Part shown: positions 1 through 64,000 of the stretch, piece after piece
Layout of the letters: each line of letters begins with the position of its first letter
Numbering within the stretch: position 1 is the first letter of the stretch
NCBI RefSeq assembly: GCF_002252565.1
Contig: NZ_NPML01000019.1
Span: 124,001 to 188,000 of the forward strand
DNA from: Petroclostridium xylanilyticum
Lineage (GTDB): Bacteria > Bacillota > Clostridia > SK-Y3
Direction: 5' to 3'
Length of the DNA stretch: 64,000 nucleotides
The notes under the pieces: model-generated
Seen by the model: the letters and a program-made list of their open reading frames with translations, nothing else
Databases searched by the model: none
Told to the model about the DNA's origin: nothing
Made by a program: the position numbers and the translations under genes

Positions 1-255
1 CAGCAGTGCTTCTATTTCCGATGACCCTGCATTAAACTGTTTCCACTCTATCTTAATGTTATCACCTAAAGCTTTTTGAAATTGACCTTCTGCCTTACCT
101 ATAAGCGCTTGCGAATGTGTTATATTTGGGAAATAAGCAATTCTTACAGTTAGATTTCCATCTTCTTTTTTAGCAGAACAAGCAGTAAAGGTCCCTACTA
201 AAAAAATGAGTACAAAAAATACCATTATAACCTTAGTGATTCTATTGATATTCAT
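1..255 (-). CDS. ABC transporter substrate-binding lipoprotein, N-terminal part (cut by window edge)
   Basis: Reverse translation from ATG at 255 gives 85 residues that run off the window. The N-terminus is MNINRITK, a hydrophobic stretch and a lipobox-like FTAC, then a mature start with VRIAYFPNITHSQALIGKAE. That pattern is typical of periplasmic-type binding proteins of the sulfonate/taurine/nitrate (SsuA/TauA/NrtA) class. An AGGAG site sits just upstream. It lies directly downstream of cysK on the same strand and shares with it an upstream 22-bp motif, which fits a role in uptake of an organic sulfur source. The substrate is inferred from context only. Confidence 0.7.
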   Translation of the reverse strand, partial: MNINRITKVIMVFFVLIFLVGTFTACSAKKEDGNLTVRIAYFPNITHSQALIGKAEGQFQKALGDNIKIEWKQFNAGSSEIEALL

Positions 256-274
256 CTGAGTTCTCCTAAAATAA

Positions 275-296
275 TATATTCATATCTGTTTACTAT
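275..296 (-). promoter_or_regulatory. Candidate sulfur-regulator operator upstream of the binding-protein gene
   Basis: On the minus strand this 22-bp stretch (ATAGTAAACAGATATGAATA plus 2 nt) matches at 18 or so positions the block at 1349-1370 before cysK. The shared ATNNGAAT core resembles the CymR box of B. subtilis (ATNGGAAT). Function inferred. Confidence 0.4.
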
Positions 297-313
297 GTTT
301 TTTGTTTATTTTT

Positions 314-356
314 AACCCTCACCAGATTTCGTGGAAAAAAATTTATGGTGAGGGTT
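314..356. terminator. Hairpin between cysK and the binding-protein gene
   Basis: Arms of 11 bp (AACCCTCACCA at 314-324 and its complement at 346-356) enclose a 21-nt loop. The T-run follows on the plus strand only, so for the minus-strand genes it would be a weak, non-canonical terminator. Confidence 0.35.
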
Positions 357-381
357 TTTATTTAACTTTAACTGAGCAAGT

Positions 382-1320
382 TCACTGTTCTTCCTGGAAA
401 AGAACTGTAGACAGATATCTTTCACCGGTATCCGGCAATAAAACAACAATTGTCTTACCTTGATTTTCCGGCCGTTTTGCAATTTGAGTAGCCGCAAAGG
501 CTGCTGCCCCGGAGGATATGCCAACTAATAATCCTTCAGCTTTAGCAAGCTTTCTGGCTGTTTCAAACGCTTCCTCATTTTTCACTTTAAAAATTTCATC
601 AATAACTTCCTTATTTAAAATATCTGGAACAAAACCTGCACCTATCCCTTGAATTTTATGAGGTCCAGGATTTCCTCCTGATAAAACCGGGGAGTCATTT
701 GGTTCTACAGCGATTATCTTAATGTTTGGGTTCTTTTGTTTTAGCACTTCTCCAACACCTGTGATTGTTCCACCAGTCCCTACACCGCCAACGAATATAT
801 CAACCTGGCCTTCTGTGTCTCTCCATATCTCTTCAGCAGTTGTTTTTCTATGGATTTCAGGATTGGCAGGGTTTTTAAACTGTTGGGGAATAAAGGAATT
901 TGGCGTCTTGGAAGCCAGCTCCTCCGCTTTTTTTATTGCACCTTTCATTCCTTCCACACCGGGAGTTAAAACCAATTCAGCCCCAAGAGCTTTTAAGAGA
1001 CTTCTTCTTTCTATACTCATTGTTTCAGGCATTACAAGTATAAGCTTATAACCTCTTGCTGCTGCCGTAAAAGCTAATGCAATACCTGTGTTCCCGCTTG
1101 TAGGCTCGATGATTACTGAATCTTTATTAATTAATCCTTTTTCTTCCGCATCTTTAATCATTGCATAACCAATTCTATCCTTCACACTTCCTAGAGGATT
1201 AAAATACTCCAGCTTAGCAATCACTTTTGCATGCAGATTATTATTTTTGTTATAATTCGATAGTTCCAGCAACGGAGTGTTACCAATTAAATCAGTTAGA
1301 TTTTTTGCAATCTTGGACAT
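382..1320 (-). CDS. cysK: Cysteine synthase (O-acetylserine sulfhydrylase)
   Basis: This PLP enzyme makes cysteine from O-acetylserine and sulfide in the cytoplasm. At 312 aa it has normal family length. Visible motifs are the PLP-lysine block GSVKDRIGY (Lys47), the substrate loop TSGNTG at 74-79 and the phosphate-binding loop [17 protein letters not shown] site lies 6 nt before the ATG. It is preceded by a perfect TTGACA-17-TATAAT promoter with an operator-like block over the start site, and followed by a sulfur-type transporter lipoprotein gene, so it looks like a cysteine-repressed unit. CysK rather than CysM is inferred from overall sequence. Confidence 0.95.
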
Positions 1321-1348
1321 AATATTACCTCCATTTATTTTTATTTTT

Positions 1349-1370
1349 ACTATTCCGATTTGTTTACTAT
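1349..1370 (-). promoter_or_regulatory. Candidate CymR-like operator of cysK
   Basis: On the minus strand the block reads ATAGTAAACAAATCGGAATA plus 2 nt. It starts 7 nt downstream of the -10 box and so covers the predicted start site, a repressor position. A close copy lies at 275-296. The ATCGGAAT core matches the CymR consensus ATNGGAAT; the rest of the consensus fits poorly. Confidence 0.45.
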
Positions 1371-1377
1371 GCTTTGT

Positions 1378-1406
1378 ATTATACCACCGGTAATAATAAT
1401 TGTCAA
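1378..1406 (-). promoter_or_regulatory. Sigma-A promoter of cysK
   Basis: TTGACA (complement of 1401-1406) and TATAAT (complement of 1378-1383) are separated by exactly 17 bp. Both hexamers are perfect consensus. Confidence 0.85.
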
Positions 1407-1426
1407 CTACTTTATTAATCTAATTT

Positions 1427-1474
1427 AACCTGTTGTGCTACTCTAAAAACTTTTACCGAGCAGCACAACAGGTT
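1427..1474. repeat. 13-bp inverted repeat
   Basis: AACCTGTTGTGCT at 1427-1439 is perfectly complementary to 1462-1474, with a 22-nt loop. It lies upstream of the cysK promoter. There is AT-rich sequence but no clear T-run after either arm, so it may be a weak terminator or a structural relic. Confidence 0.5.
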
Positions 1475-1561
1475 AATTTAAATTTAATAATAAGTTTTTG
1501 AGGGAATACGCATAAAGTATCTATTACTGATAATGATTTTACATGGCAGATAAAGTCAATA

Positions 1562-1631
1562 AGTTCACAGTTCACGGTTCACAGTAAAAGCTATTAAATC
1601 GTTTGCTACTGTGAACTGAGAACTGTTAACT
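1562..1631. repeat. Imperfect 25-bp inverted repeat built of GTTCACAG units
   Basis: Arm 1562-1586 and arm 1607-1631 match at 21 of 25 positions when one is reverse complemented. Arm 1 itself contains tandem GTTCAC units. Similar short strings (GTTCACAGTT, CTGTTAACTGTAAGC) recur near 43700 and 59405. Confidence 0.5.
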
Positions 1632-1645
1632 ATATTAATTAATTC

Positions 1646-1810
1646 ATGGAGGATTTTTTAATTTATCGTAAAGGCTTGCCCATAAAATTTGCAATCCAGG
1701 AATTAGAACGCGTAAAAGATACGCAATTAAATGGGAAAATTGTAGATATTTTTATTAAAATTTTAAAAGAAGAAAATGAATATTTTGAACATGAATTAAC
1801 AGAAACTTAA
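1646..1810 (+). pseudogene. C-terminal remnant of an HD-GYP-type protein
   Basis: A 54-codon frame begins MEDFLIYRKGLPIKFAIQEL and continues with DTQLNGKIVDIFIKIL. This resembles the last helices of HD-GYP cyclic-di-GMP phosphodiesterases, where a block like GTQFDPEIVEIFLKIL is usual. The catalytic HD and GYP motifs are absent, so it cannot be a complete enzyme. It ends just before a strong terminator. It is most likely the tail of a deleted gene, although a small expressed peptide is possible. Confidence 0.5.
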
Positions 1811-1811
1811 A

Positions 1812-1845
1812 AGAGAAACAATCCCGGAGGATTGTTTCTCTTTTT
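1812..1845 (+). terminator. Rho-independent terminator
   Basis: AGAGAAACAATCC and its complement enclose a CGGA loop (arms 1812-1824 and 1829-1841), followed by TTTTT. It is the original terminator of the HD-GYP remnant. Confidence 0.85.
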
Positions 1846-1872
1846 GTCAGTTAACCCTTTATTTTATTATTC

Positions 1873-2001
1873 TCATGCATCAGTAGCCGCTTTTCTTGCA
1901 TAGCCGTAGCCATATCCGCCAAAGCCCCAGAACAGCAATAAGAATAAAATAATGAACCAAAGTATTTCATCGTTATCAAATAAATTACCCAAGAAACTCA
2001 T
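1873..2001 (-). CDS. YjcZ-like Gly/Tyr-rich small membrane protein (42 aa)
   Basis: ATG at 2001 has a GGAGGT site 7 nt upstream. The protein begins MSFLGNLFDNDEILWFI, has one hydrophobic helix (about 14-27) and then the signature WGFGGYGYGY before a short basic tail. This matches the YjcZ/sporulation small-protein type found in Bacilli and Clostridia. It is nearly identical through its core to the gene at 59112-59252. Its molecular role is unknown; a spore or envelope location is known for relatives and inferred here. Confidence 0.75.
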   Translation of the reverse strand: MSFLGNLFDNDEILWFIILFLLLFWGFGGYGYGYARKAATDA

Positions 2002-2032
2002 ACATCTAACCTCCTTATTTAATTATTTTCTA

Positions 2033-2149
2033 TTACTTTTTTGGATAGCCGTATCCATAGCCACCGAATCCCCAGAACAGGAACAAGAAAACTAGGATAA
2101 AAAATAATATTTCACTGTTGTCAAATAGTCCATATCCTCCTCCAGACAT
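2033..2149 (-). CDS. YjcZ-like Gly/Tyr-rich small membrane protein (38 aa)
   Basis: ATG at 2149 follows AAAGGAGGTTCTCAAT. The product begins MSGGGYGLFDNSEILFF, has a single hydrophobic helix and ends WGFGGYGYGYPKK. It is almost the same as the gene at 58647-58760, which implies recent duplication or copy movement. It lies 31 bp upstream of the companion gene at 1873-2001 and is probably co-transcribed with it. Function unknown. Confidence 0.75.
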   Translation of the reverse strand: MSGGGYGLFDNSEILFFILVFLFLFWGFGGYGYGYPKK

Positions 2150-2502
2150 ATTGAGAACCTCCTTTTTAAATTATTTTAGGTTTACTTCTCACAATATACT
2201 ATGATTCTGATATCAAAAAGGTTACTAAGCGAAAAGTAAATTTATAGATAAAAGTATCGATAAGCAATATTAAAATTAAAAATAAATTAATGTAGTTATC
2301 GATGAAATTAACCAACTTTAATATCTAAATATTTAATTTTAAAGTTGATTAATTATAAGTATGAAAAAATTTTATTCTTTTTGCTTGCAATTTTTTTGGT
2401 ATGGAAAGCACACATAATATCATTCTAGAATATTATGGTAACAAGAGTATATAAATCTTTAATACTCTGCATTAAAAATTCTTGTAATAAGGAGGGTTAA
2501 AT
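2150..2502. other. Intergenic region with a near-palindrome
   Basis: This AT-rich 353-bp gap separates divergent genes, so it should hold promoters for both sides. No convincing -35/-10 pair stood out. A near-palindrome occupies about 2413-2437 (CATAATAT ... ATATTATG around TTCTAGAA) and could be an operator. AAGGAGGG just upstream of 2503 is the ribosome site of the next gene. Confidence 0.4.
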
Positions 2503-3360
2503 ATGTCCGAAAAACTTAAACCAGGACCGATCGCAGGTGTACCAGGATTTAAAGAAGCAGTATGCATACAAACGGATAAAGTCTATGATTCATGTAGGGA
2601 AAAAGACTGCCTGGAAGACTTGAGGGTTCTCTTGACCAGAAGAGGCCAGGAAATCGTTGACAGGGCAATTAACGTTAAATGCAGGAAAGCTGAAATCATT
2701 TGGGTCTTCCCTGACCTGGAACCCGTTCCATTTAACAGGGGATTTTTCACAGTTAATGTGAAATTCTTCTTTAGGATTACCTTGGATGCATTTACCAGTG
2801 TTGGAAGACCTACAACTGTAGAAGGATTAGCCACTTTTGATAAGACAGTTGTGCTCTTTGGTTCTGAAGGTAAGGCTAGAATTTTTGAATCCAAGTTCCA
2901 AGAGGGTGCTTTCGACCCGCAGCTCTGGCAAAAGACCAATCTGCCAAAAGCTAAGGTCGAAGTTGTTGACCCAATATGCCTGGCAGCTAAATTGGTTGAT
3001 ATTACCGACAGGTTATTCCCAACTGATAATGTAGATCTGGCAGCAATACCTGAAAGTGTATGCAGATGCTTTGACGATGACCTGGTAGCAGGAGTTGAAA
3101 GAAAAAGAGTATTTGTTACTCTTGGATTGTTCTCAATCATCAAAATTGAACGAAATGTTCAGTTACTCATTCCTGCTTTTGATTTCTGTGTACCGGAGAA
3201 AGAATGTATTGCAGCTACTGAAGACAATCCTTGTGAATTGTTTGAAAGAATCAGATTCCCGGTTGACGAGTTCTTCCCACCTCAAAAATGTGATTTTGAG
3301 AGTGCGCAAGAAGCATTTACTGAGAATAATAATAACAATAACAAACCTCACCGCAAATAA
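2503..3360 (+). CDS. Conserved-looking cysteine-containing protein of unknown function (285 aa)
   Basis: I do not recognise the family with certainty. The ATG follows AATAAGGAGGGTTAAAT, so the start is firm. The N-terminus is soluble with no signal peptide and includes VYDSCREKDCLEDLRV; about ten further Cys are spread along the chain, often in pairs (PEKECIAATEDNPCELF). The middle is beta-rich (FFTVNVKFFFRITLDAF). The tail is a run of six Asn followed by KPHRK. A monocistronic layout with its own terminator, the Cys content and nearby YjcZ-like genes would suit a spore-coat or similar structural protein, but this is inference only. Confidence 0.7.
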   Translation: MSEKLKPGPIAGVPGFKEAVCIQTDKVYDSCREKDCLEDLRVLLTRRGQEIVDRAINVKCRKAEIIWVFPDLEPVPFNRGFFTVNVKFFFRITLDAFTSVGRPTTVEGLATFDKTVVLFGSEGKARIFESKFQEGAFDPQLWQKTNLPKAKVEVVDPICLAAKLVDITDRLFPTDNVDLAAIPESVCRCFDDDLVAGVERKRVFVTLGLFSIIKIERNVQLLIPAFDFCVPEKECIAATEDNPCELFERIRFPVDEFFPPQKCDFESAQEAFTENNNNNNKPHRK

Positions 3361-3370
3361 TATACAAAGA

Positions 3371-3398
3371 AAGCTCCACAGAAATGTGGAGCTTTTTC
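3371..3398 (+). terminator. Rho-independent terminator
   Basis: AAGCTCCACA and TGTGGAGCTT pair around GAAA (3381-3384), a GNRA loop, followed by TTTTT. It ends the 2503-3360 unit. Confidence 0.9.
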
Positions 3399-3545
3399 CT
3401 TATATCAGAATATTACTTTTTCTGTATAAAATTATCACATCTGCTCATAACTAATATCATAGTGTTTACCTACACTCTAACACTAACTTACTGTCCACTA
3501 AAAATAATATATTACAATATTAAAATTTTGAAATGGAGGCAAGTT

Positions 3546-4079
3546 ATGAAAAGACTTTTAAGTATTGTACTGGTTGTTTTAGTAATATTTTCTGTGAGTG
3601 CATGTGCCCCGGCCAGACCCACTCCTCCACAGGCATCACCAACACCATCACCGTCTCCATCGCCAGTACCTTCTCCATCTCCATCACCCTCTCCAGCAGC
3701 AAGTCCATCTCCTTCTCCTAGTCCATTGCCTTCACCAGGACCAGGAAGCACCAGCTATAAAGATGGGACGTATACAGCTGACGGTGATAAATGGCAGTAC
3801 GGAAATGAGAATGCTACTGTAGTGATCAAAGACGGCAAGATGACAGATATTACACTTAGACGTTTAGATACTGAAGGCAAAGAAGTAAACTATGACGAGT
3901 GGGCCGGTCAGGAGGTCGACGGCAAAAAAAGACCTAACTTAAAACAGTTTAGAAAAGATCTGGCAAGCAAAATGCTTGAGAAACAAACATACGAAGTGGA
4001 CTCTATCTCTGGAGCTACCGTTAGCTCAAACAACTGGAAGTTAGCTGTCCAAAGAGCCTTAAAAGCAGCCTTAAAATAA
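3546..4079 (+). CDS. FMN-binding lipoprotein, likely covalently flavinylated
   Basis: A start at 3546 is chosen because GGAGG lies 6-8 nt upstream and the product then begins with a lipoprotein signal peptide (MKRLLSIVLV, lipobox VSAC, Cys20). Residues about 25-65 are a Pro/Ser linker of SPSPSP repeats, a surface spacer. The C-terminal 100 residues are an FMN_bind domain (YKDGTYTADGD ... DSISGATVSS). The string DSISGAT fits the Dxx[ST]GAT motif on which ApbE-type transferases attach FMN to Thr, here about Thr158. That suggests an extracellular electron-transfer lipoprotein. No ApbE gene is in view. Confidence 0.8.
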   Translation: MKRLLSIVLVVLVIFSVSACAPARPTPPQASPTPSPSPSPVPSPSPSPSPAASPSPSPSPLPSPGPGSTSYKDGTYTADGDKWQYGNENATVVIKDGKMTDITLRRLDTEGKEVNYDEWAGQEVDGKKRPNLKQFRKDLASKMLEKQTYEVDSISGATVSSNNWKLAVQRALKAALK

Positions 4080-4176
4080 CATTTTGTTTTTCTCATTTTG
4101 AATGAGTGGACAAGTTAGAGTGTATTATTTAAACATTATAAAATAACATATTTCTCACCTTATCACATATATTCCA

Positions 4177-4203
4177 TAAAAATGGCGAGTCATTCGACTC
4201 GCC
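4177..4203 (-). terminator. Rho-independent terminator downstream of hydE
   Basis: GGCGAGTC and GACTCGCC (4184-4203) pair around a short loop. Read on the minus strand the stem is followed by ATTTTTAT. Confidence 0.75.
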
Positions 4204-4243
4204 GTGATCTAATCTCTAATTCCAATAATCTATATAAAATATT

Positions 4244-5302
4244 CTATACCCTTTGCATGCTGTTTCTCGACTTCAGGCTATCTCCCCTGCCCATATCCAC
4301 CTCAAAACCTGCTGAGTTAATCCTTCTTTCGATGCACTGCCTGCAATGGGCTGCTTCATCTCCCGTACAAATCTTATTTTCATATAATTCATATTTAGCT
4401 CTCACCGCTGTTGGAGAAAGGTTTGGCATTACTACATTTGCACCTACTTTTAAGGCTAATTCCCTTCCTTTTGGATGCAATGTTCCCATTGCCGTTGTTG
4501 CCGGCAGCAGACAATCCGGTACCAGCAAACGCGCAAATGCCAGCATTACAAGTGTATCTTCAACTGTACCTCCTTTGGAACCTTTTAAAGGCGTTTCCCT
4601 GTGGGGAATAAAGGGACCTATCCCTATCATATCCGGCTCCAATTCTTTCAAGAAACATAAGTCTCCTGCCAAATCTTCTGCTGTCTGTTCAGGAAGTCCA
4701 ACCATAAACCCGGCTCCTACTTGGTAGCCGATTTTCTTTAGTGTCTTTAGACAATTTATCCTGTTATCAAAATTCATTGTAGGGTGCAATTTTTCATACA
4801 AATGCCTGGACGCTGTTTCATGCCTTAGTAAAAACCGGTCGGCACCTGCTTCAAAAAGATTTCTATATACCTCTTCACTTCTTTCCCCTATGGAAAGGGT
4901 AATCGCTACATCAGGAAATAATTCTTTAATTTTTCTTATGATTCCTGTCAATATTTCCTCTGTATACCAGAAATCTTCCCCGCTTTGCAGCACGAAGGTC
5001 CTATAGCCCAGCCGATAGCCTTCCCTGCAGCATTCTATGATCTCATCGGGGGTAAGCCGGTATCTATCAACCTTCCTATTGGACGCACGAATACCACAGT
5101 AGAGACAATCCTGCTTGCATATATTGGAGAACTCAATAAGCCCCCTCATGAAAACTTTATTGCCATAATACTTTAGTCTGGTGCTATGGGAATAATCAAA
5201 CAGGATTTTCTTATGCGCATCATCCAGATTCTTTAGTATATATACGATTTCTTCTTTAGTTAAATAATTTTGTTCATATAATTTATCCAATAAATCTAAC
5301 AT
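4244..5302 (-). CDS. hydE: [FeFe]-hydrogenase maturase HydE (radical SAM)
   Basis: HydE is a radical SAM enzyme that helps build the dithiolate-bridged two-iron subcluster of [FeFe]-hydrogenases, together with HydG and HydF. The 352-aa length is typical. The radical SAM cluster motif CKQDCLYCG gives Cys62, Cys66 and Cys69 (CX3CX2C). Downstream blocks include LQSGEDFWY, LRHETASRHLYEKLHP and GFMVGLPEQTAEDLAGDL, all characteristic of HydE/BioB-like barrels. A second Cys cluster near the C-terminus (CRQC) resembles the optional extra cluster. HydG and HydF are not in this window. Confidence 0.9.
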   Translation of the reverse strand: MLDLLDKLYEQNYLTKEEIVYILKNLDDAHKKILFDYSHSTRLKYYGNKVFMRGLIEFSNICKQDCLYCGIRASNRKVDRYRLTPDEIIECCREGYRLGYRTFVLQSGEDFWYTEEILTGIIRKIKELFPDVAITLSIGERSEEVYRNLFEAGADRFLLRHETASRHLYEKLHPTMNFDNRINCLKTLKKIGYQVGAGFMVGLPEQTAEDLAGDLCFLKELEPDMIGIGPFIPHRETPLKGSKGGTVEDTLVMLAFARLLVPDCLLPATTAMGTLHPKGRELALKVGANVVMPNLSPTAVRAKYELYENKICTGDEAAHCRQCIERRINSAGFEVDMGRGDSLKSRNSMQRV

Positions 5303-5382
5303 ATTTATACCCCATTTGCTTTATTATCAAATATTTAACTGCTGCATAATTGTTAATGTAAAATCTTTAACGCTATCTATAT

Positions 5383-5391
5383 ATTATGTAA
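5383..5391. repeat. 9-bp target-site duplication, left copy
   Basis: ATTATGTAA here is repeated exactly at 5489-5497, on the two sides of the inverted-repeat element at 5392-5488. Confidence 0.7.
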
Positions 5392-5488
5392 GGGTGCATT
5401 TAATTTAGTTGAAGAATATGATTAACAGGCTCTAAGCCTTTCCGCAACGTTCTTTCCATAATATTCTTCAACTAAAAAATATACACCC
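5392..5488. mobile_element. MITE-like 97-bp element, copy 1
   Basis: The ends are imperfect inverted repeats of about 28 bp (GGGTGCATTTAATTTAGTTG and onward against GGGTGTATATTTTTTAGTTG on the other strand). It has no coding capacity. It is flanked by an exact 9-bp direct repeat. A second copy in opposite orientation lies at 42870-42969, sharing the internal block around AACAGGCTCTAAGCCTTTCC. The right-hand duplication contains the stop codon of the ThiF-like gene, so the element landed exactly at that gene's end. Confidence 0.75.
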
Positions 5489-5489
5489 A

Positions 5490-6293
5490 TTATGTAATTT
5501 TAGATTTGCATTTGATTTCATACTCTACCAGTTCTTTTACTGTAGGTTCTTTACCACAGAGCGGGCATGTCTCCCTTTTCTTCCATGGAATCACCCTGAT
5601 ATTCATACTTAATCCGTCAAATGACAGGATTCGTCCTGAAAGCGTATCCCCAATCCCCAAAAGGACTTTAACCACTTCAAGCGCTTGCAATGAACCAATG
5701 GTCCCCGTAATTGCCCCCAGTATGCCTAAGTCATTACAGGTAGGAATTACCCCGTCCTGAGGCGGTTCAGGATACAGGCACCTGTAGCACGGGGAATGGT
5801 CAGGTATGATTGTCATAAGAATACCTTCAAATCCAAGTACGGCCCCCTCTACCAAAGGTTTTTTCATAAAGTAACAGCAATCACTGACCAAATATCTTGC
5901 GGTAAAATTATCTACTGCGTCTACAATTACGTCGTAGTCTTGAATAATCTCTTCAATGTTATCTATATTCATCCTAAAAGGATATTTTATTATTTTTACA
6001 TCCGGATTAAGTTTTCTTATTTTTTCCTCTGCAGAATCCACCTTTTTTTTTCCTATGTCTTCTGTAAAATGAAGTATTTGCCTCTGCAAATTCGAGATGG
6101 CAACTATGTCAAAATCTACCATCCCAAGTGTGCCAACGCCGGCTGCTGCAAGATAATAAAGGACCGGTGAACCCAGCCCCCCACTTCCTATTACAAGTAC
6201 CCTGGATTTTAAAAGTTTTTGCTGTCCATTATAGCCGATGTCCTTTAATATAATTTGTCTTGAATATCTCAGTTCCTGATCTTTAGTAAGCAC
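5490..6293 (-). CDS. ThiF/MoeB/HesA-family adenylyltransferase
   Basis: E1-like enzymes of this family adenylate the C-terminal Gly of a ubiquitin-like sulfur carrier (ThiS or MoaD). The protein is 267 aa. It has the nucleotide loop VLVIGSGGLGSP (Gly36-Gly41 region), the DxDxVxxSNLQRQ block (VDFDIVAISNLQRQ) and two CXXC pairs (CYRC, CPLC) for the structural zinc. No rhodanese domain follows, as in MoeB and ThiF. No ThiS or MoaD gene is adjacent, so the thiamine-versus-molybdopterin assignment is open. The MITE copy abuts its stop codon. Confidence 0.88.
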   Translation of the reverse strand: MLTKDQELRYSRQIILKDIGYNGQQKLLKSRVLVIGSGGLGSPVLYYLAAAGVGTLGMVDFDIVAISNLQRQILHFTEDIGKKKVDSAEEKIRKLNPDVKIIKYPFRMNIDNIEEIIQDYDVIVDAVDNFTARYLVSDCCYFMKKPLVEGAVLGFEGILMTIIPDHSPCYRCLYPEPPQDGVIPTCNDLGILGAITGTIGSLQALEVVKVLLGIGDTLSGRILSFDGLSMNIRVIPWKKRETCPLCGKEPTVKELVEYEIKCKSKIT

Positions 6294-6390
6294 TTTATCA
6301 CCCTAACTTATACAGTTACTTCTATAATTGATATACCGTTCTTTTCATTTATGCCATCATTTATCATACTATGCCTATCTATATAATACA

Positions 6391-6732
6391 TTATTTTCTT
6401 GGTCTAAGCAAATATTTTTCTACGTAAAAAAATACTTTCAAATCATCGGCAAACGCCTTTGCATTTTGCTCAATATTGTATTGGTAAGCAATGTTCAGTA
6501 TTTCTTCAACAGTTTGTTCTATAGTCTCTTCTACTCTCTTCTTTCCGGCTTTAATCATTTTCCCAAAGAAATAATTATAAACCTCATCAATCTTACTTTC
6601 GAAAACAAGCTTCCATGCTCTCCGGCATTGCTCTTCAGCATCATCCACATGGTAATTAACCATGTACATATTGTTACGGTCTGAAATTTTGTCGGCTTCT
6701 ATCGAAGCTTTCCAAGACGCTTCAACGTCCAC
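6391..6732 (-). CDS. Unrecognised helical protein (113 aa), N-terminus doubtful
   Basis: I do not recognise this frame. The portion from MYMVNYHVDDAEEQCRRAW onward is strongly helical and charged, with a coiled-coil-like middle (KKRVEETIEQTVEEILNIAY). The first 21 residues come from sequence adjoining a group II intron scrap, and no ribosome site precedes the first ATG, so the true start may be near 6669 or the gene may be a truncated remnant. It lies downstream of the calcium-type ATPase on the same strand. Confidence 0.35.
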   Translation of the reverse strand: MDVEASWKASIEADKISDRNNMYMVNYHVDDAEEQCRRAWKLVFESKIDEVYNYFFGKMIKAGKKRVEETIEQTVEEILNIAYQYNIEQNAKAFADDLKVFFYVEKYLLRPRK

Positions 6733-6734
6733 AT

Positions 6735-6826
6735 CTCTGTTGACGCTGGTCTTTGACTACCAAGCCCCTTGGTGGTTACTTGGACTGGACTTGCACCAGT
6801 TAGCGAATTACGGCTTCGCCGGGCAC
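6735..6826 (-). mobile_element. 5' fragment of a group II intron
   Basis: On the minus strand the sequence starts GTGCCCGGCGAAGCC and continues GCTAACTGGTGCAAGTCCAG. A GUGCC-type first base run followed by a GGUGCAAGUCC-like block is typical of domain I of bacterial group II introns. No reverse transcriptase or domain V follows, so it is truncated. It starts 18 bp after the ATPase stop codon. Confidence 0.45.
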
Positions 6827-6843
6827 GCTCGAAACCACTTTTA

Positions 6844-9456
6844 CTATTCCCTAGGTCCGTTCACAAACAATAACTTATATATTTGCACCAAAATAAACGG
6901 CACCAGCGCCAATCCAAAAATGATTTTATATTCATTGATAGTAAGCGGAACGACTTCAAATATCCGCATTAAAGGTTGAAACTCCAATACGGAAATTAGC
7001 AATAACAAACCGATCGCAAAAGCAATCCAAATATATTTATTGGAAAATATCCCTATTTTAAAGATGGATTCTTTTGTCCTACAGTTAAATCCGTGTAAAA
7101 TTCTTGTCAGGCATAAGGTTGCAAAGGCCATGGTTCTTGCAAGTTTCACATCACCTATATTTAATCCTATGTAAAACGCAATAATTGTACTTACTGCAAT
7201 TAAAAATCCCTCGATGAGCACCTCCAATCCAAAGGATCGATTAAGTATCGGCGTATTTATATGTCTAGGCTTTTCCTTCATCACGTTTTCCTTATGAGGC
7301 TCAACACCGATTGCAATAGCCGGAAGACTATCTGTCACTAAATTAATAAACAATAAATGAACTGGCGCAAAAGGATTGGGCAATGCTGCTAGGGATGCAT
7401 ATAGTACAGACAAGATTCCTGCTGTATTTCCAGAAAGCAAGAATTTAATAGAGTTTTTTATATTCGCATATATATTTCTACCATTAGAAACTGCTTTTAC
7501 GATGGTAGAAAAATTATCATCCGTTAATATCATGGCTGCTGCGTCCTTAGCAACCTCTGTCCCTGTAATTCCCATTGCAATCCCTATATCCGCCTGTTTC
7601 AGCGCAGGCGCATCATTCACTCCATCACCCGTCATGGCAACCACATTACCTTTTTCCTGCCAAGCTCTTACGATTCTTATTTTGTGCTCTGGTGAAACCC
7701 GGGCATAAACCGAAATACCTTTTACCTTATCTTTAAGCGCTTCATCACTTAGTTTATCTAATTCATAACCCTCCATCGCTTCTGATTCATCTCGTAATAT
7801 GCCAATTTGCTTCGCAATGGCGGAAGCAGTGATCTTATGGTCCCCGGTAATCATAACAGTTTTGATGCCTGCACTAATACAATTCGCTACCGCTTTCGCC
7901 GACTCTTCTCTTGGTGGGTCCATCATCGCAATCATTCCAATGAAGGTTAATTCCTTTTCATCTTCTACATCAATCTTTTTTCCCTCTTCGATCTCTTTAT
8001 AGGCAAAAGCTAGAACTCTCAACCCGTTTCTTGAAAAATCAAAATTTACATTTTCTATCTCCTTTTTGTGCTGCTCTGTTAATTCCTCTACTCCAACGGA
8101 TTTTTCTATTTTGATGCTTCTTTTGAGCAACACATCTAAAGCTCCTTTTGTGATCATCACCGTTCTTCCATCGATCTTATGAACAGTGCTCATCAGCTTT
8201 CTGTCTGAATCAAAAGGAATTTCTCCGGTTCTTGGATAGTTTTTTCTAATCTCTAACTCATCCAGTTCATAAATACTCCCTAAATTAACAAGTGCGACCT
8301 CTGTTGGATCTCCAATTTCTTTATCATTAGTAGTGATTGCATCGTTACATAACAAGGCCATCAATACTAGTCTTTTCTCCAAGGCTTTATCCTGGTCTAA
8401 TTCATCGGAAGCTAACACTTTGTCATCTACGTAGACTTTTTTCACTGTCATTTTATTTTGGGTTAAAGTTCCGGTTTTATCGGAACAAATAACCGAAACA
8501 CTACCTAAACTTTCCACCGCATGCAATCTTCTAACAATGGCATTTTCATGAGCCATCTTTTGCGTTCCCAAGGCAAGTACAATCGTCACAATAGAACTTA
8601 ACGCTTCAGGAATAGCCGCTACCGCTAAAGATACCGCAAACATAAAAGACTCAATCAACAGATGCCCTCTAAATATATTGAGAGCAAAAATCAATGCACA
8701 TATAGCCAATATTACAACTGCTAATTTTCTACCAAAATTATCTAAATTTGCTTGTAGAGGGGTTTTCTTTTCTTTTGCATTTTTTAAAAGTGTTGCAATT
8801 TTACCTATTTCTGTATTCATCCCGGTCGCTGTAGCAACTGCAATGGCTCTTCCATAGGTCACAAAACTTCCGGAAAAGACCATATTTATTCTATCTCCAA
8901 GGGCTACATCATCCTGATCTATGACATCTGCTATTTTTAGCACACTTTCTGATTCCCCTGTTAAGGAACTTTCATTGACTTGAAGACTATGATTTTCAAT
9001 AATTCTACCATCAGCACTGACATAATCTCCCGCCTCTAAATATAAAATATCTCCTACCACCACTTCTCTAGAAGGAATCTCTAGCTTCTGTCCATTTCTT
9101 AAGACTCTCGCTACCGGTGAAGAAAGCGCCTTCAAGCTCTTTAAAGATTCCTCCGCTTTAATGTGTTGTGCAGTACCCAATAGGGCATTAATGAAAATCA
9201 CCACAAGAATGACAATTGCACTTTCTATTTTATTAAAAAACATCGAAATGATAGCAGCCCCAATTAATATCAACACCAAAAAATCTTTAAACTGCTCTAG
9301 AAAAACCTGAATCACACTTTTTCTAGCTACTTCCGTTAATTCGTTGAATCCGTATTCCGTTCTTCTTTTTTCTACCTCCTCATCCGTTAATCCTTTAGAG
9401 GTTACCTTTAAACTCTCCATGATCTCTGTAGCTGTTTTCCTATATGCTTCATTCAT
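6844..9456 (-). CDS. Calcium-transporting P-type ATPase (P2A-like)
   Basis: This membrane pump exports cations, most likely Ca2+, using ATP. The protein is 870 aa from the ATG at 9456, chosen because AAAGGGG lies 7 nt upstream; an in-frame upstream TTG would add six residues. Motifs in order: actuator TGES (166-169), ion-binding M4 AAIPEAL (Pro283, Glu284), phosphorylation loop DKTGTLTQ (Asp326), hinge MTGDGVNDAPALK, and M6 NLVTDSLPAIAIG with Asn and Asp ligands. The M4 and M6 ligand pattern favours calcium over other ions. An overlapping small ORF lies upstream. Confidence 0.9.
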   Translation of the reverse strand: MNEAYRKTATEIMESLKVTSKGLTDEEVEKRRTEYGFNELTEVARKSVIQVFLEQFKDFLVLILIGAAIISMFFNKIESAIVILVVIFINALLGTAQHIKAEESLKSLKALSSPVARVLRNGQKLEIPSREVVVGDILYLEAGDYVSADGRIIENHSLQVNESSLTGESESVLKIADVIDQDDVALGDRINMVFSGSFVTYGRAIAVATATGMNTEIGKIATLLKNAKEKKTPLQANLDNFGRKLAVVILAICALIFALNIFRGHLLIESFMFAVSLAVAAIPEALSSIVTIVLALGTQKMAHENAIVRRLHAVESLGSVSVICSDKTGTLTQNKMTVKKVYVDDKVLASDELDQDKALEKRLVLMALLCNDAITTNDKEIGDPTEVALVNLGSIYELDELEIRKNYPRTGEIPFDSDRKLMSTVHKIDGRTVMITKGALDVLLKRSIKIEKSVGVEELTEQHKKEIENVNFDFSRNGLRVLAFAYKEIEEGKKIDVEDEKELTFIGMIAMMDPPREESAKAVANCISAGIKTVMITGDHKITASAIAKQIGILRDESEAMEGYELDKLSDEALKDKVKGISVYARVSPEHKIRIVRAWQEKGNVVAMTGDGVNDAPALKQADIGIAMGITGTEVAKDAAAMILTDDNFSTIVKAVSNGRNIYANIKNSIKFLLSGNTAGILSVLYASLAALPNPFAPVHLLFINLVTDSLPAIAIGVEPHKENVMKEKPRHINTPILNRSFGLEVLIEGFLIAVSTIIAFYIGLNIGDVKLARTMAFATLCLTRILHGFNCRTKESIFKIGIFSNKYIWIAFAIGLLLLISVLEFQPLMRIFEVVPLTINEYKIIFGLALVPFILVQIYKLLFVNGPRE

Positions 9457-9553
9457 GATTCGTACCCCTTTCAATAAAATAAAGTAAGACTCCTATTATC
9501 ATTGTAAGAAGGGCTGCTTTTCGCCCTTTTAATATAGAACTTTCATTTGACAT
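9449..9553 (-). CDS. 34-aa small ORF overlapping the ATPase start
   Basis: ATG at 9553 is preceded by a very strong GAGGAGGAGA site. The product is a positively charged N-terminus followed by one hydrophobic helix (KAALLTMIIGVLLYFI). Its stop codon overlaps the ATPase start by a few bases, the geometry of translational coupling. The first residues also resemble the N-terminus of cation diffusion facilitators, so it may be a relic of such a gene now acting as a leader peptide. Both readings are inference. Confidence 0.45.
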   Translation of the reverse strand: MSNESSILKGRKAALLTMIIGVLLYFIERGTNHE

Positions 9554-9672
9554 AACTTCTCTCCTCCTCACACTAAACTCTAAATTCTACCTTTTGTTAA
9601 TACGTCCTTAGGGCAAATGACACACATAACAAACCGTCCCACCGTCCTTGCTTAAAGTCCATAATATAAAAA

Positions 9673-9775
9673 GCCAATATTTGTAAACTCAATTCCAGTT
9701 AATAAACATTGGCTTACACTACGACTGGTATTTTAACCTTTCGTCTGGTCTTCCAAAAATTATTTATTAAGTTTT
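9673..9775 (-). terminator. Terminator hairpin with conserved upstream motif, copy A
   Basis: GCCAATATTTGTAAAC pairs with GTTAATAAACATTGGC (9673-9713); on the minus strand the stem is followed by TTTTTATATT. Immediately before it on the minus strand lies a roughly 50-nt motif (GGAAGACC ... ACCAGTCGTAGTGTAAG) shared with 16660-16713 and 16787-16835. Confidence 0.6.
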
Positions 9776-9924
9776 TTCTCATTTGCCATTAGCCATTTGA
9801 CTTTTTAAATATATAACCCTCGATTTTAAGCCTTTTGCTGAAAATAGTATAGATATTGGTGCTACTTTCTCTAAATTTAGGGATTACTGTATAAATATTT
9901 TCATTTTACTGCACAAGTCTAGTC

Positions 9925-10659
9925 CTATAAGATAATAGATTTTTTTACATCCATATTCGTTAGCTCAAAAGAAAGATTTCTATTTAACCCAAGTATTTTT
10001 ACCAAATTACAGGCATCGATATCGTTTTGTCTAAAGAGGACATAGTGTCCTATTGAACGTATTATGGATAAAGGCATATTACTCAAAGTTTCATGAAGAA
10101 AAATATATTTAAAGTTTTCCATTTGAATTCCACAATAAGTATTTGAGAACTCTTCATCAGGAATTAAATCAATAGTAAATTTATTGAGCACTATATTCAA
10201 ACGTTCATTATAACATCGGTTATCCGTATCTAATTTTCTCATTATAACAGCAAAAAGTTCACCTGCATACATAATCCTATCAATTGACTTAATTTTAAGT
10301 ATATTTATGCCTCTTTGATTCATCTCACTTATAATATTTGGTATGCAAAAGAAATCGCCTGCACTCAGTTTTAAATGATATTTTTTTTCAAATTGTCTGA
10401 CATATTTTGAATTTTTAAATCGCTTGTACTGGTTTATATCTCCCTCTGAATCAATAATAATTACTTTCTCTTTTTGTGAAAGATATTTTATATATTTTCG
10501 TAAAGCATATTTATGCCCGGACCAGGGCAACCCTAAAAATGCAATATTTTTATTGAAGTTATATAGATTATCTAATACTTTTTCAGAGTGTTCTGCCCAG
10601 TTTACAATTTGTTTATTTAATTGCACCTGTGCGGAAACATGCTTTAATATGGTATTCAT
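9925..10659 (-). CDS. P-loop-like protein of unknown function (244 aa)
   Basis: The start ATG at 10659 follows an AGGTGCTT-type site. The segment IAFLGLPWSGHKYALRKYI has the shape of a Walker A loop but lacks the consensus GKS/T. Next comes a hydrophobic strand IIIDSEGDI, Walker-B-like. A late segment, YVLFRQNDIDACNLVKILGL, resembles the last strand of HerA/TraG-type ATPases. It stands alone between two intergenic gaps with no partner. It could be a divergent or inactive ATPase-like protein; confidence in any function is low. Confidence 0.55.
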   Translation of the reverse strand: MNTILKHVSAQVQLNKQIVNWAEHSEKVLDNLYNFNKNIAFLGLPWSGHKYALRKYIKYLSQKEKVIIIDSEGDINQYKRFKNSKYVRQFEKKYHLKLSAGDFFCIPNIISEMNQRGINILKIKSIDRIMYAGELFAVIMRKLDTDNRCYNERLNIVLNKFTIDLIPDEEFSNTYCGIQMENFKYIFLHETLSNMPLSIIRSIGHYVLFRQNDIDACNLVKILGLNRNLSFELTNMDVKKSIIL

Positions 10660-11210
10660 CTAAGCACCTCCAATATTAGTATAAAAGTAATGAGTAGAAT
10701 AGAAGCAATCCACAAAAGCATAAGTTACTTCTATTTTGATAATCATTTATGCTGCTCAGTGGTATGACCAATTTACCAATATGAATTATCTGCAACTATT
10801 ATTACCAGGTCATATTACTTTATACTATATTATATTCTATATTAAAATAAAAATTCCTGCAAAAAAACAAATAAAAAATTTTATCTACAGGTATCATTTT
10901 GACCACCCTTTCAGACTGACATCATATAATCTGAATTAGATTGAATTAAAATCAATAGTAATTGCTATACACATTGATAATTTGATTTTTCATTAATGAG
11001 AAATATATCTGTATTTAAACACAAAAAACTCTGCATCCAAACCTAACAAGTCGGGTGCAGAGTCTCACTAAAATTAATTTAACAATTAATTTAACAAAAC
11101 CGGGTATTACAACCGAACTGACGATTTTGTTCCCTGTTGCAAAACAGGGTGTTACTCCCTCTGTCCACATTATATCCTATTTTTTGTCAAACATAGTTGA
11201 AATAAATTGA
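10660..11210. other. Gene-free region with hairpins
   Basis: About 550 bp are AT-rich with no supported gene. Two hairpins are visible: the terminator at 11028-11063 and a short CCCTGTT/AACAGGG stem at 11132-11149. Confidence 0.5.
11023..11063 (-). terminator. Rho-independent terminator of the purine/MFS operon
   Basis: ACTCTGCATCC (11028-11038) pairs with GGGTGCAGAGT (11053-11063) with one G-U pair, and the minus strand continues TTTTTTG. Confidence 0.75.
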
Positions 11211-12425
11211 TTATCTTAATAAAAATATTGCAATCAGCAATCCCAGTATTGCAAGAAAAATTATTGGATAAAATACAAAAATATAACTTCCTAAAACATC
11301 ACGCAATATTCCTGAAATTAAAACTCCCAATATTGCCCCTGCACCATACGCAGTAAAGACAAAACCATAATTCTTACTGTAATATTTGGGACCAAAAAAT
11401 ATTGCAGTAGCTGTGGGGGCTATAGCCAACCAACCGCCAAGTGTCAACCAAAACAATGAAAAGGAAAACACATACAAAACGACTGCCCCTTCCTTTGCCA
11501 TTAACATTAAACCCGATGACAAGATTACTATTATATATGATATTATTGAAGCATTTAAGGGATATAATTTATCTGTAAGCCAACCAAATAAAGGCCTTCC
11601 AACCCCATTAAAAATAGCAAATAATGATACCGTCAGTGCAGTAGTTTTGTAATCCAACCTTATAACTTCTTCTCCAACTGCACTTGTTATTCCTACAGTC
11701 ATAAGTCCAATCAACGTCCCTATTGTATAACATATCCAAAGTCCATAAAATCTTGAAGTTTTTAGCATCTTTTTTGTATCTACATCTGAAAATTCCATAT
11801 GATTTTTACTTTGGTTTTTATTTTCAATAATTGATTCTTGGTTTGGAAATTTAAAAGGTAATGCTAATAGTAAAATAATGATTAAGAATGTTATTCCTAA
11901 AATTTTAAAAGTCTGAGGCAAACCATAGAAATCTATAAGCAATCTGGCCAAAGGTGCAGTTACAAAAGGAGATAGACCAAAACCTGATAAAGTTAAACCC
12001 ACTGCTAATCCTTTTTTATCAGGAAACCATTTTGAAATTACTGCAATTGGGACCCCGTAAACTATCCCAACACCCCCACCGGCAATTATACCATATGTTA
12101 TTGCCAGTATATTAATATTCCAGGCATATCCTGATAAAATCCATCCAATACCAACAGCCATTCCTCCTACCATAATCATTGTCCTGGGACCACATCTGTC
12201 TATAAATCCCCCTGATATAGGCATTAAAACTGCATATGCCGCTAAAAACAGCATATATGGTAACCCACTTTGTGTTGCACCTATATTAAATAAATTTTCA
12301 AGAGGTATTCTAAAAATACTCCATGAATATATTGTCCCTAGACACATAAAGATTATTATTCCTAAAGGAATAAACATCCATCTGCCTGTTTCTGGTGACA
12401 TACCAAAAATTTTTTCCTCTTTCAT
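11211..12425 (-). CDS. MFS carrier, oxalate/formate antiporter (OFA) type
   Basis: The 404-aa protein has about 12 membrane helices. N-terminal YSWSIFRIPLE and the GGGVGIVYGVPIAVISKWFPDKKGLAVGLTLSGFGLSPF block are typical of the OFA family, which exchanges small monocarboxylates or dicarboxylates. It starts 20 bp after purE and is presumably co-transcribed, which is an unusual partner for purine genes. Its substrate cannot be read from sequence. Confidence 0.8.
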   Translation of the reverse strand: MKEEKIFGMSPETGRWMFIPLGIIIFMCLGTIYSWSIFRIPLENLFNIGATQSGLPYMLFLAAYAVLMPISGGFIDRCGPRTMIMVGGMAVGIGWILSGYAWNINILAITYGIIAGGGVGIVYGVPIAVISKWFPDKKGLAVGLTLSGFGLSPFVTAPLARLLIDFYGLPQTFKILGITFLIIILLLALPFKFPNQESIIENKNQSKNHMEFSDVDTKKMLKTSRFYGLWICYTIGTLIGLMTVGITSAVGEEVIRLDYKTTALTVSLFAIFNGVGRPLFGWLTDKLYPLNASIISYIIVILSSGLMLMAKEGAVVLYVFSFSLFWLTLGGWLAIAPTATAIFFGPKYYSKNYGFVFTAYGAGAILGVLISGILRDVLGSYIFVFYPIIFLAILGLLIAIFLLR

Positions 12426-12444
12426 GTATTATCCCCTAGCAATT

Positions 12445-12954
12445 TTATTTGATGATTTCTTCAAGCCCTTGAGTTATTTCTTTATCTATTTTTTCCATAT
12501 ATAAGGTCAATTTTTCTCTTATCTTTAAATCTTTAATGCTTAACATCCTGGCAGCCAGTAACCCGGCATTAGCTGCACCATTAATAGCTACTGTCGCTAC
12601 AGGCACTCCTTTTGGCATTTGGACTATGGAAAGTAATGAGTCCATTCCATCTAAACTTCTGGATTTAACCGGGACTCCAATTACCGGAATACACGTTAAA
12701 GAAGCAACCATACCCGGCAGATGTGCTGAGCCACCGGCACCTGCAATTATAACTTCAATTCCTCTTTCTTCTGCTGTTTTAGCATAGCTATGCATTTTAT
12801 CCGGAGTCCTGTGTGCCGACACAATATTTATTTCGTAGTCAATACCACATTCTTTAAGTACCTTAGCAGCTTCACTCATAACAGGAAAATCAGAATCACT
12901 TCCCATTATTATTCCTACCTTAGGAAAACAACCGTTCCTCTCTTTGCAATCCAC
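12445..12954 (-). CDS. purE: N5-carboxyaminoimidazole ribonucleotide mutase
   Basis: PurE converts N5-CAIR made by PurK into CAIR in purine synthesis. Motifs include [10 protein letters not shown] (nucleotide binding), SAHRTP and [15 protein letters not shown], diagnostic of PurE. I choose the GTG start at 12954 because TTGGAGGG lies 7 nt upstream; the longer frame starting at 12969 would use a TTG that overlaps this ribosome site. The product is 169 aa, near usual length. It is downstream of purK with a 16-bp gap. Confidence 0.93.
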
Positions 12955-12970
12955 CCTATTTCCCTCCAAT

Positions 12971-14140
12971 TTATAAAGGTTTGATTTTTATATTTTCAAG
13001 TGCTTTTAATGCCTTTTCTTCCGCTTTTTTTAAAGAGTCATCCAAAACAGTAATATGACCAATTTTTTTCAGTTCATCTGTCGAGTGTTTACCGTACAGA
13101 TGAAGGTAACATCCCTCTTCTGCCAGCACAGACTCAATACCTTCAAAGGTATATTTACCTTGTACCATATCATTTCCCAATATATTTACCATCGCACATG
13201 GAGAAATTAATTTGGCAGGACCCAGCGGCATCCCCGTAATAATCCTTATCAACTGTTCAAATTGTGATGTGACGCACCCTTCTATCGTATAGTGTCCTGA
13301 ATTATGAGGCCGTGGTGCTATTTCATTTATATATATTTTTCCATCTGAATTAAGAAACATCTCTATACAAAATACCCCTACATCCTCTAATACTTCTAAT
13401 ACTTTTTTTGCTATGTTTTTAATTTCCGTTTCAATATCATTATCTATACTTGCAGGTACTCTGGTTAAGTTTAATATGCTGTTTTTATGAATATTTTCGA
13501 CAACAGGGTAATATACAATTTCTCCATCAAACCCTCTAGCGGCTATTATTGATAATTCACATGTAAACTCAACAAATTGTTCTACCATCAATTCATTTTT
13601 TTTAAGTGTATTATAAACTGTTTCTATGTCCTTTTTATCTCTTATAATAACATTTCCTTTGCCATCATATCCGCCTGAACAGGTTTTCAATACCAGTGCA
13701 TTTCCAAACTCTTCAAATTTCTGTATAATATCTTCTTTACTTTTAACTTTAGAAAAAGCAGGTACTGGCAACCCAACACTTTTCAATAATGATTTTTGTT
13801 TATATTTATCCTGAATCTTTTTTAATGTTTTGCCAGAGGGATACACACTGTACCCCTCCGACTCCAAACAGCATAATATATCAGCATCTATATGTTCAAA
13901 TTCATAAGTAACAACATCGGTCAGCTCTGCTAATCTTCTTATCGCATTTTGGTCTGAAAACGAAGCAATTATTTGGTTATCTGCTACCTGTCCAGCCGGA
14001 GAAGCAGGGGTGGGGTCCAGTATTGTAACATGGTATCCCATCCTCTTAGCTGCCATTGTCAGCATTCTTCCCAGTTGTCCTCCACCTATTATCCCTATTT
14101 GGGCCGGTGGTTGCAATATTTTTTTTCTTCTGTTAATCAT
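12971..14140 (-). CDS. purK: N5-carboxyaminoimidazole ribonucleotide synthetase
   Basis: PurK is an ATP-grasp enzyme that carboxylates AIR with bicarbonate and ATP. The 389-aa protein starts its Rossmann-like domain with [20 protein letters not shown]-grasp features follow: [14 protein letters not shown] and the metal-binding [35 protein letters not shown] precedes the ATG. It forms a normal pair with purE, but lies behind DUF4914 rather than with other pur genes. Confidence 0.93.
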
Positions 14141-14164
14141 CGGATCACCTTTCTATTGATTAAC

Positions 14165-16045
14165 CTAAATTCTCATTGGTATTAATTCTAAATAATCTTT
14201 AAGGGTTCCATCACTCATACAGCATTCAATAATTTGCTTCCCTAAAGGATTTAAATCAGGTGATATAAATTTTGTAAGTTCTTTCTTAAAAAAGTCAGTT
14301 AGTATTTTTGCTCCGGCGTCATATCCTTCATTTCCTACCTCAGGTTGACAATTAACCTGTAAAAAGCCTTTAGATAAATATTTCCCATCAATTTTTAAAG
14401 TTTCCAATGAATAACCTAAAAGTGAACACCTTGATGCAACTAGCTGTTCCGACCTGAATTTAGCACTTCCACGTCTGGCCAGATATTCTCTTGCTATCCA
14501 TTGAGGCATAAACCCAACTTTATAAACACCTACGTGCTGATTTGGGACAAGTATATACCTGGTATTAGTAGTGTTAATAATTTGCTCCAGCAAAAGATTT
14601 GCCTGATCAACCATTTTCCCCGTTGCAAAGGGCCAATAAGACCCTACACCTTCACTACTCATTCCTACAGTATCTGTAATACTGGGATTATCATGTCCTC
14701 TAGGTGCTACCAGTCTCCACAGCCACGCAAGACTTGGAGGCAATACATGGAAAAATCCTATTATGCCATAACTCGGCCTTTCCTTTGTGCAAGACGGTGT
14801 CCTCACACCAAAACTTCTGATATCGACCTCCACAGGTTCATCCACTACATTCGGGACAAACCGTCTGGGCATAATAACCCTTGGATTGGGACAGGGCTTT
14901 CCTGGTTCATCCATTGTATGCTCCCAGATAAGGCATGTAGAACCTGGAATACCTTCAAGATTTAAAAATATCAGAGGTTCTTTCGGATGAATGCATAATT
15001 TTTCATAATGAGGGTCGGTCCCATATTTGTTTATATGGTTTATCCTTAAAAACCATCCTTGTTCTGCATCTTTTACAACTAACTTTTTACTTCCATTTTG
15101 CAAAGAAGGATGACATAACGCCATATCATCAGTAACCGGTTGAAGCTCACAAGTGTCTGTTAGCTCAAGATAAAGTTTTTCACCTGTTACTGTGTGTTTT
15201 CCAAGTACAATCCTTCCATCCATTTCTCTGTGTATTTGTTCTATCATCTCGCTTTTTCCGCCACCGCTGGCACCTTCATGCATGATTGTTATGATATTAT
15301 CATAAGGTGTTACAACTCTGACTGTAGAACCGTGGACCGTTACCCAGCCTTCTGCTTCACCAATATTTAGCAATACACCATAAATGCCTTTTTTGGCACT
15401 TGGGCCGGGGTAAAGATTGTATGAGAAAAGTTCATGCATACCGTCAAGCCTGTTATGGACAACTATTTGCTTTTGATTAAAATGTGTGTGCCTAAAAGGT
15501 GGTGCAAGATAAATAATTGCTTTCGGTTTAAACCCGTCAGGTATGCTATCTTTAGGTATAAACCCCTGCAAATCTGCAAGCCCGGCAGCAAAAAAACCTG
15601 CATTATCAGGTGCTACAAGTAATGCCGGATACCCAAGTTCCTGTCCACCGGCCATAAAAGGCATAACGATAAGGTTTTGTTTTTCCAGCCAGCCAAAAGT
15701 TGTGTTGCGTAAAGGTTCAAAGTTTTCTCCATATCGGTCTTGATATCTAGGCTTATCCGTTTCCCGCCTGTCTGCTACAACCATACAATCAGGATCTCGC
15801 CTTCTCATATAGATATCTGTATAATTTACTGCCGCTCCATTTTTGCAGCGTGCAACTGTAGCCTCAACGACTCTGCCATTACCCGGTATATCGTAAGCCA
15901 CCTCAAAAATGTCCTTATCTTCTCCCCCCATCGCAAGTCTAATCAGATGGTCCCTGTTTTCAGGTATTACAACCTTTGTACCTTTTGTTAATATATTTTC
16001 TAATTCTTTAGGAAGTATAAATTTTTTTAATATATTTTTCTCCAT
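14165..16045 (-). CDS. DUF4914 family protein (PEP-carboxykinase-like P-loop)
   Basis: The 626-aa protein matches the uncharacterised DUF4914 family as I recall it. A phosphate-binding loop, HEGASGGGKSEM, lies in the middle and is like the kinase-1a motif of PEP carboxykinases. Other blocks are DPDCMVVADRRETDKPRY and PAPFRHTHF-like metal-site histidines. No signal peptide or membrane helix is visible, so it should be cytoplasmic. It abuts the 169-aa gene upstream (stop and start touch) and leads into purK by 24 bp. A nucleotide-dependent phospho- or carboxyl-transfer role is inferred. Confidence 0.75.
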   Translation of the reverse strand: MEKNILKKFILPKELENILTKGTKVVIPENRDHLIRLAMGGEDKDIFEVAYDIPGNGRVVEATVARCKNGAAVNYTDIYMRRRDPDCMVVADRRETDKPRYQDRYGENFEPLRNTTFGWLEKQNLIVMPFMAGGQELGYPALLVAPDNAGFFAAGLADLQGFIPKDSIPDGFKPKAIIYLAPPFRHTHFNQKQIVVHNRLDGMHELFSYNLYPGPSAKKGIYGVLLNIGEAEGWVTVHGSTVRVVTPYDNIITIMHEGASGGGKSEMIEQIHREMDGRIVLGKHTVTGEKLYLELTDTCELQPVTDDMALCHPSLQNGSKKLVVKDAEQGWFLRINHINKYGTDPHYEKLCIHPKEPLIFLNLEGIPGSTCLIWEHTMDEPGKPCPNPRVIMPRRFVPNVVDEPVEVDIRSFGVRTPSCTKERPSYGIIGFFHVLPPSLAWLWRLVAPRGHDNPSITDTVGMSSEGVGSYWPFATGKMVDQANLLLEQIINTTNTRYILVPNQHVGVYKVGFMPQWIAREYLARRGSAKFRSEQLVASRCSLLGYSLETLKIDGKYLSKGFLQVNCQPEVGNEGYDAGAKILTDFFKKELTKFISPDLNPLGKQIIECCMSDGTLKDYLELIPMRI

Positions 16046-16555
16046 TTAGATCACTTCTCCTGTCTTCTTTTTGTCTGAATGAATATTTTCAATTACTTTG
16101 CAGAAAGTATCATGAATTAGATTGGCTAAGTGTTGATTTTTCTTTAAAAAAAGCATATTTTCATGATAGTCATTAAAATGTTTCTCGTTTATACACAATA
16201 ATTCTTCTTTGACTACACAGTAGTTATAGAACTTTCCTATAAAATTAATAAATTCAGATTTAAAACTACCATCTTCTAATAGTTTTTGGTGTAAATACAT
16301 ATCGCCGTTATACAGGTCTAAGATCAATAACGGTATTCTCCACACATCAACATATCCCTCATCATTAAAATATTTGTCCAAAAAATTCCTGTAACGAGGT
16401 TCTTCTTTCTCAATAACATTACAAAACCTTTCCATGAGTATAAAAAAGCTTTTACTTATTATTAATTCTTTTGCGTTTTGGCATAATTCTTTTTCTATCG
16501 TGATTATTCCGCCGTTTCCAAAACTAACTTTACTGTTTAGCATAATAATACCCAC
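16046..16555 (-). CDS. Unrecognised cytoplasmic protein (up to 169 aa), DUF4914 partner
   Basis: I do not recognise the family. It is soluble, acidic and helical, with no membrane segment and two Cys near its C-terminal third. Its stop codon directly precedes the DUF4914 start, so the two are probably translated together. The start is uncertain: a GTG at 16555 sits too close to GGAGG, while the internal ATG (MLNSKV, 16543) lies 13 nt from it. It is the first gene of the purine/MFS operon. Confidence 0.6.
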   Translation of the reverse strand: MGIIMLNSKVSFGNGGIITIEKELCQNAKELIISKSFFILMERFCNVIEKEEPRYRNFLDKYFNDEGYVDVWRIPLLILDLYNGDMYLHQKLLEDGSFKSEFINFIGKFYNYCVVKEELLCINEKHFNDYHENMLFLKKNQHLANLIHDTFCKVIENIHSDKKKTGEVI

Positions 16556-16650
16556 TCTCCTCCACTTAGTGATTAATTGAATAAATTTTACTTTTTTATA
16601 AGTTTTTCTAATAGAGCAATATAGTCTGTCCCCCCTAATATTTTTTTATA

Positions 16651-16713
16651 TGTTTAACATCATTGGACTACATTGCGACTGGTTTTAAAACCCTTCAGCT
16701 AGTCTTCCAAAAC
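16651..16713 (-). repeat. Conserved noncoding motif, copy B (without hairpin)
   Basis: On the minus strand: GGAAGACTAGCTGAAGGG, then TTTTAAAACCAGTCGCAATG. It matches copies at 9714-9765 and 16787-16835. The GGTT/AACC inner stem is kept although the bases between differ. Confidence 0.45.
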
Positions 16714-16745
16714 CTTTTAGAAACTTTGTAAAACCAAAACAAAAA

Positions 16746-16835
16746 GCCAATATTCGTTAACCTATACAAAGTTAATGAATATTGGCTTACACTGTGACTG
16801 GTTTTTACAACCCTTCACCCGGTCTTCCAAAATTA
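16746..16835 (-). terminator. Terminator hairpin with conserved upstream motif, copy C
   Basis: GCCAATATTCGTTAAC pairs with GTTAATGAATATTGGC (16746-16786); the minus strand then reads TTTTTGTTTT. It follows the DUF2294 stop codon directly, with the conserved GGAAGACC ... ACCAGTCACAGTG motif in between. Confidence 0.7.
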
Positions 16836-17195
16836 TCTATTAAGTTTTTCTTCTAAATTCTCATCAACTGTTATTACAATTATCTTTTCACCGGTTTTTG
16901 TACTAACATCAGAATGAGTACTTATTATGTTAATATCAATTACTTCTTTAATTAAAGCTTCAAAATATTCTCTTGCATTTTCAAATAGTGTACTCCGTAA
17001 CTTTTTTATTAATTCAACACCCTGACTATTCTCAGCTAATTTTTGCTCCGACTGGCTAAGAAACCCTTTTAACCTTACTATTATGAGGTCCTGTATAATT
17101 ATAGTCCTTATCTGTTTGGGACCTCTACCCATAAACTCTATTTCAAACTTACTTACTGCCTCACTTATTTTAGCTTCAATTTGACCTTTAGTCAT
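16833..17195 (-). CDS. DUF2294 family protein
   Basis: From the ATG at 17195 (MTKGQIEAKISEAVSKFEIE) the product is 120 aa, the usual size of DUF2294 proteins. A TTAGAGG site lies 8 nt before that ATG; the longer frame beginning at 17231 lacks one. Family blocks GRGPKQIRTIIIQDLIIVRLKGFL and STHSDVSTKTGEKIIVI-like text are present. Members are often annotated as Na-translocating-decarboxylase-like, but no function is established. It is followed by its own terminator. Confidence 0.8.
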   Translation of the reverse strand: MTKGQIEAKISEAVSKFEIEFMGRGPKQIRTIIIQDLIIVRLKGFLSQSEQKLAENSQGVELIKKLRSTLFENAREYFEALIKEVIDINIISTHSDVSTKTGEKIIVITVDENLEEKLNR

Positions 17196-17298
17196 TACAA
17201 TAACCTCTAAATAATTTATAAATATTCGCATATAATATTAACATTTCTTTTAAAAAAAATCAATAGTTTTTTACTTTTTTTAATTCATCTTCTAGTAA

Positions 17299-17337
17299 AT
17301 CAGTGAAGCCACATTATCAATCCGCAGCTTCACTGAT
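17299..17337 (-). terminator. Hairpin after the sugar-binding lipoprotein gene
   Basis: ATCAGTGAAGC (17299-17309) pairs perfectly with GCTTCACTGAT (17327-17337). The minus strand continues TTTACTAG, a weak T-run. Confidence 0.6.
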
Positions 17338-17351
17338 ATAAGCATTAGAGA

Positions 17352-18710
17352 TTATTTGTTTTTATCAGCAATTTCTTGTGCTCTTTTTTGAATATTCTTC
17401 ATAGCTTCATCTAGTGATATGCCATTAACAAGGTATTTTTCTGACTCTTCAACAAACATTTTTTTCAACTCTGCGTGATACTTAGGAACATTTGTAAATA
17501 CATTGTCAAACCAATCAGGATTATTAAATACTTTCTTTAAGGAATCAACATCATATAGCTTTGATGGATTTTCGCCCATCATAATATCTAAGATCTTGTT
17601 CTTATCTCCGCCTTTTTGAGCTGTCATTCCAGTTCCTTTTATACTCATTCCATCTGTCGTATAGAACTTTATAAATTTATATGCTTCTTCTTTAAACTTG
17701 GAGATATTTGTTACACAATAATACATAGCTTCTGTGATTGTCCGTCCTTTTGGACTTTCTTTGCTCCATCTTGGTAATGGTGCAAAAGCTGTAATAAAAT
17801 CATGAGGATATTTTTCTGTATTTTTAATCTCAGAAATCATCCATGAACCTACTGGCAACATACTGATTTTTTCATTATAAAACTGGTTTCTATAATTCAA
17901 ATTTAATGATTTTACTTCAAAGTATGGAGTAGAACATTTATCTACATTTTCCATATCATATCTGAATTTCATAAACTCTTTATACAGTGGATCATCAAAA
18001 TTTAAAGAGCCGTCTTTCTTGACGAAAGGATTATCTAAACGGTCTGTGTAAAACGCCAGTAGGTTGTAATCAGCCCATGAGTGAAAGTATGAACCATAAC
18101 GCTTGTCTTTTCCTTCTCCTTTTGTCAATTTCTTAGCATATTCTCTATAATCTTCCCAAGTCCAATCTAGTGGAGGTAATGGTAATCCAGCTTCATCTAA
18201 ATGGTTTTTATTGATCATAACAAACCATGATTTCACATCTCCAGGAAAACCGTATGCTTTTCCATCTATTTTAGAATTAAAGGTAAAGATATCTTCATAT
18301 TTTACTCCTTCTGCTTTCATAAAGTCATCTAAAGGCTCAAGCACTCCAGCTGTAGCTCTTACAATATGGTCTACAAAGTTTGCTTGCATCACGATGTCAA
18401 CCTGCTGCCCTGATAATAACATTAAATCAATCTTTTTCAAATATTCATTGTTATTACCATCACCTACATATTCCACTTCTACATTGATATTTGGATTTTT
18501 TTCTTGAAATGCTTTAATTACTTTCTCGTTGTTATCTTTGAAATACGACTCCCAAGAATAAAATTTTAATGTAACTGGCTTTTGAACTTCTTTTTGTTCT
18601 TCCTTTTTTACTTCGCCTGTTTGCTTTGGCTGTTCAGCTTTGCATCCTACTGCACTTAGCAATAGAATTAAAGACAATAAAATGGCTAACTTTTTACTAA
18701 TTCTTTGCAT
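17352..18710 (-). CDS. Sugar ABC transporter substrate-binding lipoprotein
   Basis: This extracytoplasmic lipoprotein delivers a carbohydrate to the two permeases encoded upstream. The 452-aa chain starts with a signal peptide and lipobox ending in Cys23, then a Lys/Glu linker and a family-1 binding-protein fold (VTLKFYSWES, GQQVDIVMQANF, FPGDVKSWFVMINKNHLDEAGLPLPP). AGGAGGATGG precedes the ATG. A group II intron remnant separates it from permease 2. No ATPase gene is nearby, as usual for systems sharing MsmK-type ATPases. Confidence 0.88.
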   Translation of the reverse strand: MQRISKKLAILLSLILLLSAVGCKAEQPKQTGEVKKEEQKEVQKPVTLKFYSWESYFKDNNEKVIKAFQEKNPNINVEVEYVGDGNNNEYLKKIDLMLLSGQQVDIVMQANFVDHIVRATAGVLEPLDDFMKAEGVKYEDIFTFNSKIDGKAYGFPGDVKSWFVMINKNHLDEAGLPLPPLDWTWEDYREYAKKLTKGEGKDKRYGSYFHSWADYNLLAFYTDRLDNPFVKKDGSLNFDDPLYKEFMKFRYDMENVDKCSTPYFEVKSLNLNYRNQFYNEKISMLPVGSWMISEIKNTEKYPHDFITAFAPLPRWSKESPKGRTITEAMYYCVTNISKFKEEAYKFIKFYTTDGMSIKGTGMTAQKGGDKNKILDIMMGENPSKLYDVDSLKKVFNNPDWFDNVFTNVPKYHAELKKMFVEESEKYLVNGISLDEAMKNIQKRAQEIADKNK

Positions 18711-18762
18711 TTGACCATCCTCCTAAAATGTTTTATTAATATCATTTACCTAACAGTAAATG

Positions 18763-19078
18763 TAGTCGAGTAAGTAAGCTTTGTTACCGAGTCTCACTCC
18801 CCTAAGAACGGAACGTGCGACTTTCACCGCATTCCGCTCAAGCAACTCAAAGTCTCTTCGCTATAACGTTTCAGCCGGTACAGGGATTTGAACTTATCTT
18901 AGATGAATTCTTTTGTCTGTTTTAGCTGCAAACACCCAGTTTTTGTTTCCTATACTATGGAAGTATTTTGTATTTATCCACCATTTACCCCTTTTAGGAT
19001 GACGTCTTTTGCACCATTGTTGTAGTGCATTGTAAATCTGGTAGTCTACATGTTATCTATACGACCGACGTGTCGCAC
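18763..19078 (-). mobile_element. Internally deleted group II intron with RT tail and domain V
   Basis: On the minus strand the element begins GTGCGACACG directly after the permease stop codon. A frame at 18894-19025 then encodes the C-terminal maturase domain (QQWCKRRHPKRGKWW ... NWVFAA). Domain V occupies 18806-18839: a 34-nt hairpin GAGCGGAATGCGG, GAAA loop, complementary arm ending GTTC. A domain-VI-like stem GAGTGAG/CTTACTC follows at about 18772-18803. Most of domain I and the RT are gone. The 3' boundary is approximate. Confidence 0.8.
18894..19025 (-). pseudogene. C-terminal fragment of group II intron reverse transcriptase/maturase
   Basis: The reading frame LQQWCKRRHPKRGKWW, then NTKYFHSIGNKNWVF, is the end of the GIIM maturase domain of LtrA-like proteins. 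The reverse transcriptase core, including the YADD motif, is missing. It is part of the intron remnant at 18763-19078. Confidence 0.75.
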
Positions 19079-19909
19079 TCAACCTTTAACAGCTCCCATA
19101 GTAATCCCTTCAATAACATATTTCTGTCCTATTATAAAAACAATGATTAACGGGATAATTGCCATTACAGCACCTGTCATAATTAGTGAATAGAATTCCC
19201 CTGACTCTGACGCAAATTGCTTCATTCCCAACTGTAATGTAAACTTTTCCTTTGAACTCAAAAATATTAACGGATGTTGATAGTCATTCCATGTCCACAC
19301 AAATTTTAAAATTGAAAGTGTTGCAATTGCTGGTTTTGTAATTGGCAATATAATTTGCATAAAAATTCTAAAATGATTCGCTCCATCAATTTTAGCTGAT
19401 TCAGATAGTGAATTAGGTATAACCACCATAAATTGTCTAAGCAGAAATACTCCGTAAACACTAAAAGAAAGCATCATCACTAATCCTGTATGAGTATCAA
19501 ACAATCCCAACCATTTAAAAATCATAAATCTGGGAACAATAGTTACCTGTTCAGGGATCATAATAGTTGCAAGGTATAAGAGAAATAAGGAATCTCTGAA
19601 CTTAAAATTTATCTTCGAAAAGCCATAAGCTCCCATAGCTGAAACAAATACTTGACAGATGGTAGCTAACACTGTAATTTTTATTGAGTTCCAATAATAC
19701 ATGGCAAAATTATATTGACTTCCCCAGACTTCTTTATAATTACTAACAACATTCCATCTTTTAGGAATCCATTCAATAGGAAATTTAAAAACATCAGTTT
19801 CCACTTTCATGGAAGCAGAAAGCATCCAAAGTAAAGGAAGCGTCATTGTAAATGCTATAACAAAAATTACCACAGTCATTATACTTTTTAGAATTACTTG
19901 ATTTTTCAT
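19079..19909 (-). CDS. Sugar ABC transporter permease (MalG/UgpE type)
   Basis: The 276-aa protein has six predicted helices. Its cytoplasmic EAA loop reads SAKIDGANHFRIFMQIILP, the site that contacts the ATPase. The N-terminus WMLSASMKVETDVFKFP is typical of this class. It follows the partner permease with a 17-bp gap. Its stop codon directly adjoins the 5' end of a group II intron remnant. Confidence 0.9.
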   Translation of the reverse strand: MKNQVILKSIMTVVIFVIAFTMTLPLLWMLSASMKVETDVFKFPIEWIPKRWNVVSNYKEVWGSQYNFAMYYWNSIKITVLATICQVFVSAMGAYGFSKINFKFRDSLFLLYLATIMIPEQVTIVPRFMIFKWLGLFDTHTGLVMMLSFSVYGVFLLRQFMVVIPNSLSESAKIDGANHFRIFMQIILPITKPAIATLSILKFVWTWNDYQHPLIFLSSKEKFTLQLGMKQFASESGEFYSLIMTGAVMAIIPLIIVFIIGQKYVIEGITMGAVKG

Positions 19910-19926
19910 GAATCCTGCCTCTCCTC

Positions 19927-20853
19927 TTATTCATATGTTACCCATTTCTTCTGAGCTCTCCATTGGAACATGGTAATAATAAATACTAATATGAACAATA
20001 TCCAGGCTACCGTACTTGCATATCCCATTCTAAAAAACTCAAATGCAGTTCGATAGATATAATAAGCCAACACTGTTGTAGCAGTACCTGGTCCACCTTG
20101 AGTTAAAACACTAATCTGATCAAATACTTTAAAAGAACCAATTATCCCCATTGTCACTAAAAAGAAAGTTGTAGGTGATACCATAGGGATCGTAATATGC
20201 CAGAATTTCTGAAATAGATTAGCACCATCAATTTCTGCAGCTTCATATAACTCATTTGATATGCTATTTAAACCTGCAATATATACAATTATATAATACC
20301 CTAATTGCTGCCAAATCGTAATTATTATAACTGCTGGAAGTGCCCAGTTCATATCTGATAGCCATCTTGGCGGATTTTTTATACCCAACTGCATTAAAAA
20401 TTGATTTATTGGCCCATACGTAGGATGCAGCAACACCATCCATACGATACATACTGCTACTACGCTCGAGATATATGGTATAAATACCATTACTCTAATA
20501 ACATCTTTTCCATAGGTATATTTATTGATTATGACCGCTAAGACAAGTGCAAGAAATGCTGTAATTGGTACAGTTGTAAAAGTAAAAACCAAATTATTTC
20601 TGAAAGAACTAATAAACCATTCATCTTTAAATAATTCAATATAATTACTAATACCGACAAATTGTATTGCTTTTAAACCACTGATAAAATTCCATTTTGT
20701 AAAACTTAAACCTAAAGAGAAAATTACCGGCACTAATACAAACACAATGAAACCTAAAAAGCTAGGAAGTACAAATAAAAAACCAGTTAGATTTTCTCCT
20801 CGTTCTAAAGAATGCTTATTGTGGAACGAATTCATTGGAACTCTCCTTCTCAT
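19927..20853 (-). CDS. Sugar ABC transporter permease (MalF/UgpA type)
   Basis: The 308-aa protein has an N-terminal cytoplasmic part and six helices. Its EAA loop is EAAEIDGANLFQKFWHITIP, and the ending AFEFFRMGYASTVAWILFILVFI is typical of the class. It is the first transport gene after a strong hairpin and lies downstream of the YesMN-type regulators, which probably control it. The start may be the internal Met of MNSFHNKHSL, since the listed start gives an unusual MRRRVP leader. Confidence 0.9.
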   Translation of the reverse strand: MRRRVPMNSFHNKHSLERGENLTGFLFVLPSFLGFIVFVLVPVIFSLGLSFTKWNFISGLKAIQFVGISNYIELFKDEWFISSFRNNLVFTFTTVPITAFLALVLAVIINKYTYGKDVIRVMVFIPYISSVVAVCIVWMVLLHPTYGPINQFLMQLGIKNPPRWLSDMNWALPAVIIITIWQQLGYYIIVYIAGLNSISNELYEAAEIDGANLFQKFWHITIPMVSPTTFFLVTMGIIGSFKVFDQISVLTQGGPGTATTVLAYYIYRTAFEFFRMGYASTVAWILFILVFIITMFQWRAQKKWVTYE

Positions 20854-20938
20854 ATAATAGTATTTGTAAGGTTTAAGTTAATAAATTTCCAGCTACAAAC
20901 CTTATATTTTCGACCTTTAATTTCTGAAAATTATATTC

Positions 20939-20990
20939 CAGAGTATCTCTCCAAAGATCTCTTCACAGAGATCTTTGGAGAGATACTCTG
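20939..20990 (-). repeat. Perfect 24-bp RNA-type hairpin with GUGA loop
   Basis: Arms 20939-20962 and 20967-20990 are fully complementary. On the transcribed (minus) strand the 4-nt loop is GTGA, a GNRA tetraloop. No T-run follows, so a classical terminator is unlikely. It lies between the regulator genes and the permease genes, where a processing or stabilising hairpin would separate their expression. Confidence 0.7.
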
Positions 20991-21163
20991 AATAACTCAA
21001 ATCGTTCTACTTATACCTTGACAAGTAAATAAATATATCAAAAAATTTATTTCCAATTCCCCCCTTGACATTTTACAACTGGCCTTTCTCTTATCTTGAT
21101 TTTATTTTAATACTATTTAATTAATTAAACAATGTACTTTTATTACTTAAAATTATCTTTTTA

Positions 21164-22744
21164 TTACTTTGCTTCTCTTATCTCTCTTGGTGTCTTTCCT
21201 GTTACTTTCTTATAGATTCGGTAAAAGTAACTTACATTTTCAATTCCAACTGCTTGCGCTATTTCTTCTATTGTTAAATTTGTATTTATCAGTAAATCTG
21301 TAGCCCTCTCTATTCTTTTATTTATTAAATATTCCGAGAAACTAACTCCTACCTCCTGCTTAAACAACCTGCTAAAATAGCTGCTGTTCATATTAACATG
21401 GTTAGCCATTAACTCGCAATTGATTGGTTCACCAATATTTTTTTCAATATATTTTATAACGTCATTGATCTCTTTTCTCGAAGAAATATTCTTTTCTTGT
21501 TCTATTCTTAATAAAACATTATTTACAGCTGATATTAAATTATTTTGATATGTTTCAAATGTATCAGCATCGTAATCTAATTCATCAACTTTAATTCCAT
21601 GTTTATTTGCCAAAGCACCAACATCAATAAAGACTCTTTTAAATAATTCTTTTACATTATTAGGTTCATAGTTTTTCTTAATAATTTCTTCATACCATTC
21701 TTTAAGGTATTGATTAATTATACTCTTATCATACGTATTAATTGCATTTCTAAAATCGTCCAAGTACTTTTTGGCCAATGACTCGGAAATGTTGTTGAAC
21801 TGATATTGTTGAGGTGTCATAATTGTTCTTGTTCCCAAATAAAAATATCCATTTCTAAGTCCCCTTACTTCATCAAGCGCTTTTTTCAAATTGGTGATAT
21901 TTGTATAATAGGAACTAATACAGGCAGATATACTAATATGGAGGTACTCAACAATTTTTTCTTGGAACTCTTTAAGCGTATCCATCATTTTTTGTTTTAT
22001 TATTATGTTGCTATCATTATCCCAATATAGTATTATATATGTGTCATCACTATATGAAAAAAATGTTATGTTCTTTATGGGCTGTATCATTTCTTCAAGA
22101 ATATTTGATATAGCGTATTGTAGTAGATTACGTTCTTTTATTGGACATTTTCTAATAGCATGATTAAAATTATCTATAAAAAGTCCTACTACCCGGTATT
22201 CATCTTTTGGAATATCAATCTTAAGAAATTCCGCCTTTTTATGCAGATAATTTTGCTGAAGGCTCAAACCTTCTGCTATATCCATAAAAAACTTATTCTT
22301 TATAACATGCTTGCTACTATTTAATTCATAGTCCATTTGCAAAACAGTATCTTTTTGCATTTTCTGAATTTTTATTTTTTCTTTAATCTTTAAAATTGTT
22401 CTTATTAATTCTTTTTCTGTAAGAGTAATTTTTACAAGATAGTCATCTACTGCTAACTCAATTGCCTCTTTAGCATAATAAAAATCCTCATGACATGTCA
22501 GTATTACAGTTTTTACTTCGGGAATAATTTCTTTTGCCTCTCTTATTAATATCAAGCCATTCATAACAGGCATAGTTATATCAGTGATGATCAATTCGGG
22601 CAAATATGTTTTGACAAGTTCTAATGCGTCTGCACCATTATCGGCTTTCCCTACTAATGAGAATCCATAATCTTCCCATGTAATAATGTTTTCTAATCCC
22701 TGTAACATCTCAATATCATCATCAACAATAATTGTTTTAATCAT
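21164..22744 (-). CDS. Response regulator with AraC-type DNA-binding domain (YesN type)
   Basis: The 526-aa protein has an N-terminal receiver domain (IIVDDD; phosphoacceptor in ITDITMPVMNG, about Asp55; Lys in VKITLTEKE), a long linker region and a C-terminal pair of helix-turn-helix motifs (NMNSSYFSRLFKQEVGVSF and IEEIAQAVGIENVSYFYRIYKK). It is the partner of the kinase upstream, with which its start overlaps by 4 bp. It likely activates the adjacent sugar transporter genes. Confidence 0.92.
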   Translation of the reverse strand: MIKTIIVDDDIEMLQGLENIITWEDYGFSLVGKADNGADALELVKTYLPELIITDITMPVMNGLILIREAKEIIPEVKTVILTCHEDFYYAKEAIELAVDDYLVKITLTEKELIRTILKIKEKIKIQKMQKDTVLQMDYELNSSKHVIKNKFFMDIAEGLSLQQNYLHKKAEFLKIDIPKDEYRVVGLFIDNFNHAIRKCPIKERNLLQYAISNILEEMIQPIKNITFFSYSDDTYIILYWDNDSNIIIKQKMMDTLKEFQEKIVEYLHISISACISSYYTNITNLKKALDEVRGLRNGYFYLGTRTIMTPQQYQFNNISESLAKKYLDDFRNAINTYDKSIINQYLKEWYEEIIKKNYEPNNVKELFKRVFIDVGALANKHGIKVDELDYDADTFETYQNNLISAVNNVLLRIEQEKNISSRKEINDVIKYIEKNIGEPINCELMANHVNMNSSYFSRLFKQEVGVSFSEYLINKRIERATDLLINTNLTIEEIAQAVGIENVSYFYRIYKKVTGKTPREIREAK

Positions 22745-24570
22745 TCTATCACCTCTCCAAATTTTTTAGGAAGCCACACCTCTACAGTAGTCCCTCTACC
22801 AGGTTCACTTTTTATAACAATACCATATTCCTTGCCATAATGTATTTTAATTCTCTCATTAACATTCTCAATCCCTATTCCTGAAAACTTTAGACTTTTT
22901 ATATTCTTTTCTTCTAATAAAAAAGTAGTATCCATTCCTTTTCCATTATCTTTAATTAATATTAAAATTTTATCCTTTTTCTCAGTCCCTATTATATCGA
23001 TTCTTCCCCCAACCTTTAATTGTTCAAATCCATGTAAAATTGCATTTTCAACTAAAGGCTGTAATAAAAGCTTAGGAATTTGAAAATCTCTAATACTTTC
23101 GTCAATATCATAAAAAACGTCAAACATGGTAGCATGTCTCATTTTTATAATAGCAATATAGTATTTAAGATTCTCTATCTCCTGTTCTATACTAATTAAT
23201 TCATTATTCTTTATAATTGTCATCCTCAAAAGATTTCCTAACGCCAAGACCATATCAGCAGCTTTTTTGCTATTATTATTTATTGCCGCCCATCTAACAG
23301 CATTTAATGTATTAAATAGAAAGTGAGGGCTAATCTGTGCTTGTAACGCTTCTAATTCAGCTTCCCTTTTTTTTCTTTCCTTTTCTAGGTTTTCTTGCAT
23401 AAGCTTATGAATATTTTTCCTCATGGTATTAAAACTATCTTCCAAAACACCAATCTCATCCCGCCGTTTTATTCTAACTTGTTGATACACAGACTCTAAA
23501 TCTGTAAGTAACATCTCTTTTGTTAAAAGCTTAATGGGCTTTGCAATACTTCTTGCGATAAAACCCGCTACCCCAAGAAAAACAAATATGCAAATAATAT
23601 TTCCTATTAATAACCTATTGTTGCTTTGAGTTAATTCCTGGGTAATATAATCATAAGACTTTATGTCTATAACTGTCCACTGCATAGTATCAATTTTATA
23701 GTATGTGATAAGAACTTTATTACCACTGTTAAGTTTGTCAATAAAATATCCTTTTCTTTCTTTAGGAATTACTCCGTCATAAATTTCTTCAAAAGACTTT
23801 GTAATGTTTTCACCATTTGAATCTGAAATGATATTCATGTTTTTATCTATGATAAATCTTTTATAATTATTATTGCTGCTAGATATAAATTTTCGTATTT
23901 CTATTTCGGGAATACTAATAATAATTGTACCATATTTTTGGTTGTACCACTCATCGTTAACGTTTTTAATAAGTGTTAAAACATAGGGCTTTGACTTTAC
24001 ATCATTATAAACATAGTTTTTTTCAATGTCTTTCCATATGACACTATTATCTGACGGTATAAGTTTACCATTCATATATGGTAATAAATAATCTTCTGCT
24101 AATTTCCCATCATAATGCCAATTAGTGTATTTTGCACCTGACGGTGTAATAAGGGTAATATAGCATTTACTTCCCATAGTATTAAATGATATGTTGTCTA
24201 GCATATTATTAACCTTATTAATTCTATTAAGTCTTTCAAGCATTTTTTTTGGTTGATCAATATTATCATCTATTAGACTAATATTTGACTCTGCTTGAAG
24301 AATTAGTTTAATGTTTTCATCCTGACTTACATATAAAGAAGCTGATATCATTCTACCCAATATTTCATCTACACTACTTGCTACAAGTTGTAATGAATTC
24401 AAAGTATCTCCATATACTTGTTTAACGATTACTTCACCCATAGTCCTCTTGGAAATGTAATATGAAGTAAATAAAGGAATAACTATGATGAGAGTAAAAG
24501 AAATTATTAACTTTTGAAAAATATTTATGTCAAAAAATTTATCAAAGATTTTTTTCATGCTAGCATACAT
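22741..24570 (-). CDS. Sensor histidine kinase (YesM type)
   Basis: An ATG at 24570 with AGGTG 6 nt upstream is preferred over an in-frame GTG at 24579. The protein has a membrane helix near the N-terminus, a large extracellular sensor region of about 270 residues, a second helix (LLIGNIICIFVFLGVAGFI), a HAMP linker and a His_kinase domain with the phosphorylated His in QISPHFLFNTLNAVRWAAI. The ATPase blocks PKLLLQPLVENAILHGFE and GIGIENVNERI follow. It senses an extracellular sugar or related signal, inferred from the neighbouring transporter. Confidence 0.92.
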   Translation of the reverse strand: MYASMKKIFDKFFDINIFQKLIISFTLIIVIPLFTSYYISKRTMGEVIVKQVYGDTLNSLQLVASSVDEILGRMISASLYVSQDENIKLILQAESNISLIDDNIDQPKKMLERLNRINKVNNMLDNISFNTMGSKCYITLITPSGAKYTNWHYDGKLAEDYLLPYMNGKLIPSDNSVIWKDIEKNYVYNDVKSKPYVLTLIKNVNDEWYNQKYGTIIISIPEIEIRKFISSSNNNYKRFIIDKNMNIISDSNGENITKSFEEIYDGVIPKERKGYFIDKLNSGNKVLITYYKIDTMQWTVIDIKSYDYITQELTQSNNRLLIGNIICIFVFLGVAGFIARSIAKPIKLLTKEMLLTDLESVYQQVRIKRRDEIGVLEDSFNTMRKNIHKLMQENLEKERKKREAELEALQAQISPHFLFNTLNAVRWAAINNNSKKAADMVLALGNLLRMTIIKNNELISIEQEIENLKYYIAIIKMRHATMFDVFYDIDESIRDFQIPKLLLQPLVENAILHGFEQLKVGGRIDIIGTEKKDKILILIKDNGKGMDTTFLLEEKNIKSLKFSGIGIENVNERIKIHYGKEYGIVIKSEPGRGTTVEVWLPKKFGEVIE

Positions 24571-24739
24571 GTATTTCACCTGCTATTGTTTCTTTTAATC
24601 AGAGTATTTACTTCTTCCTTTGAAAGTACGGACGGAATACAATGTTATTCATACGTTTTTCTCCCTTCATTTTTCATTCCTTATATTAGAAACAAAAAAT
24701 GACTGTAAATATTTCTTTTCCTGAATATTTTGATATCTT

Positions 24740-24773
24740 AAAAAGCTTACGGAACTAGTTCCGTAAGCTTTTT
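24740..24773 (-). terminator. Terminator (34-nt perfect palindrome)
   Basis: AAAAAGCTTACGGAACT and its exact complement form a hairpin with A/T flanks, so it can stop transcription from both sides. It starts 5 nt beyond the isomerase stop codon. Confidence 0.85.
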
Positions 24774-24777
24774 AGTT

Positions 24778-25638
24778 TCATTTCAATAATTCTTTTATGT
24801 ATTCCAGATTGTTTTTTAGCTTTTCATCGGTAGCTGTTTCATTGGAAAAATCTTCAAAGGATAAATAACCGTCATACCCTATTGCTTTTAATGCTTCTAT
24901 TAAACTTTTCAGATTTGCTATCCCTTCCGGTATCGGGCACCACTCCGGCTTCCAGTTGTACTGCTCTTTTATATTCTCATCCCTCACCCATCGTGCATTC
25001 TTGACATGTACATGATCTAAATAGTCATTTAACAGTTCAACACCCATTTTATACTGTTCAAAGCCTTCATGCACCATATTGCCTGCATCGTGGATAACTC
25101 CGATATACCTGCTGTCAAAATTGGAGACAAGTCTGTAGGCAGCACTGGCACTGGGAATAATGTTACCCATATGAATTTCAAAATTGATCTTTACATTATA
25201 TTTCTTAGCCAACTGCTCTAGTACTTTGATTTCACTAATCGTTTTATTGAATAAATCATTGTAATTTACATCTCCTTTATATCCGGGAACATTAACTCTG
25301 ATTCTGGGGCACCCCATTATCACTGCTGCTTTTAACACTCTTTCCACTTTATCAGCCTGATCCGGTGTAAGATAAGTAGCAAGAGCACAAATTTCCATAC
25401 CATGTTTTTCACAAATAGACTTTACATATTCGGCTTTTTCTTCTATGGTATCAATATCAACCGTGCTCTTATTGTAAGACCAATACCATCGTTCTTTTGG
25501 CGGTATAGGATCGGGTTCTGATTTCAAAGCCTCTGCCACTCTCCACTCCACACCATCATAGCCAAATTCCTTAAGCTTTATAACCGTTTCCTCCAGGTTG
25601 TAGTCCGGAGTACCTACTGTAAAAACTGAAAATTTCAT
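24778..25638 (-). CDS. Sugar phosphate isomerase/epimerase (xylose-isomerase-like TIM barrel)
   Basis: The 286-aa protein has the AP-endonuclease-2 fold: NLEETVIKLKEFGYDGVEWR at the start, metal-site residues in NFEIHMGN, GVIHDAGNM and HVHVKNARWV, and a final GYDGYLSFEDF. Members isomerise or epimerise sugars and inositols. With the dehydrogenase next door it forms a typical inositol- or keto-sugar-type catabolic pair. Substrate unknown. Confidence 0.85.
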   Translation of the reverse strand: MKFSVFTVGTPDYNLEETVIKLKEFGYDGVEWRVAEALKSEPDPIPPKERWYWSYNKSTVDIDTIEEKAEYVKSICEKHGMEICALATYLTPDQADKVERVLKAAVIMGCPRIRVNVPGYKGDVNYNDLFNKTISEIKVLEQLAKKYNVKINFEIHMGNIIPSASAAYRLVSNFDSRYIGVIHDAGNMVHEGFEQYKMGVELLNDYLDHVHVKNARWVRDENIKEQYNWKPEWCPIPEGIANLKSLIEALKAIGYDGYLSFEDFSNETATDEKLKNNLEYIKELLK

Positions 25639-25659
25639 ATGATTTCATCCTCCCACCTA

Positions 25660-25841
25660 GTTTATTAGACAATTGCAGAATCATCAACCTGTTGCATATC
25701 AACACTTAACTCATCACTCAACTGACTTTCTGTAGAGGAGAACCCATCGGATTGGTTCATATATTCCGTTAGCTGGTATTGTGCACCAGTCCCCGCGGGC
25801 CGCCGCTACAAATAACTCAATCATTTTATGCCATTATGCAA
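25660..25841. other. Unexplained intergenic segment
   Basis: About 180 bp between isomerase and dehydrogenase contain a GC-rich patch unlike its surroundings (CCCCGCGGGCCGCCGC at about 25792). A minus-strand frame through it is open for some 45 codons and ends near 25665. It may be the tail of a lost gene or an inserted scrap; I could not identify it. Confidence 0.3.
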
Positions 25842-26870
25842 TCACCAAGGTTGTTCAAAAGAGTATTTTTGATTTGTTGCCGACGAGCGGTATATCCCCT
25901 CAATCATTTTAAGTGATACCATGCTTTCTTCAACTGTAATATATCCTTCACCTCGCTGTTCAACTATACATTGATAAAAATGCTCTATCAGCTTCTTATG
26001 ACTACCGCCCCAGTAATCTTTGTATCCTGTTTGGTAACGGTTACCGGTCAGCCACTCTTTTTTTCCATCATGTATCATGTAAAGTCCGTCATCATCCACT
26101 TTTAATAAGCCTTTCTCACAATGCACCTCAAGCTCTACAGGTGAATTTGCAGTATAGCAGTTGGTAGCATAAAATAGCCCTACTGCCCCATTTTTAAAGT
26201 ATATTGTCGCATCGGCAGTATCTTCTACCTCTATTACTCCCTGAAGCACACGGGTATCTACATTACCTTTTATTGCCTCCACTTCACCTGCCAGCAGCTG
26301 CATAAGATCCAGTGTATGGATGGCCTGGTTAATGAGGACGCCTCCACCCTCAGTTTCAAAGCTCCCTCTCCATCCACTTTGTGTATAGTAGTCTTCATTT
26401 CTATGCCAGGTTACTATCCCTTTGACTCCTCTAATTTTTCCTAATAACCCCTTTTGCAGTATTTCTTTTGCTCTAATCGTTGTATCATTGTACCGGTTTT
26501 GAAAGCAGACGCCTATATATACATTGTTTCTTTTCGCTTCTGCAGCCATTTCCTGCGCTTGCTCCAAATTGATCGCCACAGGTTTTTCCACCAGCACATG
26601 CTTTCCTGCTCTAACTGCATCAATCGCCATAGGAGCATGTAAATAATGAGGCGTACAGATATGCACGACATCTATTTTCTCATTCTTTAACAATTCTCTA
26701 TAATCCGTATAAAAACTACATTCATATTCTAATGTTGCCGCCCTCGCTTTTTGTTCATCTATATCCACTGCAGAAACCAACTGTGCATAGGAACTGTCTC
26801 TAATTGCATCAGCATGTACTTTGAATATAGCCCCACATCCTATAATGGCAGCGTTTAATGTTTTATCCAT
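25842..26870 (-). CDS. Gfo/Idh/MocA-family oxidoreductase
   Basis: The 342-aa NAD(P)-dependent dehydrogenase has a Rossmann start AAIIGCGAIFKVHADAI, the family motif EKPVAINLEQA with catalytic-site Lys, and a C-terminal domain with GGGVLINQAIHTLDLMQLLAGEV. ATG at 26870 has AGGTG 6 nt upstream, better than the in-frame GTG at 26879. It acts on a sugar or cyclitol; substrate unknown. It sits in the sugar-uptake island with two isomerase-type genes. Confidence 0.88.
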   Translation of the reverse strand: MDKTLNAAIIGCGAIFKVHADAIRDSSYAQLVSAVDIDEQKARAATLEYECSFYTDYRELLKNEKIDVVHICTPHYLHAPMAIDAVRAGKHVLVEKPVAINLEQAQEMAAEAKRNNVYIGVCFQNRYNDTTIRAKEILQKGLLGKIRGVKGIVTWHRNEDYYTQSGWRGSFETEGGGVLINQAIHTLDLMQLLAGEVEAIKGNVDTRVLQGVIEVEDTADATIYFKNGAVGLFYATNCYTANSPVELEVHCEKGLLKVDDDGLYMIHDGKKEWLTGNRYQTGYKDYWGGSHKKLIEHFYQCIVEQRGEGYITVEESMVSLKMIEGIYRSSATNQKYSFEQPW

Positions 26871-27048
26871 AATATTCACCTGTTTACAATGAAATTTCTT
26901 TCTTGACCTTCTTATATAATGGCAATGTCTATAGCTATTATACTTAAATTTAGCAATTTCAATGGTATGCTTAAAAAGCTCAAGATAAGGTATTATTTAT
27001 ATTGATATTATATCCCAACATTTATATATAATCTTGGGTTTTGTTGCT

Positions 27049-27290
27049 TTAAATATTGCAAATATTGCGCACATATTCTACGGACTTCCGTGTTAATTCC
27101 AATAATGGTTTGCAGTGTGTCTCGATGACTATATTACCTGCATAGCCATCGGTTTTTAAATCGTTCATCTGCCCCTTCCAATCAATATCTCCGTGGCCTA
27201 CCGGCACAAACACATTTCCCGTGTCAGTTTTTTTGACATCCTTTACATGAACATTATCTATATACTTTTTAGATGTTCCGAAATTCAGAT
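27049..27290 (-). pseudogene. C-terminal remnant of a second sugar isomerase
   Basis: The in-frame residues KKYIDNVHVKDVKKTDTG, VPVGHGDIDWKGQM and GNIVIETHC are the end of a xylose-isomerase-like TIM barrel related to, but not the same as, the gene at 24778-25638. The N-terminal two thirds are missing, replaced by transposase sequence on the opposite strand. The 5' break at about 27290 is approximate. Confidence 0.75.
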
Positions 27291-27344
27291 ATAGCAAATA
27301 GAAAGCGAATAGGCTAAAAATAATTTTACCCCAAAAAAGACGGT

Positions 27345-27609
27345 AGAATGCGTGTTTGAGTAATACCACAAAAAACACTATTTGTACGGTAAAGCGATTC
27401 AATCTCTATCTGGAAGAGAAAATAAAGAAGCAGATGGGCGTCGTGATCTGGATACAGACTGGGGCAAAAAAACATATAGAGGCGTTCGTGAAGATGGAAC
27501 TGCCTGAGAAAAGGTTGTTAAATGGTTCTGATATAAATTGCATCTTATTGTAGATACAGATTACGAGCTACCAATTGTTTTTGAATTAAAACTACATCAT
27601 AAAATGTAA
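27345..27609 (+). pseudogene. Decayed DDE transposase fragment
   Basis: One frame reads GKAIQSLSGRENKEADGRRD, LDTDWGKKTYRGVREDGTA, stop, EKVVKWF, stop, YKLHLIVDTDYELPIVFEL. This is a characteristic central block of an IS4/IS1182-like clostridial transposase. Two in-frame TGA codons have replaced sense codons. The insertion truncated the isomerase gene at 27049-27290. Confidence 0.75.
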
Positions 27610-27639
27610 AAACAAGCAATGATATCTATAATTTGATAG

Positions 27640-28479
27640 CTATTTTGTAAAATTTCTGGGAGATACACCTATAATTTTTTTAAATACCTTATAAAAATTG
27701 GAGTAATCGGAGAAGCCAACGGAATGACACGCTTCAGTGGCTGGTATTCCGGCAAGCAAAAGTTCCTTTGCTTTCATAATCCGTTTGTAAGTGATGTATT
27801 CAATTACTGTAAAGCCTGTGTTTTTCTTAAAAAGATGGCACAGGTAATATTTATTAACAAAGAACTTATGTTCCAATGTATCAAGTGTAATTTTTTCATC
27901 CAGATGATTATTAATAAAATCCAATATGGCACTTATTTTCTTATCATATCCGAAAGAGCTTGTGACCACATTTTTCTTTTGATCAAATATTTTATTCAGT
28001 GCTACCAACATCTGGACAAAAACAGTTTTAATCATTACATGACGTTCGGCTGATTCTTCCGTGGCACATTTTTCAATTTGGTTAAAATATTTGTTTATAC
28101 CAAATTGCAGCACATCTTCCGATTCGATTCTGTTATATTGTCCCAGCCTTCTTTTTTCAAAATAATATAACAGATTATATTCTTTACTTTGGAATAAAGA
28201 AACATATTCCGGTTTAAAATGTATAACCATTCTTTCGTAGGGGCGGGTTGAATTAAATACGGGTCTGTGAAGCTCACGGTTGTTGATAATGAGGATGTCA
28301 TTGCGTTTAATATTGTATGCCTGTCCCTCAATGTAGTAGGTAACATCTCCCGAAATAAAATAATACAGCTCGTATAAATCATGGATATGCACGGGAAAAT
28401 CACCCGGGGGTTGTGCAACTGAATGGACAAAATTAAAATTATTTTCATTGGTCTTGTATCTGCAAAATGTTTTTTCCAT
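27640..28479 (-). CDS. AraC-family transcriptional regulator with cupin sensor domain
   Basis: Start ATG at 28479 is chosen for its GGGAG site 5 nt upstream; the open frame extends much further but the extra N-terminus looks non-coding. The 279-aa product has an N-terminal cupin (HIHDLYELYYFISGDVTYYIEG) and a C-terminal double helix-turn-helix (VNKYYLCHLFKKNTGFTVIEY and ATEACHSVGFSDYSNFYKVFKK). It probably regulates the neighbouring sugar genes in response to a bound sugar. Confidence 0.88.
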   Translation of the reverse strand: MEKTFCRYKTNENNFNFVHSVAQPPGDFPVHIHDLYELYYFISGDVTYYIEGQAYNIKRNDILIINNRELHRPVFNSTRPYERMVIHFKPEYVSLFQSKEYNLLYYFEKRRLGQYNRIESEDVLQFGINKYFNQIEKCATEESAERHVMIKTVFVQMLVALNKIFDQKKNVVTSSFGYDKKISAILDFINNHLDEKITLDTLEHKFFVNKYYLCHLFKKNTGFTVIEYITYKRIMKAKELLLAGIPATEACHSVGFSDYSNFYKVFKKIIGVSPRNFTK

Positions 28480-28894
28480 AATAACTCCCATATCACCGTA
28501 AAAGTAAAGAATCGATATATATATTATACAGGAATAATTGAGAGTTTTAAAGTCGGAGATTACGTATACACACGGCAAATTCATGAACTCATTTCCTGCT
28601 AAAACCTTTTCACAAGTTTTTTTAAAAAATGCTATTACAGCATTAATCATATAAGACAGGCAAATTTTTATTGATGTGTCCCCTGGTATTATAATGAACA
28701 GGTACGTGACACGCCCAGGGTCTTGACTGATACAGCTTAAAAAAGGCAATACTCTACTAACCAGGTGTTCCTTATTGGAGACACCCAGTAAGGTAAAAGT
28801 ATTCATTTTAAGCCTCTTCGGTCTCATCCAAAATTTATTCTTAATATATATTCTAAATATTCTTCATCAAGTAATGCATGTACTTTTCTTATCC

Positions 28895-29088
28895 TTAGGC
28901 TTTTTTCGGATGTCTTTTTTCATCTTTTCTTACCATATTTAATGCAAGTCTTTTAAGCATTGCAAGATTTTCAGGAGCTTTTCTTCCCACTCGTTAAATC
29001 CGTAAACCACTGCAACTACTGCTATAAATAATATATCAACCAGTTTATGCCAGACTTTTCCTTCCTGTCTTGGATCAAATATTATCAT
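28895..29088 (-). pseudogene. ISAs1-family transposase remnant
   Basis: From ATG at 29088 the frame IIFDPRQEGKVWHKLVDILF and AVVAVVYGFNEWEE is the N-terminus of ISAs1-type transposases. It is joined through an internal deletion to a different frame, APENLAMLKRLALNMVRKDE, the family's C-terminus, ending at 28895. The catalytic core is absent. Confidence 0.75.
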
Positions 29089-29141
29089 AAAATGTTTAAA
29101 AAAACTCCCTTAAATAGCCGTGACTTTTTTAAATTCATCTT

Positions 29142-29942
29142 CTATAATACCTCATTCATACTTCCGATACGATAACCTTCCAAATCCAGGCACACATAAG
29201 TAAAACCTAAGCTTTTTAACTTTTCAGCTACTTTACGCATTAATGCTCTATCCAGAAACCTGTCAAACTCCTGTTCACCTATTTCGATTCTGGCAGTCTC
29301 TCCATGGTGGCGTACGCGCAGCTGTCTAAAACCCAGGTCCATGAGGTATTGTTCCGCTTTTTCAACCATTGATAATTTTTCTCTGGTAATCTTGTGTCCA
29401 TAAGGAAACCTTGATGAAAGACAGGCAAAGGCAGGCTTATCCCAGGTCGGCAGCCCAAGTTGTTTCGACAGTATTCGAATATCTTCTTTTGTCAACTTAG
29501 CGTATTTTAGGGGACTTACTACCTGTAATTCCCTCGCTGCCTGCATACCAGGCCTGTAGTCATTCAGGTCATCATAATTGGAGCCATCGGCAACATATTG
29601 TATTCCTTTTTCTTTAGCTACTTCCCCAACCTTCCGAAACAGTTCTTTTTTACAGTAATAACATCTATTTGTAGGATTGTTTGAAAACCCTTCAATATCC
29701 AATTCTTCAGAAATGATAACAATATGTTGTGCACCAATATCCTTAATATATTCTACTGCTTCATTAAACTCCCTCTCAGGATAGGTAGAAGAACGGGCAG
29801 TAACAGCAATCGCTTTCTCCCCTAAAACATCATGAGCAACTTTTATTAAAAAGGTACTATCAACACCTCCGGAGTATGCTACTGCAACGCTTCCCAGGCT
29901 TTTTATATAATTTTTTAAATCGTTGAATTTTTGTTCTAACAT
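29142..29942 (-). CDS. larE: LarE-like ATP-dependent sulfur-transferase (PP-loop)
   Basis: LarE activates pyridinium carboxylates with ATP and donates sulfur, usually from its own Cys, to build the nickel-pincer cofactor of lactate racemase. ATG at 29942 follows AAGGAG. The 266-aa product has the PP-loop SGGVDST, the RCYYCKKELF pair and the PAFACLSSRFPYG block with the candidate sacrificial Cys. It ends an S-box operon of trans-sulfuration genes and no larB, larC or larA is visible, so a different sulfur-transfer substrate is possible. Confidence 0.8.
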   Translation of the reverse strand: MLEQKFNDLKNYIKSLGSVAVAYSGGVDSTFLIKVAHDVLGEKAIAVTARSSTYPEREFNEAVEYIKDIGAQHIVIISEELDIEGFSNNPTNRCYYCKKELFRKVGEVAKEKGIQYVADGSNYDDLNDYRPGMQAARELQVVSPLKYAKLTKEDIRILSKQLGLPTWDKPAFACLSSRFPYGHKITREKLSMVEKAEQYLMDLGFRQLRVRHHGETARIEIGEQEFDRFLDRALMRKVAEKLKSLGFTYVCLDLEGYRIGSMNEVL

Positions 29943-29998
29943 ATTAACAATCTCCTTATCCTTATAAATATTTATATAATACAATTAAATTCGTATTT

Positions 29999-31138
29999 TC
30001 ATACCAGTATTGCACCTTTTTCTATATCTTCCATCAAATCCTCAACTTCTTCCAATCCTGCTGATAACCGGATCAATGTATCTGTAATTCCCAATCTCCT
30101 ACGCTCTTCTTCTGGCATAGAAGCATGGGACATCTTCACAGGGTATGACATGATAGACTCTACTCCACCGAGGCTAACTGCGACTGACCATATTTTTACA
30201 TTTTTCATGATACTCTTTGCAACTTTTTCTGTGACAGTTTTAAAAGAAAGCACTGCACCTGCTCCGGTTGCCTGTGCCGCATGAACAGCGTATCCATTAT
30301 GACTTTCAAGCCCTGGATAAAAGACCTCTTCCACCCATGGTTGATTTTTTAACCACCGGGCAATTTTATCAGCTGATTGCTGCTGTATCTCCATCCTTGC
30401 TCTCAGAGTTTTGATTCCTCTATGCAGAAGCCAGCAATCCTGGGGTCCTAATACTGCACCATACCCGTTTTGAACAAAATATATTTTTTTTGCAAGATCT
30501 TCCCGTTTGGTAACTACCAGTCCCCCGATTACATCACTATGACCTCCAATGAACTTGGTTGCGCTGTGAATGGAAATATCAATGCCTAAATCCAGAGGCC
30601 GCTGGAAATAGGGAGACATAAAGGTATTATCAATGATGGTTATAAGGTTATGCCTCCTTGCAATATCTACAGCTGCCCCTAAATCCGTAATTTTTAAAAG
30701 AGGATTGGACGGAGATTCCAGATAGAGAGCACGGGTATTGTTTCTAACAGCTTTCTCTATGGCATTTACATCTGTTGCATCTATAAAGGTTACTTCAATG
30801 CCAAATTCACAGAAAAATCGTGTGAGAATCCGGTATGTTCCACCATAAAGGTCCTCTGCTGCTATGATATGATCCCCCGGCCGAAATATAGCCAGCACTG
30901 ATGAAACTGCTGCCATTCCCGATGCAAAGGCATATCCATAGGTTCCCCCTTCCAATGCTGCTATAGTACGCTCCAATGCTTCCCTGGTAGGATTGCCGGA
31001 ACGTGCATAATCATATTTGCCAGGTCTATCGATATCTTCTTGATGAAATGTGGAAACCTGGTAGATAGGGATACTGAGGGCTCCTGTATTCGGATCTGTT
31101 TCATTACCGTTATGCAAAATCTTGGTCCCATATCTCAT
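29999..31138 (-). CDS. Trans-sulfuration PLP enzyme (cystathionine synthase/lyase family), copy 2
   Basis: The 379-aa enzyme belongs to the Cys/Met metabolism PLP family. The PLP lysine lies in SIHSATKFIGGHSDV; other signatures are YDYARSGNPTREALE and VESIMSYPVKMSHASMP. Its start overlaps the stop of the upstream homologue by 4 bp. The pair is probably a cystathionine gamma-synthase and a beta- or gamma-lyase, but which is which cannot be settled by eye. It is under the SAM-I riboswitch. Confidence 0.88.
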   Translation of the reverse strand: MRYGTKILHNGNETDPNTGALSIPIYQVSTFHQEDIDRPGKYDYARSGNPTREALERTIAALEGGTYGYAFASGMAAVSSVLAIFRPGDHIIAAEDLYGGTYRILTRFFCEFGIEVTFIDATDVNAIEKAVRNNTRALYLESPSNPLLKITDLGAAVDIARRHNLITIIDNTFMSPYFQRPLDLGIDISIHSATKFIGGHSDVIGGLVVTKREDLAKKIYFVQNGYGAVLGPQDCWLLHRGIKTLRARMEIQQQSADKIARWLKNQPWVEEVFYPGLESHNGYAVHAAQATGAGAVLSFKTVTEKVAKSIMKNVKIWSVAVSLGGVESIMSYPVKMSHASMPEEERRRLGITDTLIRLSAGLEEVEDLMEDIEKGAILV

Positions 31139-32286
31139 GCTCTCCCTCCTTCCATAGCTTGTTCCAGGTCTTTTAGCAAATCATCAGCATTTTCTATACC
31201 CACAGATAATCTTAACAAATCGTCGGTCACACCAATACGGTTTCTCACTTCTTCTGGGATATCCCCGTGGGTTTGCTTGGCAGGATATGTTATTAAGCTT
31301 TCCACCCCGCCGAGACTTTCTGCAAAAGATATAATCCTAACCCTGTTGATAATTCGTTCGATAAATTCTTTACGCTTTACTTTAAACGAGATCATCGCCC
31401 CATATCCTTTGGCCTGTTCGCTTATAATATTATGACCCGGGTGTCCTGGCAAACCAGGATAATAGACCTCTTTAACCTCTGGTCTCTCTTTGAGCCATTT
31501 TGCTATTTTAAAAGCATTATCCTGCTGCCGGTCCATTCGGACAGCTAATGTTTTAATGCCTCTAATCATTAGCCAACTGTCCTGAGGTCCTAAAACTCCT
31601 CCTGTAGAGTTTTGAATAAATTTAATTTTTTCACATAATTCTTGAGTAGCTCCTACGACAATACCTCCTAAAACATCATTATGGCCGCCTAGATACTTAG
31701 TAGCACTATGCACAACAATATCTGCACCTAACTTAATAGGCTGCTGTAGATAGGGAGTCATGAAGGTGTTGTCTACAATGGTTAATATCCCTCTGCTTTT
31801 TGCTACCGAAGCAACCTCCCGGATGTTGGTGATTTTCATTAATGGATTGGTAGGACTTTCAATAAATATAGCTTTTGTAACTTCCGGCTGGATGGCTGCT
31901 ATCACTTCTTCGACGTTAGACGTATCCACATAGCTGGCTGTAATTCCATATCTACAGAATATTTTGTCTAAAACCCTATAAGTTCCACCATATAAATCAT
32001 CAGATACAATTAAATGATCCCCTTTAGAAAAAATCATTAATACTGCTGTAACAGCGGCCATACCAGAAGCAAAAGCATAGCCTCCACACCCTCCTTCCAA
32101 CTCCGCTGCCAAATCCTCCAATACCTTCCGGGTTGGATTAGATGTTCGGCTGTAATCATATCCGGTTGATACACCCAGAGCTATATGCCGAAAGGTTGCA
32201 CTGTGATAGATTGGAACACTAATGGAGCCTTTCTCAGAATCTGCACCAATACCTGCCTGGGCAACAATCGTTTCAATGTTCATCAT
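31135..32286 (-). CDS. Trans-sulfuration PLP enzyme (cystathionine synthase/lyase family), copy 1
   Basis: The 383-aa PLP enzyme has YDYSRTSNPTRKVLE near the N-terminus, the cofactor lysine in VVHSATKYLGGHNDV, and VESLITYPAKQTHGDIP near the end. It is the first gene after the S-box leader, so SAM levels control it. Family members interconvert cysteine, homocysteine and cystathionine. The ATG follows AAGGAGAATGCA. Confidence 0.88.
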   Translation of the reverse strand: MMNIETIVAQAGIGADSEKGSISVPIYHSATFRHIALGVSTGYDYSRTSNPTRKVLEDLAAELEGGCGGYAFASGMAAVTAVLMIFSKGDHLIVSDDLYGGTYRVLDKIFCRYGITASYVDTSNVEEVIAAIQPEVTKAIFIESPTNPLMKITNIREVASVAKSRGILTIVDNTFMTPYLQQPIKLGADIVVHSATKYLGGHNDVLGGIVVGATQELCEKIKFIQNSTGGVLGPQDSWLMIRGIKTLAVRMDRQQDNAFKIAKWLKERPEVKEVYYPGLPGHPGHNIISEQAKGYGAMISFKVKRKEFIERIINRVRIISFAESLGGVESLITYPAKQTHGDIPEEVRNRIGVTDDLLRLSVGIENADDLLKDLEQAMEGGRA

Positions 32287-32311
32287 TGCATTCTCCTTCT
32301 TTTTAAAACTT

Positions 32312-32450
32312 AAAAAAACCCCTATTCTGCAGTTGAGAATAGGAGTTGTAATCTCATCTTCCAGAATATCTCTGACGGACTTGGCACCAATACATTAATG
32401 CTGGTTGCCGGGCTTCAAAGGGCCGTTCCCTCCACCGCTCTTGATAAGAA
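32312..32450 (-). ncRNA. SAM-I riboswitch (S-box) with terminator
   Basis: On the minus strand the aptamer (32450 to 32351) shows P1 TTCTTATC/GATGAG, the conserved AGAGCGGTGGAGGGA, CGGCCCTTTGAAGCCCGGCAACC and the GGTGCCAA-type P3/P4 region. The expression platform is a terminator with CTCCTATTCTC/GAGAATAGG arms (32319-32345) and seven Ts. High SAM should end transcription before the trans-sulfuration operon. Confidence 0.95.
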
Positions 32451-32478
32451 TGTTATTCAATTGTTCGATGCCTTAACT

Positions 32479-32506
32479 TTTATATAATGTTAACATTTGA
32501 TGTCAA
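32479..32506 (-). promoter_or_regulatory. Promoter of the S-box operon
   Basis: TTGACA (complement of 32501-32506) and TATAAA (complement of 32479-32484) are 16 bp apart, about 30 nt upstream of the riboswitch aptamer. Confidence 0.75.
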
Positions 32507-32617
32507 ATTTAAGTATTCTGATAATTTATATAATTCTTATATGTTTAGTAAGATATTACTATAAGATTGATGTTTTGTCAATAGTATATAAAAAGCTTGA
32601 AATGTTTTCCTAAAAGA

Positions 32618-32662
32618 TGTAAAAATAGCCTGACACTTCTCCATTGAAACGTGCAGGCTATT
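32618..32662 (-). terminator. Terminator of the spermidine-synthase-like gene
   Basis: AATAGCCTG (32624-32632) and CAGGCTATT (32654-32662) pair; the minus strand continues TTTTTACATC. Confidence 0.75.
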
Positions 32663-32679
32663 ATTTAATGAAGTTTCTC

Positions 32680-34998
32680 TTATATTTTATTTTGCAAACT
32701 CACTAAAATATAAGCAATTCCTCCTGCTATCAATGCACCGTTAAAGCCAAATTCCATAGATAATATAATGGACAGCACAGAACCAACTACCGACATTACC
32801 CCGTTAATACCCCACATAACCGGAATGATATCGCTTCTTCCGCTTTCACTTAACAGTTTAAGTCCTCTCGGGAAAGGCATGCCCATAAAGAATCCCTGGA
32901 TCATCACGATGATGGATGAAATAAGAATTCTATTGACCAGGCTCCAGTCGGAAGTATTTTTAAATACACCTCCCAATATACCAATTAATATCATATTGAT
33001 TATAACAATTAATACAGGAGGCATATATACATTTTTAATAGTTCTATTAAACAACTTACTGCTGCTCATAAAGGCACCCAACCCGCAGCCTATCAGCAAT
33101 GCTGCAAGTACATAGGTAAATGCCAGCACGGGATGACCGAGGTACAGTATAAATTTCTGTATGAGAGGAATTTCTATCAGCATGAACCCGGCACCCAGGC
33201 CGCTAAAATACAACGCAGGCCTTGAAGCGCCATGTTGGGCAACATAAGGAATAAATAAAACCATACCCCCTACTATCACAGCAGAAAGTATAAAGAGTAA
33301 TATAGGCGAAATTCCTTTGGTAAAGTTATAAAAATACGGGCTGTCGTCTGTTGCAGGCGTTACGTTATAACTAAAACCTGTCAGGTATTCTGCCATGGAA
33401 ATATGCTCTTCTTTTATATGACCAAGAGGACCCTGCTCATAGATGTGGGGTGTAAACAAAGGGATATTTCCATTTTCCACTGCTTTCTGTGCCAGTTCTT
33501 TACTCTGCTCTTGTGTAAAAGGCGTATTTTTGATAATCACCATGGGATTGTGAATGTGCTCCCCGCCATGCTGGCTCTGGGGCATATTTTTCTTAAAGAT
33601 TGCCATATATTTAGGTGCATCTTTAACCGGTATACCCTTATTCTTTAATGCTAGTATGGCAGTTGCTACTATTTTCCCCAGGTCTTCCTGGTCATGGGTT
33701 AAAAACGCTAGTTTACCGTCCTCTTTAAGATGGTCAAGGTAGTCCTGCATTGCCTCAACAGTATATATATAGTTTTCAGAAAGCGCATAGCCGGCACCCT
33801 GAGAAGTACTGGTCATTACCAGCGATAGAAATATGACATCGTACTTATCTTTTGTCTTTCTTATATAGTTCCGTCCATCCTCACCGTATACCCGTACTTC
33901 AGGTCTGTCGTAAATATTCCCGTTATAATCTTTAAAATGTCTTACTGCGTCTATGCTGGAAGTATTAATTTCGACAGCGGTGATATCCTTACTTCCACCG
34001 GCAAGTGCATATAGTACGTCTCTTCCTCCTCCAGGCCCGATAATTAGCGTACTGTCATTTTTTCCAAACGAAAAAGGCATATATTCGGTATCTTTCTTAT
34101 ACTTATTAAGGCTTTCAGTATTTCCATCAAATCTGTACATAGGCGCATTCGCAGCACCATCGATTGTTACCAGCATCTGGTCAGGGTCTTCCTCAACCTT
34201 TATAACGTCAGTTCTTGAAAAGGCATTCCATTTGGTATAGACAATCTTACCTTTTTCTCCCGCTTTTTCAATTTTTCCCAGTGTTTTTGTAACATTTGTT
34301 GTGAACCCATTGAAATTCTGCTCAATGAAATTCACATATTGACCCGGTATTAAAAGACCTGCTAAAAATATCACGGGTAAAATATAGTTAACTGCACTTT
34401 TTCTTTTTAAAAAGATTGCGAACAGTAATGCTGCTAAAGAAGCAATTACACAAATCAGAATAACTGATCTATACATCCCCAGATAATTTAGTGATAGCAG
34501 TACAATGATGCTTCCCAATCCTGATCCCAGCAGGTCAGCAAAATACAGTCTATTACTTATTCCGGAAAGTTCTCTGAAAAGTACAGAAAAATAATATCCA
34601 CCCAATATAAAAGGTATAGTCCCTAATACGGCATACACCAATAAACCGTTAATATAAGGTAGAATATAGACTATTCCCAGTACCGATATATAGGAGATTG
34701 AAAGTACTACCAATGCTTTATATAAGGATTGAATAGGAGGTACATCAGCATCCGGTACTGCTTTTCTTTTTGGTTCGGCTTTATTTGCCCTTCTTTTTTC
34801 CTGCTGCCTATAAGCAATAATACCTCCTATACCCAATCCAAATACTGCAAAGGAAGTAATTAAAAATACGTAATGATACCAGAGGATAGCAGAATATATT
34901 CTGGTTAATACAACCTGGTATACAAATAATGATATTGAAACAAAAAACACACTTAAAAGAACTAAAATTTTATCCCCGGAGTTTCTTACCTTTAACAA
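32680..34998 (-). CDS. Membrane protein with spermidine-synthase-like methyltransferase-fold domain
   Basis: The 772-aa protein has about six N-terminal helices, a central soluble domain and about seven C-terminal helices. The central domain carries STLIIGPGGGRDVLYALAGG and AVEINTSSIDAVRHF, the SAM-type nucleotide loop of polyamine aminopropyltransferases. Such fusions are widespread but their substrate is unknown; a polyamine or other alkyl transfer at the membrane is possible. It is transcribed from repeat-type promoter a at 35180-35220. Confidence 0.75.
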   Translation of the reverse strand: MLKVRNSGDKILVLLSVFFVSISLFVYQVVLTRIYSAILWYHYVFLITSFAVFGLGIGGIIAYRQQEKRRANKAEPKRKAVPDADVPPIQSLYKALVVLSISYISVLGIVYILPYINGLLVYAVLGTIPFILGGYYFSVLFRELSGISNRLYFADLLGSGLGSIIVLLSLNYLGMYRSVILICVIASLAALLFAIFLKRKSAVNYILPVIFLAGLLIPGQYVNFIEQNFNGFTTNVTKTLGKIEKAGEKGKIVYTKWNAFSRTDVIKVEEDPDQMLVTIDGAANAPMYRFDGNTESLNKYKKDTEYMPFSFGKNDSTLIIGPGGGRDVLYALAGGSKDITAVEINTSSIDAVRHFKDYNGNIYDRPEVRVYGEDGRNYIRKTKDKYDVIFLSLVMTSTSQGAGYALSENYIYTVEAMQDYLDHLKEDGKLAFLTHDQEDLGKIVATAILALKNKGIPVKDAPKYMAIFKKNMPQSQHGGEHIHNPMVIIKNTPFTQEQSKELAQKAVENGNIPLFTPHIYEQGPLGHIKEEHISMAEYLTGFSYNVTPATDDSPYFYNFTKGISPILLFILSAVIVGGMVLFIPYVAQHGASRPALYFSGLGAGFMLIEIPLIQKFILYLGHPVLAFTYVLAALLIGCGLGAFMSSSKLFNRTIKNVYMPPVLIVIINMILIGILGGVFKNTSDWSLVNRILISSIIVMIQGFFMGMPFPRGLKLLSESGRSDIIPVMWGINGVMSVVGSVLSIILSMEFGFNGALIAGGIAYILVSLQNKI

Positions 34999-35179
34999 AT
35001 CCCTTTTCTCCTTTCAAAAGTTAAATTTTATATGAGCAAAATACTCACTGGTATTTTGATTATATACTATACCTATAAAAATACTGTGAATTTTTTGTAA
35101 ACAATTTGATATATAAATTACGTCCTTTCCATAATATTTTTCAAAAATAAAATATACGTCCTCTCTAATTTTACAGCTT

Positions 35180-35220
35180 ATTATAGCAAGCGCTTGTGAA
35201 GAAAATATGAAGAAGTGAAG
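35180..35220 (-). promoter_or_regulatory. Repeat-type activator promoter a
   Basis: On the minus strand two CTTCAYAA-like boxes 11 bp apart, with a third irregular CTTCA further up, precede TATAAT (complement of 35180-35185). The last box starts exactly 16 nt before the -10 hexamer. This is the same geometry as at five other promoters. No -35 hexamer is present. Confidence 0.6.
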
Positions 35221-35314
35221 AATAAAATCGAAGATTTTGATACAACTAATAGGTTTAGGGTTGAAGTAGCAAAGAACAAATATTGCTTAGTCTTCAACAA
35301 TGTACAAAGTATAA

Positions 35315-35346
35315 AAGCCCTTGTGTCATTAATAACATAAGGGCTT
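35315..35346 (-). terminator. Terminator of the SLH-NlpC gene
   Basis: AAGCCCTT and AAGGGCTT (35315-35322 and 35339-35346) pair, with further TGT/ACA pairs; the minus strand continues TTTTATAC. Confidence 0.75.
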
Positions 35347-35444
35347 GGGTTTAATTATCAAAATATTTTTCAATTAACAACGAACTTAGCCGCTAAGTTT
35401 ACCATTGTTTACAGCAAGATAAAACTTCTATTTTCCCGGATAGC

Positions 35445-36500
35445 CTATTCAATAACCCGCCGCGCCCCATAGTATCTCGGAGCATAGTAGTAGGGATCAT
35501 CAATTCTTCCTATTGAAACTGTCTTACCGGTACGCGGAGAGTGTACAAACTTTCCATCCCCAATATAAATGACTCCATGGGAAGGTCCGGGCGCATAACC
35601 CTCGAAGAATACCAGATCACCGGGAAGAAGCTCTTCTTTCGAAATTGGCCTTCCTACTTTATACATATCAAAAGAAACACGTGGCAACTGGATTCCGTTT
35701 TCCTTAAAGGTATACCATATTATACCCGAAGAATCAAATCCAGAAGGGTTGGCTCCGCCCCACCGGTATGGAACTCCTAAATATTTCATTGCGGTTTGTA
35801 CAATAAGCTGCCGCTTATCCTTTTCTTTTGAAGCCGTTTCTATAACTTCTTTAGCTCTAGGTTTTACCGGTTCTTTTAGAATTACCCTTTCATTTTTATC
35901 TATAACCCTCATAATTACTGCTAAGGCCTCAGCCCGTGTTAAATTTTTATCCCCCTTAAATTCACCGTCAGAATATCCGGCGAGCAATCCCTTTCCATAG
36001 GCTTTAAGTACATACTCCTGGTAATTAGGGTGAATATTATCAAAGTCATTGATGTAAAGTTTATAATTATTTAGATTTTCCGGATAAGTTTCATCTAGAG
36101 CATTTATAATCACTTTTGCCACTTCTGCACGGTTAATGGGCTTATCTAAATCAGCATCATTAAATTCATTTTTCTCTAAAATTCCTAAAGATTCGGCTTT
36201 TCTGATATAGTCCATAGCCCAGTGCCCGTTTTCCGTTGTTTCTTGTTTATAGTCCAAACTCCTTAAAAGCAGAGTCACAAATTCTGCCTTTGTTATTGTT
36301 TTATTGGGTTTAAATGTACCATCAGCATATCCACTGATATTCCCCGAGTCAACTAATTTTGATATGTAAGCCGCCGACCAGTCCGATTGTGAAATATCCG
36401 AAAAATATGAAGTAGTTTTAGCAGATGCCGGTACACCTGTTACACTTGTTAATAAAAATAAGCTAACTAAGAAAATATTTATTATTATCCTTTTTCTCAT
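35445..36500 (-). CDS. SLH-domain protein with NlpC/P60-like domain lacking the catalytic Cys
   Basis: The 351-aa secreted protein has a signal peptide, three SLH repeats (about 30-200) that bind secondary wall polymer, a short linker and a C-terminal NlpC/P60 fold (about 228-351). The usual catalytic FDCSG is FDSSG here: the codon for residue 257 is TCT (Ser). The catalytic His (His308) is kept. It may therefore be an inactive wall-binding protein or an unusual Ser variant. It lies downstream of repeat-type promoter b. Confidence 0.88.
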   Translation of the reverse strand: MRKRIIINIFLVSLFLLTSVTGVPASAKTTSYFSDISQSDWSAAYISKLVDSGNISGYADGTFKPNKTITKAEFVTLLLRSLDYKQETTENGHWAMDYIRKAESLGILEKNEFNDADLDKPINRAEVAKVIINALDETYPENLNNYKLYINDFDNIHPNYQEYVLKAYGKGLLAGYSDGEFKGDKNLTRAEALAVIMRVIDKNERVILKEPVKPRAKEVIETASKEKDKRQLIVQTAMKYLGVPYRWGGANPSGFDSSGIIWYTFKENGIQLPRVSFDMYKVGRPISKEELLPGDLVFFEGYAPGPSHGVIYIGDGKFVHSPRTGKTVSIGRIDDPYYYAPRYYGARRVIE

Positions 36501-36684
36501 GACTTACTCTCCTAACAAATAATTGATTTAGAGATTCTGAAACAATTCTATTAAACTTATCAATTTCAGGTATGTTTTTCTTTAAAAATCAAATTAAATT
36601 ATTTCTATCTATTTAGTGTGTTTTTAAGTATTTACCCCCCTTCATAATTATTACATAATTTGTTATACGAATATTAATAAACAA

Positions 36685-36742
36685 GTGATATAAAGGCAGC
36701 AAAAACAGCTTAAATTGTTGTTATTACCATGCTTTATATCAC
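36685..36742 (-). repeat. 5'-leader hairpin below promoter b
   Basis: GTGATATAAAG (36685-36695) pairs with CTTTATATCAC (36732-36742). It would form at the very start of the transcript from promoter b, about 185 nt upstream of the SLH-NlpC gene. Confidence 0.45.
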
Positions 36743-36753
36743 TTTCATAATAT

Positions 36754-36802
36754 ATTATATTAAAAAAATATGAAGAAATTATGAAGAAAATATGTAGAAG
36801 TG
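36754..36802 (-). promoter_or_regulatory. Repeat-type activator promoter b
   Basis: Three 11-bp units (ATGAAGAAATT, ATGAAGAAAAT, ATGTAGAAGTG on the plus strand, 36770-36802) lie upstream of TATAAT (complement of 36754-36759). The last CTTCAT box begins 16 nt before the -10. Confidence 0.65.
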
Positions 36803-36843
36803 TAATGGATAGATTTTTAAAAACTACCATGTATAAATTCATC

Positions 36844-37565
36844 CTACTGTTTTTCAGTAATTCTAAATTTATTTGATAATTCAAAAAGTTCTACGGATAT
36901 ATTATTTAATTGTTCCACCGTCTTGCTTAATTCTGTGGACGAATTTGTCTGGCCCTCAAGCCCTGAAGCAATTGCCAGAATACCCTCATTAATCGATGCA
37001 TTTGAATCACTGATATTCTGCATTGTCACCGTAAGTTCTTGCGTCAATGCCCCTTGATGTTCTATATCAGCCGCAATATTTTGAATTCTCTTATTGATAC
37101 TGTCAATACCATTGACAATGCCATTTAATTGTATAAAAACTTTTTCCATAGTGGAATTAGCTGTGTTAATATTCTCTCCGGATTCTATTGTCTTATTAAT
37201 TACATATTGTATATTATTTAAAATATCATCTATGATGCCTTCAACTACTTTAGCTGAATTATCATTATTTTCTGCCAACTTTCTAATTTCTTCTGCTACT
37301 ACTGCAAACCCTACCCCCTGCTTCTCCTGCTCTTGCTGATTCTATTGCAGCATTAAGCGCTAATAAGTTTGTTTGGCAATATTTTTAATCGTATTAATAA
37401 TATTGCCTATTTCCTGTGCTTTTTCCCCAAGTTCTCTTGCTAAGCCGGAAGTCTCCTCTGATGACTGTTTAATAATATTCATTTTTTGATTCGCTTCTGC
37501 TGCAATATTCCCGCTATCCTTTGCAACATTATTAATATTTTTTACTATTCTGGAAATTTCTTGTT
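36844..37565 (-). pseudogene. Broken methyl-accepting chemotaxis protein, signalling domain
   Basis: The open part at 36844-37278 encodes the last 145 residues of a chemoreceptor signalling domain. Upstream, other frames give EISRIVKNINNVAKDSGNIA, NLLALNAAIESARAGEAG and GFAVVAEEIRKLAENND, the family hallmark, but with a loss of bases after AKQ and an extra G after GEAG. The receptor and membrane portions are absent beyond about 37565. At least two frameshifts and a truncation make it a pseudogene. Confidence 0.85.
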
Positions 37566-37603
37566 ATAGTGAATTTCTTTACCAGTCTATAACCAGTACA
37601 GAA

Positions 37604-37630
37604 ACAAAAAAACAGCTTAAATAGCTGTTT
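37604..37630 (-). terminator. Terminator of the PASTA transpeptidase gene
   Basis: AAACAGCT and AGCTGTTT (37610-37617 and 37623-37630) pair; the minus strand continues TTTTTTTG. Confidence 0.75.
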
Positions 37631-37637
37631 TTATATT

Positions 37638-39845
37638 CTAATCCACTTCCGTATGCCTGAATTCAACATTTACCGGCGTACCGGGAACAACCACTGTTCC
37701 TGCAGGCGGATCCTGACTAACTGATAACGCAGCATTTACTTCCCCGCTACGGCCAGTTACCGTCCCCGAACCAACTATCCTAAGATTCAAGCTTGCATCA
37801 TTTAATATTTTATTAGCATCTAAAACCGATTTTTTTAATACATCCGGAACTACTACACTAGCTGTTGGTTTAGAATCTTCAGTATATAATATAATTGTAG
37901 ACTTTTCCGGAAGTTTTGTTCCCGGTTTGGGTGTTTGATCGGTAACGGTATTACCGGAACCTTCAACTTTATAGGCTAAGTTTATCTCTTTAATCTTCTG
38001 CTGTGCTTGCTCTACATCTAAATTTCTTACTTCCGGGATAGTAACATCCATCATTAATAATTCTTCCTTGGTGAATCTAGGCTCTACTCCCAGGTAATTT
38101 AATGTATCATCAAGAATCTTACCTGCAACAGGTGCAGCAACAACACCACCGAAGTAATCGTCCCCTTTAGGTTCATCCAATATTACAAGCACAACGGCTT
38201 TAGGAGCATCCGCAGGAGCGAAACCGACAAATGAAGCAATATAATTCTTTTGCCCTCTCGGGAGTTTCTCGGATGTTCCCGTCTTTCCCGCCACTCTATA
38301 CCCCTTTATGTATGCATTTTTCCCTGTCCCTTCAGAAACTACACTCTCAAGAATTTCTCTAAGGACAGCAGAAGTTTCTTTTGATATGACCTGCCGGACG
38401 ACTTCCGGGTCAAAATTTTTGATAACATTTCCTTCTTTATCAGTTAGCTGTTTTACCAACCTTGGTTTTAACAAATAACCATCGTTTACAACTGCAGATA
38501 TAGCACTAATCATTTGAAGCGGGGTAACCTGAAAACCCTGTCCAAAGGACGCTGTCGCCAGCTCCAGTTGATTAAATGCTGCAGGTTTATGGAATAGTCC
38601 GGCCATTTCTCCATCAAAATCAATGCCCGTCCTTTCTAAAAATCCGAAGGCTTTCACATAACGGTAGAACACTTCCGGCCCTATTTTGCCTGCTACTTCA
38701 ATAAATGCAGGATTGCAGGAATTTTGAACTGCTTGCACAAAAGTTTGTATTCCATGTGGCCTGTAATACCTCCAGCAGTTAATCCTTTGCCCTGCCACCA
38801 CAGCATAGCCTATGCAATTAAATAGGTCATCAAGTTGCACAGCATTTTCTTCCAGCGCAGCTGCTGCTGTTATAATCTTAAAAGTTGATCCCGGTTCATA
38901 GCTGTCAACTATGGCCTTATTCCGCCACATCTTTTGAAGTTCAACCCTGTACCGGTCTGTAAAATCTTTTCCACTTAGCTTTTCTAATTCCTTTTTCCTT
39001 TTTTCATCCTGTATCTCTAAAGGATTATTTAGATCAAAGTCAGGCTTAACTGCCATGGCAAGTATATCTCCCGTCTGGGGGTCCATTACAATGGCAACTC
39101 CTCCATTTGCCACTTTATTCTCCATCAATGCCGTTTCCAAATGTCTTTCAGCAAAATGTTGAATCGTTTCATCAATTGTTAATACTACATTAGCCCCATC
39201 TTCCGGATCTACATATCTTTCGTATTGATATGGCATTTCTGTCCCCGCTGCATCTGCTGCCGATATAACCCTTCCGGGTAAACCTTTTAAATACTTATCA
39301 TACTTTGCTTCTATCCCAAATAACCCTTGATTGTCAACACCCACAGCTCCCAGTATATGAGCTGCAAAATTGCCGTAGGGATAATATCGTTTTGAATCTT
39401 CTTCCAGATAGATACCTTTCAACCTATATTGTCTAATCTCATCAGCTTGATTTTTATCAATCTTTCTTTTAATAATCTCATAATCACTTTCTTTAGTAAT
39501 TTTCTTATATACATCTTCATAAGTCATATTTAAAATTTGTGATAACTTTCCAGCTATTTCCCCGGCATTGCCGGCCTTTTTTATTTCATTCGGTGCAACA
39601 CTAACTGTTTCTACCGAAGCACTTACTGCAAGAGGCTTACCGTTACGGTCAAAGATGGAACCTCTCCTGGAGTTAATCATGCTGTCACGAACCTGCTGTT
39701 TTATAGCTTCTTTTTGAAGTTTTTCACCATCATATACTTGTAACCAACTTATTCGTACAATTAACCCAGTTAGTGACAAAGTAAAGAAAACAAGTAAAAA
39801 GAAGATTCTTTTTTTTATTGCCATGCTTGGCCTAATCAACAACAT
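37638..39845 (-). CDS. Class B penicillin-binding protein with PASTA domains (SpoVD/PBP2 type)
   Basis: This peptidoglycan transpeptidase has an N-terminal membrane helix (about 12-33), a dimerisation domain (RRGSIFDRNGK at 60-70), a transpeptidase domain with Ser320 in STFK, S376-C-N and K521-TG, and two C-terminal PASTA repeats (about 600-735). The 735-aa length and PASTA tail match SpoVD, needed for spore cortex synthesis, or a division PBP. No cell-division cluster is adjacent. It follows a Met/Gly-rich secreted protein gene. Confidence 0.92.
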   Translation of the reverse strand: MLLIRPSMAIKKRIFFLLVFFTLSLTGLIVRISWLQVYDGEKLQKEAIKQQVRDSMINSRRGSIFDRNGKPLAVSASVETVSVAPNEIKKAGNAGEIAGKLSQILNMTYEDVYKKITKESDYEIIKRKIDKNQADEIRQYRLKGIYLEEDSKRYYPYGNFAAHILGAVGVDNQGLFGIEAKYDKYLKGLPGRVISAADAAGTEMPYQYERYVDPEDGANVVLTIDETIQHFAERHLETALMENKVANGGVAIVMDPQTGDILAMAVKPDFDLNNPLEIQDEKRKKELEKLSGKDFTDRYRVELQKMWRNKAIVDSYEPGSTFKIITAAAALEENAVQLDDLFNCIGYAVVAGQRINCWRYYRPHGIQTFVQAVQNSCNPAFIEVAGKIGPEVFYRYVKAFGFLERTGIDFDGEMAGLFHKPAAFNQLELATASFGQGFQVTPLQMISAISAVVNDGYLLKPRLVKQLTDKEGNVIKNFDPEVVRQVISKETSAVLREILESVVSEGTGKNAYIKGYRVAGKTGTSEKLPRGQKNYIASFVGFAPADAPKAVVLVILDEPKGDDYFGGVVAAPVAGKILDDTLNYLGVEPRFTKEELLMMDVTIPEVRNLDVEQAQQKIKEINLAYKVEGSGNTVTDQTPKPGTKLPEKSTIILYTEDSKPTASVVVPDVLKKSVLDANKILNDASLNLRIVGSGTVTGRSGEVNAALSVSQDPPAGTVVVPGTPVNVEFRHTEVD

Positions 39846-39870
39846 ACTCTCCTTTCACAAATAAAGAAAC

Positions 39871-39898
39871 AAAAAACAGCTATTCAAAACCGTTTTTT
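39871..39898 (-). terminator. Weak terminator after the secreted protein gene
   Basis: AAAAAACAGCT and AACCGTTTTTT pair with two mismatches across a short loop, and the minus strand continues TTTTTTG. Read-through into the transpeptidase gene is likely. Confidence 0.45.
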
Positions 39899-39913
39899 GT
39901 TTCCTTATTTGAA

Positions 39914-40288
39914 TTATAGCTCATTATCAAAGTAGCTGCCCATCATGCCGCCGTAGCCACCCATCATACCTCTATTGAATTGTGATCGGTAACTCTGATT
40001 TGCTGGACCATTGCCAGGTCCGCCAACTCCTCCACATTGTCCGCCAAATCCGTTCTCTTCATGGAATTTCTGCATGTAATCAAAATGCTCATTCCATTGT
40101 TTGGCTTCATCTTCTGTAATGTCACCCTTTTCCACTGCTTTGTCTACCCATTTCCTATGAAAATCGAACATAGAATTAAAGAAGTCTGATGCTTTGGAAT
40201 CTTTTTCATCCGCAGCAAGCGCTACCGGTACAGCGATCGCTGTAATGAGCAATAATGTTGTGATAAGTACTGTAATTTTTTTCTTCAT
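39914..40288 (-). CDS. Secreted DUF2680-like protein with Met/Gly-rich tail
   Basis: The 124-aa protein has a clear signal peptide (MKKKITVLITTLLLITAIAV, cleavage near ALAAD). A helical middle (VDKAVEKGDITEDEAKQWNEH) resembles DUF2680 modules. The tail is Gly/Met-rich (RGMMGGYGGMMGSYF). Similar MMGG strings occur in the sensor kinase at 40392, the small protein at 46753 and the protein at 48872, all in this region, and suit Cu(I) binding. It is driven by promoter c. Confidence 0.75.
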   Translation of the reverse strand: MKKKITVLITTLLLITAIAVPVALAADEKDSKASDFFNSMFDFHRKWVDKAVEKGDITEDEAKQWNEHFDYMQKFHEENGFGGQCGGVGGPGNGPANQSYRSQFNRGMMGGYGGMMGSYFDNEL

Positions 40289-40344
40289 AATTGAAGACCT
40301 CCTTTATTTTTATTTGCGATATCTCTTATCGCTTTTATGTCTTT

Positions 40345-40404
40345 ATTATAATAGGCAATTATGAAGAACTAATGGAGAGATTATGAAAAACTTATGAAGA
40401 TTTA
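40345..40404 (-). promoter_or_regulatory. Repeat-type activator promoter c
   Basis: Four 11-bp units fill 40361-40404 on the plus strand (ATGAAGAACTA, ATGGAGAGATT, ATGAAAAACTT, ATGAAGATTTA). TATAAT is the complement of 40345-40350, 16 nt from the start of the nearest CTTCAT. The array overlaps the end of the sensor kinase gene. Confidence 0.7.
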
Positions 40405-41759
40405 TTAAAACTTATAATTACTTTAGTGCCTTTATTTACCTCACTCTCTACTTTTATTGTGCCCTTATGGGCTTCCACCAGCGCTTTGGTAATGGTAAGC
40501 CCTATACCGGAGCCCCCTGTTTCCCGGCTCCGTGAAACATCTCCCCTGTAAAATCTTTCAAAGATATGGACCAGGTCCTCTTTCTCAATACCTATGCCGG
40601 TATCTTCAATGATAATACTAACTTTACCTTTGTACTCATTTAATGTAGTTGTAATCTGTCCCTTCTCATTTGTATATTTATAGGCATTGGATAAAACATT
40701 GATAAAAATCTGGTTTAGCCGGTCAGCGTCGCCCATTATCTCTACATCCTGCTGTATATCTTTTACAATCTTTATATCCTTGCTTATGAACAGCGGCTCA
40801 AAATTATCTACTACGTTATCTAATAAGGATGATAAATTGACCTTATCCATATTTAACCTGACTTCTTCGCTCTCAATTTTAGATAAGTCTGAAAGATCTT
40901 TTATAAGCTTTGTGAGCCTGGTAATTTCATCATGAATGCTCATCAACCGTTCCTGGGTAGGCTGCCATATGCCGTCCATAAAAGCTTCTATATGACTCTG
41001 TAATGTTGCCAGAGGAGTTCTCAGTTCGTGGGAAATGTCAGATGTTAATCTCTTTCTTAATGCATCCTGATATTCTAATTTTTCTGCAAGTTCTTTTATT
41101 GAAATGGATAAATCCTGCAACTCAAGGGTATTTGTCTCTATATCGTACAGCTGCTTATATTTTTCCTCCTCTATTAACTTCGCATTTTCTTTAATGAGGT
41201 ATATGGGATGCAAAAACTTTTTAGATACGTGCAAACTTAAAATAGCAGCCAGTATGATAGAAAAAATAAAAGCAGCAATATATACTCCATTAATGGTATA
41301 TACAAAGCCCCTATCCTGTGAAGTCACTATAATACTCTGTGGCCTGCCTATTTCAATAATTCCTACTTGCTGCCCCTGATAGTTCAAAGGATATTCTTTA
41401 TATACCACATTTCTGTCCTGATAACGCCTTCCTCCCATCATGCCGTGCATCATTGTGTCGGACATCCCGCTTTCCCATACGACTTCATTCTTTATATTTT
41501 TAATTTTAACTTCTATTGCTTCACTATAGGAATAGTGCAGAATATTCATTAACGAACGACTGTCAAGCCCTCCACCATCATCGGAATACAGGCGTTCTAT
41601 ATATTGCACCAATTTAAGGTCATCCTGGCTTCTAGATGCCTTAACATAGTTAGTAAAAAAATAGTTCATACTGATATTTGAAACGATGGTAATAAAGACA
41701 ACGGATATAATAGAAATTAAAATAAAATATTTTCTTAATTGTTTACTTATATTAATCAT
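40392..41759 (-). CDS. OmpR-partner sensor histidine kinase
   Basis: The 455-aa kinase has a membrane helix at about 13-33, an extracytoplasmic sensor loop to about 150, a second helix (AAFIFSIILAAILSLHV), HAMP, HisKA with SDISHELRTPLA, and a catalytic ATPase domain with NAYKYTNEKG and GIGLTITKAL. The sensor loop contains SDTMMHGMMGGRR, a Met/His-rich string that could bind copper or silver. It overlaps the response regulator gene by 4 bp. A metal-sensing role is inferred from this motif and neighbours. Confidence 0.9.
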   Translation of the reverse strand: MINISKQLRKYFILISIISVVFITIVSNISMNYFFTNYVKASRSQDDLKLVQYIERLYSDDGGGLDSRSLMNILHYSYSEAIEVKIKNIKNEVVWESGMSDTMMHGMMGGRRYQDRNVVYKEYPLNYQGQQVGIIEIGRPQSIIVTSQDRGFVYTINGVYIAAFIFSIILAAILSLHVSKKFLHPIYLIKENAKLIEEEKYKQLYDIETNTLELQDLSISIKELAEKLEYQDALRKRLTSDISHELRTPLATLQSHIEAFMDGIWQPTQERLMSIHDEITRLTKLIKDLSDLSKIESEEVRLNMDKVNLSSLLDNVVDNFEPLFISKDIKIVKDIQQDVEIMGDADRLNQIFINVLSNAYKYTNEKGQITTTLNEYKGKVSIIIEDTGIGIEKEDLVHIFERFYRGDVSRSRETGGSGIGLTITKALVEAHKGTIKVESEVNKGTKVIISFNKSS

Positions 41760-42460
41760 TGGCTATTCCCCACAAATTTATATCCGACTCCGTAAACTGT
41801 TACAATGTATTTAGGTTCTTTTATATCGTCTTCAATTTTTTGCCTGATGTTTTTAATATGGGTATCGATTGTCCGGTCATATCCTTCAAAATCGTAACCT
41901 AAAGCAACATTGATCAGCTGATTGCGCGAAAAGGTCCTTTGCGGATTTTGAGCCAAAGAGAGTAAAATATTGTATTCATTTGGCGTCAGGTTGACAACCT
42001 GTCCACTTTTTTTGACTACATGCTTAGGTATATCTATTTCTAAATCACCATTGTTAAAAGATAAAATATCCGTCACCATCATATTTCCTTTTGTCCTTCT
42101 TAAAATAGCCCTGACCCTTCCTATCAACTCCCTGGGACTAAACGGTTTAGTCAGATAATCATCAGCACCAATGTACAAACCGTGCACCTTATCCTCTTCA
42201 CCGCTTTTAGCAGTGAGCATCAATATAGGTACATCCGATTCCATTCTTATTTGCTTGCATATTTCTTCCCCTGATAAGTCAGGAAGCATCAAGTCAAGAA
42301 CAATAAAATCAGGCTTTAATTTATGAAACAGTTCGATGGCTTGTTTACCCCTCTCTGCTGTATATACATCATATCCCTCGACTATAAGGTAATCTTTTAC
42401 AACTTCCAGCAGTTTTACTTCATCATCTACCAATAAAATTTTTTCCTTCATTGCGTCCAT
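41756..42460 (-). CDS. OmpR/PhoB-family response regulator
   Basis: The 234-aa protein has a receiver domain (KILLVDDE; phosphoacceptor in FIVLDLMLPD, about Asp57; TAKSGEED) and a C-terminal winged helix (NLTPNEYNILLSLAQNPQRTFSRNQL, TIDTHIKNIRQKIE). Such regulators bind 11-bp direct repeats next to -35 regions. Six arrays of this kind lie in the window, one of them upstream of this very operon, so autoregulation is plausible. Either of two close ATG codons (42460 or 42451) could be the start. Confidence 0.92.
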   Translation of the reverse strand: MDAMKEKILLVDDEVKLLEVVKDYLIVEGYDVYTAERGKQAIELFHKLKPDFIVLDLMLPDLSGEEICKQIRMESDVPILMLTAKSGEEDKVHGLYIGADDYLTKPFSPRELIGRVRAILRRTKGNMMVTDILSFNNGDLEIDIPKHVVKKSGQVVNLTPNEYNILLSLAQNPQRTFSRNQLINVALGYDFEGYDRTIDTHIKNIRQKIEDDIKEPKYIVTVYGVGYKFVGNSQ

Positions 42461-42503
42461 ATCCCTCCTAAAGCCTTACTCTTCATGTAGAAATACAAGC
42501 CAG

Positions 42504-42731
42504 TTATGGTAACTTTTTTACTTTTCCTTTGATTATAGCCTCATCAACAATCTCTTTAATCATCTCTCTTGATACATTCTGGTCGTTATAGGCAATCTTA
42601 ATCCTTTTTTCCTCTAAATTGACACTCAGCTCTTGAATGCCTTGTATTTGACTGAGGGCTTTTACAACATTTAGCACGCATCTATGACACAGCATATTAC
42701 TTTGTTTTAATTTAACTATGTGTGTTTTCAT
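42504..42731 (-). CDS. Heavy-metal-associated (HMA) domain protein
   Basis: The 75-aa protein has one HMA fold with a metal-site pair at Cys15 and Cys18 in NMLCHRCVLNV. The consensus MxCxxC is altered to MLCHRC. The pattern of betas and helices (IQGIQELSVNLEEKRIKIAY) matches CopZ-like chaperones. It precedes the two-component genes by about 45 bp and probably shares their promoter (d). The start is ambiguous between ATG 42731 and GTG 42746. Confidence 0.75.
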   Translation of the reverse strand: MKTHIVKLKQSNMLCHRCVLNVVKALSQIQGIQELSVNLEEKRIKIAYNDQNVSREMIKEIVDEAIIKGKVKKLP

Positions 42732-42869
42732 GATGATATTCTTCACCCTTCTATTAAAGTTAAAGTTATTTTACGTATTTGTCAATAATTTCTTCTATTT
42801 TTCATTTTCTATTTTTAAATAAAAGCCTGTTTTACACAATGTTTAGCATGCTGGTCAACTATGAATTAC

Positions 42870-42969
42870 GGGTGTATATTTTATATTTGAAGAATAATAT
42901 TATGGAAAGAACGTTGCGGAAAGGCTTAGAGCCTGTTAATAATATTCTTCAAACATATTAAATGCACCC
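42870..42969. mobile_element. MITE-like 100-bp element, copy 2 (inverted relative to copy 1)
   Basis: Inverted-repeat ends begin GGGTGTATATTTTATATTTG and finish in the complement of GGGTGCATTTAATATGTTTG. The internal block AAGGCTTAGAGCCTGTT matches copy 1 at 5392-5488. Flanks ATGAATTAC and ATGGATTAC form a 9-bp duplication with one mismatch; the right copy includes the stop codon of the methyltransferase remnant. Confidence 0.75.
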
Positions 42970-42974
42970 ATGGA

Positions 42975-43135
42975 TTACTTTATATTCTTTATAGTTATCT
43001 TCTTTACAATGTCCATCAAAAGGTCTGTGACCTGAATATTTGAAAATCCAGCTTTGGTTACATTATTAACTGTTCTCCTGTTAATATTTGCACCATAAGT
43101 TCCTACTACTAGCGGATTAAATATATCCAATGGTT
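42975..43135 (-). pseudogene. C-terminal remnant of a class I SAM methyltransferase, copy 1
   Basis: An open minus-strand frame reads LDIFNPLVVGTYGANINRRT, then VNNVTKAGFSNIQVTDLLMD and IVKKITIKNIK, stop. This is the end of UbiE-like methyltransferases. The SAM-binding part is missing. A diverged second copy lies at 46442-46572, on the other side of copZ-copA. Confidence 0.7.
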
Positions 43136-43453
43136 AGTTTACACTTAATACTTACATTTTCTTTTTCTCTACATATTTTTTCTATAATTAACTTTCTAAT
43201 ACCCGCATTTTAAAATCTCAAACACTACTTATATCTTTTCTATATATCATAATACTACTCTATTATGAAGATCTTATAAAAAAGTTATGAAGAAACTATG
43301 AAGATTCATAGTTACACAGTCAAACGCACTCCCGTAGCGAAAAGAATTCTATTAATACAAAAACAGGAAAAACGGTATTCACATAAATCCCCTTCCTTTT
43401 CTTAGCAATTAGTAAATAAAAAACCATGCGCATTTCAGCACATGGTTTTTTAT
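43136..43453. other. Intergenic region downstream of copZ
   Basis: Apart from promoter d (43249-43308) and the terminator hairpin at 43412-43457, this stretch is AT-rich with no supported gene. Confidence 0.5.
43249..43308 (-). promoter_or_regulatory. Repeat-type activator promoter d
   Basis: Four 11-bp units at 43265-43308 (ATGAAGATCTT, ATAAAAAAGTT, ATGAAGAAACT, ATGAAGATTCA, plus strand). TATTAT is the complement of 43249-43254, 16 nt from the start of the last CTTCAT. The next intact gene downstream is the HMA/two-component operon about 500 nt away, with a methyltransferase relic and a MITE between. Confidence 0.65.
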
Positions 43454-43457
43454 TTAC
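43412..43457 (-). terminator. Terminator of copA-copZ
   Basis: Perfect 17-bp arms 43412-43428 and 43441-43457 (GTAAATAAAAAACCATG and complement) with A- and T-rich outer stems, able to act on both strands. It includes the copZ stop codon. Confidence 0.85.
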
Positions 43458-43666
43458 CCTTCTATTTTAACAACCTCATATCCAGCCTCATCTATTGCCG
43501 CCCTTAGTTTTTCATCAGCTACTTCATGGGCCAGCTCTACTGTTGCAAACTTTTGTTCCAAATTAACCGATACCGATTTTACTCCACATATTTCTTTTAA
43601 TGCTTCCTCAACATGTCCTACACAATGTGCACAACTCATTCCTTCAATAAATATTTTCTTCATCAT
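43454..43666 (-). CDS. copZ: Copper chaperone CopZ-like
   Basis: The 70-aa HMA protein has the metal-site motif GMSCAHC and typical ending AAIDEAGYEV. ATG at 43666 has AAGGAAGG 6 nt upstream; the longer open frame to 43726 lacks a ribosome site. It lies 160 bp downstream of copA on the same strand and carries Cu(I) to the ATPase. Confidence 0.9.
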   Translation of the reverse strand: MMKKIFIEGMSCAHCVGHVEEALKEICGVKSVSVNLEQKFATVELAHEVADEKLRAAIDEAGYEVVKIEG

Positions 43667-43826
43667 ATGAATCCTTCCTTTCTTTTTATTAGTTATTCGT
43701 TCGTAGTTCACAGTTGTTAATACCATATATCATACATGCAGCATAGCAAACTTATATTTTTAATATCCGAGGAAGTTGTATTAATTATTTATAATGTATG
43801 ATACTGATCAACCACGAACTATATAT

Positions 43827-46286
43827 TTAATGCAAAGGCTTAAATTGTTTTAGCCTTAAAGCATTCGTTAATACGGATATAGAACTAAATGCCATGGCTG
43901 CTGCCGCTATGATTGGATTTAACAACGGCCCGCCAAACAGGTACAGCAGTCCGGCTGCCACCGGAATACCGGCTGTGTTGTACGCAAAAGCCCAGAATAA
44001 GTTTTGCTTAATATTGCTAATGGTCTTTTTGCTTAATTGTATTGCAGTCGGTACATCCATCAAATCACTTCTCATTAATACAATATCCGCTGATTCCATT
44101 GCAACATCGGTTCCGGAACCAATCGCAATGCCTATATCCGCTTGTGCCAGGGCTGGCGCATCATTGATTCCATCGCCTACCATTGCCACCTTTTTACCTT
44201 CTGCCTGGAGCTTTTTTACTTCATTGGCCTTATCCTGCGGCAGCACTTCAGCCAATACCCTATCTATTCCTACCTGCTTTGCGATTGCCTCTGCGGTCCT
44301 TCTATTGTCGCCGGTAATCATTGCTACTTCAATGCCCATACTGTGTAATACTTCTATTGCCCTTTTACTGCTTGCTTTCATTACGTCGGCCACTGCTATG
44401 ATTCCTGCCAGTTTATTATCAATGGCGACAAACATTGGAGTTTTTCCTTCTTCAGCCAATCTATCCGATTCTTTTTGTAATGTAATTTCTATATTTCTAT
44501 CATTCATCAATTTCTTATTACCCAACAGCATTGTTTTTCCTTGAATTTTGACTTCTATTCCATGGCCGGGAATTGCTTCAAAACTTTCAACATTTAAAAA
44601 TTCTAGCTTCTTTTCTTTTGCCCTGTTGACAATCGCTTCTCCCAATGGATGTTCTGATCCTTTTTCTGCTGATGCCGATAACTGCAATAATTCGTTTTCG
44701 TCAATTTCGCCAGTTGTGAGTATATCAGTTACCTTAGGCTTACCTTCCGTAATGGTCCCGGTTTTGTCAAATACGATGGTCTGTATCTTATGGGCAGTCT
44801 CCAATGCTTCCCCACCTTTTATAAGTACGCCATGTTCAGCTCCCTTACCTGTTCCAACCATGATTGCCGTTGGTGTCGCAAGGCCTAATGCACACGGGCA
44901 TGCAATGACTAGTACGGCTATAAATATGGTAAGTGAGAAAATCACTGACATTCCCGACAAATACCAAGCCAATCCTGCTATGATGGCAATTACTATGACA
45001 ACCGGTACAAAATATCCTGATATGATATCTGCTAATTTTGCTATAGGTGCTTTAGAACCTTGAGCATCTTCCACCAGTTTGATAATTTGGGCAAGGGCAG
45101 TATCTTTACCTACCTTGGTTGCCTTAAACTTAATCGTACCGTTTTTATTAATACTTGCTCCGATTACTTTACTGCCTATATTCTTTTCTACAGGTATGCT
45201 TTCACCGGTAAGCATCGACTCGTCAACTGATGTCCTTCCTTCTATTACCTCGCCATCAACCGGAATTTTTTCCCCCGGTTTTACCAAGACGATATCCCCT
45301 ACTTCTACTTCCTCTATCGGAATAGTCATCTCTTTTCCATCATGAATTACCACTGCTGTTTTAGGTGCAAGTCCCATGAGTTTTTTAATAGCTTCCGAAG
45401 TTTTTCCTTTTGTGACAGCTTCCAGATATTTTCCTAGCAAGATTAATGCAATAATAACTCCGGCTGTTTCAAAATATAAGTCTTTAGCATATTCAAAATT
45501 TCCATTTGCAATTTGGTATACTGCATAGATTCCATATAAGAATGCTGCAGCTGTACCCATAGCAATCAATGAATCCATGTTGGGTTCACGTCGTATCAGT
45601 CTACTAAACCCTACAGTATAGAACTTATAGCCCGCTATCACTACAGGGATTGATAAGATTAGCTGTACTAACGCAAAGTTCAGCGGGTACATCTCAGGCA
45701 TAATGATCTCTGGCAGTTTTAATCCCAATAAATGCCCCATTGCGATATATAGCAGTGGTACGGTAAATATAGCTGATACTAAAAATTTTATCCACAAAGA
45801 TCTCATTTCTTTTTCTCTACGTTCTCTTTCGTGGTCTACCTGTTTGTCAGCTTCAATCTCCAATGCTTTATAGCCTGCCTTGGACACGGCATCTTTTATC
45901 TCTGAAATCCTTGTTTTGGAAGAATCATACACTACCTTTGCTTTTTCGGTTGCAAAGTTTACACTTACTTCACTTATTCCCGGCAGCTTACCTATGGACT
46001 TTTCAATTGCTTTTGCACAGGATGCACAGGTCATTCCTGATATGGGAATAGTGATCTCCCTTATAGTATCATTCTGTTCCTCCTGCGCACTGTATCCTGC
46101 TTTTTTTACTGCTTCTTTAATTTTTTCAATACTTGCTTTGCTTTCATCAAACTCGACTGCTAATTTCTCCGTCGCAAAGTTTACATTTACTAAGCGCACT
46201 CCTTCTATTTTGCCAACACTTCTTTCAATTGCCTTAGCACAAGATGCGCAGGTCATTCCTGTAATATTTAATGTTTGTTTTTGCAT
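43827..46286 (-). CDS. copA: Copper-exporting P1B-type ATPase
   Basis: CopA pumps Cu(I) (or Ag(I)) out of the cell. From ATG 46286 (AGGGGTG 8 nt upstream) it is 819 aa, with two N-terminal HMA domains (Cys13/Cys16 and Cys87/Cys90, both GMTCASC), eight predicted helices, the TGES actuator, the CPC ion site (Cys463, Cys465), phosphorylation DKTGT (Asp507), the SEHPLGEAI His-Pro site and [13 protein letters not shown] CsoR-like operator overlaps its promoter. Confidence 0.95.
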
Positions 46287-46313
46287 CTTTTTGTCACCCC
46301 TTTTGTATTCCCT

Positions 46314-46330
46314 CCCCACTATGGGTGGGG
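46314..46330 (-). promoter_or_regulatory. CsoR-like operator of copA
   Basis: On the minus strand CCCCACCCATAGTGGGG is an inverted repeat with CCCCAC/GTGGGG arms, like the GC-rich palindromes bound by the copper repressor CsoR. It sits just downstream of the -10 box. No csoR gene is in this window. Confidence 0.7.
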
Positions 46331-46339
46331 TATAGTTAT

Positions 46340-46367
46340 ATTATATCATAATATTTCTATATGTCAA
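46340..46367 (-). promoter_or_regulatory. Promoter of copA
   Basis: TTGACA (complement of 46362-46367) and TATAAT (complement of 46340-46345) are 16 bp apart, both perfect. Confidence 0.85.
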
Positions 46368-46441
46368 CAATGAATTATTGTTTATGCAATTTTTTTTATT
46401 TGAACAGCCAGTCTAAGAATCATTTTTTACTTATTTTCTTT

Positions 46442-46572
46442 TTATTTAATATTTTTTATACTTATTTTCTTTACAATATCCAAGTCAAAGACCTGTAACC
46501 TGTATATTTGAAAACACCGCTTTTTACATTGTTTATTGTCCTCCTCTTGATGTTCGCGCCATACGTCCCTGT
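46442..46572 (-). pseudogene. C-terminal remnant of a class I SAM methyltransferase, copy 2
   Basis: Fragments in different frames read TGTYGANIKRRTINNVK, VFSNIQVTGL and LDIVKKISIKNIK, stop, clearly homologous to the remnant at 42975-43135. Frameshifts and an in-frame stop show decay. The two remnants lie in the same orientation and flank copZ-copA. Confidence 0.65.
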
Positions 46573-46752
46573 TACAAATCCATATCCGTATCTCAATGTA
46601 TACTTTTGATAAGAATCAAACTTTACACAATTTATTAAAATAAAACTAGGCTTTGGTCAGAAAAAAGTTAATCTAACCTCTGCCTAGAACAATCTTGCTG
46701 TAAAATACTCTAACCATCATATCAGACTATAAAAAGTTCCTCTGTATCAATT
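46573..46752. other. Intergenic, nothing recognised
   Basis: AT-rich sequence between the methyltransferase remnant and the SHOCT gene with no open frame or clear hairpin. Confidence 0.4.
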
Positions 46753-46989
46753 TTAATATTTCAGCATATCTTTTTTCTTTTTGTATTCTTCTTCGCTAAT
46801 CTCTCCGTTAGCAAATCTTTGATTTAAAATTTCCATGGCGCGGTTTGTTTCACCATATTTGCCTGCATAATTGGACTGACTGCCACTTGCCAGCTTAACC
46901 GCTGCATATACAATAATCCCGATTAAAAGCAAAGGAATAATCATCATAAACATCCATCCTCCCATCATTCCATATCCATATCCCATCAT
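46753..46989 (-). CDS. Small SHOCT-domain membrane protein with Met-rich N-terminus
   Basis: The 78-aa protein starts MMGYGYGMMGGWMFMM, has one hydrophobic helix (IIPLLLIGIIVYAAVKL) and ends in a SHOCT domain (AMEILNQRFANGEISEEEYKKKKDML). SHOCT segments are short oligomerisation modules. The Met-rich start fits Cu(I) interaction and repeats the MMGG theme of the region. The IS110 element lies just upstream and may have separated it from its promoter. Confidence 0.85.
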   Translation of the reverse strand: MMGYGYGMMGGWMFMMIIPLLLIGIIVYAAVKLASGSQSNYAGKYGETNRAMEILNQRFANGEISEEEYKKKKDMLKY

Positions 46990-47150
46990 AGTAATCTCTC
47001 CTTGTACAATTAATATTGTATTAAATCAGTGACCGAAGCCACTGTTCGACCCATTAAAAATCATTGTTAACATAACACTTCAAACTTCATACTTTTCTAA
47101 ACATCAAGCACATCATACGGCTTCACATCTTAGCCATTATGCCAGCACCT
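46990..47150. other. Flank of the IS110 element
   Basis: Sequence between the SHOCT gene and the insertion element; AGGAG-type ribosome site for the SHOCT gene at about 46995. The exact left end of the element cannot be fixed by eye because IS110 elements lack inverted repeats. Confidence 0.3.
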
Positions 47151-47159
47151 GTTGGCCTG

Positions 47160-47400
47160 AACCTTGAAAATCATGTATAATATCTTCCGGACTTGGAAGG
47201 TGTGTGTATCACCTCCTGGGACGGACCTTAGCGGGCCGATTACCCGTGTGAAAGAGTATTTATCCATTCCGGTAAGTCTACATGATTTGGCTGGTTGAGG
47301 CCAGCTAATAAGCTGGTTCCTCGTGTCACATGCAAGGTTGTTTGCTTACATGGGAAGGAATGGAGGCTTTTAAGTCCATCAATCTTGTAAAGGAGGCATT
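47160..47400 (+). ncRNA. Putative bridge RNA of the IS110 element
   Basis: The left end has a promoter-like TTGGCC-18-TATAAT (about 47152-47181), followed by several complementary segments such as GGCTGGTTGAGGCCAGC and AAGCTGG. IS110 elements express a bridge RNA from this position whose two loops pair with target and donor DNA. Placement follows family knowledge; loops are not resolved here. Confidence 0.5.
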
Positions 47401-47404
47401 TTTA

Positions 47405-48694
47405 ATGAATTTCAGACCCATTGCAGGCATTGATGTGGGCAAGTTCTTCAGTGAGATGGCGATTCTTTCTCCATCCAATGAAGTAATTGCCCGCATGAAG
47501 ATTCGCCATGATTCCAGTACCGACGTTGAAAGAGCCGTTGAATTGCTGAAAAAAACGGAAAAGGACTTTGATTCAAGGCCTTTCGTCGTCATGGAATCCA
47601 CCGGGCACTATCACAAAATCCTTTTCCATTCACTTTGTAAAGCTGGATTTGAGGTTTCAGTAACAAACCCCATCCAGACTGATTCTATCAAAAATATTGG
47701 AATTAGAAAAGTGAAAAATGATAAAGTGGATGCCCGGAAAATTGCATTGCTCTACAGATTTCAGGAGCTTAAAACTACTAATATCCTCGATGAGGATATT
47801 GAATGCTTAAGGAGCCTTTGCCGCCAGTACTACAAGCTCTCTGACGAGCTTACTGCCTACAAAAACAGGTTTACGGGTATTGTTGACCAACTCATGCTAA
47901 ACTTTAAGGATGTATTCCCCAACATCTTTTCAAAGGCTGCTCTTGCAGTCCTGGAGGAGTATCCTACGCCTGCCCATATTCTTAAGGCTGACAGGAACAA
48001 GCTGATTTCAATGATTCAGGAAAAGTCCCACAAAAGCCTTAAATGGGCAACTGAAAAGTATGAGCTTTTGGTCTCCAAGGCCAGAGATTTTGAACCTTTG
48101 AGCATTCACAATTCCTCAAATATTGCCATGCTCGGTGTGTACATCTCCATGATCAGAACCCTGGAGGAAAACCTGGAGAAAGTCCTTAAAGCCATCCATA
48201 AGCTGATTGATGAGGACCTGGCAAAGGACATGCCTGTACTTGCATTGACGCTTGAACTCTTGCAGAGCATTCCCGGCATAGGCCTTCTGTCTGCTGCCAC
48301 CATTCTTGCGGAGATTGGCGACTTTTCGGCCTTTAAAAAGCCGGGCAAGCTGGTTGCTTATTTCGGCATTGACCCCTCTGTCATGCAGTCCGGAGAGTTT
48401 ACCGGTACACGTAACAAGATGTCTAAGAGGGGTTCAAGGCTGCTTCGCAGGGTGCTTTTTACAATTGCTCTTGCCAATATCCGTACCAAGAGGGATAAGA
48501 CAGCTTGCAACCCTGTGTTACTGGAGTTTTATCAACAGAAGTGCCGGAGCAAACCTAAAAAAGTAGCTTTGGGAGCTGTTATGCGTAAGCTTGTTAATTA
48601 TATTTTTGCTGTTCTGAGGGATAGAAAGCCTTATCAGCTACGTAGCCCCCAAGAGCATGCGAAGAATCTTGCAGCAAAGCATACAGCAGCTTAA
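47405..48694 (+). CDS. IS110-family transposase (DEDD recombinase)
   Basis: ATG at 47405 follows TAAAGGAGGCATTTTTA; the longer open frame from 47330 covers noncoding left-end DNA. The 429-aa product has a RuvC-like N-terminus (AGIDVGKFFSEM, MESTGHYH, KVDARKIALL) and the C-terminal Tnp domain with LLQSIPGIGLLSAATILAEI and the catalytic-Ser region MSKRGSRLLRRVLF. It appears complete. Confidence 0.92.
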   Translation: MNFRPIAGIDVGKFFSEMAILSPSNEVIARMKIRHDSSTDVERAVELLKKTEKDFDSRPFVVMESTGHYHKILFHSLCKAGFEVSVTNPIQTDSIKNIGIRKVKNDKVDARKIALLYRFQELKTTNILDEDIECLRSLCRQYYKLSDELTAYKNRFTGIVDQLMLNFKDVFPNIFSKAALAVLEEYPTPAHILKADRNKLISMIQEKSHKSLKWATEKYELLVSKARDFEPLSIHNSSNIAMLGVYISMIRTLEENLEKVLKAIHKLIDEDLAKDMPVLALTLELLQSIPGIGLLSAATILAEIGDFSAFKKPGKLVAYFGIDPSVMQSGEFTGTRNKMSKRGSRLLRRVLFTIALANIRTKRDKTACNPVLLEFYQQKCRSKPKKVALGAVMRKLVNYIFAVLRDRKPYQLRSPQEHAKNLAAKHTAA

Positions 48695-48871
48695 TAGTAC
48701 TTGTACTTGATGTTCAGTTTTCAAAGAGCAACTTATTATTTCAGACCAGCTATTTTATGTCTACTTCACTTAGGTGGTCTTGTTGTCATGCCTTTGATTA
48801 ACGTCAGGAGTCTAAAAAAATTTCTCAAAATTTTTCTTAAAAACTCTTGACTTTAATTAGCTGGTCTTTCA

Positions 48872-49621
48872 TTATTTTTCATCATGAGATATTATTTTTT
48901 CTAATTGGCCATGCCATGTATGGTACCATACATCTCCTGTGTAATAGTTCACACTTAACATGCCTACTGTTTTATTTCCTTTGTTAACATGAAATGTATA
49001 ATAACCATAAAATTCATGGCCTTCAGCTACTACCGAAAAATCTTTACCTTCGCTGTTTTTCACATATTTATCAGCAATTTTTATTGCATCTTCCCTGTCT
49101 ACTTTCTTTAAATTATTTTGATCGTTATAGTACCAGTTACCTCTATTCCAACTCGCTCCCCCCATCATCATACCCATCATTCCAAACCCTCTTTGACCAT
49201 GCATGCCGTACTTTTCATTCCACATCATATTCGGTCCATACTCGGGATAAATATCACCTGTATATGGATTTACAAGCAGCTCCATGGCACCTTTTCCCGT
49301 ATCTTTTTCCTCGATGGATACGTAATAGTCACTGTCTTTAAATACAAATATATCTGCTATTTCCAAATTGTCATCGTAATATTTAATATATTTATCGACA
49401 TTGTTTCTAATTTGGTTAATGGACAACCTATCTTTATTATTATCAAAAGGCTTGTTATATAAATTGAACCATCTGTTCATCATTCCTCTTCCATAATAGC
49501 CATACCCAAACGGTCCGGTCCGCCCGTATCTCATATTAGAAAAGCCCCATATACTATATCCAATAAGTAAAAGCACAGAACTAATCAGTACAAACCACCA
49601 AAAGACTCTTTCTCTTTTCAT
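48872..49621 (-). CDS. Met/Gly-rich membrane-anchored protein with PepSY-like repeats
   Basis: The 249-aa protein has one N-terminal membrane helix (VLLISSVLLLIGYSI-like) and a large outside domain. Two similar segments, NPYTGDIYPEYG and NYYTGDVWYHTW, with preceding helices resemble PepSY-type folds. A Met-rich loop (GFGMMGMMMGG) and RGMMNRW lie between and before them. Copper or silver binding is inferred. Promoter e lies 100 bp upstream. Confidence 0.7.
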   Translation of the reverse strand: MKRERVFWWFVLISSVLLLIGYSIWGFSNMRYGRTGPFGYGYYGRGMMNRWFNLYNKPFDNNKDRLSINQIRNNVDKYIKYYDDNLEIADIFVFKDSDYYVSIEEKDTGKGAMELLVNPYTGDIYPEYGPNMMWNEKYGMHGQRGFGMMGMMMGGASWNRGNWYYNDQNNLKKVDREDAIKIADKYVKNSEGKDFSVVAEGHEFYGYYTFHVNKGNKTVGMLSVNYYTGDVWYHTWHGQLEKIISHDEK

Positions 49622-49721
49622 ATTCTCACCCTTTCTTAAATATATTTTTTCTATTATTAAATTTCTAATACTCCCCGTTTAAATCTACTAGTTATTTTTA
49701 TTATTATTTCCTTATGCTTCT

Positions 49722-49781
49722 ATAGTACTACTTGGTTATGAAGATATTATGAAAAAATTGTGAAGAAATTGTGGAGATTTG
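49722..49781 (-). promoter_or_regulatory. Repeat-type activator promoter e
   Basis: Four 11-bp units at 49738-49781 (ATGAAGATATT, ATGAAAAAATT, GTGAAGAAATT, GTGGAGATTTG, plus strand). TACTAT is the complement of 49722-49727, 16 nt from the start of the last CTTCAT. Confidence 0.7.
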
Positions 49782-49799
49782 AGTAGATGAGGTAAATCA

Positions 49800-51857
49800 T
49801 TATCTTGTAATTTGATTTAAAGGAAATTCTTTATCCAAAGCCTTATCAACCCCTAAATATGCAGCAAAGATGTCCCTGGCAACAGGAGCCACATTTCCCC
49901 CACTGCCGCCTCGTGCGACAATAACAGCCACCGCTATTTGCGGATTATCATAAGGTGCAAATCCTACAAACCATCCATGATCAGAACCGCCAGACGCTTG
50001 CGCCGTACCGGTTTTTCCGGCTACAGTTACGGGAAAATCTCTAAATACGGCACTTGCAGTGCCTCCTTCCTCAGTAACTGCCCTCATCCCCTCAAAAATA
50101 GTTTTTATAGTTTCAGGTTTCATCTCTATCTTACCTAAGATTTCCGGAGCAGTCTGTTTTATTATTCTCCCGTCATTGTATGTCTTTACTTTGTCTACAA
50201 TATGGACCTTGTAACGTGTACCGCCGTTAGCTATGGTGCTTACATAGCTGGCTATCTGCAGAGGTGTAAACATATGGTCAGATTGGCCTATGGCAGCCTG
50301 TATTGTATCGCCCGGAACCCATGGTTTGTTAAAAATTCTCTTACGTGGTCCCGGTCCCGCCAATATACCCTTGCTTTCACCGGCCAGTTCTATACCTGTA
50401 AGCTCACCAAGCCCAAATTTCACTCCATAATCATAAATCTTTTCTATGGTTAATCTTCTGCCTACATCATAAAAAAAGATATTACATGATACCTGAAGGG
50501 CTCCAACCATATTTAAATATCCATGAGTTGCACGTGCTTTGGTCCATAACCAACAAGCGGGCTGATAACCCTTATAAAATTTATATATACCTGTATCTAA
50601 GATCTTATCATAAGGAGTAACTATTCCTTCTTCCAGCGCAGCAATCCCTGTTAACATTTTAAAGGTAGACCCCGGTGGATAGGCACCTGCTATGGCTCTG
50701 TTAAACAAAGGTTGTAATGTATCACTGCTTAATCTTTTATAATCCTTGTAAAATTCTGACGGGTTGTAAGTTGGATAACTTGCCATTGCAAGGACTGCTC
50801 CCGTATTTACATCTAATGCTACAACTGCCCCACTGTTAGCATCACTGTATTCCTCTCCATATCCACCGTTACGTATCTTATCAATAGTATTTCTTAAAGA
50901 TGTTTCTGCGACTTTTTGTAGTTCTGCATCAATTGTTAAAATTACATCATTGCCTGGAACCGGAGCCATACTATCTAAAACTTGAGTTAATTTTCCCTGT
51001 TCGTTTATTTCTATTTCTTTTTTACTATCCTTACCTTTTAAAAATTCTTCCAGGTATTTTTCCATACCCGCTTTACCCAGTATGTCATTCATGCCGTAGC
51101 CCTTATCTTTGAGCTTACTATACTCATCTGCGTTTATTCTCCCGACATAACCCAAAACATGGGCAGCCAGTTCCTGATTGGGGTAGGTTCTAATGGGTTC
51201 TTCAAAAATACTGACCCCCGGAAATTCTCTATTTCTTTCTTCTATCTGCATCACGGTATTAATACTTACATCGGATGCCACAGTAAAGCTGCTATATGTG
51301 CCAAAGCCCTGTTCACTCATGGCATAACGGACTGAAATTACTTTTCTGGCATCCAGATCACTGTATTCAGCAGGAATTTTATAGGTATGCCTTAGTTTTC
51401 TCATAACCTCCTCGGCAGTAGCATTTGCATCAAATTTTTTAGTTTGTTTCCATTTTATCTCATTATCTTTTCTGGTAGCTTCATCATTTCCAGGGAAATC
51501 AAACTGAAATGGAGGGTATGTTATAGGCAAACTATCTATATATGTGTCATTATTAACTTCAAGAGTATTTATTAAATTTAAAATCATATCATTAAATTCG
51601 CTTATACTTATATCTACTTTTTGAATATTAATGGAATATCCTATACGGTTAGTTGCAAGGACTCTCCCAAACCTATCAAGAATTTCACCTCTAGGGGCCT
51701 TTATTTCTACCGCTCTACGTAATCTCCTCTCGGACTCTTCTGCATATGCTTTTCCATTGATAACTTGCAGCTGGATTAACCTGTATGCAAAAATAACTGC
51801 TATTATAATTATAAACACACTTAGAATGGTATAGCGATTTTTAACCTTCTCCCACAT
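49800..51857 (-). CDS. Class B penicillin-binding protein (PBP2/MrdA type)
   Basis: The 685-aa transpeptidase has an N-terminal membrane helix (ILSVFIIIIAVIFAYRLI), the PRGEILDRFGRVLATNR segment, an extended dimerisation domain, and catalytic blocks PGSTFKML (about residue 395), VSCNIFF and AGKTGTAQ (about 625). It lacks PASTA repeats, so it is of the elongation PBP2 type. RodA and MreB are not adjacent. It lies between a terminator and promoter e. Confidence 0.92.
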   Translation of the reverse strand: MWEKVKNRYTILSVFIIIIAVIFAYRLIQLQVINGKAYAEESERRLRRAVEIKAPRGEILDRFGRVLATNRIGYSINIQKVDISISEFNDMILNLINTLEVNNDTYIDSLPITYPPFQFDFPGNDEATRKDNEIKWKQTKKFDANATAEEVMRKLRHTYKIPAEYSDLDARKVISVRYAMSEQGFGTYSSFTVASDVSINTVMQIEERNREFPGVSIFEEPIRTYPNQELAAHVLGYVGRINADEYSKLKDKGYGMNDILGKAGMEKYLEEFLKGKDSKKEIEINEQGKLTQVLDSMAPVPGNDVILTIDAELQKVAETSLRNTIDKIRNGGYGEEYSDANSGAVVALDVNTGAVLAMASYPTYNPSEFYKDYKRLSSDTLQPLFNRAIAGAYPPGSTFKMLTGIAALEEGIVTPYDKILDTGIYKFYKGYQPACWLWTKARATHGYLNMVGALQVSCNIFFYDVGRRLTIEKIYDYGVKFGLGELTGIELAGESKGILAGPGPRKRIFNKPWVPGDTIQAAIGQSDHMFTPLQIASYVSTIANGGTRYKVHIVDKVKTYNDGRIIKQTAPEILGKIEMKPETIKTIFEGMRAVTEEGGTASAVFRDFPVTVAGKTGTAQASGGSDHGWFVGFAPYDNPQIAVAVIVARGGSGGNVAPVARDIFAAYLGVDKALDKEFPLNQITR

Positions 51858-51918
51858 TACTTTACAGACTCACCTTTACTTATAAAATTCCTAAATTTAT
51901 CCATAATAGTATATACAC

Positions 51919-51952
51919 ATATAAACCTCCGGTACAGCCCGGAGGTTTATAT
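51919..51952 (-). terminator. Bidirectional-looking terminator
   Basis: ATATAAACCTCCGG (51919-51932) pairs perfectly with CCGGAGGTTTATAT (51939-51952). It ends the nine-gene run that starts at 56054. Confidence 0.75.
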
Positions 51953-52002
51953 ATTAGTTCTTTGTTCTAAAATATCACATTTAAGCTTAGATTCAGCATT
52001 AA

Positions 52003-52146
52003 TTATCGCACATAATACAATGCAATTGCTGCAATCACAATGACAGCAATAATGATTAATAAGTTACCGGTAGGACGTTTATCGTCTTGATGTCCATCAT
52101 GGCCGTGCCCTTGATGGTTTTGGTGACCACCGCCGCAACAATTCAT
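52003..52146 (-). CDS. His/Cys-rich small membrane protein (47 aa)
   Basis: The product starts MNCCGGGHQNHQGHGHDGHQ, a dense Cys/His cluster, then one hydrophobic helix (NLLIIIAVIVIAAIALYYV). GAGGGATAAT precedes the ATG. Its start is 1 bp beyond the stop of the DUF2933-like gene. A metal-binding role is inferred from composition. Confidence 0.75.
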   Translation of the reverse strand: MNCCGGGHQNHQGHGHDGHQDDKRPTGNLLIIIAVIVIAAIALYYVR

Positions 52147-52147
52147 A

Positions 52148-52453
52148 TTATCCCTCCTGGTTTCTTGCTTCTATTTGATTATTTAAATGATGATTATGGT
52201 TTTCTTCTTTGTTTTTGTCTTTTCTAAACATCATAGGTAACATAAAAAGATGCATTAAAGGGCACAGGAAAAATACTGCTCCTGATAACAAGCCCTGTAT
52301 AGCCGGGTTATTAATCTTCAATAAAGGTAACAATAGTAGCAGGACTAATGGTATGGCACAGCAAAGTATCATCAGCCACATATGTGACATATGACCTTTG
52401 TGGTTATGTTCTCCATTATTTCCTTTATGATTATGATTTCCATGGCAATTCAT
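52148..52453 (-). CDS. DUF2933-like His-rich membrane protein
   Basis: From the ATG at 52453 (AGGAGG 8 nt upstream) the product is 101 aa. A His-rich N-terminus (MNCHGNHNHKGNNGEHNHKG) is followed by two helices (MLILCCAIPLVLLLLLPLL-like and GLLSGAVFFLCPLMHLFML) and a His-rich tail. This layout matches the DUF2933 type found next to copper genes. Probably binds or senses metal at the membrane. Confidence 0.75.
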   Translation of the reverse strand: MNCHGNHNHKGNNGEHNHKGHMSHMWLMILCCAIPLVLLLLLPLLKINNPAIQGLLSGAVFFLCPLMHLFMLPMMFRKDKNKEENHNHHLNNQIEARNQEG

Positions 52454-52466
52454 ATCTTTCACCTCC

Positions 52467-53036
52467 TCATCTTAAAGTATCCTTTTTATATATGTGCTCT
52501 CTTTCTTTAACATCAGCTATATTTTTAAATATCAGCTTTAAATATTCTGTATCATCAGTTAGTATTGGCTTTCCGTTATAGTCATTCTTAACTTTAAGAG
52601 TCCCGCTTATATGATGTCCTTCGTTACTTTCACTTTCCCATATGAATCCATCTTTAATAACAACATTATCACTTACCTGCAGTTCCACAAACTTATTTAA
52701 GTTACTGTATTTTGTCAAGTCTACTGAATGAGTATTTAGCATAACTTTAAACACCAAATAATCTTCATTGCTTACAATAGGGTTCATAAATATTACACCT
52801 ACATCTACATTGCCCCCTTTACTACTTGTAAAATACTTTGCCTCATTCCCAGTTGGGCCTGCCTCAATTGAATTTGCCTGTTGTAGAGTATCCTTTTTGT
52901 TTTGAGACCATTCCGGCAAACTGCCTTTTTCAGTACCTAAAGCAGCAAATATAGTAGGAAGTAACATGGTAAAAATGAATGCCCCTACAACAACAATAGC
53001 GATTATAGGTAAGAACTTGCTTTTTTTCTTATTCAC
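52467..53036 (-). CDS. Membrane-anchored extracytoplasmic protein of unknown function (189 aa)
   Basis: Not recognised. It has one N-terminal helix (FLPIIAIVVVGAFIFTMLLP) and a beta-rich outside domain with blocks VGVIFMNPI, FVELQVSDNVVIKDGFIWES and HHISGTLKVKN. It has no Cys and is neither Met- nor His-rich. Its place in the LDCC-CcdA-Lgt run suggests an envelope or metal-related function. Confidence 0.65.
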   Translation of the reverse strand: MNKKKSKFLPIIAIVVVGAFIFTMLLPTIFAALGTEKGSLPEWSQNKKDTLQQANSIEAGPTGNEAKYFTSSKGGNVDVGVIFMNPIVSNEDYLVFKVMLNTHSVDLTKYSNLNKFVELQVSDNVVIKDGFIWESESNEGHHISGTLKVKNDYNGKPILTDDTEYLKLIFKNIADVKEREHIYKKDTLR

Positions 53037-53105
53037 TTTCTTCGCCCCGTTTCTTTAGTAGATTGTTAATGATACATGCGAGGTATAAATTGGATATCCA
53101 AACAG

Positions 53106-53531
53106 TCAATGTATAATCTTTTTAATTTTCAATTCAAACTTATTGCTTTTTGCCAGTGTTTTATCTATAAACCGGATAATAATAAAAGATATTACTAAAA
53201 CAATAAGTCCTGCTATAATTCCCATAAACTCTGCATCTATCGGAAGACTGTTTAGTGTGATATAACCATAGACAGTCATATATGTTGCAATTAGTAACAC
53301 AATAGGAACAATATATACCCCGAAAGCTGCAAGTAATACATTACTGGTAGAGGTATCTATTTTCACCATTTGACCAACTTTAGCATTCACTTCATTGCTA
53401 GCTTTTACCGTCAATGATGTAGGAGCACATCCACTGCATTTTCCACAATCACCGCTGCAAGCCGTGGTACGTTGAATCTGAATTTCTGCCATCCTGCCCT
53501 CTGTCTTTACAACTCTACCGACCTGCTCCAT
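53106..53531 (-). CDS. RseC/MucC-like (SoxR-reducing system) protein
   Basis: The 141-aa protein has a Cys cluster CSGDCGKCSGC near residue 25 and two membrane helices. This is the RseC layout, whose relatives reduce [2Fe-2S] SoxR or sit in Rnf-linked redox systems. A redox task alongside CcdA is likely. A 52-aa frame overlaps its start. Confidence 0.85.
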   Translation of the reverse strand: MEQVGRVVKTEGRMAEIQIQRTTACSGDCGKCSGCAPTSLTVKASNEVNAKVGQMVKIDTSTSNVLLAAFGVYIVPIVLLIATYMTVYGYITLNSLPIDAEFMGIIAGLIVLVISFIIIRFIDKTLAKSNKFELKIKKIIH

Positions 53532-53665
53532 ACATACCCCTCCTTTATCAAAGTTTTACAGATCTTTTTATCCATCCCCATCCCATATACACCAATGATT
53601 CCGTAACCAATTAGACTAACTGTAATAATGAACGCAATCAGTAATTTATCATAAAATGTTGCCAT
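53507..53665 (-). CDS. Small ORF overlapping the RseC-like gene start
   Basis: ATG at 53665 with GGAG 10 nt upstream opens a 52-aa frame with one hydrophobic helix (LLIAFIITVSLIGYGIIGVY). Its end overlaps the first codons of the RseC-like gene in another frame. It resembles the N-terminal anchor of NusG-domain-II-type extracytoplasmic proteins, so it may be a truncated gene now coupling translation. Weak support. Confidence 0.4.
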   Translation of the reverse strand: MATFYDKLLIAFIITVSLIGYGIIGVYGMGMDKKICKTLIKEGYVWSRSVEL

Positions 53666-53762
53666 TTTGATTTCTCCGGTTTAATTTTTATACAAGCTAG
53701 CTCATTTCTTTATATAAAAATACTTATTAATAAGTTCAGTGTGTAAATGGTTAATTAAAAAC

Positions 53763-54071
53763 TTATTGTCGTTTACGAAATTCATTTCTACAAGCTTCAC
53801 TGCAGAAGTAATAAGTTTTTCCGTTTATCACCTCATGAATTGCAGTATTGGGATTTATATACATACCACATACCGGGTCTTTTACCATATCCATTGTCTG
53901 AGTATTGGACTGGTTAGTATTAGGTGGATAATGACTGCCATGATCTCCTCCATGACTATACCCTCCATAAGAGTGTCCTCCGCAGCAGCCTCCGCGTCTA
54001 AACATCATAAACATCATTGCTCCAACAAAGAGCAAATACCACCAATTCTCCTGTAAAAATTCCATACCCAT
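53763..54071 (-). CDS. YHS-domain membrane protein
   Basis: The protein (up to 102 aa; start at MGMEF or MEF) has one N-terminal helix, a Gly/His/Cys-rich linker (RRGGCCGGHSYGGYSHGG) and a C-terminal YHS domain (VKDPVCGMYINPNTA, YYFCSEACRNEFRK). YHS domains bind metals and accompany copper ATPases and oxidases. It sits between Spo0E-like and RseC-like genes. Confidence 0.85.
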   Translation of the reverse strand: MGMEFLQENWWYLLFVGAMMFMMFRRGGCCGGHSYGGYSHGGDHGSHYPPNTNQSNTQTMDMVKDPVCGMYINPNTAIHEVINGKTYYFCSEACRNEFRKRQ

Positions 54072-54099
54072 ACCACCCTTCTAATTCATCATCTCCATA

Positions 54100-54273
54100 T
54101 TACCTATTCTTATCTAATTTACTTCTCATGGTGGACGCTATTCGCTTATCCACTCTCTGACTTAATTCAATAACTTCAGTATCAATATGCTCTTTAGCAG
54201 TTAATTTTCTTTCAAGTTCACTAATTAAAGCCCTTAGCTTCTCATCTTGTAATGTGCTTTTTATGAGTTTCAT
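54100..54273 (-). CDS. Spo0E-like aspartyl-phosphate phosphatase (57 aa)
   Basis: The product is a short two-helix protein. LISELERKLTAKEHI is helix 1 and EVIELSQRVDKRI matches the Spo0E signature SQxLD with Val for Leu. Relatives dephosphorylate Spo0A-type regulators and so delay sporulation. GAGGAAGC precedes the ATG. It lies between lgt and the YHS gene, 18 and 28 bp away, in one apparent transcript, which is an uncommon setting. Confidence 0.75.
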   Translation of the reverse strand: MKLIKSTLQDEKLRALISELERKLTAKEHIDTEVIELSQRVDKRIASTMRSKLDKNR

Positions 54274-54291
54274 GATAGCTTCCTCTTTGGT

Positions 54292-55134
54292 CTACGATTG
54301 CACGGTATAGAAAACAATCATTGAAATTATCATTAATCCCAATATAATCAAAATGTCTTTTGCCAGGCTTGACTTGCCTTCCACAGCCATTGTTGAGTCC
54401 ACTGTTGATGTACTAAAAACGCCTCGCTTTATGAAATACATTAAAACCAACGCACCTATTATAAACAGGACACTTAACAGGTGAGCTACCGAAAACCAGC
54501 CAATAATTAAAGGATTAATCCTAAACAGTTCTACTACTCCCCTGTTAATAGAGAATAAGATAATATACCATATAAATATTTGTCCGTCATACTTTATATT
54601 TTTTCTCTTTCTCCACAATATCAGAAACACCAGGTAGTTTAAAACAAATTCATACACCTGTGCCGGATGTACCAACTGTCCTTGATATCTTACCCCCCAC
54701 GGCAATGGGATGGACATAGCTTTTCCAAACACATCACAGCCTACTCTTCCTATCCCCTGTCCTAATATGATTGCGGGGGCTATTGCATCCGCATATTTAA
54801 AAAAGTTTAATCTATGCTTTTTAACATAAATCACGGCAAAAATAAATGCAGTAAATAGTCCCCCATGGATGGATAAACCACCTTCGTTGATCTTTATAAT
54901 TTCAACAGGGTTCTTGATATAATAGGATAAGTTATAGAATACTATATAAAACAGCCTTGCACCTATAACTCCCGCAATAACTGAGTAAAGGACGATATCA
55001 AACAGTTTCCCTGTATCCAGGCCTTTTCTTTTAGCTTCTATATATGCTACATATATTCCTGCCAGCATCCCTAAGGCAATCATTACGCCAAAGAAATGAA
55101 CCGGAACACCAAATATATGAAATAATATCCTCAT
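54292..55134 (-). CDS. lgt: Prolipoprotein diacylglyceryl transferase (Lgt-like)
   Basis: Lgt attaches diacylglycerol to the lipobox Cys of prelipoproteins in the membrane. The 280-aa protein has seven predicted helices, the conserved GGLSIHGGL (catalytic-region His) and GQGIGRVGCDVFGKAM, in which the usual GRxGNFxNxE is altered to GRVGCDVFGK. It may be a second, specialised Lgt. ATG at 55134 follows GGGAGGGAG; a TTG precedes it in frame. Confidence 0.85.
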   Translation of the reverse strand: MRILFHIFGVPVHFFGVMIALGMLAGIYVAYIEAKRKGLDTGKLFDIVLYSVIAGVIGARLFYIVFYNLSYYIKNPVEIIKINEGGLSIHGGLFTAFIFAVIYVKKHRLNFFKYADAIAPAIILGQGIGRVGCDVFGKAMSIPLPWGVRYQGQLVHPAQVYEFVLNYLVFLILWRKRKNIKYDGQIFIWYIILFSINRGVVELFRINPLIIGWFSVAHLLSVLFIIGALVLMYFIKRGVFSTSTVDSTMAVEGKSSLAKDILIILGLMIISMIVFYTVQS

Positions 55135-55147
55135 CAACTTCTCCCTC

Positions 55148-55897
55148 CTACATCCCTATAGGAGCTCTTATAGGGATAACCTTATATAAAAGTTCTACCA
55201 GCAATGTGTATCTATTAAACACCATCAAAATTCCAAAAAACAGCAGTATAGCACCTACACTGTAGGATATGGATTTCTGATACTTTGACACTTTTTGTAA
55301 AAGCTTTGCTGATTTTTCCAAAGTTAGTCCCACTACTAAGTAAGGAACTGCTAATCCCATTGAGAAAGAAAACATGGTAAACATACCTTGGTGCACAGAG
55401 CCTGTACTTCCAGCGAATATCAGCATTGAATACAGAACGGGACCTATGCAGTGGGAACAAGCAATTGCAAAGAATATTCCTACAAGGAAAGTAGTAAGAT
55501 ATCTTGCAGAAGTAAATTTATCAGTGTTAAATAGGTTTTCCAATCTACGACTCTTTAGGGTGACTGCTTTAAATACTCCCAGCATCTTGAGGGCAAGCAA
55601 TATTACCATGATACCGCCTAATATATTGAATATCTTAATATTTTTATTAAGAAACTTTGCCGCTTGCCCTGCTGTTCCTCCTGCAACGGTAAAAACAAGC
55701 GTAAAAGCTGCAATGAATAATAAAGTATTTATGATAATATGCAATTGTGTGGCAGTTTTCTTCTTAGCACTTGTAAGTTGTTCCATTGACATACCGGTGA
55801 TAAGACTGAAATACACGGTTATCATTGGAATAATACAAGGCGAAAGAAAAGAAACTAACCCTGCAAAAAAAGCAACTAAAGATATCGATGTAGACAT
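55148..55897 (-). CDS. CcdA-like thiol-disulfide transporter
   Basis: The 249-aa, six-helix protein passes reducing equivalents across the membrane to cytochrome c maturation, spore or metal-handling thiol proteins. Paired functional Cys lie in LSPCIIPMI (helix 1) and AIACSHCIGPVL (helix 4). It starts 31 bp after the LDCC gene and is followed by lgt after 13 bp. No thioredoxin-like lipoprotein partner is seen in the run. Confidence 0.88.
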   Translation of the reverse strand: MSTSISLVAFFAGLVSFLSPCIIPMITVYFSLITGMSMEQLTSAKKKTATQLHIIINTLLFIAAFTLVFTVAGGTAGQAAKFLNKNIKIFNILGGIMVILLALKMLGVFKAVTLKSRRLENLFNTDKFTSARYLTTFLVGIFFAIACSHCIGPVLYSMLIFAGSTGSVHQGMFTMFSFSMGLAVPYLVVGLTLEKSAKLLQKVSKYQKSISYSVGAILLFFGILMVFNRYTLLVELLYKVIPIRAPIGM

Positions 55898-55928
55898 ATC
55901 TTATGTTTCTCCTCTATCTAACTCGTTA

Positions 55929-56054
55929 TTACTTGTTGGCTCCTCCATTGCTTCCTTTCTTATTTAATTCACAGCAATCAAGTTTTTGCCCCTTAAAGTT
56001 ATCTCCATTCGCCTTTGCAATCTTTTCCAGTAATCTTTCGAACCATTTAAACAT
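55929..56054 (-). CDS. LDCC-motif putative metal-binding protein (41 aa)
   Basis: The product reads MFKWFERLLEKIAKANGDNF, then KGQKLDCCELNKKGS and a short Gly/Asn tail. An amphipathic helix plus the LDCC motif match a small family of presumed metal-binding proteins. GAAGGTG lies before the ATG. It is the first gene of the run driven by promoter f. Confidence 0.8.
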   Translation of the reverse strand: MFKWFERLLEKIAKANGDNFKGQKLDCCELNKKGSNGGANK

Positions 56055-56108
56055 ATATGGCACCTTCCCTTTCCCTATTTTCTTCACTCCTTAATTCTTA
56101 CTATTCAT

Positions 56109-56146
56109 ATTGTAATACTCAATTATGAAGATATTATGAAGATCAT
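56109..56146 (-). promoter_or_regulatory. Repeat-type activator promoter f
   Basis: Two clear 11-bp units (ATGAAGATATT, ATGAAGATCAT at 56125-56146, plus strand). TACAAT is the complement of 56109-56114, 16 nt from the start of the last CTTCAT. It lies 55 bp upstream of the LDCC gene. Confidence 0.7.
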
Positions 56147-56352
56147 GTAAATATTTTAAAATGGCAGGATGATATAAATTCACATTAACTTTTATCGCAC
56201 AATTAGAAATATTTTAACCTAATGTATTATGCTAGTTTAAATATGATTCCAATAACTAAGCTACAAAGCCTAGAGCCTGTAAACTCGATCTTTAGAATTT
56301 TTTATTTATATAATACACATTTACATAATTAGATTCATATAATTATTATATA

Positions 56353-56398
56353 ACAGTACTTACGCAAAAATCTATAAATGATATTGCGTAAGTACTGT
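56353..56398. repeat. Perfect 15-bp inverted repeat before the DUF326 gene
   Basis: ACAGTACTTACGCAA (56353-56367) is exactly complementary to 56384-56398, with a 16-nt spacer. It could be a leader hairpin or operator, or juxtaposed ends of a lost insertion element. Confidence 0.6.
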
Positions 56399-56434
56399 AT
56401 GCAAATAATTTTAGTTTTAGAAAGGAGAATTTCA

Positions 56435-56839
56435 ATGCCCGACGATTTCGCAGATTATTCACCCATGTATCCTGGAGTCTTTGACTATGGATATCCTTAC
56501 TCTCATCGCATCCATCACGAACACTTGGTAAAAACGATTCAAGATTGCGAAGCTGTGTGTGAACACATGACTACCCTTTTAAAAAGAAGACCAGATGTTC
56601 AAATGAGACTAAGACAACTTCAACTATTGCGTGACTGTGCAGACATTTGCGGTTTAACTGCAAAATATATTGCACGTAATAGTATGTTTGCAAGACCTGC
56701 TGCTAACCTATGTGCATCTATTTGTGAAGCTTGTGGAGCTGAATGTGCAAGATTCCCTGATGCTGAATCACAAAATTGCGCTCGCGTCTGCATGAATTGT
56801 GCAAGAGAATGCCGAGCTTTTGCAGCCACAATGGCATAA
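56435..56839 (+). CDS. Four-helix-bundle copper-binding protein (DUF326, Csp-like)
   Basis: ATG at 56435 follows AAAGGAG; the open frame to 56378 is upstream noncoding. The 134-aa protein has about ten Cys facing into a four-helix bundle (CEAVCEHM, DCADICG, LCASICEACGAEC, CARVCMNCAREC). Csp-type proteins store many Cu(I) ions. It is the one plus-strand gene of the metal region. No signal peptide is visible, so it is cytosolic. Confidence 0.88.
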   Translation: MPDDFADYSPMYPGVFDYGYPYSHRIHHEHLVKTIQDCEAVCEHMTTLLKRRPDVQMRLRQLQLLRDCADICGLTAKYIARNSMFARPAANLCASICEACGAECARFPDAESQNCARVCMNCARECRAFAATMA

Positions 56840-56885
56840 GCTTCAAATCTTTCCTCTAACAGTTTTATGAAAAACTTAGAGGAGC

Positions 56886-56931
56886 AAAAATTCAAAGGAC
56901 TTCTGCGTTTACAGAAGCCCTTTGAATTTTT
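56886..56931 (+). terminator. Terminator of the DUF326 gene
   Basis: AAAAATTCAAAGGACTTCTG pairs with its near-complement ending TTTGAATTTTT (arms 56886-56905 and 56912-56931, one mismatch). Its symmetric A/T ends also serve the convergent M23 gene. Confidence 0.85.
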
Positions 56932-56971
56932 ATAACACGTTATTTAGCAAAAGTTATTTTATATAGCACAA

Positions 56972-58321
56972 CTAATTTCTAATAAACTGCAGTGGATTTA
57001 CAGGTTGGTCATTTTTTCTTACTTCAAAGTGAAGATGAGGTCCTGTAACCCTGCCTGTAGCACCCACTGTTGCAATGACCTGCCCTTTATACACTCTTTC
57101 TCCTACTTTTACTTTTAAAGTATTGTTATGGGCATAATAGGTTTTATAACCATTTTCATGGTCAATAATAATAAGATTTCCATAGCCGCTATCGGACTTA
57201 AAACCGGAATAAATGACTTTTCCTCCATCAGCTGCTACAACTGGAGCGCCAAAAGGGGCAGCAATATCGATTCCTGTATGCCTTTCCCCCCATCTTGGGC
57301 CAAACCGTGAAGTTAGCGGCCCGGAGGCAGGATTTCTAAAAATACCATAAGCTACAGTCTGAGGTCTTTTCTTAGTGCCTTTTAAAATAATTTCTGTCTG
57401 AGGTTGCTGTACGATTTCTTCCTTAATTACATTTCTATCTGTTAATATATTATTTACTTTAACTACTTGTTCTACAACCTTTTTTTTACCTTCTTTTCCC
57501 TTTGTCTGTATCTTTCTTTCTCCCAGATAAAGATTCTCTGTTTCCTGGTATTTTGTATCATATGCAATATCTTTTTCATATGCAATAGTTTCTACAACCT
57601 TGACATTTATAAATGGTTTGGGTGCAACCAGGTTCAGCTCTTGTCCGATTTGGAGACTATCCAGGTTGATGCCCGGATTAGCCTGTTTTATTTCATCCAG
57701 GGTTATATTGTGTTTCTTTGTAATATCCCAGGTCGTATCCCCTTCTTTAATAACATATTTTTCGGGCTTGCTACTGCCCTCTACTATATACTGATAGGCA
57801 CTTTCCAGATCTTTTATTTTAGCAGCTTCAACATCTCTTCTAAGTATTTCTACTTTTTCAACAAAACTTATTTCTTTATTATTTTTATCCTGTAAGTATT
57901 GGCTTTTTATTCTATTTAAGATTTCTTCTGCTGACTCCCTGTCCTTTAAATAAACCAGGTCTTCACCATCTACGTTCAATGAATAAGCTTCCACTTTTAC
58001 TTCCAGATTTTCTTGCAGCCTTGATTTAATTACATCCATAGGAGTTATTTCAGCTGCTAACTTAAAAATTTTTTCACTGGTTATGGCTTGTGATATTTTT
58101 GTTTCTGTACCCAACTCATCTTTAATGCTATTTTCTATCTCTTGAATTGCCGTATACAATTCTTCCTTATTTTTTACTACTCCTATTTCTTTGCCATCTA
58201 TCTTTACTGCATAAGCAGTATTAGAAAAATATATTACACTAAATATGGAAATTATTAACATATTTAAAACTACCGGTACGAAAACTTTCTTGCTGCTTAG
58301 TATTCTACGGAATTCTAACAC
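56972..58321 (-). CDS. Peptidoglycan M23 peptidase with LysM and G5 domains
   Basis: The 449-aa protein has an N-terminal membrane or signal segment, a coiled region, a LysM (about 190-237, EKYVIKEGDTTWDITKKHNI), a G5 domain (about 245-320) and a C-terminal M23 zinc endopeptidase (about 345-447) with HTGIDIA and HLHFEV metal ligands. It cuts cell-wall cross-bridges outside the cell. It stands alone. Confidence 0.92.
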   Translation of the reverse strand: MLEFRRILSSKKVFVPVVLNMLIISIFSVIYFSNTAYAVKIDGKEIGVVKNKEELYTAIQEIENSIKDELGTETKISQAITSEKIFKLAAEITPMDVIKSRLQENLEVKVEAYSLNVDGEDLVYLKDRESAEEILNRIKSQYLQDKNNKEISFVEKVEILRRDVEAAKIKDLESAYQYIVEGSSKPEKYVIKEGDTTWDITKKHNITLDEIKQANPGINLDSLQIGQELNLVAPKPFINVKVVETIAYEKDIAYDTKYQETENLYLGERKIQTKGKEGKKKVVEQVVKVNNILTDRNVIKEEIVQQPQTEIILKGTKKRPQTVAYGIFRNPASGPLTSRFGPRWGERHTGIDIAAPFGAPVVAADGGKVIYSGFKSDSGYGNLIIIDHENGYKTYYAHNNTLKVKVGERVYKGQVIATVGATGRVTGPHLHFEVRKNDQPVNPLQFIRN

Positions 58322-58646
58322 TCTTTCAGATACCTCCTTGTTATATATTCACTACAGCTTTGTTCATTTTACCATAATAATTTATCATAGCTGTTCTAAT
58401 AAGTCCAAATTGATTAATGTGAATCAGGTCTTATTACAAAAGGATACCACTTTTTTTCTTTGAATTGCTTTAATTGTTACAAAATTATTAAAATTGATTA
58501 CAAATTTATTAAGACTTTATTATGCTATTGAGCTATATGTCGTAAAATCATTAGTGCATTATATATAGTAACACTTTTGGTACCAAAGTCATAGTATATT
58601 GTGAGGAGTAAATCCTAAACAAATCATTAAGAAGGAGGTTCTCAGC
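58322..58646. other. Intergenic between divergent M23 and YjcZ-like genes
   Basis: The 325-bp gap is AT-rich. No clear -35/-10 pair was noted. AAGGAGG before 58647 is the ribosome site of the next gene. Confidence 0.4.
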
Positions 58647-58760
58647 ATGGCTGACGGATACGGATTGTTTGACAACAGTGAAATATTGTTTTTCATTTTA
58701 GTTTTCTTATTCCTATTCTGGGGCTTTGGTGGATATGGCTACGGCTATCCAAAGAAATAA
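58647..58760 (+). CDS. YjcZ-like Gly/Tyr-rich small membrane protein (37 aa)
   Basis: GAAGGAGGTTCTCAGC precedes the ATG. The product MADGYGLFDNSEILFFILVF continues with one helix and ends WGFGGYGYGYPKK, nearly the same as the gene at 2033-2149. A perfect terminator hairpin follows, so it is its own transcript. Role unknown; relatives are spore or envelope proteins. Confidence 0.75.
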   Translation: MADGYGLFDNSEILFFILVFLFLFWGFGGYGYGYPKK

Positions 58761-58766
58761 CACTAC

Positions 58767-58803
58767 TTAAATAAGGCACTAGATAGTCTAGTGCCTTATT
58801 TAA
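58767..58803 (+). terminator. Terminator (perfect 17-bp arms)
   Basis: Arms 58767-58783 and 58787-58803 (TTAAATAAGGCACTAGA and complement) around a 3-nt loop; it follows the first of three YjcZ-like genes. Confidence 0.8.
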
Positions 58804-58920
58804 GCACGTACTGAACAATTTATTACACTGCAACATTAAACTGCAAACAGTAACCATCAAATGAATATACGTATATGATGTTACTGTAAATACCAATATT
58901 CTAAAAAGGAGGTCAATAAA

Positions 58921-59055
58921 ATGTCTGATACTAGAACTGAAAGCTTCTACGGTTTTGGATATGAATGGATATGGATTATAATCTTAATTATTCTATTCCT
59001 ACTTTTCTTCTGCTCTGGATCTGGATATGGTTATGGCTATCCAGCTAAAAAATAA
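58921..59055 (+). CDS. YjcZ-like small membrane protein (44 aa), divergent
   Basis: AAAAGGAGGTCAATAAA precedes the ATG. The protein starts MSDTRTESFYGFGYEWIWII, has one helix and ends CSGSGYGYGYPAKK. It replaces the usual WGFGG with CSGSG, so it is the most divergent of the five copies in the window. Confidence 0.65.
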   Translation: MSDTRTESFYGFGYEWIWIIILIILFLLFFCSGSGYGYGYPAKK

Positions 59056-59111
59056 TTCGAAGTATTAATAATGTAAAAAAATGTAAAATATTAATTAAGG
59101 AGTGTGTATAC

Positions 59112-59252
59112 ATGAGTTTCTTTAGCAATTTATTTGATAATGATGAAATACTTTGGTTTATCATTCTATTCTTATTGCTATTCTGGGGCTTTGGTGGATA
59201 TGGATATGGCTACGGCTGCACAACCAAATCAGGTCCTGCTGCTAAAGAATGA
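59112..59252 (+). CDS. YjcZ-like Gly/Tyr-rich small membrane protein (46 aa)
   Basis: TTAAGGAGTGTGTATAC precedes the ATG. MSFFSNLFDNDEILWFIILF continues to WGFGGYGYGYGC and a polar tail (TTKSGPAAKE). Its core is almost the same as the gene at 1873-2001. A terminator lies downstream at 59308. Confidence 0.75.
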   Translation: MSFFSNLFDNDEILWFIILFLLLFWGFGGYGYGYGCTTKSGPAAKE

Positions 59253-59307
59253 TCAAAAACAGTAAAAAGTGTTAAATCAAAAAAAAAATAATAATTCTTT
59301 TCTAATT

Positions 59308-59339
59308 GAGACTGCTAACATTTTCAGCAGTCTCTTTTT
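59308..59339 (+). terminator. Rho-independent terminator
   Basis: GAGACTGCT and AGCAGTCTC pair (59308-59316 and 59326-59334), followed by TTTTT. Confidence 0.9.
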
Positions 59340-59483
59340 GCATTTGTATCTACTAATAAAAAGCAATTTGACTTTAAAAAACAAATACATGTCCTTTATT
59401 ACCCTAAACTGTTAACTGTAAGCTGTGAACTATTATTTTCTTGACTCTGCTAAATAATAGTAATAATATTAATATGTAACAAA

Positions 59484-59497
59484 TGAGCATATATTCA
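59484..59497 (+). promoter_or_regulatory. Possible ArsR operator
   Basis: TGAGCATATATTCA has dyad symmetry at its outer bases (TGA..ATAT..TCA), like SmtB/ArsR operators, and lies 27 bp before the arsR-type start codon. Confidence 0.35.
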
Positions 59498-59524
59498 AAC
59501 ATACACGTAGGGAGAGAGGCTGCA

Positions 59525-59893
59525 ATGATTAATGAGAAAGTAGATATTGAAAACTGTGATTGTAATGTGATACATCAAGATGTGGTAAATGCAGTTAAAG
59601 AAAAGATGCCTGATGAGGAAAACCTGTATGATCTTGCCGAATTATTTAAGGTATTCGGGGATACTACCAGGATAAAAATACTTTATGCCCTTTTTACATC
59701 GGAAATGTGTGTCTGTGATATAGCTGCCGTACTGGGCATGACCCAATCGGCAATATCCCATCAGCTAAGAGTTTTAAAACACGCAAGATTGGTAAAATAC
59801 AGAAAAGAGGGCAAAGTAGTATATTATTCCCTCGATGATGATCATATTAAGCAAATATTTGACCAGGGATTAAATCATATAAACGAAAAATAA
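59525..59893 (+). CDS. ArsR/SmtB-family metal-responsive repressor
   Basis: ATG at 59525 has GGGAGAGAGG 5 nt upstream, better than the earlier in-frame ATG at 59483. The 122-aa winged-helix protein has the metal motif SEMCVCDIAAVLG, recognition helix TQSAISHQLRVLKHARLV and a C-terminal DDDHIKQIFDQGLNHI that could form an alpha-5 zinc site; N-terminal CDCN-type residues could add a CadC-like site. No exporter follows, so its target is elsewhere. Confidence 0.85.
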   Translation: MINEKVDIENCDCNVIHQDVVNAVKEKMPDEENLYDLAELFKVFGDTTRIKILYALFTSEMCVCDIAAVLGMTQSAISHQLRVLKHARLVKYRKEGKVVYYSLDDDHIKQIFDQGLNHINEK

Positions 59894-59926
59894 GCTTAGT
59901 TTCGGCAATTTAATTTGGACTAAAAA

Positions 59927-59971
59927 ATAACCCAAGTCATCAGGAAGGCTATCCTTGACGGCTCGGGTTAT
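59927..59971 (-). terminator. Terminator of the alcohol dehydrogenase gene
   Basis: ATAACCCAAG and CTCGGGTTAT pair with one mismatch, with further inner pairing; the minus strand continues TTTTTTAG. Confidence 0.75.
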
Positions 59972-60018
59972 AAGTGTTTTTATAGTCTTTAATTTCAACC
60001 TTCAGCCATTTATATGCT

Positions 60019-61200
60019 TTACTTATAAGCATTTTCCAGAATTTTTACCGTTTCTTCAAAAGAAAGTTTGTACGGGTCAACTGCAAAAAGCCCTCCCATA
60101 GTGTGCCTTGCATTCTCAGCTAATTTGGGTATATCTTCTCTTCTTATTCCAAAGTCAGACATCTTAAGGTTGTCAACCCCACACTTTTTCTGCAGATTCT
60201 TCAGTGCCCTAATGAAAGCTTTGGGTCTTTCGGCTTCAGGCAAGCTGTCTGCATCCTCTCCCATAGCCCTGGCCATGTCTGCAAGCCGATCCGGGACCTT
60301 GTCCGCAAAAAATGTAAAATATGCTTCGGACAGCATTATAAGGCCTGCTCCATGGGGCAAATCCGGATGAAAAGCGCTGAGAGCATGCTCCATGGAGTGT
60401 TCGGATGTACAGCTTGACGTGGATTCTACAAATCCCGCCAAGGTATTTGCCAGTGCTACGTTTGTCCGTGCTTCAATATTATTCCCGTCGTTAACGGCAA
60501 CAGGTAAATATTTTGCCAAAAGTTCAATGCTCTTCAGTGCGTACATATCACTTATCGGAGTTGCTATGCTGGCAATGTATCCTTCGGCTGAATGGAAAAA
60601 GGCATCAAACCCTTGATAAGCCGTCAACTTTGGAGGAACCGAAACCATCAACTCGGGATCAACAATAGAAAGAAACGGAAATGTCTCTTTCACTCCAAAG
60701 CCAATTTTTTCATTTGTATCTTCTTTCGTTATAACCGTCCACGGATCAGCCTCCGTACCGGTGCCCGCAGTCGTAGTGATCGCTACTATTGGAAGGGCTC
60801 CGTTCTCAACAGGCTTTCCTTTTCCTGTTCCCCCAGAAATATAATCCCAATAATCCCCGGGGTTTTTTGCCATTACAGCGATGCTTTTGGCAGAGTCTAT
60901 ACTGCTTCCCCCACCAAGTCCTATCACGAAATCACAGTTTTCTGTTTTTGCAAGTTCCGCGCCTTCCATTACATGGCTTTTTACAGGATTAGGCAGAATC
61001 TTGTCAAATACGACGCTTTCTACATTATTCTCTTTGAGAAGCGATATCACCCTGTCTAGATAACCGTACTTTCTCATGGAAGTTCCATTTGAAATTACAA
61101 TTAGTGCTTTTTTCCCAGGCAGTTTTATTTTTGAAAGCTCGTTTAATTTTCCCGGACCAAATAGAATTCTAGACGGCATAAAATATTCAAAATTCATCAT
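60019..61200 (-). CDS. Iron-containing alcohol dehydrogenase
   Basis: The 393-aa NAD(P)-dependent enzyme belongs to the group III metal ADH family. It has GGGSSIDSAKSIA (nucleotide binding), the GTGTEADPWTVIT block and metal ligands including His in STSSCTSEHSMEHALSAFHPDLPHGAG. The ATG follows GGAGGAG. It is 75 bp downstream of the DUF362 gene and probably in its operon. Confidence 0.9.
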   Translation of the reverse strand: MMNFEYFMPSRILFGPGKLNELSKIKLPGKKALIVISNGTSMRKYGYLDRVISLLKENNVESVVFDKILPNPVKSHVMEGAELAKTENCDFVIGLGGGSSIDSAKSIAVMAKNPGDYWDYISGGTGKGKPVENGALPIVAITTTAGTGTEADPWTVITKEDTNEKIGFGVKETFPFLSIVDPELMVSVPPKLTAYQGFDAFFHSAEGYIASIATPISDMYALKSIELLAKYLPVAVNDGNNIEARTNVALANTLAGFVESTSSCTSEHSMEHALSAFHPDLPHGAGLIMLSEAYFTFFADKVPDRLADMARAMGEDADSLPEAERPKAFIRALKNLQKKCGVDNLKMSDFGIRREDIPKLAENARHTMGGLFAVDPYKLSFEETVKILENAYK

Positions 61201-61275
61201 AACTCCTCCTCCAATTTACTTAGCTGATGAAAGTATATTAAACACATCCAAACCGGCCCTCATGAGCCATATCGT

Positions 61276-62358
61276 TTAATATACCTCTTCGATCTTATAT
61301 TCTTGAGTTCCTAAATTTCTCTTTTCAAGTTCTCTAAGCTGTACAAAAGGATTTTTTCCGTGTAACCTTTGAAAGAGATGTCCTGTTTCTCCCAGTTTCA
61401 TCCCCTGTGGAACTCCCGCTTCAAGTAAGTTTTCAACCTTGATTGCATCCAGACAAGCTCTCTCAATGGCAACGATATCCTGAGATGCCATAATACCGAT
61501 ATCCGGCACAAGAGCAGGTGTGGAAAGTCCCCAACAGTCGCATAATGCAGTAATATTTGTTAGGAAATTAATATAGAACACGTGTCCCGGCTTAAAAGTT
61601 TTCAGCACTTCATCGGTACAAATTGCCATTCCTGTCTGGAAATCCTCATACCTGTATGCATCCATGGTAATTGCACCGGTAGGACAGACCTTGACACAGT
61701 GCTGGCAATAAGTGCAGTGATGAAAAATGATTTCATACTTAGCCTCTTTATTAAAACTGTTCGCATTATGGTTGCAGCTGTTAATACACAGTTCACAGTG
61801 AGTGCAAAGTTCTTCTTTCCACTCGAGTCCACCCTCCAGACCATGAATCTGCTGTCTAGTCCTATCAGTTACGCAGCCCATAGCGATATTTTTACAGGCA
61901 CCGCCATATCCACATGCACCATGACCTTTTACATGGGAAAGGTTAATCATAACTTCTGCATCATAAATGTTACCTGCTACATCTACATTTTTAAAGGTCT
62001 TAAAATCCACTTCCTTTTCATAGTAATATTTGTTCATAACTCCACATGCAGGAACAATGGGTACACCTAGGAAATCTTCAGTATACCCTCTGTTTTTCGC
62101 TCCTTCAACTTCCTGATCAGAAATAAACACTTTTGCCCCGTATCCTTTTAGTTTGTCCACCAGAATCTTAACAAACAAAGGATGTATAGTAGTATACCCC
62201 ATTCTTCTTCCCAAATGCATCTTAATAACAGTCCATTTGCCTTTTACTACCTCTTCCATCCCCATCCTGTCAATTAATCTTCCAAATTTTGCAGGAAGTG
62301 TTGCATCTACATCATATTTGTCATATTGCACAGATGCAAATAAAACATTTGAAGCCAT
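61276..62358 (-). CDS. DUF362-domain protein with 2[4Fe-4S] ferredoxin module
   Basis: The 360-aa protein has an N-terminal DUF362 domain (KGKWTVIKMHLGRRMGYTTI, LSHVKGHGACGYGGACKNIAMG) and two ferredoxin motifs (CTHCELCINSCNHNA and CTYCQHCVKVCPTGA). Members are soluble redox proteins of unsettled role. It is divergent from an HxlR regulator, which may control it and the alcohol dehydrogenase. Confidence 0.85.
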   Translation of the reverse strand: MASNVLFASVQYDKYDVDATLPAKFGRLIDRMGMEEVVKGKWTVIKMHLGRRMGYTTIHPLFVKILVDKLKGYGAKVFISDQEVEGAKNRGYTEDFLGVPIVPACGVMNKYYYEKEVDFKTFKNVDVAGNIYDAEVMINLSHVKGHGACGYGGACKNIAMGCVTDRTRQQIHGLEGGLEWKEELCTHCELCINSCNHNANSFNKEAKYEIIFHHCTYCQHCVKVCPTGAITMDAYRYEDFQTGMAICTDEVLKTFKPGHVFYINFLTNITALCDCWGLSTPALVPDIGIMASQDIVAIERACLDAIKVENLLEAGVPQGMKLGETGHLFQRLHGKNPFVQLRELEKRNLGTQEYKIEEVY

Positions 62359-62444
62359 AATTTTTTCTCTCCTTTTGCCTAAAACTTATTTGTACATATG
62401 CACCTTTCTTACACTATTTTCTCATTTCTAAACCTGAAAACTCA

Positions 62445-62472
62445 TTGACAATTATATCATTTTTGGTATATT
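62445..62472 (+). promoter_or_regulatory. Promoter of the HxlR gene
   Basis: TTGACA (62445-62450) and TATATT (62467-62472) are 16 bp apart. Confidence 0.65.
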
Positions 62473-62480
62473 ATGAAAAG

Positions 62481-62519
62481 TAGTTACATTTTCGTCATAT
62501 AGTTACAAAAAAGTTACTA
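62481..62519 (+). promoter_or_regulatory. Three GTTAC repeats, possible HxlR operator
   Basis: GTTAC occurs at 62483, 62502 and 62513, in the same orientation, between the predicted start site and the hxlR-type start codon. HxlR regulators often control themselves and a divergent gene. Confidence 0.4.
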
Positions 62520-62535
62520 TTGAAAGGAGAAAAGT

Positions 62536-62865
62536 ATGTACGAAAAGTATGAAGCGGATTGCCCTGAAGGCATAGAATGCTCTATTGAAAAGGCATTAAA
62601 TGTTCTGAACGGTAAATGGACATTTCTAATTATTCGTGACTTGTTTGGTGGTACAAAAAGGTTTGGAGAATTAAGAAAGTCACTTCATGGGATTAGCCCC
62701 AAAACGCTCTCTGAACGGTTGAAAGAATTAGAGGAAAAAGGCATTATCCATCGTACAGCTTACCCTACCGTCCCCCCAACTGTAGAGTATTCCCTCACTC
62801 CAAAGGGAGAAAGCTTAAAATCAATTATTAAAGAAATGAAACTTTGGGGGGCCAGGTGGGGCTAA
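62536..62865 (+). CDS. HxlR-family transcriptional regulator
   Basis: The 109-aa winged-helix protein has CSIEKALNVLNGKWTFLIIRDL, the HxlR hallmark, with a redox-candidate Cys at the start of the helix, and LHGISPKTLSERLKELEEKG as recognition helix. GAAAGGAG precedes the ATG. Its 3' end overlaps that of the truncated VOC gene on the other strand. Confidence 0.9.
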   Translation: MYEKYEADCPEGIECSIEKALNVLNGKWTFLIIRDLFGGTKRFGELRKSLHGISPKTLSERLKELEEKGIIHRTAYPTVPPTVEYSLTPKGESLKSIIKEMKLWGARWG

Positions 62866-63094
62866 CCTCTTTTTCAAGCCAGTAGCCATCAGGATCATTA
62901 ATGAAATAAATTCCCATAGCCTTATTTTCATAACAGATGCATCCCATTTTCTTATGCATCTCATAAGCAGCATCGAAATCATCTGCAGTAAAAACAAGGT
63001 GGAATTCATTATCACCTAAATTGTAGGGTTCTTTTCTATCTCTTAACCAAGTTAATTCGAGTCTGTGAGGAGTTGTTTCATTAAGATTTATCAT
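62828..63094 (-). pseudogene. N-terminally truncated VOC/glyoxalase I-like gene
   Basis: The 88-aa frame LELTWLRDRKEPYNLGDNEF, HKKMGCICYENKAMGIYFI and NDPDGYWLE is the second half of a lactoylglutathione-lyase-type VOC protein. The first beta-alpha-beta module with its metal ligand is missing. Its start lies 14 bp within the queG 3' end. A working half-size protein cannot be excluded, as VOC folds are made of such modules. Confidence 0.6.
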
Positions 63095-63977
63095 TCATAA
63101 CCTCAAAATTTCTTGAAATTATCTTTTTTCCTCTCCAGCTAAAGGCCCTATTTCCGTATTTTTTCTTGAATTCCTTGTTGGAAAAACTCTTAAGTTCTTG
63201 ATGGTCAAGGTTATATATGGGACTCTCTTTAAACTCCTCTATATTGGTTGGTTCTATTTTATGATTATGAGGACACACATCCTGGCATATATCACAACCA
63301 AATACCTTATTACTTCTAATCAGAATACCTTTCTCATATTCTGATAACTCTTCCTTCTTTTGAGAGATATAAGAAGCACATTTTCTTGGGTCTATTTTGT
63401 AATTACCAAGTATGGCCCGCCCGGGGCACTTTTCAATACATGCCCTGCAGGCTGCACAGGTCTTTTCCAACGGTTTATCAAACTCAAAGGGATAATTGTT
63501 TAGAATATATCCTATAAATACATAGGAACCATACTTCTCTGTAATGATGTTATTGTTTATTCCGAAGTAACCCAACCCTGCCAGGTAGGCAAGATATCTA
63601 TCTACTAAAGGACCGCTGTCTACAAAGGATTTATAGTGAAAGTCTTTTATATGCTGTCTTAAGAACTCGGCTATTTTCTCCAGCTTCTCTTTTACAACTA
63701 AATGATAATCTATAGCATAGGCGTATTTAGATATATTTGAACTTTCTACATGCCCGATGAAATAGGGGAACAAACATACAATAATGGATTGTACGTCCTC
63801 TAGCGTCAGTCTCGGGTCTATCCTTTTTCTCAAATCCTTTTCTTCCAACCCGGTATAATGCTCCTGCCCTATCCTTTGCTTTAATATTTTTTCCAGCTCT
63901 AAATAAGGACCGGGAGGAGCTATTCCTACATATTCAATATTTAATGACTTGCAAAATTGTTTTAATTTTTCTTTCAC
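63081..63977 (-). CDS. queG: Epoxyqueuosine reductase QueG-like
   Basis: QueG is the cobalamin-dependent iron-sulfur enzyme of the last step of tRNA queuosine synthesis. The 298-aa protein has the acid-containing FVDSGPLVDRYLAYLAGLGYFG block and two 4Fe-4S motifs (CAACRACIEKCPGRA, CDICQDVCPHN). It is somewhat short and the usual WIGKN is FGINN. GTG at 63977 has GGAG 8 nt upstream. Related B12-dependent reductases are an alternative. Confidence 0.8.
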   Translation of the reverse strand: MKEKLKQFCKSLNIEYVGIAPPGPYLELEKILKQRIGQEHYTGLEEKDLRKRIDPRLTLEDVQSIIVCLFPYFIGHVESSNISKYAYAIDYHLVVKEKLEKIAEFLRQHIKDFHYKSFVDSGPLVDRYLAYLAGLGYFGINNNIITEKYGSYVFIGYILNNYPFEFDKPLEKTCAACRACIEKCPGRAILGNYKIDPRKCASYISQKKEELSEYEKGILIRSNKVFGCDICQDVCPHNHKIEPTNIEEFKESPIYNLDHQELKSFSNKEFKKKYGNRAFSWRGKKIISRNFEVMNDKS

Positions 63978-64000
63978 TGCAATCTCTCCACAGACTTCAT

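Follow-up and report, generated by a model that had tools for sequence, protein, structure and literature searches.

Does an NlpC/P60 domain that has lost its catalytic cysteine to serine still cut peptidoglycan, or has it become a binding module, and does its position near copper genes account for the change? These questions are raised by an SLH-NlpC/P60 protein encoded in a 64,000-nucleotide stretch of the Petroclostridium xylanilyticum genome (G000), hereafter the window (Table 1). Our comparison of sequences places it in a serine-type NlpC/P60 subfamily that is conserved among relatives. Its modelled fold is intact, its gene is probably co-expressed with copper and envelope genes, and at somewhat less than even confidence we take it to be a slow hydrolase acting through Ser257.

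Domain architecture and the serine site

The window protein matches SLH at 111.2 bits (Pfam cut-off 20.8) and NLPC_P60 (PF00877) at 96.7 bits (cut-off 23, residues 242-347). A first-pass annotation had counted three SLH repeats; two stretches pass the Pfam cut-off separately, and the third, at residues about 152-202, is recognized by eye. This domain content suggests that the protein is exported and that its SLH repeats anchor it in the wall. The motif FDSSG, which replaces the DCSG of C40 cysteine peptidases, lies at residues 255-259, and the TCT codon for residue 257 reads as first annotated. His308, previously listed among the remaining core residues, is indeed present, as is His320, so that by the criteria for C40 cysteine peptidases the catalytic cysteine is absent and the two catalytic histidines are present. 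A nearby cysteine might have taken the place of the missing one, which would have undone the first-pass interpretation, but no such substitute can exist because the entire 351-aa protein contains no cysteine. The Ser domains of two relatives (G530 and G718) hold two other cysteines each, and the Cys sisters have cysteine at one or both of these places.

A fold model of residues 215-351, built with 40 viral-contig homologs, reached a mean pLDDT of 94.5 and a pTM of 0.88. Its top matches among solved structures were NlpC/P60 hydrolase domains (8v3w, 7cfl, MepS, and LytE), with TM-scores by query of 0.82-0.84 for the three best, and four sequence alignments to solved relatives place a cysteine at the position of Ser257. 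The predicted structure thus shows an intact papain-like NlpC/P60 fold, which would present Ser257-His308-His320 where relatives present Cys-His-His.

Table 1 Features of the serine NlpC/P60 gene and its surroundings (window positions)
Feature	Position	Strand	Remarks
SLH-NlpC/P60(Ser) wall protein, 351 aa	35445..36500	-	ATG start; signal peptide by eye
SLH region, residues about 33-201	35898..36404	-	Pfam: two repeats pass; third by eye
NlpC/P60 domain	35448..35777	-	Pfam residues 242-347; drawn to C terminus
Ser257 codon TCT, at place of catalytic Cys	35730..35732	-	read from sequence
Membrane protein, Spermine_synth domain (SpeE-like)	32680..34998	-	box-bearing; G003 ortholog 79% identical
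SpoVD-type penicillin-binding protein	37638..39845	-	in G003 directly downstream of Ser-NlpC gene
Secreted Met-rich DUF2680 protein	39914..40288	-	
Sensor histidine kinase	40392..41759	-	Met-rich extracellular loop by eye
OmpR-family response regulator	41756..42460	-	presumed box binder
HMA-domain protein	42504..42746	-	
CopZ-like HMA protein	43454..43726	-	
CopA-type heavy-metal P-type ATPase	43827..46319	-	
Secreted/membrane Met-rich protein	48872..49621	-	no Pfam family; box-bearing orthologs in G003, G001
Penicillin-binding protein 2 (MrdA type)	49800..51857	-	
DsbD_TM/CcdA-like thiol-redox gene	55148-55897		downstream of perfect two-unit box
Box	35194..35213	+	196 bp upstream of spermidine-synthase-like membrane protein gene
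Direct-repeat box, 11-bp spacing, TTATGAAGA type	36768..36798	+	268 bp upstream of Ser-NlpC gene
Box	40359..40400	+	71 bp upstream of DUF2680 gene
Box	43263..43304	+	517 bp upstream of HMA gene
Box	49736..49777	+	115 bp upstream of Met-rich gene
Perfect two-unit box	56123..56142	+	226 bp upstream of DsbD_TM/CcdA-like gene

Distribution of the serine state

Serine at this site is shared by a small set of relatives. Among 99 genomes searched with the protein, a genome of the same family but another genus (G003) encodes a full-length ortholog, 63-64% identical, with FDSSG and the codon TCA. A profile built from three Ser domains (A1) gave three matches of at least 248 bits across 391 genomes of the class (G000, G003, and G085), the next best scoring 143 bits, and 398 genomes of the phylum yielded six matches at 1e-40, with Ser in the window's own genome, G530, G718, and G483 and Cys in G607 and G698. 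The resulting eight-member clade has Ser in six members, Cys in two, and any other residue (Ala, Gly, Thr, or else) in none. No further members were found in 13 genomes of the G530 class (four matches, all known), three of the G483 class (one match, known), 22 of the G085 family (one, known), or six of the window's own family (the two known Ser proteins). A DNA-level search for the pattern G-[GA]-x-x-P-x-[GA]-[FY]-D-S-S-G, run separately with TCN and AGY serine codons, retrieved four of the 398 phylum genomes with TCN, every one of them a clade member (reversed control 0), and none of the 398 with AGY. Viral contigs lent no support to a phage origin: profile A1 gave 85 pattern stretches there and no relative, and FDSSG (TCN codons, Phe only) was found 0 times against at least 120 occurrences of FDCSG.

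The search for FDSSG variants proposed in the first-pass annotation returned five other proteins with the same serine, and since the six use three codons, TCT (G000, G085), TCA (G003, G483), and TCC (G530, G718), Ser257 is not the sequencing error that annotation had named as a way to be wrong. We give only a minute chance to an error or a recent inactivating mutation in one strain, against which the strong purifying selection described below also speaks.

A broader set of 55 distinct NlpC domains from 104 loci comprised 49 with Cys and six with Ser, proportions that do not reflect a random sample because the loci are best matches; all six Ser domains fall in the one small clade. His308 is kept in 55 of 55 domains and His320 in 54, both being present in all six Ser proteins. 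Position 277 is Phe in 6/6 Ser proteins vs 0/49 Cys proteins, and this residue could either compensate for the serine or block the site. The partner module varies across the clade: it is SLH in G000 (by Pfam) and G003 (by alignment), Cu_amine_oxidN1 in G085, G698, and, at the C terminus, G483 (all by Pfam), and an N-terminal segment resembling Cu_amine_oxidN1 by eye in G530, G718, and G607.

Conservation and exchange of cysteine and serine

Between G000 and G003, the Ser NlpC domain is 82.9% identical, with dN 0.098 and dS about 2.1 (near saturation), while the SLH part of the same proteins is 61.1% and the linker 13% identical. The domain is not decaying, since the NlpC domain of a Cys paralog from the same two genomes is only 68% identical. 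Sequence divergence thus indicates strong purifying selection, with the Ser domain under no looser constraint than an ordinary NlpC domain.

Two Ser proteins (G530, G718) and the two Cys proteins (G607, G698) are positional orthologs within one taxonomic family. They share a common gene order, with neighbors 50-84% identical (RuvABC, YebC, and NadE among them, by eye), and the aligned parts of the Ser and Cys proteins show 62-67% identity. Because orthologs of both kinds occupy the same neighborhood, this locus seems able to work with either nucleophile. With all columns, the 55-row tree groups the Ser proteins together (support 68/80; 62% of bootstraps), and when the Ser and Phe277 columns are blanked (23 of the 55 rows) the Ser state takes two changes. 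In topology tests on the blanked alignment of those 23 rows, a tree with all Ser proteins in a single clade is not rejected (AU p 0.42), and a tree uniting the four f163 proteins is not rejected either (p 0.198). Serine may thus have reverted to Cys, or have arisen twice.

A copper- and envelope-associated neighborhood

Within 20 kb of the Ser-NlpC gene lie a SpoVD-type PBP, PBP2, a two-component system, HMA proteins, and a CopA-type ATPase. In G003, most of these window neighbors have orthologs round the Ser-NlpC gene, in the order CysK, Ser-NlpC, PBP. As CopA-type genes are present in all 14 genomes searched, distance alone is informative, and it is 7, 20, and 2.4 kb in 3/3 clade members of the window's class, which span two taxonomic families; the 2.4-kb case is G085, from the other family, whose CopA is 85% identical to that of the window. 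CopA-type matches in G530, G718, G607, G698, and G483 lie on other contigs or 0.9 Mb away, and three genomes of the window's family (G001, G002, G004) have close CopA genes without a Ser-NlpC gene. A 1074-aa ATPase by a Cys sister (L086) was rejected as CopA, as it has Cation_ATPase_N/_C domains (Ca-type) and only a weak HMA_2 match.

Several other features were seen in these neighborhoods. A pair of neighboring PLP-dependent gamma-synthase/lyase-like genes, with a LarE-like gene alongside (window 29999-32286, by eye), places sulfur metabolism beside the copper locus, and an IS110-like transposase (by eye) sits within the copper region at 47330-48694. A fragment at window 36844-37278 is 36% identical to a chemotaxis-type protein near CopA in G003 (872554-874242). 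In G085, a secreted-looking protein with two PG_binding_1 stretches is encoded between Ser-NlpC and CopA (L083, 1697-2914).

A repeat search of the window detected a 58-bp repeat in six copies, of which two overlap, and these copies resolve into 11-bp-spaced TTATGAAGA-like units; such spacing is typical of OmpR-family sites. At 15 or more matches out of 18, the window contains 14 box matches, many overlapping, vs 0.2 expected from 20 first-order Markov sequences, and one of the 14 (at 21676) falls inside a coding region. Box groups precede the SpeE-like, Ser-NlpC, DUF2680, Met-rich, and DsbD_TM genes by 71-268 bp and the HMA gene by 517 bp. Each box was assigned to whichever opposite-strand gene lay nearest, which means that orientation is no independent test. 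Across the whole G000 genome, 15 matches with at most two mismatches represent 10 distinct sites, six of which lie in 21.2 kb round the Ser-NlpC gene (binomial tail 5.6e-12, for a region picked after seeing it).

Similar boxes occur in two relatives. A G003 box lies 165 bp upstream of an apparent operon of CysK, Ser-NlpC, and PBP genes; others precede M23, PspA-type, LemA-like (by eye), DUF2680, and Met-rich genes, as well as an HMA-DsbD-cupredoxin gene near a second CopA, with four G003 box groups at least 400 bp from their assigned gene. G001 boxes precede SpeE-like, Met-rich, and YHS-like (by eye) genes. Near the Ser genes of G085, G530, and G718 the search found no box, and the G483 stretch has one weak match, inside the Ser gene itself. 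Taken together, the boxes suggest a regulon, apparent at window 35194-56142 and again in G003 and G001, that joins copper, Met-rich, thiol-redox, and envelope genes round a two-component system, whose OmpR-family response regulator is presumed to bind them. The metal-stress regulon postulated at first pass thus gains substance: the Ser-NlpC gene has an upstream box in common with copper and envelope genes, its G003 operon likewise, and CopA lies 2.4-20 kb away in all three same-class members.

A second, partly duplicated box regulon is present in G003 (C1:1044444-1064735; His-rich, LemA-like, DUF2680-like, methyltransferase-like, and DsbD_TM genes), and no second Ser-NlpC protein is reported for that genome. 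Separately, the Met-rich membrane protein of the window has copies in G000 itself (C18:261203-261631), G003 (C1:852029-852784), and G001 (C43:10879-11616), with a box 81-116 bp upstream of each copy. The two copies searched match no Pfam family, and this conserved protein is possibly a new copper-binding family.

Copper as a possible reason for serine

Copper inhibits DpaA, a wall enzyme that depends on Cys, at an IC50 of about 0.1 mM, and L,D-transpeptidases are stated to be copper-inhibited as well (PMC8263019, accessible sections). Since a cysteine wall enzyme is sensitive in this way, avoidance of copper poisoning, as conjectured in the first-pass annotation, is by analogy a plausible reason for Ser257; the clade as a whole fits this conjecture less well. 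In three of the six Ser members (G530, G718, G483) the nearest CopA-type match is on another contig or 0.9 Mb away, and two of these three carry two other cysteines in the domain. The boxes of G003 also precede an envelope set (PspA-type, LemA-like by eye, and M23 genes). These observations would fit a serine swap unrelated to copper, in a gene merely near a copper locus and under a general envelope-stress system, a reading compatible with an enzyme or a pseudoenzyme and to which we assign only just short of an even chance. It is weakened by the proximity of CopA in 3/3 same-class members from two taxonomic families and by a box set that includes His/Met-rich, HMA-DsbD-cupredoxin, and DsbD_TM genes. 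The most far-reaching proposal, a naturally evolved serine-nucleophile NlpC/P60 wall endopeptidase kept as a copper-proof member of a copper/envelope-stress regulon, with orthologs at one locus using Cys or Ser, appears unlikely as a whole. If copper does drive the serine state, the family would directly exemplify the rebuilding of a wall enzyme to withstand metal stress, which is known to be a problem for L,D-transpeptidases. We found no report linking copper to NlpC and SLH in the open-licence library searched.

Slow hydrolase or binding protein

Removing the thiol is the textbook route to an inactive enzyme with this papain-like NlpC/P60 fold, and Cys-to-Ser replacement usually cripples papain-like enzymes, such swaps being treated as dead mutants. 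This background argues for a non-catalytic pseudoenzyme whose SLH-anchored domain would only bind stem peptides, serving as scaffold, receptor, or shield, while Ser257 and the two His would be kept to hold the ligand; we regard this as a real possibility, although below an even chance. It has a precedent in RipD of M. tuberculosis, an NlpC/P60 protein turned binding protein (PMC12067865, accessible sections), and would suit a domain that stays while its anchoring partner switches between SLH and Cu_amine_oxidN1. RipD, however, lost its entire triad, whereas here the nucleophile alone has changed, and to the chemically closest residue. A binding role is also harder to reconcile with a clade divided between Ser and Cys (6 and 2 of 8, 0 other), with the retention of both histidines in all six Ser proteins, with a Ser domain more constrained than the Cys paralog domain, and with the existence of Cys and Ser positional orthologs.

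We lean, tentatively, towards a slow, thiol-free hydrolase over a binding pseudoenzyme because of Cys-to-Ser precedents, the copper inhibition of Cys wall enzymes, and the wall enzymes of the neighborhood, those named in the window and in G003 being PBPs, M23, and the Ser-NlpC form. According to the accessible sections of PMC10318531, Cys-to-Ser bleomycin hydrolase and congopain keep residual, non-negligible activity, and natural Ser papain-like families exist (menin, APC5867, DUF2145, DUF2272, and DUF3750), which makes a hydroxyl nucleophile possible in a papain-like site. The same source proposes that a negatively charged pocket favors Ser. This argument found no support here: net charge, taken over the whole domain and not the pocket, amounts to +5 for the window protein, and values for all six Ser domains span -6 to +11, with no consistent negative shift. 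Counting against a link to copper, G000 also encodes a Cys-type NlpC elsewhere in its genome.

Under the preferred slow-hydrolase reading, the SLH repeats would anchor the secreted protein in the wall, the NlpC/P60 domain would still engage peptidoglycan stem peptides, and Ser257 as the nucleophile would most likely still cut them, slowly. Through an OmpR-type regulator that would read the 11-bp repeats, the gene is probably expressed together with genes for copper handling and the envelope. Neither Cu(I) nor thiol oxidation would poison a hydroxyl nucleophile, and, more speculatively, this may be why Ser was kept. Whichever reading holds, a natural Ser subfamily with both His, together with Cys-using positional orthologs, offers a clean pair for the question of a serine nucleophile in this fold.

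Comparison with known systems

The best structure matches are NlpC/P60 endopeptidases (PF00877, peptidase family C40) that are 33-40% identical to the window protein. C. difficile Acd24020 (7cfl), B. subtilis LytE (8i2d), and E. coli MepS (7v6s) share its fold, both His, and a wall setting, and differ in having Cys where it has Ser257. The usual NlpC/P60 Gln is Met or Ile throughout the window clade, Cys sisters included, while Phe277, absent from the Cys NlpC/P60 proteins compared, accompanies Ser only. Outside the eight-member clade, the Cys relative that the 55-row tree places closest, an SLH-NlpC protein of G268 (L056), has the same architecture by eye and Met at the usual Gln, and differs by its Cys nucleophile.

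Natural serine forms of other papain-like families resemble the window protein in having Ser for Cys with other site residues kept; these families differ from NLPC_P60, for which the accessible sections of PMC10318531 name no example, and we found no report of a natural Ser NlpC/P60 subfamily in the open-licence library searched. RipD, the inactive NlpC/P60 binding protein (NCBIfam NF033743), likewise lacks the Cys nucleophile, but its triad is Ala-Ser-Glu (PMC12067865, accessible sections) vs Ser-His-His in the window protein, where only Cys is replaced. Assignment to this inactive type was rejected, the window protein scoring 72.1 bits against a cut-off of 215 with a triad intact apart from Cys. 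The protein is therefore NlpC/P60 by profile and by fold, yet it lacks the Cys that defines C40 and is unlike RipD.
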